Assembly (NCBI GenBank): GCA_018897155.1
Contig: JAHILE010000019.1
Location: 1 to 28,341, forward strand
DNA: 28,341 nt
Reading direction: 5' to 3'
Source of the DNA: Nanoarchaeota archaeon
GTDB taxonomy: Archaea; EX4484-52; LFW-46
Positions within the stretch are counted from its first letter, which is position 1. Each line of letters opens with the position of its first letter. Both the position numbers and the translations under genes were made by a program. Shown piece by piece: positions 1 to 28,341 of this stretch. The notes below the pieces were generated by a model. The model did no database searches. It was not told the origin of the DNA and saw only the letters and a program-made list of their open reading frames with translations.

Positions 1-165
1 CTAAATAATTGTCCGCTCTTTTTAAAAAAAACGTGCCGACATCTAAGAATAGTTTTAAAACCGGTTTTGAATACTCATGATTTAATAAGCAAAACCCCGG
101 ATACTTTTCCAAAGTCATTTGGCTCCGCATATATTATTATATGAGCTGCAACAATAACTAATAAT

Positions 166-1053
166 ATGGCTACCTACACTATAGGTATAAAAGCAGGATT
201 AATTTCCGGCATCATAACAGGAGTTATTTTCTCAATAATATTATCAACACTATTTTACGCAACAATGTCAAACGCCTCTCCGTCCTTTGGAACTTCGGAA
301 AAAACAATAGCGGAATTAGCAGGATTCGGCAAAATTGAAGGAAATAATTCAATGGATGCCGCAATATTTAGAATAATCGCCATCATGCTCGGTGGAAGCA
401 TTCTCATAGGAGTTATCTTAGGCATTGCAACCTCTGCAACAATTGCCATAACAAAACGCGGAACGTCATTTTCCGTAACTGTTTTAATATTGCTCGCGCT
501 GTCGGCATATTATTATCAAAAATATGATAATTTGGTTAACATTCTGGAATATGCCGCTTCAGAAACAGATATTAATGAAAATCTTAAGCTATTGATGATT
601 TTAACAAACATAATGCCGCCCATAATTTTTGCCGCAATTGAAAGCATGCTTCTGAACTATTTCTGGGGCATTTACACAGTTGTAAACTTCACACATACGC
701 CAATTATCAAGAAAGAGATACCGATTCAGACAAATCCGGTTAACGCAACATATAATGCAAATGCGCCAGTACCAATTCCTCAAAAATCGGCTCAAACGTC
801 ATTACTTGTAAAATCGCTTCAAATGGTGCCGCCGCCAAGACCGCCACAAATACAGCCTGCTGTACAACAACCTACCCAAAATTCCACTCTGCAAAAAAAT
901 ATTCCGAATGATTTAGAAGAGTACATTCTTGATTGTCTGAATAAGGGTATATCTGAAGAAGAAATAATATCAATGTTTGTTGGATATGGCTATGATTCCG
1001 AGGCTATTGCTGAGTTGATATATGAAAAAACTGGCGCAAATACGAAATCATGA
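166..1053 (+). CDS. Predicted four-helix membrane protein with C-terminal helical domain
   Basis: I do not recognise the family. The 295-residue product has hydrophobic segments at about residues 7-33, 66-95, 102-116 and 140-175, so four membrane helices are likely. A proline- and glutamine-rich linker follows (about 190-245). The last 45 residues form an acidic helical domain (LEEYILDCLNKGISEEEI, then GYGYDSEAIAELI) that resembles small UBA-like three-helix folds. An AT-rich TATA-like stretch (about 129-142) lies 25-35 nt before the ATG, which fits a leaderless message. The gene stands alone; an insertion sequence lies 83 bp downstream. The membrane topology is well supported. The function is unknown. 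Confidence 0.7.
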   Translation: MATYTIGIKAGLISGIITGVIFSIILSTLFYATMSNASPSFGTSEKTIAELAGFGKIEGNNSMDAAIFRIIAIMLGGSILIGVILGIATSATIAITKRGTSFSVTVLILLALSAYYYQKYDNLVNILEYAASETDINENLKLLMILTNIMPPIIFAAIESMLLNYFWGIYTVVNFTHTPIIKKEIPIQTNPVNATYNANAPVPIPQKSAQTSLLVKSLQMVPPPRPPQIQPAVQQPTQNSTLQKNIPNDLEEYILDCLNKGISEEEIISMFVGYGYDSEAIAELIYEKTGANTKS

Positions 1054-1100
1054 AGTCAATAATAAGAGAATCACCTAATTTTGTATCTAAGCATCATCTC

Positions 1101-1116
1101 GTTCGCTTCTGCGAAC
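1101..1116. repeat. Short hairpin of the dispersed intergenic palindrome family
   Basis: GTTCGC and GCGAAC are separated by a 4-nt loop. The flank to 1130 (CGAAGCTTTTGAG), read on the minus strand, matches the TCAAAAGC plus GCGAAGCGA pattern found near 9270, 9665 and 18840. It may be a transcript end for the membrane protein gene, but no strong T-run follows. Confidence 0.4.
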
Positions 1117-1136
1117 TCGAAGCTTTTGAGACACAC

Positions 1137-2233
1137 GGCGCTGTTGCACAACAAAAAAGTATATCAATAGCCGAAGCCAAATATCCATTGCGGCGTAAGC
1201 CGCAAGGGAGATAAAATGGGCAAAAGAAAGACGCCGATTAACTGGAAAACATACAACAAGGAACTTGTAAACCGGGGCAAAAACGTTGCAATGTTCCTGA
1301 AAGCAATGACTAATTCAGACGTTCTTGAATCGGAATTAGAGCAGATGAACGACAAAAAGAACGGACATCCGTACAAATATCCCACTTCGTTGATAATATT
1401 TCTTTATGTGCTGAAAGCGATAACTTCCAAAAGCTACCGTTTTCTTGAAGGCTATTGTTGCATGTTTTTGGAGAAAAGTCCGGAATATTCAGTTATTTTC
1501 AAAAGGGTGAACAAACTTCCAAAAGAGACAATGGATGATATAAACCGGAAAGTGATTGCTGCTGCCTCCGGCAGCAAAACAATAGAAGTTATTCTTGATG
1601 CAACTGGATTACAAGTAAACGGAACCTATGTCTGAATAGATGAAAAATATAAAGAAAAAAGAAAACGAAAGTGGAAAAAAATACATTTGGTAATTGATGC
1701 AAAGACAAGAGCGATATTGTCTGCAAATGTCTTAAGAAAGAATAAAAATGAGGGAGAACATAACGAATTTTCAAAGTCTTTGAAAAAAGCAAGCTGTGCA
1801 GGAAAGATAAGCAAGGTTTATGCCGACGGAGCATACGGCAGCAAGGCGAATTTTTTGCTCTGTGAGAAAACCGGGATAAAACCAGTTATCCGAATAAGAA
1901 AACCTACTGTAAGAAATGTTGCCGGACGTAGACTATTGAATAAACGGCTCATACCGCATAAACGGCCTATGTTCAAATTTGACACAAGAGACAAATATGC
2001 TTTTAAACAAAGCAATTGGCGTTCATTTGTTGATACCGAAAATTATGGAAAAAGAAGCGGGATTGAAGGCGTAATCGGCTCTGTAAAGCGGTTTTTTGGA
2101 GAACATTTGCACTCCAAAAAGGACGAATGTATTGAAAGGGAAATTGAAGCAAGGGTAATGACTTGGAATATTATGGTTTGTTAAATCGATTCACTTATGG
2201 GTGCCTGTCGGCACCCTCTTGTGCAACAGCACC
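1137..2233 (+). mobile_element. IS5-family (IS903-like) insertion sequence, 1,097 bp
   Basis: The ends are inverted repeats. The left end reads GGCGCTGTTGCACAA and the complement of the right end reads GGTGCTGTTGCACAA, a 14/15 match. The flanks are GAGACACAC (1128-1136) and GAGACACGC (2234-2242), a 9-bp target duplication with one mismatch. A 9-bp duplication, GG-starting ends and a length near 1.06-1.1 kb are known features of the IS903 group of IS5. One transposase reading frame, interrupted by a TGA, fills the element. A 7-bp hairpin (GGGTGCC/GGCACCC, 2199-2216) lies inside the right end. The element sits between the membrane protein gene and the 3' end of pelota and breaks neither. Confidence 0.92.
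1216..2184 (+). pseudogene. IS5/IS903-group DDE transposase with one in-frame TGA
   Basis: Residues 1-139 and the part after the stop lie in the same frame and together make a full-length transposase of about 322 codons, compared with about 307 in IS903. The N-terminus (INWKTYNKELVNRG) matches the IS903-type start pattern NWxxYNxxLxNRG. The catalytic triad is visible: D in ILDATGL, D in YADGAYGS and E in SGIEGVIGSVKRFFGEH. The only lesion is TGA at 1633-1635, between GTYV and IDEKYKEK, near the position of a tryptophan in IS903, so TGG to TGA is a likely cause. TGA ends rpoB', rpoA' and cutA in this window, so it is a true stop here. The element is probably inactive unless the stop is read through. 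Confidence 0.88.
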
Positions 2234-2247
2234 GAGACACGCCCGAA

Positions 2248-3273
2248 TTATTTTCTAATAAGATATCTCAAAACGGCTGCAAATCCTCCAAGATTGAAAA
2301 GCTTCTCTCCGGATTCATGCGTTGAATTTATTATGTGCACCACACCGGAATTTTTCTCGACTTCAAAAATTATTTTCTCGGTTTCCTTGTCACGCAGCAT
2401 TTTATCTGACACAAGCAGTTCCGCTATCGCGCCGTTTTCAGCAGCAGATGCAACTTCTTTTTTTCCATAGATTCCAAGGCCCGTGTCTTTTCCAAGATGC
2501 TCAAGGAATTTTTCGACAAAATTTGTTTCAAGGGACAGCCTGCTTTCCGCAAGAATCTTCTCAAGCCCTCCGCGCTTTATGACTTCGTTTACTCCGGTTT
2601 TTCCGGTGATGCTTACAGGCGCAAGGATGCATTTCCCGACCCATGCAAGCTTCCGTTTTTTTATCAGCGCCATAATATTTTCTTTTGCAAAGCCGGGGCC
2701 TGCAATGATAATTTTTTCAGCGCTTGAATTTGCATCAAGCATTTTGATAACGTCATCATAAAAAATGTCCGGGCTTGACGCACTTGACGCACCATATTCT
2801 TTTCCGGCACTTTTAGATATGATTGTAGAAAAAATCTTTGCATCAAGTTCTGTAGCTTTTGCAAAATCCGCCCGGCGCTCATCCACAACGCAGATGATGA
2901 GGTGCATGCCCTTGTAAGTTATGCTATCATCAAGCCGGATTTTGTCGCTTCTAGCCCATTCCTTTTCAATATCAAGAATTGTGTTTGGCTCAACCGTTAT
3001 TGTGTGGTAGCCGTGCGAAACGTCATCCGGTCCTTCTGTGATTTTTCCAGTAAGGCGCAGCGCATTTCCGTCTTCATCAAATTGCATTTTCTCAATTTTC
3101 AGCTTAAGATAAACCGGTTTTTTCTCGTTGGTGTCTGTGCGCTGGATTGTGCGGACTGTGCGTGCTCCGACAACATCTTCTTCTGCAAGAATATTTTTCA
3201 GATTCCACAAATCATCCAGTGTCTCCGGCTTTATCTTTACGCCGTGCTTGAAATCTTTTTTCAGCAATTTCAT
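2248..3273 (-). CDS. pelA: mRNA surveillance protein Pelota
   Basis: Archaeal Pelota (aPelota) binds stalled ribosomes with aEF1A and splits them with ABCE1, rescuing no-stop and stalled messages in the cytoplasm. The N-terminal domain begins MKLLKKDFKHGVKIKPETLDD, typical of the family, and is followed by the central eRF1-2-like and C-terminal eRF1-3-like domains. There is no GGQ motif, as expected for Pelota rather than aRF1. Length (341 aa) is normal. Two ATGs lie close together, at 3279 and 3273. I chose 3273 because it matches the family N-terminus and lies 23 nt from the TATA-like stretch at 3292-3300. The upstream HAD gene is on the same strand, 29 bp away. Confidence 0.95.
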   Translation of the reverse strand: MKLLKKDFKHGVKIKPETLDDLWNLKNILAEEDVVGARTVRTIQRTDTNEKKPVYLKLKIEKMQFDEDGNALRLTGKITEGPDDVSHGYHTITVEPNTILDIEKEWARSDKIRLDDSITYKGMHLIICVVDERRADFAKATELDAKIFSTIISKSAGKEYGASSASSPDIFYDDVIKMLDANSSAEKIIIAGPGFAKENIMALIKKRKLAWVGKCILAPVSITGKTGVNEVIKRGGLEKILAESRLSLETNFVEKFLEHLGKDTGLGIYGKKEVASAAENGAIAELLVSDKMLRDKETEKIIFEVEKNSGVVHIINSTHESGEKLFNLGGFAAVLRYLIRK

Positions 3274-3302
3274 AAACATTTCAACTCTTCAAAATAAATA
3301 GT

Positions 3303-4058
3303 TCAGCTCTTCAAAACCAATATATTTTTTAAATCTGCCAATGACGTTATTTTTGCATCGGGCAAAAACTTTGGATTGATTTTATAATCTCGCCATGGCG
3401 TTGATTCTTCCATTGGCCTTTTGTATAGTATTGTAAACATCCCCTTCTTTTTCGCGCATTCAACATCCCTCAAAGGATTGTCGCCGATATATGCGCAATC
3501 TTTAGGCTCTGCTTCCAGCATCCCTAATAAGCGGTCAAATATTTTTGGGTCCGGCTTTTCTATGCCGATTTCGTCGGAAACAACTATGCCTGAAAAGAAC
3601 TTATCGATATTCATCCAGCCGATAGACGCTCTCAAGTCCCAAAAGCGGTCGTCGCTGAAAAGCCCCTGCACAAATCCCTTTCGATTAATCCAATCAAGCA
3701 CTTCTCTGATTTCTTTGTTTCGCGGCTCGTTTTTTATGTGAGCCTCAAGTTCCGCCCGGTATATCTGAAGAATTTTCGGGGCAAGCATCATTATGCCGGC
3801 AGGTGTTACGCCGAGGCTTCTGAGCGCGTCTGCAAGTATCGGCTCTTCCTGCGCGAAATGGGTGCAATGCAGATAATTGATGCGGAGATTCGCGCTCCTC
3901 CACGCCTCAATAAAACGTTTTTCGCTTATTTGCTGCCCGGTTTTCCCAAGTTCCTTTGCGCATTTTGGCGCGATTTTTTCAAGAACTTCAGGAAACGGAT
4001 CCAGCATCAATGTATTCCCATAATCCCATAATACGTATTTAACTGGTATTTGAGGCAT
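3303..4058 (-). CDS. HAD-superfamily hydrolase
   Basis: This is a predicted haloacid-dehalogenase-fold phosphatase or hydrolase; the substrate is unknown. Motif I is LWDYGNTL: the nucleophile Asp is present but the second Asp of DxD is Gly. That is seen in some HAD subfamilies and argues against simply assuming a phosphatase. Motif II is LFSDD, motif III is the Lys in EKPDPKIF, and motif IV is IGDNPLRDVECAKKKG. A helical cap (about residues 20-130) lies between motifs I and II. I chose the ATG at 4058, not the one 9 nt upstream, because an AT-rich box (4081-4087) is centred 26 nt before it, as for other single genes here. The gene is followed by pelA on the same strand. Confidence 0.85.
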   Translation of the reverse strand: MPQIPVKYVLWDYGNTLMLDPFPEVLEKIAPKCAKELGKTGQQISEKRFIEAWRSANLRINYLHCTHFAQEEPILADALRSLGVTPAGIMMLAPKILQIYRAELEAHIKNEPRNKEIREVLDWINRKGFVQGLFSDDRFWDLRASIGWMNIDKFFSGIVVSDEIGIEKPDPKIFDRLLGMLEAEPKDCAYIGDNPLRDVECAKKKGMFTILYKRPMEESTPWRDYKINPKFLPDAKITSLADLKNILVLKS

Positions 4059-4110
4059 AACTAACATTATTCTAGAGACTATTTATTGATTGATATTGCC
4101 TAATTGCTAT

Positions 4111-4249
4111 GGTGCTGTTGCACAATTCGCAGAGCACATACACCTTAGCGTTATCTGCAAAGCTAAAACCGAGTCATTCAAAATTCTTGCGTTCAACGCT
4201 AAGATTTGAGCAAGAATTTTGGCATATATAAATCTTATGCAGCGGCGCC
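4111..4249. mobile_element. 139-bp MITE related to the IS5-like element
   Basis: The element has a perfect 9-bp target duplication, AATTGCTAT, at 4102-4110 and 4250-4258. The left end is GGTGCTGTTGCACAA, identical to the right end of the insertion sequence at 1137-2233. The complement of the right end is GGCGCCGCTGCATAA, 11/15 identical with four transitions. The interior carries no gene and can fold: CAAAATTCTTGC (4179-4190) pairs with GCAAGAATTTTG (4210-4221), and TTAGCGTT (4145-4152) with AACGCTAA (4195-4202). Identical ends and the same duplication length imply that the IS transposase mobilised it. Confidence 0.9.
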
Positions 4250-4290
4250 AATTGCTATAAGATACTTAATGGATGCCCGATTCATTGAAT

Positions 4291-5061
4291 TCACAAAAGA
4301 GGTTTGACAACAAGCCCGGGAATTGCGGACTGAAAAGGATTCTTATTTTTCAGTACGCTATGAATCATCTCTTTCTTAATTTCACGCTCCATTGGATCTA
4401 ACAACTCCATAAAATAATCTATGGCGCTTTTACGCATACCCTTGCGCGCAAAGAATTCGTAGTCCTGGTCGGCTTGGATATTTTTGGGTTCATAATATAA
4501 CTTGCCGCATCTATCCATGCGCGTTATCGTCATTTTGTGAAGATTGACATTCGAATAGCCCATTCTGGCAATATTGAGCGCATCTTTATGCCTTACCACT
4601 ACATTACTGTCTGGCAAATGCTCCTCATTCTTAAACTGTCCGAAATACACCTCGCCTATTCCGGTATCCATTATCATTGATGTGCAACGTTCACACGGAA
4701 AGCCCGTACTGATTAATATTCCGCGGCTTAGTGCTTTATCGGCAATTTTATTTTCAAGAAACGCTCTTGCATCTTTCACAGTCCATTCGCTCGAATCCAC
4801 ACCGTAAAAAAGAGCAGTCAATATTGCAGAACCTTCAGCACACAAAGACGGGCAAGTTACAAATTCCAATCCATAATTCTTGTCGCGCGCGCAAAAATCA
4901 AGCCCCTTTTCTTTGCAGGAGCAATACTCGTCTCCATTAACTCCGACATAATTTCGGCCGTTTAAATTAAGTAAGGCGGCAACATGCCGTTTATTGCAAT
5001 GGCTATTTTCCTCATACCCTTTAAGGAATTCATATCTGTCAAGAATAAAATCATTAGCCAT
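4291..5061 (-). CDS. Cytidine/deoxycytidylate deaminase-fold protein
   Basis: This is a zinc-dependent deaminase-fold enzyme (PF00383 type), probably acting on a cytosine nucleotide, nucleoside or related base. The substrate cannot be read from the sequence. The zinc site is LCAEGSA (Cys ligand plus catalytic Glu) and PCERC. CAE rather than HAE resembles cytidine deaminases, while the length (256 aa) is well above that of a minimal one. Extra cysteines (YCSCKEKGLDFC) just before the active site and about 90 residues after the PCxxC strand are unusual and may form a second metal site. A TATA-like AATATATAAA at 5081-5090 lies 25 nt before the ATG. The gene stands alone. Confidence 0.75.
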   Translation of the reverse strand: MANDFILDRYEFLKGYEENSHCNKRHVAALLNLNGRNYVGVNGDEYCSCKEKGLDFCARDKNYGLEFVTCPSLCAEGSAILTALFYGVDSSEWTVKDARAFLENKIADKALSRGILISTGFPCERCTSMIMDTGIGEVYFGQFKNEEHLPDSNVVVRHKDALNIARMGYSNVNLHKMTITRMDRCGKLYYEPKNIQADQDYEFFARKGMRKSAIDYFMELLDPMEREIKKEMIHSVLKNKNPFQSAIPGLVVKPLL

Positions 5062-5157
5062 ATAAATATTTGCGAGAAAAAATATATAAATGCCTAATTA
5101 TTGATTACTATGATGTAATTACAAATAATTGCATTTAAACTGTAAACATCGCCCAAT

Positions 5158-5628
5158 TCATTTATTCTTTTTAAAAAACAGCCACGAATTTTTCGCGCCA
5201 TTAAATGCTGTTTTCAAAAGCACATATTTTCCTAAAAGTTTTTTTCCGTGGAAATCAGCGATTATTTCTTTGCCTGAAAATTTCTCCGGCATGTAAGTTC
5301 CGCAATCCCATATTTTGACAACGCCTGCGCCGTACTGCCCCTCAGGAATTGTGCCCTCAAACTTCGCATAATCAAGCGGATGATCTTCAACCTGAACCGC
5401 AAGGCGCTTTATCCTTTCCGCAAGCGGCGGCTCTTTAGGGACTGCCCAGCTTTTCAACACGCCGTCGTGCTCAAGGCGCAGGTCCCAGTGAAGGTGCGAT
5501 GCGTGGTGCTCGTGTATGGCAAAAATCAGGTCTTTGCCTGCTGATTTTATCGTTTCTAAAGGCAATGGCTCTGAAGTCTTTGTGAAGTCCCGCTTTTTAA
5601 CATATTCTTCAAGAGGCATACATATCAT
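5158..5628 (-). CDS. Stand-alone LigD-type DNA 3'-phosphoesterase
   Basis: The protein matches the PE domain of bacterial DNA ligase D, which removes 3'-phosphate and ribonucleotide ends during end-joining repair. Visible motifs are LEEYVKKRDFTKTSEP at the start, FAIHEHHASHLHWDLRLEHDG with the metal-binding histidines, WAVPKEPP, and VEDHPLDYAKFEG. The 156 aa cover one PE domain. No ligase or primase domain is attached and none lies nearby, as in other archaeal stand-alone PE proteins. Two starts are possible, ATG at 5628 or 5619; the second (MPLEEY) resembles relatives more. It is divergent from idi2 and shares the 62-bp spacer with it. Confidence 0.9.
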   Translation of the reverse strand: MICMPLEEYVKKRDFTKTSEPLPLETIKSAGKDLIFAIHEHHASHLHWDLRLEHDGVLKSWAVPKEPPLAERIKRLAVQVEDHPLDYAKFEGTIPEGQYGAGVVKIWDCGTYMPEKFSGKEIIADFHGKKLLGKYVLLKTAFNGAKNSWLFFKKNK

Positions 5629-5658
5629 TGTAAAACCTGCCTTAAAAAGCTCTTAAAA

Positions 5659-5670
5659 ACTATAAATAAA
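5659..5670 (+). promoter_or_regulatory. TATA box for idi2
   Basis: CTATAAATAAA is centred about 27 nt before the idi2 ATG at 5691. The spacer also holds the promoter of the divergent phosphoesterase gene, for which the same box read on the other strand lies 36 nt from the outer ATG. Confidence 0.55.
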
Positions 5671-5690
5671 CCGGCGCCAAATAGTATTGC

Positions 5691-6764
5691 ATGGCGTATA
5701 AAATTCAAAAGAAGGCTGAAGAAAAAAAAGAGGCTCCAAAAAAGCCGATTGAACAGCGCAAAAGCGACCACATAACTCTTTGCCTTTCAAAAGAAGCCGA
5801 AAGCAGCAAAACAGGATTTGAAGACATACGGCTGATTCATAAATCACTTCCAGAAATTAATTTTGAAGAAGTTGACATATCAACCACATTTCTTGGGAAA
5901 AAACTGAATGCTCCGATAATCATAGAAGCGATAACCGGCGGCTGTGAAGAAGCCGAAAAAATAAACAAGAACCTTGCAAAAGCGGCAGAGCGCGTCGGCG
6001 TTGCATTTGGTGTGGGCTCTGAAAGGGCTTTCATGACCGCTCCTCAGCTTGCGGAAACATATAAAATCAGGGATGTCGCGCCAAATGTATTTCTTATAGG
6101 AAATCTCGGCCTGATACAGTTCAGGAACGGCTTTGGCGATAGGGAATTCAACCAGGCGATTTGCGAAATTGACTGCAACGCGCTTGCAATTCATCTGAAT
6201 CCGCTTCAGGAGCTTTGCCAGCCGGAAGGGGACAAAAACTGGAAAGGCTGCACGAACGAGCTTGCGGAAATGTGCAAGGCGGGCTTTCCGATAATAGTTA
6301 AAGAAACGGGTGCTGGAATCAGCGCGGAAGTTGCAAAATCAATTGAACGCGCCGGCGCAAAAGCAATAGATGTTTCAGGCCTTGGCGGAACAAATTTTGC
6401 ATTAATTGAAAGCTACAGAAACGGTGTGTCCGGCTTTGAAAACTGGGGCATTCCGACAGCATGCTCAATCATTGAAGTAAGAGGCGCGGTAAGAATCCCT
6501 ATAATTGCATCAGGAGGCATACGTTCCGGAGTGGACATGGCAAAATCAATAGCTCTTGGCGCAGATATGTGCGGGGCGGCATTGCCGTTTCTGAGGGCGG
6601 CTGTAATAAGCGATATAGCTGTTGAAGAAAAGCTAAGAGAATTCATAATGCAATTGAAGATCGCGATGATTCTTACGGGGTGTAAAAATATTGCAGAACT
6701 GAAGAAAACAAAGTACATTATTAGCGGATTTGTAAAGGAGTGGAAGGAACAGCGGGTGAGATAA
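5691..6764 (+). CDS. fni: Isopentenyl-diphosphate delta-isomerase, type 2
   Basis: This FMN- and NADPH-dependent enzyme interconverts isopentenyl and dimethylallyl diphosphate in the cytoplasm, supplying prenyl units for archaeal lipids. The family signatures are RKSDHITLCL at the start, GFEDIRLIHKSLPEI, then PIIIEAITGG, the GVGSERA stretch, HLNPLQELCQPEGD, VKETGAGIS and the flavin-phosphate site IASGGIRSGVDMAKS followed by GADMCGAA. The length of 357 aa is normal for type 2 enzymes. A short lysine-rich N-terminal extension (about 20 residues) precedes the conserved core. No other isoprenoid gene is adjacent. Confidence 0.95.
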   Translation: MAYKIQKKAEEKKEAPKKPIEQRKSDHITLCLSKEAESSKTGFEDIRLIHKSLPEINFEEVDISTTFLGKKLNAPIIIEAITGGCEEAEKINKNLAKAAERVGVAFGVGSERAFMTAPQLAETYKIRDVAPNVFLIGNLGLIQFRNGFGDREFNQAICEIDCNALAIHLNPLQELCQPEGDKNWKGCTNELAEMCKAGFPIIVKETGAGISAEVAKSIERAGAKAIDVSGLGGTNFALIESYRNGVSGFENWGIPTACSIIEVRGAVRIPIIASGGIRSGVDMAKSIALGADMCGAALPFLRAAVISDIAVEEKLREFIMQLKIAMILTGCKNIAELKKTKYIISGFVKEWKEQRVR

Positions 6765-6818
6765 ACCGCAATAAATCCATAAAATAGATATTTAAACACT
6801 ACTTACAAGTAATTCTAT

Positions 6819-7868
6819 ATGAACTTATTAAAAAAACCGCTCGTAACTCGGGGCTGGGATAAGGATATTCTGGCGAAATATGAGCTGGGAGATGTTCCGC
6901 TGGTTATGGGAAATATGACTAACCAATGCAACTACAACTGCATTTATTGCCATACTGATGCGGGCAAAAAAGACGAAAATGAATTAAATGCAGACGAATG
7001 GATTAGGATTCTTGATGAAAGCAAAGAACTTGGAAATGAAGTTTTCTGGATTGGGGGAAAAGGAGAACCGATTCTTGACAATGCGTTTAGAAAAGTAATC
7101 AGGCATGCAGATGATATAGGGCTAACTACGGTATTAAACACGAACGGAAGCCTGATTACGAAGAAAAGAGCGAAACTATTATATAATAACAATGTAAGCC
7201 CCGAAGTCAAAATAATCAGTTTTGACGAAGACGTGTATGATTATTTGTCAGGCACTATTGGAAATCTGCCCGCATTGCGCAAAGGGCTGAATAACTTGAT
7301 TAAAGCGGGCTATAGAAAAATAGTTGACGAAACAGATGATGCCCGAATAACCAGAATGTCCGGAATGCTGTTAATGGCAAAACCCGCTTATCAATCAATG
7401 CCTGATGTTTTCAGGTATTGTGACCGCAATAATTTCGCCCCGGTTGTCAGTGATGTTGTTGCTTCCGGAAGAGTTGTCAAGCGCGGAAATTTAGACGAAT
7501 TAAAGTTATCTGATGAAGAAAAAAAGAATATATGGGAACTCGGTTCTGAGATAATGAGTTATCCTTTGAACAAAGGAATAGAAGAGTGCCAGATACAATA
7601 CGGCATAGTTGTTCAAAACAATGGCGATCTTATCATTGATACTTATGGCATGTCGTGCGATGTCTGTGATTATTATGGGAGGCGGGTAGCGGGAAACCTG
7701 CGTGAAATATCGCTAAAAGAAGGATGGGAAATAATAAAAGAGGAAAGAAAAAGAAACGAGACTGCGCGCAAAATTGCGTATGATCAGTTTAAAGAAGAAT
7801 GTTCGGCTTGTCTTGCTTCGTGCCCGATGGCACACAAATCCCAAAAAGATTATTATGGCTTGAATTAA
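6819..7868 (+). CDS. Radical SAM enzyme with C-terminal cysteine-rich (SPASM-like) region
   Basis: The motif CNYNCIYC (Cys37, Cys41, Cys44) is the CxxxCxxC that binds the radical SAM 4Fe-4S cluster. FWIGGKGEPILD corresponds to the GGEP-like SAM-binding strand. The C-terminal part has two further cysteine groups, SCDVCDYYG near 276 and ECSACLASCP near 326, which suggest auxiliary clusters as in SPASM/Twitch maturases. The substrate is unknown and no precursor peptide gene is evident next to it. A TATA-like GATATTTAAA at 6788-6796 is centred 27 nt before the ATG. The stop overlaps the convergent flavodoxin-like gene by 4 nt. Confidence 0.85.
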   Translation: MNLLKKPLVTRGWDKDILAKYELGDVPLVMGNMTNQCNYNCIYCHTDAGKKDENELNADEWIRILDESKELGNEVFWIGGKGEPILDNAFRKVIRHADDIGLTTVLNTNGSLITKKRAKLLYNNNVSPEVKIISFDEDVYDYLSGTIGNLPALRKGLNNLIKAGYRKIVDETDDARITRMSGMLLMAKPAYQSMPDVFRYCDRNNFAPVVSDVVASGRVVKRGNLDELKLSDEEKKNIWELGSEIMSYPLNKGIEECQIQYGIVVQNNGDLIIDTYGMSCDVCDYYGRRVAGNLREISLKEGWEIIKEERKRNETARKIAYDQFKEECSACLASCPMAHKSQKDYYGLN

Positions 7869-8368
7869 TCGCGCGCGATTTTTTCGCCGAGTTTTTTCAG
7901 CTGCGAAATCACCTGAAAATTTGCTGCGATTTCTCCGGGCTTTTCAGCTTTTCCAAAAACAGAGCCGACAAAGTTCATGCCGCATATTTTGCAGGCGCTC
8001 TGCAAATAGCCAGTGGCGTTCTTTCCGGATGTTTCAAATTCCTCTTTTCCGGAAATCAGTATCGCGGCTTTTTTGTTTTTCAAAGACTCTGCATAAGGGT
8101 CTAAGCGGTCAATCAGGTTCAATAGCTGCGGTGAAACCATGTCGTAATAGCACGGGCTTGCGAAAATTATCGCGTCTGCATCAATTATTTTTTTAGCAAT
8201 CAGATTAAAATCATCAGATTTTCCGGTTCCGATAAATTCAACATTCAGGTTTCTCAACAATATGATGTCAACATCCGCGCCGTTTTCCGCTGCACTATCC
8301 AATACGGTTTTCAGCATGAATTCAGAATTTCCTTTTCTTGGGCTGCCGCAGATTCCGACGATTCTCAT
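7865..8368 (-). CDS. Flavodoxin-like NAD(P)H-dependent FMN reductase family protein
   Basis: The N-terminus MRIVGICGSPRKGNSEFML has the phosphate-binding loop GSPRKGNS of the NADPH-dependent FMN reductase/flavodoxin family. ADAIIFASPCYYDMVSPQLLNLIDR is the second flavin-contacting loop region. It probably binds FMN and acts as an oxidoreductase or electron carrier; the partner is unknown. A longer reading frame starts at 8428, but the ATG at 8368 is right: the conserved fold starts there and a TATA-like element lies 26 nt upstream. Its tail-to-tail neighbour is the radical SAM gene, which could use a flavoprotein as electron donor, but this is only a positional hint. Confidence 0.82.
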   Translation of the reverse strand: MRIVGICGSPRKGNSEFMLKTVLDSAAENGADVDIILLRNLNVEFIGTGKSDDFNLIAKKIIDADAIIFASPCYYDMVSPQLLNLIDRLDPYAESLKNKKAAILISGKEEFETSGKNATGYLQSACKICGMNFVGSVFGKAEKPGEIAANFQVISQLKKLGEKIARD

Positions 8369-8388
8369 ACACCATATCTGTCCGTCAA

Positions 8389-8399
8389 AACTTATATCC
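8389..8399. promoter_or_regulatory. Shared bidirectional TATA element
   Basis: AACTTATATCC is centred near 8394. The xerA ATG (8420) lies 26 nt to the right and the flavodoxin-like ATG (8368) lies 26 nt to the left. No other AT-rich box fits either gene, so one element probably directs both leaderless messages. Confidence 0.55.
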
Positions 8400-8419
8400 T
8401 CTCCCCGCCAATAAATATC

Positions 8420-9235
8420 ATGCAACACAATGCAAATCTCGCCGCGCTTGAAACAGAGCTCAAGCTCCGCGGATTTTCCCCGCGCACTGTAAAGACATAT
8501 CTTTTCTACAACAAAAAGTTTCTGGAATTCACAAAAAAAGAGCCAAAAGACGCAACAGAAGACGATATCAGAAAATACCTTGCTGGAAAAATGTCAAGCG
8601 GCGAAATTTCGACATCATCAATCGCCTTGATGAAAGCCGCGCTGAAATTTTTCTATGACGACCTGCTGAAAAAAGGCATTGTCAATATCAAGGCGCCTAA
8701 AATATCGAATAAACTGCCGGTTGTTCTGACGCGCGCGGAAATAAAACGGCTCATTGACTGCACAACAAACGAAAAACACAGGCTGATGCTGCTGCTTTTA
8801 TATTCCTCCGGACTTCGGCTTTCGGAATGCATAAACCTGAAATACGGCGACATCGACCTTGAAGATGGAATGGGTTGGGTGCGCTCGGGAAAAGGAAAAA
8901 AAGACAGGATGTTCATACTTTCAGAAAAGCTGCGCGATGCCCTCAAAAAAGAAGCGAAATCAAGCGACTATGTTTTCACTGGCAGGAACGGGCCGATTAA
9001 GGCGCGCGCAGTGCAAAAGCTTGTTGAAAACGCGGCAAAAAGAGCAAAGATTGACAAACCGGTGCATGTGCATACGCTGCGCCACACTTTCGCAACGCAT
9101 CTTCTTGAGAATGGAACGGATATAAGAAAAATACAAAAGCTTCTCGGACATTCAAACCTTCAGACAACGCAAATATATACTTCAGTCTCAACAGAAGAAT
9201 TGAAAAAAGTCAAAAGCCCCATGGATAATCTTTAA
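8420..9235 (+). CDS. xerA: Tyrosine recombinase XerA
   Basis: XerA is the archaeal chromosome-dimer-resolving tyrosine recombinase, acting at a dif site. The N-terminal SAM-like core-binding domain starts LKLRGFSPRTVKTYLFYNKKF. The catalytic domain shows SGLRLSE (first Arg), the Lys in SGKGKKDR, HTLRHTFATHL (His-x-x-Arg), LLGHSN (second His) and the nucleophile Tyr in TTQIYTSV. The length of 271 aa equals that of chromosomal XerA proteins and there is no extra phage-integrase N-terminal domain. It is divergent from the flavodoxin-like gene, with only 51 bp between the two ATGs. A tRNA gene lies 250 bp downstream, but I see no duplicated tRNA end. Confidence 0.95.
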   Translation: MQHNANLAALETELKLRGFSPRTVKTYLFYNKKFLEFTKKEPKDATEDDIRKYLAGKMSSGEISTSSIALMKAALKFFYDDLLKKGIVNIKAPKISNKLPVVLTRAEIKRLIDCTTNEKHRLMLLLLYSSGLRLSECINLKYGDIDLEDGMGWVRSGKGKKDRMFILSEKLRDALKKEAKSSDYVFTGRNGPIKARAVQKLVENAAKRAKIDKPVHVHTLRHTFATHLLENGTDIRKIQKLLGHSNLQTTQIYTSVSTEELKKVKSPMDNL

Positions 9236-9285
9236 TGACAGTTACCTCTCAAACCGGAGTAAAATCCGTTCACTTCGTTCTCGGC

Positions 9286-9307
9286 TTTTGAATCTGCGGA
9301 TTCAAAA
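9286..9307. repeat. Perfect hairpin of the dispersed palindrome family
   Basis: TTTTGAATC (9286-9294) pairs with GATTCAAAA (9299-9307) around a TGCG loop. The flank to the left, read on the minus strand, is TTCAAAAGCCGAGAACGAAG, nearly the same as TTCAAAAGCCGAGAGCGCAAAG at 9663-9684. It lies between xerA and the candidate RNA and may also end xerA transcription. Confidence 0.6.
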
Positions 9308-9318
9308 CATACATAAGC

Positions 9319-9327
9319 TTTATAAAT
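9319..9327 (+). promoter_or_regulatory. TATA box of the candidate non-coding RNA
   Basis: TTTATAAAT is a near-consensus archaeal TATA box. A start 26-28 nt downstream would fall at about 9349-9352, exactly where a long terminal stem begins. No start codon or reading frame follows. Confidence 0.55.
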
Positions 9328-9350
9328 CTAAGTAGATAATATTTCTTACT

Positions 9351-9446
9351 ATTCCGCTTGGTGCAACCCATGTCCTTTGATGCTTCTTCCTTTTGATTCA
9401 AGAATTAGCTTTAGGCATCACAATAAAGAAATAAAGCCAAGGGAAT
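9351..9446 (+). ncRNA. Candidate structured non-coding RNA, about 95 nt
   Basis: This stretch has its own TATA box and no reading frame. TTCCGCTTGG (9352-9361) can pair with CCAAGGGAA (9437-9445), nine base pairs with one bulged G. Inside it TGATGC (9378-9383) pairs with GCATCA (9415-9420), giving a two-level stem. An ACA (9419-9421) follows the inner stem, as in an H/ACA guide RNA, but I cannot show a guide pocket. It does not match 5S rRNA, a tRNA or a clear C/D box RNA. The intron-containing tRNA-Lys begins 39 nt downstream. The structure and promoter are seen in the sequence; the RNA itself is an inference. Confidence 0.4.
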
Positions 9447-9484
9447 ACTTAATAAACCAGTACCTGCTGAGCACAATTCGCCAT

Positions 9485-9627
9485 GGGCCCGTAGCTCAGT
9501 CTGGTAGAGCACCGGGCTCTTAATGTCGGAAGAACTTTAGTTCTTCTGGAAGGGTGAGGCTTTTAACCAGACGAAATTCGTAACTGAAGAAACCCGGGTG
9601 TCGAGGGTTCAAATCCCTCCGGGCTCG
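9485..9627 (+). tRNA. tRNA-Lys(CUU) with a 69-nt intron
   Basis: The acceptor GGGCCCG (9485-9491) pairs with CGGGCTC (9620-9626) and the discriminator is G9627. The D stem is GCTC/GAGC, the anticodon stem CCGGG (9512-9516)/CCCGG (9593-9597), and the T arm GAGGG-TTCAAAT-CCCTC. The anticodon loop reads CTCTTA...A, so the anticodon is CUU (9519-9521), for lysine AAG codons. The intron (9523-9591) lies at the canonical 37/38 position. TCTT (9518-9521) can pair with AAGA (9587-9590), consistent with the 4-bp central helix of a bulge-helix-bulge splice site. The intron also contains a 7-bp hairpin, GAAGAAC/GTTCTTC (9529-9546). CCA is not encoded. Confidence 0.95.
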
Positions 9628-9662
9628 CTCATTTTGAACAATTCACAATATATACTATAATG

Positions 9663-9747
9663 TTCAAAAGCCGAGAGCGCAAAGCGAAATGATTTTAGAC
9701 AATCACAACGCGTATTGGGTTCAAAATCTTGGAAATCTTTGATTTCC
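9663..9747. repeat. Intergenic palindromic repeat copy between tRNA-Lys and rpoH
   Basis: The copy starts TTCAAAAGCCGAGAGCGCAAAGCGAAATGATTTTA, split here only by eye, and ends with the hairpin GGAAATC-TTT-GATTTCC (9731-9747). The end resembles the GGAAATTC-GAA-GAATTTCC hairpin at 18878-18896. There is no gene in 9628-9796 and no clear TATA box for rpoH. Confidence 0.5.
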
Positions 9748-9796
9748 ATAATGCATATCATCAACATAAAAACGGCAATTAATTGGGGTAGATTAT

Positions 9797-10120
9797 TTGA
9801 CTGAAAAAGGCAAAACAAAAAAATCCGAAGCTGCAGAAACTGTAAAAAAGGAGCCGAAAGAAGAAATAATTCACTTTCTAGTGCCTAAACAAGAGATTCT
9901 TTCGCCGGATAGCATAGCAGAACTTCTTGAAAAAATGAAAATTAAAGTGGAAAATCTCCCCAAAATAGGAATCAACGATCCTGCAATACAACACCTCAAT
10001 CCAAAGCTTGGAGATGTAATAAAAATTACAAGAAAAAGCGCAACCGCCGGAACTTCATACTATTATCGTATGGTCATAGAGAGCAACATAATCATATCTG
10101 ATGAAAGCGAAACTGAATAA
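9797..10120 (+). CDS. rpoH: RNA polymerase subunit H (Rpo5)
   Basis: This subunit corresponds to the C-terminal domain of eukaryotic RPB5 and joins the jaw of the archaeal polymerase. The core from FLVPKQEILSPD through PKIGINDPAIQHLNPKLGD to VIKITRKSATAGTSYYYRMVI is diagnostic. A lysine- and glutamate-rich N-terminal extension of about 25 residues is longer than in most relatives. The start is TTG at 9797. It is preceded by GGGGTAGAT (9785-9793), complementary to the 16S rRNA end, and the next ATG (9936) would remove the first half of the domain. It is the first gene of the polymerase operon; rpoB'' follows after 53 bp. Confidence 0.94.
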   Translation: MTEKGKTKKSEAAETVKKEPKEEIIHFLVPKQEILSPDSIAELLEKMKIKVENLPKIGINDPAIQHLNPKLGDVIKITRKSATAGTSYYYRMVIESNIIISDESETE

Positions 10121-10146
10121 ATCAATCAATCGAAATCCAACATATT

Positions 10147-10157
10147 GATTAAATAAA
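10147..10157 (+). promoter_or_regulatory. Candidate TATA box before rpoB''
   Basis: GATTAAATAAA lies about 22 nt before the rpoB'' ATG, and that ATG lacks the TGAT-type ribosome-binding core seen at downstream operon genes. A second, leaderless start of transcription inside the operon is therefore possible. Confidence 0.4.
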
Positions 10158-10173
10158 ATACTAGGTAATAGTT

Positions 10174-11679
10174 ATGCAGGAACAAACATTGCTTCAAACA
10201 TTCTTAAATGAGCAAGCGGATAAAAACGCTTTTGTGGCCCACCAGATAGACTCATTCAACGATTTTGTATCCCGAAGGCTTCAGCGCACAATAAACGAAA
10301 TCGGAAAAGTCACAGTTGAATTGTCCTCAGGCGAATTCCTTGACATAAAATTCGGGACGGTAAATCTTGGAAAACCAATAATCCGCGAAGCAAACGGCTC
10401 GACAAGATCCATACTTCCGCAGGAAGCGCGTCTTCGAAACCTCACATACTCATCCCCGCTGCTTGTCGAAATGACTCCGGTATTTGAAGGCAAGGCACAG
10501 GAAACAGAAGTTGTTGAAATCGGAGAAATCCCGATAATGATCAAATCGGTCCTCTGCCCTCTCTCGACAATGAACAAAGGCGAGCTCGTTCTTGCAGGAG
10601 AAGACATAAAAGATCCGGGCGGATACTTCATAATCAATGGCACTGAAAGAGTCGTAGTTCTTCTTGAAGAAGTCGCCCCGAACAAACTCATATTGCAGAA
10701 AGATGGCGAAGAATTTTTCGCGCGCATCAACAGCGAACGCAGCGGATATGTCCAGCGCCATGTGTTTGAGAGAAAGAGCAACGGCGTAATTGTTGCAAAA
10801 TTCGCAAACATAGTTAATACGCCGATTCCGATAGTCGCGCTGATGAAAGCGCTTGGAATGGAAACCGATAAAGAAATAATAGAGAACATAATCACAGATA
10901 ATGAAAGCGAGCTTGAAGAAACATACACAAACATCTATGAAGTAGAGGCATGCACGCGCGATGAAGCAATCGATTACATCGGAAGGCGGATGAAAGTAAT
11001 GCAAAAAGAGCATAGGGAAACAAGAGTTCTTCAGCTTCTTGATACATACCTGCTCGGCCATATAGGGCAAAGAGTCGAAGACAGAAAGAAAAAAGCAAAA
11101 TTCCTTGCAATAATCATGAGAAAGCTCATCCATGTAAAACATGGAACGCTCACCGTTGATGACATAGACCACTATGCAAACAAGAGGCTCAAGGGTGTCG
11201 GCGATCTTTTCGAAGACCTTTTGCGCTCGATAATCCTTGGAAGGTGGGGGCTTGTCGCAAGATTACAGTACAATTATCAAAAAATGATGAAGCGCGGAAG
11301 AAAATTCCTGAAGCTTCAAGGTGTCGTTGTTTCAGACGTGCTCACAAAGCAAATCATGCGCTCAATGGCAACGGGAAACTGGATAACTGGAAAAACCGGC
11401 GTATCGCAAAGGCTTGAGCGAAGCAATTTCATAAGGACAACAGAGCATCTTCGAAGCGTTGTTTCAGCACTTTCATCAACGCAGGAGCATTTTGAAGCAA
11501 GAGAACTGCACGCAACTCATATGGGAAGGCTTTGTTGCATAAGGACTCCTGAAGGGCAGAACATAGGGCTTAGGAATTTCCTTGCAATGGGCGCTAAACT
11601 GACACAGCCCGCAACAGATGCAGATAACTTAAAAATACTCACAACAATCAAGGCACTTGGCGCAAAAACAGACGGTTAA
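10174..11679 (+). CDS. rpoB2: RNA polymerase subunit B'' (N-terminal half of the second largest subunit)
   Basis: This is the N-terminal half of the RpoB homologue, which is split in many euryarchaeal and DPANN genomes. It carries the protrusion and lobe domains and the start of the fork. Recognisable stretches are HQIDSFNDFV near the start, DPGGYFIINGTERV, TGKTGVSQRLERSN, and HATHMGRLCCIRTPEGQNIG near the end (fork region). The length (501 aa) is normal. It normally lies directly before rpoB'. Here three unrelated genes separate the two halves, although the strand and spacing still look operon-like. Confidence 0.96.
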   Translation: MQEQTLLQTFLNEQADKNAFVAHQIDSFNDFVSRRLQRTINEIGKVTVELSSGEFLDIKFGTVNLGKPIIREANGSTRSILPQEARLRNLTYSSPLLVEMTPVFEGKAQETEVVEIGEIPIMIKSVLCPLSTMNKGELVLAGEDIKDPGGYFIINGTERVVVLLEEVAPNKLILQKDGEEFFARINSERSGYVQRHVFERKSNGVIVAKFANIVNTPIPIVALMKALGMETDKEIIENIITDNESELEETYTNIYEVEACTRDEAIDYIGRRMKVMQKEHRETRVLQLLDTYLLGHIGQRVEDRKKKAKFLAIIMRKLIHVKHGTLTVDDIDHYANKRLKGVGDLFEDLLRSIILGRWGLVARLQYNYQKMMKRGRKFLKLQGVVVSDVLTKQIMRSMATGNWITGKTGVSQRLERSNFIRTTEHLRSVVSALSSTQEHFEARELHATHMGRLCCIRTPEGQNIGLRNFLAMGAKLTQPATDADNLKILTTIKALGAKTDG

Positions 11680-11696
11680 TTAAAGGGGGAGATAAA

Positions 11697-12035
11697 ATGT
11701 ATAAGGTAAACCTAGCAGAAGTTATGCTGGAAACAACGCACGGCGGACCAGGACATAAACGCGCGCTCGTGAATAAGGAGGACGTAAGAAACCCGCACCT
11801 GATGTTCATGAACGAGGTGTATGTTCCCCCAAAAAGCGTATTGAAACTACATGTTCATCCGGACCTTGAAGAAATACATTATTTTATACTTGGAACAGGA
11901 AAAATGCTTGTCGGAAACGAATACATCAAAGTCAAAAAAGGAGACAGAATAATAGTCCCGCCAAAAAGCAGCCATTGCGTCGTAAATGCGGGAAATTCAG
12001 TGATGAAATACATTTGTCTTGGAATAAAATTATAG
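11697..12035 (+). CDS. Single-domain cupin protein
   Basis: This is a small metal-binding beta-barrel protein of unknown substrate. HVHPDLEEIHYFILGTGK is cupin motif 1: His52, His54 and Glu58 or Glu59 are likely ligands, and YFILGTGKMLVGNE is the following strand turn. PPKSSHCVVNAGN is motif 2 with the last His. The start has a strong ribosome-binding site (GGGGGAGAT just before AAAATG) and lies 17 bp after rpoB''. Cupins of this size often act as isomerases, dioxygenases or sensors; nothing here decides. It is the first of three genes inserted between the rpoB halves. Confidence 0.85.
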   Translation: MYKVNLAEVMLETTHGGPGHKRALVNKEDVRNPHLMFMNEVYVPPKSVLKLHVHPDLEEIHYFILGTGKMLVGNEYIKVKKGDRIIVPPKSSHCVVNAGNSVMKYICLGIKL

Positions 12036-12045
12036 AGGCTTGGCA

Positions 12046-12650
12046 ATGAATAAAATACTGAAGTTTTGCGTTTTTTGGGCAGTTGAGCTCAAATATCAAT
12101 TCACAAAAACTGAAATTTGAGTGTGAATTTTAAAAAACGCAAAACTTGAATAAAATATTGCTTATAATCGATGTACAAAAATATTTTATTAATGATTTAA
12201 CAAAGGATTTACCTGAAAAAAATCAAAAAATATATTGAAGAAAACAAAAGTAAGTTCAGCAAAATAATATTTACGCAATTCATAAACAACGGAAAAAACA
12301 ATTTCGTAAAATTAATGGACTGGCACGAAATGTCAAAACCGCCGCAAAGCGACATCGTCGATGAGTTGGCGCAACTTGCAACAAAAGAAAACACAGTCGT
12401 AAAAAATAGCTATTCCGCTTTCAAAAACAAAGGATTCAGAAAAATTTTGAAAGATAATAAAATAGAAGAGATATGGATTGCGGGAATAAATACCGAACAG
12501 TGTGTTTTTACAACGGCAATCGAAGCATTTGACCTCGGCTATAAACCAGTCATAATTTCAGGCTTGTGCAGAAGCAGCGCAAATGCGGAATGGCACGCAA
12601 CTGCAATTAAAGTCATGGTTGATATGATTGGTGAAAAACAGGTTGTATAA
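12046..12650 (+). pseudogene. Isochorismatase/nicotinamidase-family hydrolase, doubly disrupted
   Basis: The parts of one cysteine hydrolase are spread over three frames. The start ATGAATAAAATA (12046) is cut by an 87-bp palindromic insertion, after which the coding sense resumes as NKILLIIDVQKYF (catalytic Asp) in another frame. A second shift occurs in the A7 run 12216-12222: removing one A joins DLPEK to KIKKYIEENKSKFSKIIF. The rest continues with VKNSYSAF (catalytic Lys region) and GINTEQCVFTTAIEAFDLGY (catalytic Cys). The C-terminal half could still be translated from the ATG at 12315, but would lack the catalytic Asp. The family hydrolyses amides or enol ethers such as nicotinamide; the substrate is unknown. 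Confidence 0.85.
12061..12147. mobile_element. 87-bp palindromic insertion element in the hydrolase gene
   Basis: The ends AAGTTTTGCGTTTTTT (12061-12076) and AAAAAACGCAAAACTT (12132-12147) are perfect 16-bp inverted repeats. Inner inverted repeats are CTCAAAT/ATTTGAG and AATTCACA/TGTGAATT. Flanking direct repeats are GAATAAAATACTG (12048-12060) and GAATAAAATATTG (12148-12160), 12/13 identical and exactly 100 bp apart. Deleting the element and one repeat restores the start MNKILLIIDV. It encodes nothing and its ends differ from the IS5-type MITE. Confidence 0.75.
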
Positions 12651-12708
12651 TGGCATTTATTGCAGTTTAGTGAAAAACAGGTTGTATAATGGCATTTATT
12701 GCAGTTTA
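12631..12708 (+). repeat. 39-bp perfect tandem duplication across the hydrolase/cutA junction
   Basis: The units 12631-12669 and 12670-12708 are identical. Each contains the end of the hydrolase (EKQVV and TAA), the overlapping start TAATGG and the first six codons of cutA. In the first unit that start reads into a stop after MAFIAV; in the second it opens cutA. Confidence 0.95.
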
Positions 12709-13006
12709 CATCGCAAATCCCGACAAAAAGACCGCGAAAATGGTTGCGGCGCATTTGCTTGAAAACGGGCTGGCAGCGTGCGTGAATATTTTTCCGGCCG
12801 AGAGTTCATATCGATGGAAAGGGAAAATCGAATGCGCAAAAGAGTTCGCCGCGCTTGCAAAAACAACGCAGGAAAATTTTGAAAAAATAAAGCAGGAAAT
12901 CAAAAAAATTCATCCTTATGAGTGCCCTGAAGTCATGAAAATCGTGGCTGAAGCAAACGAAGAATATGAAAATTGGGTAAAAAAAGAATGTATGAGTCAA
13001 AGCTGA
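12689..13006 (+). CDS. cutA: CutA1 family divalent-cation tolerance protein
   Basis: CutA1 proteins are small cytoplasmic trimers with a ferredoxin-like fold, linked to copper and other divalent metal tolerance; the exact role is unsettled. The family pattern is complete: FIAVYIANPDKKTAKMVAAHLLENGLAACVN, then the SSYRWKGKIE strand, ALAKTTQENFEKI, and HPYECPEVMKI near the end. The length of 105 aa is normal. The start is the second copy of a duplicated ATG. Its stop TGA lies inside the TGAT ribosome-binding core of rpoB', 6 nt before that start, so the two are probably translated in a coupled manner. Confidence 0.94.
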   Translation: MAFIAVYIANPDKKTAKMVAAHLLENGLAACVNIFPAESSYRWKGKIECAKEFAALAKTTQENFEKIKQEIKKIHPYECPEVMKIVAEANEEYENWVKKECMSQS

Positions 13007-13007
13007 T
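13003..13007 (+). promoter_or_regulatory. Ribosome-binding core deciding the rpoB' start
   Basis: CTGAT ends 4 nt before ATG 13012. The same core occurs before rpoA' (14805-14809), rpoA'' (17344-17348), rpl30e (18502-18506) and rps7 (19955-19959), at 3-4 nt. It is complementary to the AUCAC of the archaeal 16S rRNA end. In rpoB' and rpoA' it contains the stop codon of the gene before. Confidence 0.65.
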
Positions 13008-13011
13008 ATTT

Positions 13012-14808
13012 ATGAGCGACATATATCTTAACGGCCAACATGTTGGAGAAACAAAAGACGGAAAAGAGCTTGTCAAGTCATTAATTGCAAAGAGGCGGCA
13101 AGGCGTACTTCCGACTATAATGAATGCCTGCTACTACGAAGAAAAGGATGAAGCCCAGATAAACACTGACGGCGGCAGGACAAGAAGGCCTTTAATCATT
13201 GTTGAAAACGGAGCTTCAAAGCTAACTGAAGCCTTGATAACACAACTCAAGGAAGGAAAAATCACATGGCAAAACCTGATTGAAAAAGGAATTGTAGAAT
13301 ACATAGATGCTGAAGAAGAAGAAATGGCATATGTCACGTTTTATAGTAAAGATCTTACAAAAAAACATACACATATTGAAATAGATCCTATGATGATTGT
13401 GGGCGTCGGCGCTTCACTTCTTGTTTTCCCTGAAAAGAACAGAGGAGACAGATCAAACTACGGCTCAAGAATGGTCACGCAGGCAGTTGGAATGTATCTT
13501 CACAACCACATGCTTCGTGATGACACAACCGCGCAAACAATGGTCTATCCCCAGGAACCGCTGGTACAATCAGAAACAATACATGCGGCAGGCGTTGATA
13601 TTCACCCGGCAGGCCAGAACCTGATAATTGCGGTCATGCCGTTCTACGGATACAACATAGAAGATGCAATAGTCATAAACAAAGCATCAATCGAACGCGG
13701 CCTTGGCAGATCTTATTCTTTCAGAACATACGTTACAGAAGCCAATCGATATTGGGGTGGACAGGAAGATGAAATAGGATTCCCGGAAACCAGTGTGCGA
13801 GGCTACAAATCAGAAAAAGAATATAACAAACTAGATCCTGATGGAATTGTTTCACCCGAAACAAATGTTGAAGGAAGTGATGTTGTAGTCGGAAAGACAT
13901 CACCGCTAAGATTCCTGGGGGTGGCAAAGGAAACAAGGCTTGGGATAAAAAACAGGAGAGACAATTCACTTGTTGTAAATGCTGCAGAAGGCGGCGTTGT
14001 TGACAAAGTAATAATGACTGAATCCAAGGAAGGAAACCGCCTTATCAAAGTCACTGTAAGAGAGCTTAAAATTCCTGAAATCGGAGATAAATTCGCTTCA
14101 AGACACGGGCAAAAAGGCGTCCTTGGAATAATAGTTCCAGAAGAAGACATGCCATTTACAGCAGACGGAATAACTCCGGATATAATTTTCAACGCCCACG
14201 CAATACCTTCAAGAATGACAATAGGACATTTGCTTGAAATAATCGGCGGAAAGGCAGGCGCGCTAGCAGGTGAAAAAATCAACGGAACTGCATTCAAGGG
14301 TGATGAGGATTACATAACAAAACTTCTCAAAGCCACAGGAATGAGAGACGATGGAAAAGAAACGCTTTACAACGGAATAACCGGAGAAAAAATCGAAGTG
14401 CAGATACTTACAGGCATAATTTACTACCAAAGGCTTTACCACCTAGTATCACAGAAGATGCACGCGCGTTCCAAAGGCCCGGTTGCACTGCTCACAAAAC
14501 AGCCGACTGAAGGGCGTTCAAAAGAAGGCGGCCTAAGATTCGGAGAGATGGAAAAAGACACGCTTGTCGCGCACGGAGCAGCAATAACGCTGAAAGAAAG
14601 ATTCAGTTCAGACCGCTCGACAATACCGTTCTGCGAAACATGCGGAATAACAGCAGTTATCGACAAGATTAAGAATAAAACATTCTGCCCGCTCTGCAAA
14701 GGATCAAAAATTAAGAATGTTGAGATGTCTTACGCATTCAAGCTCCTCCTTGATGAAATGAAGAGCATGATGATTTACCCGCAGATTGTTATGGAGGACG
14801 AGGAGTGA
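13012..14808 (+). CDS. rpoB1: RNA polymerase subunit B' (C-terminal half of the second largest subunit)
   Basis: This is the C-terminal half of the RpoB homologue, with the hybrid-binding and wall domains and the clamp-anchoring end. Diagnostic stretches are GYNIEDAIVINKASIERG, GDKFASRHGQKGVLG (active-site lysine region), and HARSKGPVALLTKQPTEGRS near the end. A C-terminal zinc ribbon reads CETCGITAVIDKIKNKTFC PLC. An in-frame ATG lies upstream at 12973 inside cutA, but 13012 fits the family start (DIYLNGQHVGET) and has the TGAT core. The length of 598 aa is normal. The stop overlaps the ribosome-binding core of rpoA'. Confidence 0.96.
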   Translation: MSDIYLNGQHVGETKDGKELVKSLIAKRRQGVLPTIMNACYYEEKDEAQINTDGGRTRRPLIIVENGASKLTEALITQLKEGKITWQNLIEKGIVEYIDAEEEEMAYVTFYSKDLTKKHTHIEIDPMMIVGVGASLLVFPEKNRGDRSNYGSRMVTQAVGMYLHNHMLRDDTTAQTMVYPQEPLVQSETIHAAGVDIHPAGQNLIIAVMPFYGYNIEDAIVINKASIERGLGRSYSFRTYVTEANRYWGGQEDEIGFPETSVRGYKSEKEYNKLDPDGIVSPETNVEGSDVVVGKTSPLRFLGVAKETRLGIKNRRDNSLVVNAAEGGVVDKVIMTESKEGNRLIKVTVRELKIPEIGDKFASRHGQKGVLGIIVPEEDMPFTADGITPDIIFNAHAIPSRMTIGHLLEIIGGKAGALAGEKINGTAFKGDEDYITKLLKATGMRDDGKETLYNGITGEKIEVQILTGIIYYQRLYHLVSQKMHARSKGPVALLTKQPTEGRSKEGGLRFGEMEKDTLVAHGAAITLKERFSSDRSTIPFCETCGITAVIDKIKNKTFCPLCKGSKIKNVEMSYAFKLLLDEMKSMMIYPQIVMEDEE

Positions 14809-14813
14809 TTCTT

Positions 14814-17342
14814 ATGGCTACTGTAAAAGAACTTCAATTCAAACTCATATCACCGGCAATGGTGAAAAAGCTCGCAGTAATGAATGTCAATATTTCAGAC
14901 GTCTACGACGCAGATGCGTATCCTGTGGAAGGTGGCGTAATGGATCCGAAACTTGGCGTAATAGATCCTGGAATGCGATGCAGGACCTGCGGCGGAAAGC
15001 TTGGCGAATGCACCGGACACTTCGGATATATTGAGCTTTCAAGGCCAGTCATTAATGTTCTTTACCTAAAGCAGATAAAAATGATTCTCGCATATACTTG
15101 CCATGAATGCGGCGGGCTTCTTGTAGAAAAAGAAAAGCTAAAAAACATCAAAACAATAGATAACCTAAAACTTTTCAAGGCCGCAGGAAAATGCCAAAAA
15201 TGCGGCAAGACAGTTGAAAAAATAAGGCTTGACAAACCATCAACATTCTTCCGTGGAAAGCATGCCCTGACACCGGTTGAAATCCGCGAGCAATTCGAAA
15301 AAATAAAAGACGGCGACCTCACTGCAATGAAATTCCTTGGCGGCAGGCCGGAATGGCTTATACTCACTCTTCTTTTAGTGCCTCCAATAACAACAAGGCC
15401 TTCAATAACTCTTGAAACAGGAGACCGAAGCGAAGACGACCTCACACATAAAATCGTCGACATCATCAGGATAAACAAACGCCTAGCAGATAACTTAGAG
15501 ATAGGCGCACCAGATTTCATTCTCGAAGACCTCTGGGAACTTTTGCAATATCATGTTTCGACATTTTTCAACAACGAACTCGCCGGAGTTCCACCAGCAA
15601 GACATAGATCCGGCAGGGCTCTTAAAACACTATCACAGAGACTTAAGACAAAAGATGGCAGATTCAGGCACAACCTCACTGGAAAGAGAGTAAATTTCTC
15701 TGCACGTACGGTAGTCTCCCCTGACCCGAACATAAGCTTAAACGAAGTCGGAGTGCCACAAACCATTGCAAAGGAGCTTACAATCCCGATCAAAGTCACA
15801 AAACATAATCTTGAATATATGCGCAACCTTGTAAAAAACGGCCCTCAGGTTCACCCGGGAGCAAATTATGTGATACGGCCGGAAGGAATGCGAAAGAAAA
15901 TACTTCGGGACAACAGCGCGACAGTTGCAGAAGAGCTTGTACCCGGATGCATTGTTGAGCGGCATATGATAGACGGCGATGTGGTTCTTTTCAACAGGCA
16001 GCCGTCGCTTCACAGGATGTCTGTTATGGCGCACCATGTCCGGGTTATGTCAGGAAAGACTTTCAGGATTAACCTAACAGTCTGCAAGCCATATAACGCG
16101 GACTTTGACGGAGACGAAATGAACCTTCATTTCCCGCAGACTGCAGAAGCAAGAGCAGAAGCCGAAGAATTGATGCTTGTCGAAAAAAACATGCGCTCCC
16201 CAAGATTCGGCGGACCTATGCTTGGCGGAGACCAGGAATATATTTCAGGAGCATACCTACTCACAAAAAAGGAGACTGTTTTCAGCAAAAAAGACATCGC
16301 TCAGATACTTGCAAATGCAAGTGCCCTTGAAAATGAAACTGCACAAGACCTGCTTGCAAAAGACAAAAAAGAATACAGTGGAAAAGAATTATTTTCGATG
16401 GTTCTGCCAAAAGGCCTTAATGTAAGATATAAAAACTCTGTAGGCTGCGAAGAATGCAACGGCGCATGCAAATTCAATGGCGAAGTTGTTATTGAAAACG
16501 GAATTCTAAAACACGGAACAATCGACAACAAAGGCATCGCTTCTTTCAAGGGAAATGTGCTTGACGCCGTAGACGCGCAATTCGGACACGCCGCAGCAAG
16601 ATTATTTTTAGATCAGGTCACGCGCGTGATTTCAGAAATACTTATGAGAAGAGGCTTCAGCATATCTGTTGCGGACATAAACCTTCCGGCAAAAACAGTG
16701 CGCGACATAAACGCCGTCATTGACAGGCAGTTTGTAGCGATTGAAGGCCATATTGAGCAATACCGGAAAGGCAAGATGGAGTGCTTTCCCGGAAGAACCG
16801 CAGAGCAGACTCTTGAAGACCTTGTAATGGAGGAGGTCTGGAAGATAACAAGTGAAACCCAAAAACTCGTCCGCGATACTGCAGAGCCGACAGACGCGCT
16901 CATAATGGCAAAAACAGGAGCAAGAGGAAACATCCAGAATCTCGCATATATGGCGGGCTTAATCGGCCAGGAAATGATCGGCGGAAAAAGAATTTTCAGA
17001 GGATATAAGAACAGGACCCTTTCACATTTTCAGCGCGACAATCTCGGCCCTGAAGCCCATGGATTTGTAAGGTCATCATTCATAAAGGGCCTTTCGCCAA
17101 CCGAATTCTTCTTTGAAGTCATGAAAGGAAGAGAAGGATTGATGGATGTCGCGCTCAAGACAAAAGTCTCGGGCTACATGCAGAGAAGGCTGATTAACGC
17201 GCTTCAGGACCTGAAAGTGAACAGCGACTGGACTGTCAAAGATTCCGAAGGAACTATCATACAGTTCGTTCCTGGCGAAGATGGCATAGATCCGTCAAAG
17301 AGCGATTATGGCACGCTTGATAGAAAGCTGAAAACTGAATGA
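14814..17342 (+). CDS. rpoA1: RNA polymerase subunit A' (N-terminal part of the largest subunit)
   Basis: A' forms the clamp, the active centre and the bridge-helix region. Zinc-binding groups lie near the start: CRTCGGKLGECTGHFG, then CHECGG and CQKCGK. The catalytic magnesium loop NADFDGDEMNLHFPQ is near residue 430, preceded by FNRQPSLHRMSVMAH. The bridge region near the end reads GREGLMDVALKTKVSGYMQRR. ATG 14814 is preferred to the GTG at 14805 because GTGAT (14805-14809) is its ribosome-binding core. A CEECNGAC group near residue 545 adds cysteines to a segment that is usually cysteine-poor. The length of 842 aa is a little below that of many relatives. Confidence 0.96.
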   Translation: MATVKELQFKLISPAMVKKLAVMNVNISDVYDADAYPVEGGVMDPKLGVIDPGMRCRTCGGKLGECTGHFGYIELSRPVINVLYLKQIKMILAYTCHECGGLLVEKEKLKNIKTIDNLKLFKAAGKCQKCGKTVEKIRLDKPSTFFRGKHALTPVEIREQFEKIKDGDLTAMKFLGGRPEWLILTLLLVPPITTRPSITLETGDRSEDDLTHKIVDIIRINKRLADNLEIGAPDFILEDLWELLQYHVSTFFNNELAGVPPARHRSGRALKTLSQRLKTKDGRFRHNLTGKRVNFSARTVVSPDPNISLNEVGVPQTIAKELTIPIKVTKHNLEYMRNLVKNGPQVHPGANYVIRPEGMRKKILRDNSATVAEELVPGCIVERHMIDGDVVLFNRQPSLHRMSVMAHHVRVMSGKTFRINLTVCKPYNADFDGDEMNLHFPQTAEARAEAEELMLVEKNMRSPRFGGPMLGGDQEYISGAYLLTKKETVFSKKDIAQILANASALENETAQDLLAKDKKEYSGKELFSMVLPKGLNVRYKNSVGCEECNGACKFNGEVVIENGILKHGTIDNKGIASFKGNVLDAVDAQFGHAAARLFLDQVTRVISEILMRRGFSISVADINLPAKTVRDINAVIDRQFVAIEGHIEQYRKGKMECFPGRTAEQTLEDLVMEEVWKITSETQKLVRDTAEPTDALIMAKTGARGNIQNLAYMAGLIGQEMIGGKRIFRGYKNRTLSHFQRDNLGPEAHGFVRSSFIKGLSPTEFFFEVMKGREGLMDVALKTKVSGYMQRRLINALQDLKVNSDWTVKDSEGTIIQFVPGEDGIDPSKSDYGTLDRKLKTE

Positions 17343-17352
17343 GTTGATAATT

Positions 17353-18462
17353 ATGGCAGAAAAAAACAAAAAATCAGGCAATAACGATTTTTTCCCTCCA
17401 AAATACGCGGACGCAATAGTCGGGCTTCCGGCAAAAGAGCAGGAAGCGATAAAAAAGAAATATGAATCAATGAAATTCGAAGTCGGCGAAGCAATAGGAG
17501 TTGTGGCTGCGCAGTCTATATCAGAGCCGGCAACGCAGACAACGCTTCGTTCATACCACGCAGAAGGCAGAACGCAGCTGGTCACAACAAAAGGATTGCC
17601 AAGGCTTATTGAAATTTTTGACGCAAGAAAAATGCCAAAAACGCCGACAATGGCTGTTTACCTTAATGAGCAAAGCAATACTCTTGAAAAAGCAAGAGAA
17701 ATCGCTTCAAAAATCCGTGAAACAAAACTCAAACAGCTTATTTCAGAGGATTCTCTTGACATGATACATATGCGCGTGGAAATAAATCTTGACCGGGAAC
17801 AGGTCAATGCATGCGAAACAAATGTCGATGAAATCGTCAACACCCTTAAGAAAAACCTGCGCTCTATAAATATAACCTCGGAGCAGAACACAATATATAT
17901 TGAGCTGAAAAAGAAAGAATTCGATGTGCGGGAGCTTCAGGCAATAAGGATAAAAACAAGAACAATATACATCAAGGGAATAAAAGGCGTAAGCCAGGTA
18001 ATAATTGAAAAAGTCAAGAACGACTGGGTCATAAGGACGCTCGGCTCAAGCCTTCGAAGAGTGTTGAAGCTAAATGGCGTCGATACCGTAAGGACAACAT
18101 CAAACAACATTTTCGAGATTGCTGAAGTGCTTGGAATAGAAGCAGCGCGAAACGCAATAGTCAAGGAAACAATAGACACGATGAGAGAACAGGGCGTCGA
18201 CACAGACATAAGGCACCTGCTTCTCGTAGCTGACGTTATGACAAACAACGCGTCAATATCTGCAATTGGCAGATACGGCCTTGCAGGAAGAAAAGCATCA
18301 GTGCTTTCAAGGGCAAACTTCGAAGAGACAGTAAAGCATTTGACTTACGCCGCTGTCGCAGGCGAAATAGACCCGCTTGAAAGCGTTATTGAGAATATTA
18401 TTGTCGGAAACCTCGCGCCAATCGGGACAGGAATTGTGAAATTAGCGATTAGAGAGGATTAA
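17353..18462 (+). CDS. rpoA2: RNA polymerase subunit A'' (C-terminal part of the largest subunit)
   Basis: A'' completes the largest subunit: trigger loop, jaw and clamp end. The trigger-loop stretch GVVAAQSISEPATQTTLRSYH (near residue 50) is followed by GLPRLIEIFDARKMPKTP. The conserved His is kept, but the usual SIGEPGTQMT has become SISEPATQTT and the residues after the His are AEG rather than AGV. The C-terminus has DVMTNNASISAIGRYGLAG and ANFEETVKHLTYAAVAGEID. ATG 17353 is chosen over the TTG at 17344, since TTGAT (17344-17348) is the ribosome-binding core. It starts 10 nt after rpoA'. Confidence 0.95.
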   Translation: MAEKNKKSGNNDFFPPKYADAIVGLPAKEQEAIKKKYESMKFEVGEAIGVVAAQSISEPATQTTLRSYHAEGRTQLVTTKGLPRLIEIFDARKMPKTPTMAVYLNEQSNTLEKAREIASKIRETKLKQLISEDSLDMIHMRVEINLDREQVNACETNVDEIVNTLKKNLRSINITSEQNTIYIELKKKEFDVRELQAIRIKTRTIYIKGIKGVSQVIIEKVKNDWVIRTLGSSLRRVLKLNGVDTVRTTSNNIFEIAEVLGIEAARNAIVKETIDTMREQGVDTDIRHLLLVADVMTNNASISAIGRYGLAGRKASVLSRANFEETVKHLTYAAVAGEIDPLESVIENIIVGNLAPIGTGIVKLAIRED

Positions 18463-18510
18463 AGTGAGATATAAAAAGCAATCAAATGAATATAGTGGAA
18501 TGTGATTATC

Positions 18511-18798
18511 ATGACGCTTGAAAAAGAAATAAAAAAAGCAGTTGAAACAAAAAAAGTGCTAATCGGCGCGGAAACAACAATGAAGGCGCTTAAGGCCGGT
18601 GGGCTTAGCTCGGTTGTAATCGCTTCAAACTGCCCGGAAAACATAAAATCAGACATAGAACACTATGGAAAGCTTTCAGAAATCGCAATAAAACCATTCA
18701 AAGGCAACAGCGCGGATTTAGGCGCGCTTTGTGTAAAACCTTTCAAAATCGCTGTAATTGGAATTTTGAAGCCCGTGGCTTCAAAAGCTTCGAACTAA
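18511..18798 (+). CDS. rpl30e: Ribosomal protein L30e
   Basis: This is an RNA-binding L7Ae/L30e-family protein of the large subunit, in its usual archaeal place after rpoA''. The core reads EKEIKKAVETKKVLIGAETT, KALKAGGLSSVVIASNCPEN, and GNSADLGALCVKPFKIAVIGI. ATG 18511 is preceded by GTGAT (18502-18506); a GTG at 18502 is part of that core, not the start. The last residues (KPVASKASN) are encoded by a 10-bp palindrome of the intergenic repeat family, so the natural C-terminus has probably been replaced by repeat-derived sequence. Confidence 0.9.
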   Translation: MTLEKEIKKAVETKKVLIGAETTMKALKAGGLSSVVIASNCPENIKSDIEHYGKLSEIAIKPFKGNSADLGALCVKPFKIAVIGILKPVASKASN

Positions 18799-18896
18799 GT
18801 GAGATGATTTTGAGGGAAAGGATTCCTCAAAAGCCTCGCACGAGCGAAGCGATTTTGAGGCGAAGCCTCAAAAGCTTGGAAATTCGAAGAATTTCC
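18764..18896. repeat. Cluster of four hairpins between rpl30e and nusA
   Basis: Hairpin 1 is TTTTGAAGCC-CGT-GGCTTCAAAA (18764-18786), inside the rpl30e end. Hairpin 2 is TTTTGAGG...CCTCAAAA (18808-18832). Hairpin 3 is TTTTGAGGC-GAA-GCCTCAAAA (18853-18873). Hairpin 4 is GGAAATTC-GAA-GAATTTCC (18878-18896). Stems are perfect and of 8-10 bp. Related sequence occurs at 1101-1130, 9270-9307 and 9663-9747. The cluster could fold in the operon message as a processing or attenuation signal. Confidence 0.75.
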
Positions 18897-18938
18897 ATGA
18901 AGTAAGAGGATCAAGAAATAAATCGCGTTGCTGAGCAC

Positions 18939-19367
18939 ATGAAAATAACCATTTCCCATGAAGACATCCAGACAATGGCGCTTTTTGAAAAAATGGCGAA
19001 AACAGTTGTGGTTGATTATTATAAGAATACTGAAGACGGCGACGAGCTGATATTTGTCGTCAAATGCAGGAGTTTAAGCGATGTTGTGGGCCCGCAAGGA
19101 AAGCGCATAAAAGAGATACAATCCCGTTTCGGACGCGATATAAAGGTTTTTAAATATTCCTCCGAAATAAAAGAGTTCGCGGAAAACGTGCTTCCAGTCC
19201 CTCTCAAATCATTTGAAATCTCTGAGAAAGGTGGGAAAAAAACAGTTAAAATCTCGGTTGAGCAGAAAGACAAATCGCTTGCAATCGGCCGCGGAGGAAA
19301 AACAATAAAGAACGCGGCAACGCTTCTGAAACGTATTTTCGGAATTGAGGATTTAAAATTATTATGA
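18939..19367 (+). CDS. nusA: NusA-like transcription factor (archaeal, two KH domains)
   Basis: Archaeal NusA is a short RNA-binding protein made of two KH domains, without the polymerase-binding and S1 parts of bacterial NusA. The first KH loop is VVGPQGKRIKEIQ and the second is AIGRGGKTIKNAA, each with the GxxG RNA-binding signature. The length of 142 aa matches the family. The start ATG at 18939 lacks a clear TGAT core, so translation may depend on the folded spacer or on a separate start. It lies between rpl30e and rps12 as in many archaea. Confidence 0.95.
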   Translation: MKITISHEDIQTMALFEKMAKTVVVDYYKNTEDGDELIFVVKCRSLSDVVGPQGKRIKEIQSRFGRDIKVFKYSSEIKEFAENVLPVPLKSFEISEKGGKKTVKISVEQKDKSLAIGRGGKTIKNAATLLKRIFGIEDLKLL

Positions 19368-19390
19368 TTTAAATGTAATGAAGTTTAGTT

Positions 19391-19412
19391 TTCGCCAAAT
19401 GCATTTGGCGAA
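19391..19412. repeat. Perfect 22-bp palindrome between nusA and rps12
   Basis: TTCGCCAAAT-GC-ATTTGGCGAA is fully self-complementary, and a second TTCGCCA/TGGCGAA pairing is possible with 19413-19419. No T-run follows, so a simple terminator is unlikely. A protein-binding site or message-processing hairpin would fit. Confidence 0.8.
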
Positions 19413-19515
19413 TGGCGAAAAATCTGTTCGCAACGCTTTATAGACCATGAACCGCGTTGCTCTCAGCTTTTTAGTCCAGATAGAAATGCAAAAAGTTAGT
19501 GAGGAATGACTAAAA

Positions 19516-19944
19516 ATGCCAAGAGGATTATTTTCAGGCAGAGATTTAAAAAAGAAAAGAACGGATAAACAGTGGCACGACTGGTATTACAAGAACAAGA
19601 AACTCCACCTAAAAGAAAAGAGTGACCCTCTTGAAGGATATCATCAGGCGCGCGGCATAGTTCTTGATAAGCGTCAGCTCGAAGCAAAGCAGCCCCACTC
19701 GGGAATGCTTAAATGCGTCAGAGTCCAGCTAATCAAGAACGGCAAGCAAATTACTGCTTTCTGCCCTCTTTCGGGAGCAATTAATAATGTTCAGGAACAT
19801 GATGAAGTCCTAATAGAACACATTGGCGGCTCAAACGCAGGGCCTATGGGTTCGCTTCCTTCGGTAAAGTGGAAAGTAATACAAGTAAACGGAATTTCGC
19901 TTATAGAGCTTACAAAGGGAAGAAAGAAGAGATCCGTTAAGTAA
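19516..19944 (+). CDS. rps12: Ribosomal protein S12 (uS12)
   Basis: S12 lines the decoding centre of the small subunit. The archaeal form is recognised by [20 protein letters not shown] at the start, [17 protein letters not shown], the decoding loop [20 protein letters not shown], and [21 protein letters not shown]. The length of 142 aa is normal. GAGG at about 19500-19504 precedes the ATG at a slightly long distance. rps7 follows after 18 bp. Confidence 0.97.
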
Positions 19945-19962
19945 AACACGTAGAGTGATATT

Positions 19963-20562
19963 ATGAGTGAAATAAAACTTTTCAATAAATGGTCATATGA
20001 AGGGCTCAAAGTAAAAGATGCGGGAATCGCAGATTACATAAATATTACACCGATAATTGCGCCAAGAACATCCGGAAAATACGCATCGACACAGTTCTAC
20101 AAATCAAAAATGAATGTAGTTGAGCGCATTATGACAAAGCTCTTCGTTGCAGGGCACCGCGGAAAAAAACACAAGCTGACATCCGGGCGCATGGTCGGAA
20201 AAACACAGAATGTCGCAAACATCGTAATAGAAGCTTTTGAGATAATTGAAAAGAAAACCCAGAAAAATCCTCTTGAAATTCTTATAACAGCAGTTGAAAA
20301 TGCCGCGCCTCTTGAAGAAGCGATATCATACCAAAGGGGAGGTATTTTCGTGCGAGAAGGAGTAATAACATCTCCGCAAAGGCGCGTAGATCTTGCGCTC
20401 AAGCACATCTGCCAGGGAACGCAGGCAAAGTCATATTCTAATAAGAGATCTGCCGGCGAAGCTCTTGCAGAAGAAATTCTTGCAGCAGCAAAAGGCGAAA
20501 CAGCAAGCTTTGCATATTCTGAAAAGATGCGCAGGGAAAAGGAAGCGAGCGGAGCAAGATAA
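19963..20562 (+). CDS. rps7: Ribosomal protein S7 (uS7)
   Basis: S7 nucleates the head of the small subunit. Diagnostic parts are the NKWSYEGLKVKDAGIADYI start of archaeal S7, KMNVVERIMTKLFVAGHRGK, and the end EEILAAAKGETASFAYSEKM. The length of 199 aa is normal. GTGAT (19955-19959) precedes the ATG. It is the last gene of the operon here: no translation elongation factor gene follows, unlike in many euryarchaea. A new gene with its own TATA-like box follows after 38 bp. Confidence 0.97.
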   Translation: MSEIKLFNKWSYEGLKVKDAGIADYINITPIIAPRTSGKYASTQFYKSKMNVVERIMTKLFVAGHRGKKHKLTSGRMVGKTQNVANIVIEAFEIIEKKTQKNPLEILITAVENAAPLEEAISYQRGGIFVREGVITSPQRRVDLALKHICQGTQAKSYSNKRSAGEALAEEILAAAKGETASFAYSEKMRREKEASGAR

Positions 20563-20600
20563 AAATTAACTATTTATCCGCGTCCTGCTAATTAATAGGC

Positions 20601-21068
20601 ATGCTCAGGTTTCGAAACAGAAAAAAGGCAATTGTCACAGCAGATATGGCTGTTGCACTGGTAATTTTTGTTCTGATGCTGTCTATCGCATTCTATTATC
20701 TTTCATATTTATCAAAGCCCAAACAGCCTTTTGAGGCTACGCTCAAGGCTGAAGGAGCGCTAATTGGCGAAAAACTTGTGGGCAATACAACCTGGACGGT
20801 TTACAAGCTGCCTGTATGGGTTGAATCAACAGTCACAGGAAACGCAAGCTTTGAGCTGTTCTTCTATCCGGATCCTTACATAGATCTCAATTCTATTGCA
20901 ATGCAAGATGAAAATTCGACCGAAATTCCGTCCTCTTTCTTAGACAATCATATTGTATGGATAAGCAATGTCACTCTAGGAAAGAGCCTTTTCTATCTGA
21001 CGTATCTTAAAAGCAGCGGGTTGGATGCAACGATTTATGATACTGGGCTTTTAAGCTCTGAACAGTAA
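20601..21068 (+). CDS. Membrane-anchored pilin-like extracellular protein
   Basis: The family is not recognised with certainty. The start MLRFRNRKKAIVTADMAVAL is a short basic stretch followed by one hydrophobic helix (about residues 15-37), as in archaeal type IV pilin-like proteins. The remainder, about 115 residues, is predicted to be outside the cell and has several N-x-S/T sites. A TATA-like AACTATTTATC (20568-20578) lies about 28 nt before the ATG, so the gene is likely transcribed apart from the ribosomal operon. It ends 6 bp from the stop codon of the first surface-protein tail copy on the other strand. Confidence 0.65.
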   Translation: MLRFRNRKKAIVTADMAVALVIFVLMLSIAFYYLSYLSKPKQPFEATLKAEGALIGEKLVGNTTWTVYKLPVWVESTVTGNASFELFFYPDPYIDLNSIAMQDENSTEIPSSFLDNHIVWISNVTLGKSLFYLTYLKSSGLDATIYDTGLLSSEQ

Positions 21069-21073
21069 AATAC

Positions 21074-21253
21074 TTAAGCCCATGTCCAGTTAGCCGCTGA
21101 GCCCCTTGGAATTATCCAGCCCGCGCCGCTGTTGTTGAATGTTGTCCAGGTCCAGTTTACTTCGTTTCCTAATCTGATTTTATCTCCGGTGTACGGCAGT
21201 TGCCATACCCAGTTGCTGTTTGATGCCGCTGTTGAAACCATTGTCGGCGTTCC
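21074..21253 (-). pseudogene. Tail copy A: detached 3' end of the beta-helix surface gene
   Basis: The last 180 bp of the surface protein gene are repeated without a start. Read on the minus strand it encodes VGTPTMVSTAASNSNWVWQL through IIPRGSAANWTWA and TAA. Positions 21116-21253 are identical over 138 nt to 25429-25566. The final 42 nt differ from the intact gene but match tail copies B and C closely. It lies 21 bp after the stop of the ATPase gene, on the same strand. Confidence 0.92.
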
Positions 21254-21274
21254 GACTGCTAACTGATAAATGAT

Positions 21275-22558
21275 TTATTCCAAAAGCCATTTCCAAAGAG
21301 GGGTGTAACTGATTTTCTTATCATTTATTTTTTCCTCGCTTTCCACATCCTCAGTTATTATAAGCCCCTCTTTTAGCTTAAAGGCGTCCATAGCCTCCAT
21401 TAATCCATTAATTTCACGATCCTTGTTTTCCTTTATTTGATATGAAACTTGTATTGCTTGCATAACCTTTTGTCCGTTCTTTATCAAAAAATCGCATTCT
21501 CCTTTATTTTTATAATAATATATTTCTTTTCCGCTTTTAACTAATGAAAGAAACACTGTATTTTCATACAACTTTCCAATATTCTCGCTAAACCTGAAAC
21601 CGGCAATGTTTATCAATCCGGAATCAATACAATATACTGCTCTCGGATTTACTTCCTGCTCTTTTAGCGAGTATGAAAATTTTGGAACAAAAAATACAAG
21701 ATACGCTTCTGCCATGCAAGCAGAAAATCGCTCTACACTATCCGCGCTTACGCCCAAAAACCCTGCAATCTTTCTATATGAAGCGGCTGACGAAAAATTT
21801 GTCAAATAATATCTGGCAAGCGCTTTTAGTTTTTCTGTTTTTCTTATCTTGTGCCGCATGGCCACGTCCCGTTCCACAATGTCGTCGAAATATCTTCGAA
21901 GTATTTCTTCCTTTTCCTCTTTTAGCGCCGCTAAAGGAAATCCGCCGAATTCTAGATATTCGCGAAGTAGCTGTTTTATTCGGGTTTTTTGGGAGAGCAT
22001 ATCCAGCTTATTTTCTATTTTCACTTGGTTGAATAACAGGAATTCACGAAAACTCAGAGGATACGCCTTTATTTCCACCCATCTGCCGGTAATGAGTGTG
22101 CCCAGTTCCTTGCTAAGCAGCTTTGAAGTCGAGCCGGAAATAAAAATATTTGCTTCTTTTTTTTCGTGCAAACCCCTGACAAATCGTTCCCATTTCGGGA
22201 CATTTTGCACTTCATCCAAAAAAATCCAAGGCTTGCCTTTCGGCTTTATTATTTCCATATACGAGTCATAAATCTGCTGCAGAAATTCAAGGGAAAGAAT
22301 GCCCGAGAATTTCGGCTCTTCAAAATTTACATATAAAAAAGATGATTTGTCGGCACCCTCCGACATCTTTCTTTTAATGAATTGCTTCATCAAAGTAGAT
22401 TTTCCGCTTCTTCGAACACCTGTTATGGCTACAATCTGCTCTGTGCGCGCCATGCGGCCGATATTATCAAGATATGTTTTTCGTTCTATACCTGTCTCTT
22501 GCTCTCTTCTCCAGAAATTCCAGCTGCTCAGTATTTCTATTATTTCTTCGTTGTTCAT
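21275..22558 (-). CDS. AAA-family ATPase with DUF4143-like C-terminal domain
   Basis: Walker A is ITGVRRSGKSTLM (near residue 47) and Walker B is WIFLDEVQNVPKWE. The sensor region is ANIFISGSTSKLLSKEL and the domain closes with GRWVEIKAYPLSFREF. These are typical of the AAA_14/DUF4143 ATPases common in archaeal accessory islands. The C-terminal half (about 200-427) has a winged-helix part and a nuclease-like fold with GECDFLIK, in the place where restriction-endonuclease-like acidic residues are found. The function is unproven; a role in mobile elements or toxin-antitoxin-like systems is often proposed. A TATA-like box (22581-22588) lies 26 nt upstream. Confidence 0.88.
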   Translation of the reverse strand: MNNEEIIEILSSWNFWRREQETGIERKTYLDNIGRMARTEQIVAITGVRRSGKSTLMKQFIKRKMSEGADKSSFLYVNFEEPKFSGILSLEFLQQIYDSYMEIIKPKGKPWIFLDEVQNVPKWERFVRGLHEKKEANIFISGSTSKLLSKELGTLITGRWVEIKAYPLSFREFLLFNQVKIENKLDMLSQKTRIKQLLREYLEFGGFPLAALKEEKEEILRRYFDDIVERDVAMRHKIRKTEKLKALARYYLTNFSSAASYRKIAGFLGVSADSVERFSACMAEAYLVFFVPKFSYSLKEQEVNPRAVYCIDSGLINIAGFRFSENIGKLYENTVFLSLVKSGKEIYYYKNKGECDFLIKNGQKVMQAIQVSYQIKENKDREINGLMEAMDAFKLKEGLIITEDVESEEKINDKKISYTPLWKWLLE

Positions 22559-22580
22559 GGCATACTATTGTGCTTTTACA

Positions 22581-22588
22581 CATATAAA
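22581..22588 (-). promoter_or_regulatory. TATA box of the ATPase gene
   Basis: The minus-strand TTTATATG is centred about 26 nt before the ATG at 22558. It lies between tail copy B and the gene, so the module carries its own promoter. Confidence 0.55.
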
Positions 22589-22640
22589 CTTATCGGTCAC
22601 TTTATGCACATATTGAACGATACTATCAATCACTATTCAT

Positions 22641-22752
22641 TTAAGCCCATGTCCAGTTAGCCGCAGAGCCTCGTGGAATTATCCAGCCCGCGCCGCTGTT
22701 GTTGAATGTTGTCCACTGCTAGTTTAATTCGTTTCCTAATCTGATTTTTATC
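22641..22752 (-). pseudogene. Tail copy B: short, decayed 3' end of the surface gene
   Basis: The copy has 112 bp with an in-frame TAG in place of the WTW stretch and one extra T near 22748. It encodes the remainder of RLGNE...WTTFNNSGAGW and IIPRGSAANWTWA with TAA. The 33-nt core (22683-22715) is unchanged. It lies 9 bp after the HEPN stop and is the most degraded copy, so it is probably the oldest. Confidence 0.88.
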
Positions 22753-22760
22753 ACAATCAA

Positions 22761-23273
22761 TTATTCTTCCATAATTCTTTTAGACACACCCAAAATTCTT
22801 TTAGCAGAATCTAGCAATTCTTCATAAGTCTTATCTTCCATCGAAAGTTTTGTTCCGTATTGGTGCTGTTCTCTTATACTTATGATTGTTTCTTTTTCCG
22901 TTTGTTTTTCCGAATCTGCGCTTGCTATTTTTTTCAATAAAACCGTATCAAAACTTATTTTCCCTTCCTCTGCCAAATTCGAAATTAATGCAAATGTGCA
23001 TTCTTGGTTTCCGGATTCATAGCCAAATTTCATAAGTATTGCTAAAAGTGAATGATACATCGCATAAAATGCTGCGGGTCCGCACCAATCAGGAAATTCA
23101 CTATTTTTCAGATAAATCATTAATTTCAGATTATGTTCAGCTTTTGCTATATGGTCCCTCGCTTTTACACTATTTGGAGTGATTTTAACTAATCCCCTGT
23201 GTTTCGTTCCTTCTTTCAATTCTCTTTCGGCTTTTTTCAAGCACCAGTCAACCTTATTTTTTGAATAGCTCAT
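22761..23273 (-). CDS. HEPN-domain protein (partner of nucleotidyltransferase)
   Basis: HEPN proteins are small all-helical proteins, often ribonuclease toxins paired with MNT-type nucleotidyltransferases. Typical helices are DHIAKAEHNLKLMIYL, then WCGPAAFYAMYHSLLAILMKFG, and a final SIREQHQYGTKL that stands where the HEPN Arg-containing motif is expected. It overlaps the upstream nucleotidyltransferase gene by 4 nt (ATGA), so the two are co-translated. The length of 170 aa fits. It is similar in layout to the second pair at 24218-25349 but the sequences have diverged widely. Confidence 0.82.
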   Translation of the reverse strand: MSYSKNKVDWCLKKAERELKEGTKHRGLVKITPNSVKARDHIAKAEHNLKLMIYLKNSEFPDWCGPAAFYAMYHSLLAILMKFGYESGNQECTFALISNLAEEGKISFDTVLLKKIASADSEKQTEKETIISIREQHQYGTKLSMEDKTYEELLDSAKRILGVSKRIMEE

Positions 23274-23848
23274 TTAACCAACTCAATTAATTTTTCTTCC
23301 CCAAATGCGATAATTCCCTTCAATGCATTTAACACAACAGCGTCTCTTCTCAATATATTCTCTTCCAAATCTTTCGAGGACTGGAAAATAGCATGCATCT
23401 CTTTTTCATTTATTTGGTTCAAATCTTTGATTTCTTCATTCAACTTTTCAAACCTATCCTGGCTGGTTACAATCAACACGTCAACATCATCTGCTTTGCC
23501 TTCCTTTTTTAAAACAGAGCCAAAAATTAGAACAATATCCGCATTTTTTATTTTTCTGACTTCAGTAATCCAGCGCTTAACATACGGCGAGCTATGTTCG
23601 GCTTCCCTTTTGAGAACAAACATTAGGTAATCTTTTGCATAATCATTACGGAAATTGATCCTGTAGAATGTTGCCTTACCAGCGACTTTTGCAGCCAATA
23701 TGTTTTCTTTCTCAAGCCGTTTCAATATCTTTAAGGCACCCATCGGCGTGATATTCAGTTCCTTGGATATGCTAGTAGCGTTAAATTCCTTTTCCGGACT
23801 CTTAAATATCCTTAATACGCTAAGCATCTCGTTTCTTGTAATGTCCAT
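23270..23848 (-). CDS. HTH-fused MNT-type nucleotidyltransferase
   Basis: Residues 1-75 form a winged helix-turn-helix (ATSISKELNITPMGALKILKRLEKE). Residues 100-140 contain the minimal nucleotidyltransferase signature IFGSVLKKEGKADDVDVLIV, with GS and DxD. MNT proteins act as antitoxins by modifying or blocking the HEPN partner. The N-terminal DNA-binding domain suggests that it represses its own promoter. That promoter contains a perfect 18-bp palindrome 15 nt before the ATG. Confidence 0.85.
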   Translation of the reverse strand: MDITRNEMLSVLRIFKSPEKEFNATSISKELNITPMGALKILKRLEKENILAAKVAGKATFYRINFRNDYAKDYLMFVLKREAEHSSPYVKRWITEVRKIKNADIVLIFGSVLKKEGKADDVDVLIVTSQDRFEKLNEEIKDLNQINEKEMHAIFQSSKDLEENILRRDAVVLNALKGIIAFGEEKLIELVK

Positions 23849-23862
23849 TTATATCAACTCAT

Positions 23863-23880
23863 AGTTTATATATATAAACT
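23863..23880 (-). promoter_or_regulatory. TATA box embedded in an 18-bp palindrome (likely operator)
   Basis: AGTTTATATATATAAACT is perfectly self-complementary and is centred 23-24 nt before the ATG of the HTH-nucleotidyltransferase gene. A repressor bound here would cover the TATA box. Confidence 0.6.
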
Positions 23881-23954
23881 GTAAGTATATGAAGGTTTGC
23901 GTTGGCAAAATTGCCTTTACGACATTGACACGGCTTTACTCGACACTAATTCCT

Positions 23955-24177
23955 CTACGCCCACGTCCAGTTAGCCGCAGAGCCTCGTGGAATTATCCAG
24001 CCCGCGCCGCTGTTGTTGAATGTTGTCCAGGTCCAGTTTACTTCGTTTCCTAATCTGATTTTATCTCCGGTGTACGGCAGTTGCCATACCCAGTTGCTGT
24101 TTGACGCCATGGTAGAAACCATTGTCGGAGTTCCTACAGATATTTCTGTGCTGCCGTTCAGGGCGATTGTAAACGAC
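23955..24177 (-). pseudogene. Tail copy C: 223-bp 3' end of the surface gene
   Basis: This is the longest tail copy, collinear with 25387-25609 and without indels. It encodes SFTIALNGSTEISVGTPTMV to IIPRGSAANWTWA and TAG. The reading frame stays open upstream to an ATG at 24221, which overlaps the HEPN stop as ATGA, so an 88-residue fusion beginning MKTGNAILIAAYRQ could be made. The junction is flanked by a small hairpin, TTGCCG/CGGCAA (24180-24196). I consider it a detached gene end, not a normal gene. Confidence 0.9.
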
Positions 24178-24217
24178 AGTTGCCGATATGCGGCAATTAA
24201 TATTGCATTGCCGGTTT

Positions 24218-24775
24218 TCATTGCAGATTGATGATTTCTTTAACTTTATTTACAAACGTCTCGGCATATTTCTTTGCTTCTTCAGCAAGCATAATCTCAA
24301 ATCCCCGAGAAACCCCGTAATTTGCTCTTTCTCTCAATGCTTTTGTCCGTACAAACGATTCTATATCTTCCTCTCCAAGGCACTTGCCCAACAGCGCCAC
24401 ATCGTTTTTTGTCAAATTCATTGATTTATGGTAGTAGTAATATATAACGGCACATAAAGTTGCTGAATGTGATTTTGAAGAAACGCCCAATTTGGCCAAA
24501 AGAGCCATTGCCGCATGATATATCGAATAGTAAAAGGCGGATATCGCCCAGTCATAGAAATTCTCTTCTTTGCCGAATATTTTCGGAATTTCATCATTAT
24601 GCTTGTCTATCAGCCAATTAGAGAAAGACAGATTGTGCTCCGCTTTTTTAATAAAGTCTTTTGGCGTTCTGGTCTCTGCTCTAAGCGCACGCTTTCTTGA
24701 ATATTCGTCCAGCCATTCCTTGCAGGCCATCTCATCAGTTATCCAAATCTGCCAATCAGGCGCTTTATTTTTCAT
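24218..24775 (-). CDS. HEPN-domain protein
   Basis: This protein is predicted to be an all-helical HEPN-family toxin-like partner. Helices DFIKKAEHNLSFSNWLID and DWAISAFYYSIYHAAMALLAKLG match the family, and LRERANYGVSRGFE near residue 150 occupies the place of the Arg-containing motif; I see no clear RxxxxH. Its N-terminus (WITDEMACKEWLDEYSRKRA) is longer than in the paralogue at 22761. It overlaps the nucleotidyltransferase gene by 11 nt, and is followed within 41 bp by tail copy C. The length is 185 aa. Confidence 0.82.
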   Translation of the reverse strand: MKNKAPDWQIWITDEMACKEWLDEYSRKRALRAETRTPKDFIKKAEHNLSFSNWLIDKHNDEIPKIFGKEENFYDWAISAFYYSIYHAAMALLAKLGVSSKSHSATLCAVIYYYYHKSMNLTKNDVALLGKCLGEEDIESFVRTKALRERANYGVSRGFEIMLAEEAKKYAETFVNKVKEIINLQ

Positions 24776-25349
24776 TTTCCAACAACACCCACCATTCTAT
24801 TCCTTGAACGATTATCCGGTTTTGCTTTAATTCCTGCATAAAACTGTCTGTTTCATTGAAGAGTTTTTGCCTGAATTCGCTAAATGTCATGTATACGGGA
24901 GAAATTTCAGTTCCCTGCTTATATTTAACAAGCTTGATTTTACTTTCGATGTCTTCCCTATCAACAGTGTTAAATACCAAAAACAAATCAACATCGCTTT
25001 TGTCAGTATATGTTCCTTTTGCATAAGAACCGAAAAGAATCGTCAACAAGGGTTTGTTTGACAGTTGTCTTATGAATTCAAAAATGGAATTTCCGACCTT
25101 TGCCGGCAGTCCATTTAGCCTCGCATATTCAACTGCATAAATGTTCGGAATTATGGTATTGCTTCCATAATTCAGATATAGTTTGACATTTCTGCCTTCT
25201 TTTTTCTTGTAAATCAGCTTTTCTTTTTCCAGCGACTTTATATGATGCGCCATAGTGGGCATTCCGGCTTTTAATGCCCTTGAAAGTTCTCTGATATGGC
25301 TGCCAGGATTTCTATAAATTAATCCGATGAGCTTTGTCCGTGTTTTCAT
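24765..25349 (-). CDS. HTH-fused MNT-type nucleotidyltransferase
   Basis: The N-terminal winged helix (residues 1-60, HIRELSRALKAGMPTMAHHI) resembles ArsR-type regulators. The signature ILFGSYAKGTYTDKSDVDLF at about residues 104-123 is the GSxxxG...SDxDL active site of minimal nucleotidyltransferases. It is probably the antitoxin and autoregulator of the HEPN partner. The start at 25349 lies only 38 bp from the stop of the surface protein gene. A TATA box and a 12-bp palindrome fill that gap, so nothing else separates the two genes. Confidence 0.87.
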   Translation of the reverse strand: MKTRTKLIGLIYRNPGSHIRELSRALKAGMPTMAHHIKSLEKEKLIYKKKEGRNVKLYLNYGSNTIIPNIYAVEYARLNGLPAKVGNSIFEFIRQLSNKPLLTILFGSYAKGTYTDKSDVDLFLVFNTVDREDIESKIKLVKYKQGTEISPVYMTFSEFRQKLFNETDSFMQELKQNRIIVQGIEWWVLLENEK

Positions 25350-25363
25350 AGATATACTTATTG

Positions 25364-25381
25364 TATCATATGATATATAAA
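25364..25381 (-). promoter_or_regulatory. Promoter and palindromic operator of the first HTH-MNT/HEPN pair
   Basis: The minus-strand TTTATATA (25374-25381) is 28 nt before the ATG. The perfect palindrome TATCATATGATA (25364-25375) lies between it and the expected transcript start, a typical repressor position. Confidence 0.6.
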
Positions 25382-25386
25382 GTTTT

Positions 25387-25609
25387 CTACGCCCACGTCC
25401 AATTTGTCGCCGAGCCTCTCGGGATTGTCCAGCCCGCGCCGCTGTTGTTGAATGTTGTCCAGGTCCAGTTTACTTCGTTTCCTAATCTGATTTTATCTCC
25501 GGTGTACGGCAGTTGCCATACCCAGTTGCTGTTTGATGCCGCTGTTGAAACCATTGTCGGCGTTCCTACAGATATTTCTGTGCTGCCGTTCAGGGCGATT
25601 GTAAACGAC
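25387..25609 (-). repeat. Tail copy D: the intact gene's own 3' end, source of copies A-C
   Basis: This 223-bp end recurs at 23955-24177, 22641-22752 and 21074-21253. The 33-nt core at 25429-25461 is identical in all four. The last 40 nt of this copy (VTIPRGSATNWTWA-type end) differ from the other three, which agree with one another (IIPRGSAANWTWA). Confidence 0.95.
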
Positions 25610-28341
25610 TGCAGGTTTCCATTTGCGTCGGCTGTTAATGTGTATGGATTTTCCTGTGTGCCGGCTGACGTATTGTACACATAGTATGTTGTGCCCGGCA
25701 GCATTCCGGTGATGTTATAACGCGCAGTCAATCCCGCAGTGCCGTTTGTATCATTCCAGCGCATAACAATTGTGTTCCAGTTGACAAGGGTGCGGTTGAG
25801 CGAGCCTGCGGCAGAAACATTTGTCTTGAGCCAAATGTTCTGCGAGCTGTCGTTTCTGTAGTTGAACCATGAAGTGGCGTCATTGAAGTAAATCTGTCTT
25901 TTTGCGGTGAAGTTTGTGCCGGTGAAGTTGTTGATATTAGATGCAGAATCAAGGTCAAGATAATAGTCATAGCTCGCCTTTGCGATTATCGAGCCGCCTG
26001 TGATGTTGTTCAATGCGGATGAATAAATATAGACGCCGTACGCCGATGTGTTTGTTGTTAAGATGGTGTTGTTCGCGAGGGTATTTGTGCCGGACGAGGA
26101 GAGCACAACGCCGTATCCGTCTGAGCCCGAGGTTGAAATGGTGTTGTTCGCGAGGGTATTTGTGCCGGACGAGGAGAGCCAGACGCCGTATCCCCATGAG
26201 CCCGAGGTCGAGATGGTGTTGTTCGCGAGGGTGTTTGAACTGCTGGATAATCTGAGCCAGACGCCGTATCCGTATGAGCCCGAGGTCGAGATGGTGTTGT
26301 TCGAAAGGGTGTTTGAATTGCTGGACGAGTAGAGATAGACGCCGTATCCGCTTCCGTCTTTTATACTTATAGTGTTATTCGTTATATTACTATTTATCAT
26401 CCCTGAAGTATATATACCGTGGTTTGTTGTCCCATCTGCAGTTGCATTATCCTGAACAATATTCAGGTTCTTTATCGTAATATTATCCCAGCCGCCTGTG
26501 TTATTTATCCCATAACCATTGCCAATTTGCGAATAATTAATCGTATATCCTGCGCCGTCAAGGGTGACGTTATTCTCCTTGATTGTAAAACACGTCGAAT
26601 CTGCAGAAACATTTCCGACCAGATTATACGCCTCAGGAAGGTCTAAGTCGCCGCACGACGTTAAGTTGAGCGCCTGAACCTGTATTTGCGTGTTGCCGTT
26701 AAGTGCGATTGTGAATGACGGCAGAACTCCGCTTGCATCAGTGTCCTGCAGGTATGCTCTTGTCCTTATGCTGCCCGTAGTGTTGTAGATTGCGTATGTT
26801 GTGTTTGCCAAAAGGCCGGTCAGATTATACGTCGCAGTCAAAGCTACTGAAGGCGTTTCGTTCCATTTCATTGTGCTGTTGGACCATGTCGTAAGAGTCC
26901 TGGTATATGTACTACTTGCTGAAGATGTCTTTGCCTTTAGCCAAATATTTCCGTTGGTCTCGTTGTTGTAGTTGAACCATGAAGTTGTGTCATAAAATGA
27001 AATATATCCCGGCACAGTAAAATTGGTATTTGTAAAGTTATTTGTCGTGCTTGCATTTCTCAGATAATAACTGAGTGCTGTGCCTTCGGAAATGGAGTTG
27101 TTGTTCGATGACCGAACATAAATATCATCCGTCCCACCAGAGATCAAAATGTTGCCTTTTATCTGATTTGTGTTACTCAATAACAGCGTTATTCCGTACG
27201 CAGTGCCTGAAGAATATATTGTATTGTTTGTTATGTTATTCAAGTTTGAGGAGTCCACATAGATACCATCCTCGCCTAAGCCTAATGTAGTTATTGTGTT
27301 ATTTATCAGCGTGTTTGAATTGCTTGATAAATTGACATATATGCCGGCACTTGCGCCAGCGAATGAATCTGTTGTTATGTTGTTATTTGACAATATGTTC
27401 GAGCTGCTGGAGTTCAGTACGATACCATAGTCATAATATCCCATAAGAACACGCAGACTGTTATTGGCTATGCTGTTTGAGTTGCTTGATGCCGTTAAAT
27501 ATATGCCCCTGCTATTGTCTCCCCGTGTAACAATAGAATTGTTCTTTATGGTTGCGTTCGTTACACCTCTTAGATAAACCGCATGAGCATCGGTAATCGC
27601 ATCATCACTATGAACAATATTGAGATTCATTATCGTAAGATTGTCATATCCCAATGAATCATTTATTGCATACCCCGACACTGATTGAGAATAGTTTATC
27701 CAATATCCAGCTCCGTCCAAAGTGACGTTGTCCGCCTTGATTGTGAAGCACGTCGCATCAGCAGAAACATTTCCAACAAGATTATACGTCTCCGGAAGGT
27801 CCAAATCGCCGCACGACGTCAGGTTGAGCGCCTGAACCTGTATTTGCGTGTTGCCGTTAAGTGCGATTGTGAATGACGGCAGAACTCCGCTTGCATCAGT
27901 GTCCTGCAGGTATGCTCTTGTCCTTATGCTGCCGGTGGTGTTGTAGATTGCGTAAGTCTTTGACGGCAGAAGTCCTGTGAGGTTATACGTCGCAGTCAGC
28001 GCTGCCGAAGGCGTTTCGTTCCATTTCAATGTATTGTTAGACCATGTGGCGAGGGTGCGGTTCAGGGAGCCTGCGGCGGAAAGTTTGTTCTTAAGCCAGA
28101 CGTTTCCGGTATTGTTATTATAGTTGAACCATGTTGATGTATCCTGGAAGTAAATCTGCCTCTTTGCGGTGAAGTTTGTGCCGGTGAAATTGTTGGTATT
28201 GGATGCAGAATCAAGATCAAGATAATAATCATAACTTTTCTGTGCGATTATCGAGCCGCCTGTGATGTTGTTCAATGCGGATGAATAAATATAGACGCCG
28301 TACGCCGATGTGTTTGTTGTTAAGATGGTGTTGTTCGCGAG
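25387..28341 (-). CDS. Giant beta-helix surface protein, 5' end beyond the window
   Basis: The frame is open from the right edge to the TAG at 25387, so at least 984 residues are present and the start is missing. The apparent start near 28275 is only an internal TTG codon. The protein is built of modules of about 386 residues. Each has NosD/PbH1-type parallel beta-helix turns rich in N-N-T-I, then a beta-sandwich-like block (WFNYNN, NIWLK, TAxYNLTGLL) that closes with SFTIALNG. Next comes LTSCGDLDLP, followed by the next module. N-x-S/T sites are very frequent, as expected for a glycosylated extracellular protein. The end is rich in tryptophan (NWTWTTFNNSGAGW, NWTWA). No membrane anchor is seen. 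Confidence 0.9.
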   Translation of the reverse strand, partial: LANNTILTTNTSAYGVYIYSSALNNITGGSIIAQKSYDYYLDLDSASNTNNFTGTNFTAKRQIYFQDTSTWFNYNNNTGNVWLKNKLSAAGSLNRTLATWSNNTLKWNETPSAALTATYNLTGLLPSKTYAIYNTTGSIRTRAYLQDTDASGVLPSFTIALNGNTQIQVQALNLTSCGDLDLPETYNLVGNVSADATCFTIKADNVTLDGAGYWINYSQSVSGYAINDSLGYDNLTIMNLNIVHSDDAITDAHAVYLRGVTNATIKNNSIVTRGDNSRGIYLTASSNSNSIANNSLRVLMGYYDYGIVLNSSSSNILSNNNITTDSFAGASAGIYVNLSSNSNTLINNTITTLGLGEDGIYVDSSNLNNITNNTIYSSGTAYGITLLLSNTNQIKGNILISGGTDDIYVRSSNNNSISEGTALSYYLRNASTTNNFTNTNFTVPGYISFYDTTSWFNYNNETNGNIWLKAKTSSASSTYTRTLTTWSNSTMKWNETPSVALTATYNLTGLLANTTYAIYNTTGSIRTRAYLQDTDASGVLPSFTIALNGNTQIQVQALNLTSCGDLDLPEAYNLVGNVSADSTCFTIKENNVTLDGAGYTINYSQIGNGYGINNTGGWDNITIKNLNIVQDNATADGTTNHGIYTSGMINSNITNNTISIKDGSGYGVYLYSSSNSNTLSNNTISTSGSYGYGVWLRLSSSSNTLANNTISTSGSWGYGVWLSSSGTNTLANNTISTSGSDGYGVVLSSSGTNTLANNTILTTNTSAYGVYIYSSALNNITGGSIIAKASYDYYLDLDSASNINNFTGTNFTAKRQIYFNDATSWFNYRNDSSQNIWLKTNVSAAGSLNRTLVNWNTIVMRWNDTNGTAGLTARYNITGMLPGTTYYVYNTSAGTQENPYTLTADANGNLQSFTIALNGSTEISVGTPTMVSTAASNSNWVWQLPYTGDKIRLGNEVNWTWTTFNNSGAGWTIPRGSATNWTWA
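26063..26365 (-). repeat. Tandem 75-78-bp repeats encoding beta-helix turns
   Basis: Four units begin at 26063, 26138, 26213 and 26291. Each encodes one 25-26-residue turn, such as NTLANNTISTSGSDGYGV. The first units are almost identical at the DNA level, so slippage or recombination could change their number without breaking the frame. Confidence 0.9.
26665..26775 (-). repeat. 111-nt exact internal repeat of the surface gene
   Basis: This stretch is identical to 27823-27933, at an offset of 1,158 bp, which equals 386 codons. It encodes the SFTIALNGNTQIQVQALN region of two successive modules. Confidence 0.85.
28243..28341 (-). repeat. 99-nt exact repeat at the right edge of the window
   Basis: This stretch is identical to 25981-26079, with a mismatch immediately before it. 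The window stops inside the repeat, as expected when an assembly breaks at a repeated module. Confidence 0.85.

Follow-up and report, generated by a model that had tools for sequence, protein, structure and literature searches.

Accessory modules bracketed by copies of a host surface-gene end in a Nanoarchaeota archaeon, and the same anatomy at other host genes

How toxin-antitoxin and defence modules move without transposases is an open question. Elements that integrate site-specifically at gene ends, as in ICE/CIME accretion or phage-type 3'-end integration, usually leave behind a regenerated gene end together with a displaced copy. Restriction-modification units moving without other mobile elements are reported to insert with long target duplications that are variable and of ~100 bp (Nobusato 2000; Furuta 2010, as summarised in PMC3874152 and PMC3031569), and the T6SS effector-immunity arrays of V. 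cholerae are products of homology-facilitated illegitimate recombination (PMC5361080). Among candidate cargo, DUF4143 ATPases (PDC-S01) are reported to rank fourth in frequency among the defence-like systems of prokaryotes, and archaea to be enriched in PDC-M05 (MNT/HEPN) (PMC12988326).

The window analysed here is a stretch of 28,341 nt from a Nanoarchaeota archaeon and comprises the whole of contig C19, whose end cuts off a beta-helix surface gene. The 3' end of this gene hosts an array with the following features:

25387-28341, minus strand: large surface gene for a secreted protein of the parallel beta-helix (NosD-like) type, host of the array (ORF list; PF05048/PF13229; NCBIfam beta-helix repeat)
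25387-25609, minus strand: gene end D, the functional surface-gene 3' end
25373-25381, minus strand: TATA-like box (TTTATATAT) preceding module 1 (read by eye)
24765-25349, minus strand: wHTH-MNT nucleotidyltransferase of module 1 (PF01909; GSX10DXD motif; PADLOC PDC-M05A, 2.4e-20)
24218-24775, minus strand: HEPN protein of module 1 (PF05168, 3.3e-07)
23955-24177, minus strand: displaced copy C, open in frame, 94% identical to D over 223 nt
23865-23878, minus strand: TATA-like box preceding module 2 (read by eye)
23270-23848, minus strand: wHTH-MNT of module 2 (PF01909; PADLOC PDC-M05A, 4.4e-12)
22761-23273, minus strand: HEPN protein of module 2 (PF05168, 1.7e-07)
22641-22748, minus strand: displaced copy B, 86% identical over 107 nt
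22580-22588, minus strand: TATA-like box preceding the ATPase (read by eye)
21275-22558, minus strand: AAA_14 + DUF4143 ATPase (Pfam; PADLOC PDC-S01, 1.9e-121)
21074-21256, minus strand: displaced copy A, open in frame, 94% identical to D over 182 nt
20601-21068, plus strand: pilin-like gene, truncated, adjoining the array on its far side

The arrangement agrees with the initial annotation, in which four surface-gene tails alternate with two MNT/HEPN modules and one AAA ATPase (minus-strand order D, wHTH-MNT/HEPN, C, wHTH-MNT/HEPN, B, AAA_14/DUF4143 ATPase, A), and the spacers, 37, 106 and 82 nt ahead of the modules and 40, 12 and 18 nt behind them, are close to the lengths it gave. Like integron arrays, this one strings together small toxin-antitoxin cassettes that carry promoters and point the same way, with repeats between, but its repeats are locus-specific host-gene coding sequence and no integrase gene is linked to it.

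The cargo of different modules is just 20-27% alike, so the units were not made by simple duplication, and relatives of the module 2 HEPN protein, at most 69% identical, adjoin unrelated genes in other archaea. As regards the motif pair of HEPN/MNT toxin-antitoxin systems, GSX10DXD is present in the MNT but RX4-6H is absent from the HEPN protein in both window pairs, which makes the toxin activity of both HEPN proteins uncertain. The diversity of the wHTH-MNT alignment was too great to support a collection-wide scan. At the array's far edge, the pilin-like gene encodes 155 aa, compared with ~375-444 aa in homologues, and its C-terminal part sits on contig C55 fused to a different N-terminus; we counted this adjoining truncated gene in favour of a recombination model.

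All four tails end at the stop codon of the surface gene (TAG, TAG, TAA and TAA), as had been claimed, with unrelated sequence beyond. A 33-nt core within them has exactly four exact matches, at 21116, 22683, 23997 and 25429, with 0.00 expected (100 shuffles). Copy B has decayed through a frameshift, an in-frame stop and truncation on its 5' side, and a block of ~109 nt is 100% identical among D, C and A with diverged flanks. In the terminal 42 nt, neighbouring copies are the most alike (3 differences for A-B, 3 for B-C and 8 for C-D, versus 11 for A-D), as predicted by successive displacement, although copy A is less decayed than B and displacement would make A the oldest. Mosaic identity in D, C and A might be expected if the copies were silent cassettes donating antigenic variants to the surface gene, a reading that is hardly credible given the near-identical peptides that the copies encode and the housekeeping genes, described below, that are built the same way.

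The surface-gene tail occurs only as the four window copies when its own phylum, 84,980 GTDB genomes and IMG/VR are searched, and the 33-nt core, which the initial annotation had proposed to look for in relatives, has no match there. Empty-site comparison was consequently confined to loci other than that of the window, since no relative has the tail. The same anatomy was found at many of these. In this genome, gene ends bracket modules at phosphoglucomutase, an MFS transporter and a pentapeptide gene with AbiE; 5' ends do so at flippase genes (at least 10 copies on four contigs), a surface gene and a glycosyltransferase. The sister genome has brackets at IleRS and at a membrane-protein tail; other genomes have them at a class-II D/K/N tRNA synthetase, LeuRS, an AFOR/HUMPS fusion, a hexapeptide transferase and a radical-SAM gene; and further lineages have them at ComM, AlaX and a surface gene. 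Brackets span 28-443 nt and change from locus to locus; their inner boundary varies, whereas most copies stop at the stop codon. Over these loci the cargo belongs to MNT/HEPN, AbiE, PIN-type pairs and DUF4143 or DUF234 ATPases, with no restriction-modification unit. The phosphoglucomutase and MFS sites are empty in the sister genome (G001), having neither modules nor tails, so that the empty-site check, moved to these loci, bears out the expectation. Hence the idea of gene ends as recurrent insertion sites for toxin-antitoxin-like and defence-like cargo stands, being repeated at many loci, but a cassette system that is dedicated to the surface gene and has a core site of its own is not supported, as the tail is found nowhere else and the other loci involve other host genes.

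Some candidates were less clear or were discarded. At four loci (L117, L174, L186 and L192) repeats bracket modules but are no clear gene ends, and a 28-nt tRNA-like repeat at L179 gave no tRNA call by ARAGORN. The repeats on C39 (L102) and C43 (L097) were rejected as brackets, being ordinary PEF-CTERM-like sorting tails of paralogues and N-termini of paralogous enzymes, respectively.

Bracketing by direct repeats is in excess around several cargo families when expected counts are taken from the same test at shifted positions: 8/24 HEPN modules (2.6 expected, P 3e-4) and 7/29 in another set (1.4 expected), 13/39 DUF4143 ATPases (1.9 expected) and 3/11 AbiEii (0.9 expected).

The recurrence at unrelated genes bears on two further explanations. 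The array could be what is left of a tandem series of host-gene paralogues after loss of their bodies by deletion, toxin-antitoxin genes having landed between the remnants, an alternative already raised in the initial annotation; beta-helix paralogues do exist on contigs C11, C23 and C30, but they have other C-termini and lack the tail, and single-copy housekeeping genes (tRNA synthetases, phosphoglucomutase) show the same anatomy, making this very improbable. We rejected both this reading and that of antigenic cassettes on account of the structure shared with housekeeping genes. The modules could instead be cis-mobilisable leftovers of tyrosine-recombinase integration at gene ends, with an integrase lost or borrowed. 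The loci do show the regenerated end, displaced copy and tandem accretion of ICE/CIME and phage-type 3'-end integration, and the genome encodes about eight tyrosine recombinases, so an enzyme could act in trans. However, no recombinase was found within the window array (ORF list, Pfam), no integrase gene adjoins it, and none was found among the ORFs read in other bracketed units. The integrase of the window (8420-9235) is 12 kb from the array and in our judgement resembles a housekeeping enzyme of XerA type, which speaks against a role. Moreover, every other locus has a different host gene, so no recombination core is shared: at each locus compared the repeats are unrelated host-gene ends, and no common att core extends over the at least 12 different host genes, 5' ends included. 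Such integration is therefore improbable.

Divergence between the copies bears on the remaining possibilities. Pooled over all loci, 346/510 differences between gene end and copy (68%) are at third codon positions, indicating that both copies have served as working gene ends. Identity blocks longer than chance, found in D/C, D/A and C/A and at phosphoglucomutase, L112, flippase and ComM, indicate recombination within gene ends. Plain target duplication, whereby a transposition-like or repair insertion duplicates 30-450 bp of a gene end and later allelic exchange creates the differences, is rather unlikely. It has its precedent in the restriction-modification units and would suit the tails of the D/K/N-class tRNA synthetase (37 nt, 100% identical) and LeuRS (35 nt, 94%), but neutral decay of a dead tail should spread over codon positions, and random duplication would not end at the stop codon, as the repeats do both in the window and at several loci elsewhere.

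In comparison with described systems, the anatomy resembles both long target duplication and homology-facilitated displacement arrays. With the former it shares selfish operons of addiction type without a linked recombinase, long variable target repeats and empty sites in relatives, but here the host is archaeal, the cargo is MNT/HEPN, AbiE, PIN-type pairs or DUF4143/DUF234 ATPases, and the repeats are gene ends, mostly to the stop codon, with coding-constrained divergence and several per array. As in V. cholerae T6SS arrays and Rhs orphan modules, a host gene is the anchor, the new module lies beside the working gene and old 3' ends are displaced; T6SS cargo, however, is the immunity partner of the replaced effector, while here cargo and host gene have no relation, and any gene can act as host. 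Mosaic blocks of identity within the gene ends provide the one-sided homology expected of homology-facilitated illegitimate recombination.

We favour, at a probability of roughly 55%, a model in which the modules were inserted through homologous recombination, with a gene end from a related lineage as anchor and no site-specific integrase involved. The two MNT/HEPN pairs and the DUF4143 ATPase of the array would then be three addiction/defence modules, each placed beside the host gene end. Incoming DNA, presumably from a related lineage, would bring that lineage's variant of the gene end with the module behind it, and a crossover inside the common gene end would join the module to the host gene. 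On the other side, illegitimate joining might occur within the recipient's gene (one-sided homology), or a putative circle carrying end and module might integrate by a single crossover; by either route one intact gene end would stay and a second copy be left past the module. As to polarity, among the sites that distinguish a gene end from its tail, the sister genome agrees with the gene end at 22 and with the tail at 11, opposite to the prediction of simple native-end displacement. The proposal that the tail is the native copy, based on the amino-acid pattern at phosphoglucomutase and MFS, was dropped because this nucleotide count runs the other way.

Under insertion by homologous recombination, the bracketing copies could let a host recombinase, perhaps RadA, excise the module by looping or insert it in another strain, and no dedicated integrase would be needed for either. 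Addiction, if it operates in this organism, would account for the persistence of such unstable duplications. That so many unrelated genes, in several genomes, carry brackets suggests that the cassettes spread by ordinary DNA recombination and need no enzyme of their own. A bolder and more tentative extension is that the modules are recombinase-free mobile units carrying a host gene-end copy as homology arm, which rebuild the gene on entry, move between strains by host homologous recombination and accumulate as arrays at many genes.

Altogether, roughly one in four to one in three of the modules examined have direct repeats on both sides, many of these being clear copies of the neighbouring gene end, which offers a concrete and testable route for the movement of such modules. 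Bracketing of this kind would explain integron-like arrays that lack an integrase, and duplicated gene ends may serve as a signature with which to scan for new modules.

The gene order described in the initial annotation was borne out on the minus strand of the window, which is a complete contig (C19): after the 3' end of a large beta-helix surface gene (D) come an MNT/HEPN pair (wHTH-MNT nucleotidyltransferase, PF01909, and HEPN, PF05168), copy C of that gene end, a second MNT/HEPN pair, copy B, an AAA_14/DUF4143 ATPase gene and copy A. All four copies end, as had also been proposed, at the stop codon, with unrelated sequence beyond, and a 33-nt core occurs four times in the window against none expected. 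The spacer of every module (the cargo between copies) has one TATA-like box, by eye. In PADLOC the ATPase was assigned to PDC-S01, and the MNT proteins were assigned to PDC-M05A. Sequence inspection revealed no RX4-6H motif in the window HEPN proteins, and these are putative toxins by family and operon structure.

The copies differ along their length in a patchwork fashion. A block of ~109 nt is 100% identical among D, C and A, while both its flanks have diverged, and such identical runs would be improbable with randomly placed differences (P about 0.001 or less). In the 5' flank A is like D and C is different; in the 3' flank D stands apart from the other three, which are alike. Over the last 42 nt, array neighbours are closest (differences: A-B 3, B-C 3, C-D 8, A-D 11). 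Judged from these comparisons, the gene-end copies are mosaics of coding sequence.

Elsewhere in the window lie:
10174-11679 and 12973-14808: B'' and B' halves of a split RNA polymerase B subunit (10174-14808), separated by small ORFs that resemble cupin, isochorismatase and CutA genes (by eye)
1216-2184: adjacent DDE_Tnp_1_5 and DDE_Tnp_1 ORFs, apparently a single transposase split over two frames

Stretches around other HEPN genes in this genome (1.43 Mb) and a sister genome were each compared with themselves. In this genome, MNT/HEPN pairs are followed by a second copy of the host gene's end (tail) at phosphoglucomutase (124 nt, 88%) and an MFS transporter (107 nt, 78%), and AbiEi/AbiEii by a 77-nt tail at a pentapeptide gene. 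Brackets of 5' ends also occur, at a surface-gene start, at a glycosyltransferase start (with AbiE) and at a polysaccharide flippase gene, whose first 100-360 nt are present in at least 10 copies:
L101, contig C4
L107, contig C37
L120, contig C5
L102:1-150, contig C39

The copies are separated by MNT/HEPN, by a pair of PIN-type genes and by ATPases, including DUF234 modules; three of the four contigs start inside a copy, and together they are probably one large array that broke assembly. The sister genome has the same anatomy at IleRS and at a membrane-protein tail. Bracketed modules are thus not confined to the window locus, and their host genes are unrelated. Of the other loci, L102 (2862-6916) encodes several secreted proteins whose PEF-CTERM-like sorting tails are almost the same, close to an archaeosortase-like membrane protein (by eye), and in L097 two different glycosidase-like genes have a common 249-nt start (10459-10707 and 12359-12607, 95% identity) with diverged remainders, as if 5' ends had been exchanged.

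When GTDB contigs were scanned for the HEPN family of the window, 31 loci were recovered from several archaeal lineages and some bacteria; one of them is contig C32 of the sister genome itself. Of these modules, 7/29 were bracketed by direct repeats (1.4 expected, from shifted positions, a simple null), and 8/24 in the two close genomes (2.6 expected). Clear gene-end cases in the GTDB scan were:
surface gene: 126 nt, module in opposite orientation
ComM: 443 nt
AlaX: 35 nt

In an independent test of a second cargo family in this phylum (represented by 34 genomes of one order), brackets were present around 13 of 39 DUF4143 ATPases (1.9 expected); one tandem array supplied three of these. For AbiEii the figure was 3/11 (0.9 expected). 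The tandem array (L272, contig C9 of genome G033, 3350-9450) is a run of five DUF4143 ATPase genes in a single genome. One further host was a class-II D/K/N tRNA synthetase, whose 37-nt copy is 100% identical and reaches to the stop codon; others were LeuRS, a hexapeptide transferase, a radical-SAM gene and an AFOR/HUMPS fusion. Contig JAUSIA010000491 (L177), filed as Ignavibacteria, possibly by a binning error, carries an archaeal-type MNT/HEPN module and a surface gene.

The genomes are mostly metagenome assemblies, but assembly error is an unlikely source of the copies, since the anatomy recurs inside single contigs of several genomes with copies that differ. The sister genome retains the order phosphoglucomutase-gene-MFS but lacks the two MNT/HEPN modules together with their two tails; gene order is therefore constant while modules come or go. 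A tail that was a dead duplicate should show changes spread evenly over codon positions, but 346 of 510 differences (68%; 436 + 74 from two sets of gene-end/copy pairs, partly non-independent through common reference copies, though single pairs are significant too) lie at third positions, so both copies evolved as working gene ends. This speaks against a simple duplication of the target and in favour of recombination with a relative's DNA, the two copies most simply having evolved in different lineages before being joined. At phosphoglucomutase and MFS the sister genome sides with gene end over tail 22:11, which leans to the gene end as the native copy.

By the tests made, the arrays are probably neither integrons nor site-specific elements. 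PMC3874152 and PMC3031569, crediting Nobusato 2000 and Furuta 2010, describe restriction-modification units that need no other mobile element to insert and that produce long, variable target duplications of ~100 bp, and in V. cholerae arrays ascribed to homology-facilitated illegitimate recombination, immunity genes lie alongside displaced effector 3' ends (PMC5361080). The modules may work like a blend of the two, although their cargo differs from that of restriction-modification units, whose duplications are defined by identical copies whereas here the copies differ. The literature searched, which covered few subscription papers, contained no account of MNT/HEPN or DUF4143 modules flanked by copies of a gene end.

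We favour an insertion anchored by homology within the host gene end, which would be closed by illegitimate joining inside the recipient gene or by a single crossover of a circle. The 22:11 lean, and the lesser decay of copy A than of copy B, may count against this route. Illegitimate joining is supported because inner boundaries of copies vary and because the array's far edge adjoins a truncated gene:
20601-21068: pilin-like secreted protein, 155 aa, with homologues in 15 other genomes

In nearly all of those genomes the open frame is about 375-444 aa, and the C-terminal half of the protein is found on contig C55 (22410-23207), joined to a different N-terminal domain. Once inserted, a module would be maintained by addiction, and the bracketing copies would offer the host recombinase a route to remove or spread it.

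Follow-up and report, generated by a model that had tools for sequence, protein, structure and literature searches.

The element e14 integrates at the end of a gene, icd, and the gene is restored. In archaea, elements with tyrosine recombinases are found in tRNA genes (PMC8371274). In Vibrio cholerae, sequential displacement gave rise to type VI effector-immunity arrays, for which homology-facilitated illegitimate recombination was proposed, and analogous orphan 3′ modules of Rhs and CDI were discussed in this context (PMC5361080). Archaeal integrons, reported in DPANN lineages as well, hold arrays of small gene cassettes that are rich in toxin-antitoxin and phage-resistance genes (PMC9668308).

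Here, we analyzed a window that is a whole contig (C19; 28,341 nt) of a 1.43-Mb archaeal genome (G000), in which four copies of one gene end appear as direct repeats enclosing three inserted cassettes. The closest precedent appears to be the T6SS/Rhs arrays of Vibrio, where, as proposed for this locus, an incoming module is anchored by a homologous conserved stretch and placed at the 3′ end of a gene, while old end pieces are displaced downstream and the array grows stepwise (PMC5361080). In contrast to those arrays, the C-terminus of the host gene here is nearly unchanged, the cargo is an independent toxin-antitoxin or defence unit, and the target genes, among them those for phosphoglucomutase, a transporter, a surface protein and an acyltransferase, are numerous and unrelated. 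The resemblance to archaeal integrons lies in the small-cassette arrays and their cargo (PMC9668308); however, the repeats here are coding gene ends that vary between loci and have no common motif, which probably sets them apart from attC sites of a single type, and the window array has no integron integrase next to it. The two best-scoring recombinases exceeded the XerA cut-off and fell below the cut-offs for integron integrases (IntI). Insertion at the 3′ end of a gene, restoration of that gene and a displaced end downstream are shared with e14 and the tRNA-gene elements (PMC8371274 for the archaeal elements), whereas the cassettes here have no integrase, no common core, unrelated targets and a cargo of one or two genes. 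A literature search, with most subscription papers beyond its reach, found no description of the exact pattern in archaea. The cargo is ordinary, as it belongs to the known HEPN/MNT, AbiE and PDC-S01 (AAA_14-DUF4143) families, and the flanking duplication of gene ends is the unusual part; the pattern as a whole would be a variant on known tail-displacement arrays, with many unrelated host genes.

Layout of the array and its gene-end copies

On the minus strand, a NosD/beta-helix surface protein gene ends in tail D. Two MNT-HEPN pairs come next, the first closed by tail C and the second by tail B, and the array finishes with an AAA_14-DUF4143 ATPase and tail A, the latter probably being the original gene end (Table 1). 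Toxin, antitoxin and defence functions are predicted from family membership, and PADLOC assigned the ATPase to PDC-S01 and the nucleotidyltransferases to PDC-M05A, both phage-defence candidates. The tails are not of equal length: they share the stop codon as common end and differ at their inner ends (about 183 bp for A, about 108 for B and about 222 for C), with tails C and D matching at 94% over 224 bp. The surface gene is itself repetitive (window 25573-28341; positions 27841-28341 match 25573-26079 at 76%), and because the contig ends inside this repeated sequence, the assembly probably broke there.

Table 1 Features of the array and gene-end repeats on other contigs (window positions unless a contig is named)
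Feature	Position	Strand	Evidence or remark
NosD/beta-helix surface protein gene, 5′-truncated at the contig end	25387..28341	-	PF05048/PF13229; stop codon ends at 25387
Tail copy D, 3′ end of NosD/beta-helix gene	25387-25609	-	
Invariant 34-nt stretch, copy D	25428..25461	-	
Nucleotidyltransferase (MNT, antitoxin-type), winged-helix N-terminus, cassette 3	24765..25349	-	PF01909 1.8e-10; PDC-M05A 2.4e-20
HEPN protein (toxin-type), cassette 3	24218..24775	-	PF05168 3.3e-07
Tail copy C	23955..24177	-	Invariant stretch 23996-24029
Nucleotidyltransferase (MNT), cassette 2	23270..23848	-	PF01909 2.1e-05; PDC-M05A 4.4e-12
HEPN protein, cassette 2	22761..23273	-	PF05168 1.7e-07
Tail copy B, shortest, with internal stop	22641..22748	-	Invariant stretch 22682-22715
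AAA_14-DUF4143 ATPase, cassette 1	21275..22558	-	PF13173 7.7e-39, PF13635 1.3e-20; PADLOC PDC-S01 1.9e-121
Tail copy A, most distal	21074..21256	-	
Invariant 34-nt stretch, copy A	21115..21148	-	
XerA-type tyrosine recombinase	8420..9235	+	NF040815 263.6 bits, cut-off 220
Phosphoglucomutase end repeat	C23:18086-18211 and 19290-19415		
MFS transporter end repeat	C23:21945-22061 and 20643-20759		
C3 gene with end repeat	C3:16627-17817		

The sequence-only reading had singled out 33 nt as identical in all four tails while both sides vary, and had proposed a recombination core or very recent copying. Sequence comparison confirmed that the four 33-mers are identical, and the true invariant run is one base longer (34 nt). 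Allowing up to three mismatches, no further copy was found in the window (0 in shuffled sequence). In an alignment of all four tails, with 108 common columns of which 17 are variable, a run of 34 nt was longer than expected from shuffling (P = 0.014; median longest shuffled run, 18). Variation on both sides was borne out only in that one copy sets each limit, copy B alone on the left in gene direction (GGACC to AGCAG) and copy D alone on the right (T to C), whereas A, C and D do not vary over 109 nt once copy B is left out. Because single copies set its limits and no difference separates A, C and D over this length, the 33-34 nt stretch is not sharply bounded but an overlap of individually conserved stretches, and it reads as the mere portion of the tail left unchanged in every copy rather than a dedicated crossover site.

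The proposal of a recombination core survived in part: recombination between tails, and exchange of cargo at gene tails in relatives, were upheld, and the dedicated core was not. Cargo breakpoints had been predicted to fall inside the core, but the junctions fall outside it, one always just past the stop codon and the other scattered within the gene. The alleles form a mosaic beyond the right edge of the core, with B equal to C in the middle (CCACGAGGCTCTGCGGCTAAC) and to A at the end (ATGGGCTTAA). It had also been argued that coding constraint cannot act on copies A-C for want of a start; copy C, however, sits within an 88-aa ORF having an ATG, and the copies could have diverged inside intact genes of other cells, their differences being biased towards third codon positions. 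The tail was considered as a genome-wide or clade-wide repeat and rejected as such, as this genome has only the four copies and 100 relatives have none; tail comparisons among relatives were made on other tails instead. Viral carriage of the core was rejected, with 0 matches in IMG/VR.

Recurrence in the genome and among relatives

When DUF4143 and HEPN loci were scanned genome-wide, further locus-specific direct repeats were found. A cargo-blind scan for direct repeats (up to about 3 kb apart and at about 70% identity or more) covered 51 contigs, or 904 kb of 1,426 kb (63% of the genome), and placed 17 of 50 HEPN, MNT or DUF4143 ORFs between direct repeats, compared with 21 of 830 other ORFs (p = 5e-13). 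The enrichment persisted without the window contig (12/45 versus 21/805, p = 2e-8). Roughly half the contigs in the scan were chosen for their HEPN, MNT or DUF4143 genes, so a per-genome rate would be biased, while the comparison within the scan is unbiased. Several of the 21 other enclosed ORFs are AbiE, PIN, DUF234 ATPase or DUF262 and hence defence genes too, and most repeat-flanked sites hold a predicted defence or toxin-antitoxin unit. About two thirds of the HEPN, MNT and DUF4143 ORFs in this genome have no flanking repeats within reach.

The repeats (46-224 bp, 76-95% identity) are mostly locus-specific and usually duplicate the last part of the gene next to them, as far as the stop codon; at the phosphoglucomutase, MFS transporter and C3 genes they reach it within a base or two. 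A mirror case on contigs C4, C5 and C37 involves repeated 5′ parts, not the 3′ end, of a flippase gene (named by eye), with PIN, MNT-HEPN and ATPase cargo between them. Repeats at C43 and L295 are intergenic. On C43 (L082, 1788-9066), related intergenic repeats lie between a DUF262 (GmrSD/HEC-06-like) gene and a methyltransferase/restriction-like cluster; a XerA-type recombinase gene directly follows the cluster, giving an integron-like layout with non-coding repeats.

In the sole same-genus relative of the comparison set (G001, LFW-46), the phosphoglucomutase site is empty, with 24 bp separating the end of the gene from its downstream neighbour and no cassette present; the next-best named matches of this gene were mostly Candidatus Aenigmatarchaeota (61-65% protein identity), which probably places the window within or close to this group. 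G001 shows the repeat pattern at a gene that by eye resembles isoleucyl-tRNA synthetase, and it also carries an array of MNT-HEPN, AbiE and DUF4143 with a membrane-protein tail in between. The HEPN-MNT pair at the synthetase locus is common to G000 and G001 (87% DNA identity), with different sequence between the pair and the gene. The displaced synthetase-like tail (L186, G001 C56, 17330-18734) ends in SEVVILD-stop, the gene itself being about 20 residues longer, and gene-end exchange may have altered the C-terminus here. More distantly placed examples include one gene end in four copies with toxin-antitoxin-like cargo between them (array L311 in G012) and an acyltransferase end (L285 in G019), of which the displaced copy has kept its overlap with the convergent gene next to it, and additional cases were found in G023, G033, G011 and G017. 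The pattern is frequent in several families of the order and not universal, because many HEPN and DUF4143 loci elsewhere lack such a repeat.

Matching cargo sits behind different host genes in different families. The window ATPase has 76% DNA identity over 1136 bp to a copy behind an SMC gene in G032 (family f7), and the locus pairs L285/L283 (78%), L290/L321 (75%) and L313/L298 (73%) have the cargo as their only common protein, with differing flanking genes. Homology between cargo copies does not reach beyond the coding sequence, and shared cassette ends were accordingly not seen. At another locus (L310, G003 C9, 2713-9300), five successive DUF4143 ATPase genes lie about 1.3-1.5 kb apart and are 68-79% alike in parts.

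Paralogy of the usual kind, chance or faulty assembly might be suspected, given that the contig ends in a repetitive surface gene and that metagenome assemblies can mis-join repeats. However, the repeats are imperfect (76-95%) and lie inside contigs, they recur at different genes in several separate genomes of different families, and the enrichment for defence cargo is strong (p = 5e-13), which makes this explanation extremely improbable.

Divergence of the copies and possible routes of insertion

Across nine pairs of copies from eight host genes, 72 of 121 differences lay at third codon positions (p = 3e-9 against the 1/3 of equal positions; p = 0.02 against the 1/2 of a model with one neutral copy). 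Because differences favour third positions, most divergence appears to have arisen in working genes of different lineages; at the older MFS and C3 pairs, third-position changes are no more than the one-copy-neutral model predicts. Two copy comparisons in G012 were purely synonymous, with 4/4 and 6/6 differences at third positions.

These counts bear on transposition or a staggered cut, by which the repeats would be a very long target duplication with the distal copy decaying neutrally. The geometry of repeat and cargo does resemble a target-site duplication, and the inner parts look truly duplicated at D/A and phosphoglucomutase. A neutral headless copy would not, however, give the third-position bias seen in the pooled counts and in G012, repeat length varies between loci, and the cassettes have no common ends, with cargo homology confined to the coding sequence. 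The fixed short target duplication and terminal inverted repeats of DDE transposons were also not found, the repeats being diverged and mostly coding. Neutral target-site duplication was rejected on the codon-position counts, and we regard transposition or a staggered cut followed by such decay as very improbable.

Differences between copies also crowd towards the gene end (37 versus 77 after exclusion of L183, whose count is inflated by indels), a skew that is absent at MFS, C3 and L290; C-terminal ends evolve faster in general. Phosphoglucomutase mismatches number 1/64 in the inner 64 bp versus 15/62 in the last 62 bp (p = 9e-5), and over this end portion the proximal and distal copies and the sister-genome sequence look about equally distant from each other by eye. 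Similarly, tails D and A share 139 identical bases followed by 11 mismatches in the last 41 columns, with one mismatch at the far inner edge. Such sequence comparisons suggest that a diverged allele of the gene end came in together with the cassette.

The best explanation, which we hold with moderate confidence, is homology-anchored capture, by which defence cassettes would be placed behind genes and the old tail would be displaced. Incoming DNA from a related cell, consisting of the end of the same gene and a toxin-antitoxin or defence cassette, would recombine with the resident gene, for which the homologous gene end would act as anchor. In the resident gene, the incoming allele would take the place of the last bases, followed by the cassette, so that the proximal end would be of donor origin, while the other end of the incoming DNA would join within the resident gene end, possibly by homology-facilitated illegitimate recombination, and a remnant would be left downstream as displaced tail. 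Repeated events in the newest tail would produce an array, and the tail copies in the window would be the scars of three successive insertions. Duplication of the inner part from the resident and replacement of the end by an incoming allele would be expected to give inner identity and end divergence, as observed at D/A and phosphoglucomutase, and the locus-specific repeats duplicate the end of the gene beside them, as a homologous anchor should. The inner junctions are scattered. No donor molecule or genome bearing the same tail allele was found.

The nearest rival is Campbell integration, in which small circles of tail and cassette would integrate by a single crossover through general homologous recombination; the distal copy would be donor on the left and native on the right, and excision between the repeats would regenerate the circle. 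Tails D and C in the window differ on both sides of an identical middle, as do the MFS, C3 and C18 repeats, which fits a crossover inside the repeat. Conversely, the identical inner parts and diverged ends at D/A and phosphoglucomutase require that the inner part of the donor equalled the native one, no circular form was seen and the core is absent from IMG/VR, and we consider this route doubtful.

Apart from capture and Campbell integration, a tyrosine integrase (e.g., the XerA-type enzyme of the window or that on C43) could act at a gene-end core, with the element restoring the gene and the 33-nt stretch being such a core. The genome has two XerA-type and several other integrases, identical central runs are longer than in shuffles at some loci, and the phosphoglucomutase core has a 6-bp inverted repeat. 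Nevertheless, the cores of seven loci have no common word beyond chance (P = 0.29), an inverted repeat comes close to significance in only one of them (P = 0.07), homology reaches far beyond any core on both sides, and the target genes are unrelated. Because the seven cores share neither a word nor an inverted repeat beyond chance and the cassettes, holding only toxin-antitoxin or ATPase genes, lack a recombinase, a site-specific core was rejected and an integrase is improbable; XerA-type recombinases are present in the genome and nothing ties them to the cassettes.

Going beyond homology-anchored capture, DPANN of this order might possess a dedicated route, independent of target sequence, that places one- or two-gene defence cassettes behind genes via a gene-end swap. 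We consider this unlikely; if true, it would define a new class of mobile unit without recombinase or fixed ends.

Possible retention of cassettes and the spread of defence genes

The 33 bases themselves are not the story; the spread of defence genes is, because the same events are found at many unrelated genes here and in relatives. The insertion scars offer a readable record of how small defence or toxin-antitoxin units may move from chromosome to chromosome without a recombinase: differences in the duplicated gene ends seem to mark the point where the incoming allele took over, and the events can be counted in each genome. Direct repeats make it easy for an insert between them to be lost, unless its loss is lethal, which may explain why these loci are rich in toxin-antitoxins, as loss of such a cassette would be punished. 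The same reasoning suggests that the common AAA_14-DUF4143 ATPase could also be addictive.

Elsewhere in the window, RNA polymerase subunit B (10174-14808) is in two pieces, 10174-11679 and 12973-14808. Archaea with a split rpoB are known, but the genes in between look odd here: one is cupin-like, one is an isochorismatase-like fragment and one is CutA-like. A DDE-type transposase gene at 1216-2184 runs across two reading frames and has probably decayed. Finally, an intergenic palindromic repeat at 18790-18910 (GAGGCGAAGCCTCAAAAGC type) seems to resemble repeats on other contigs of this genome.
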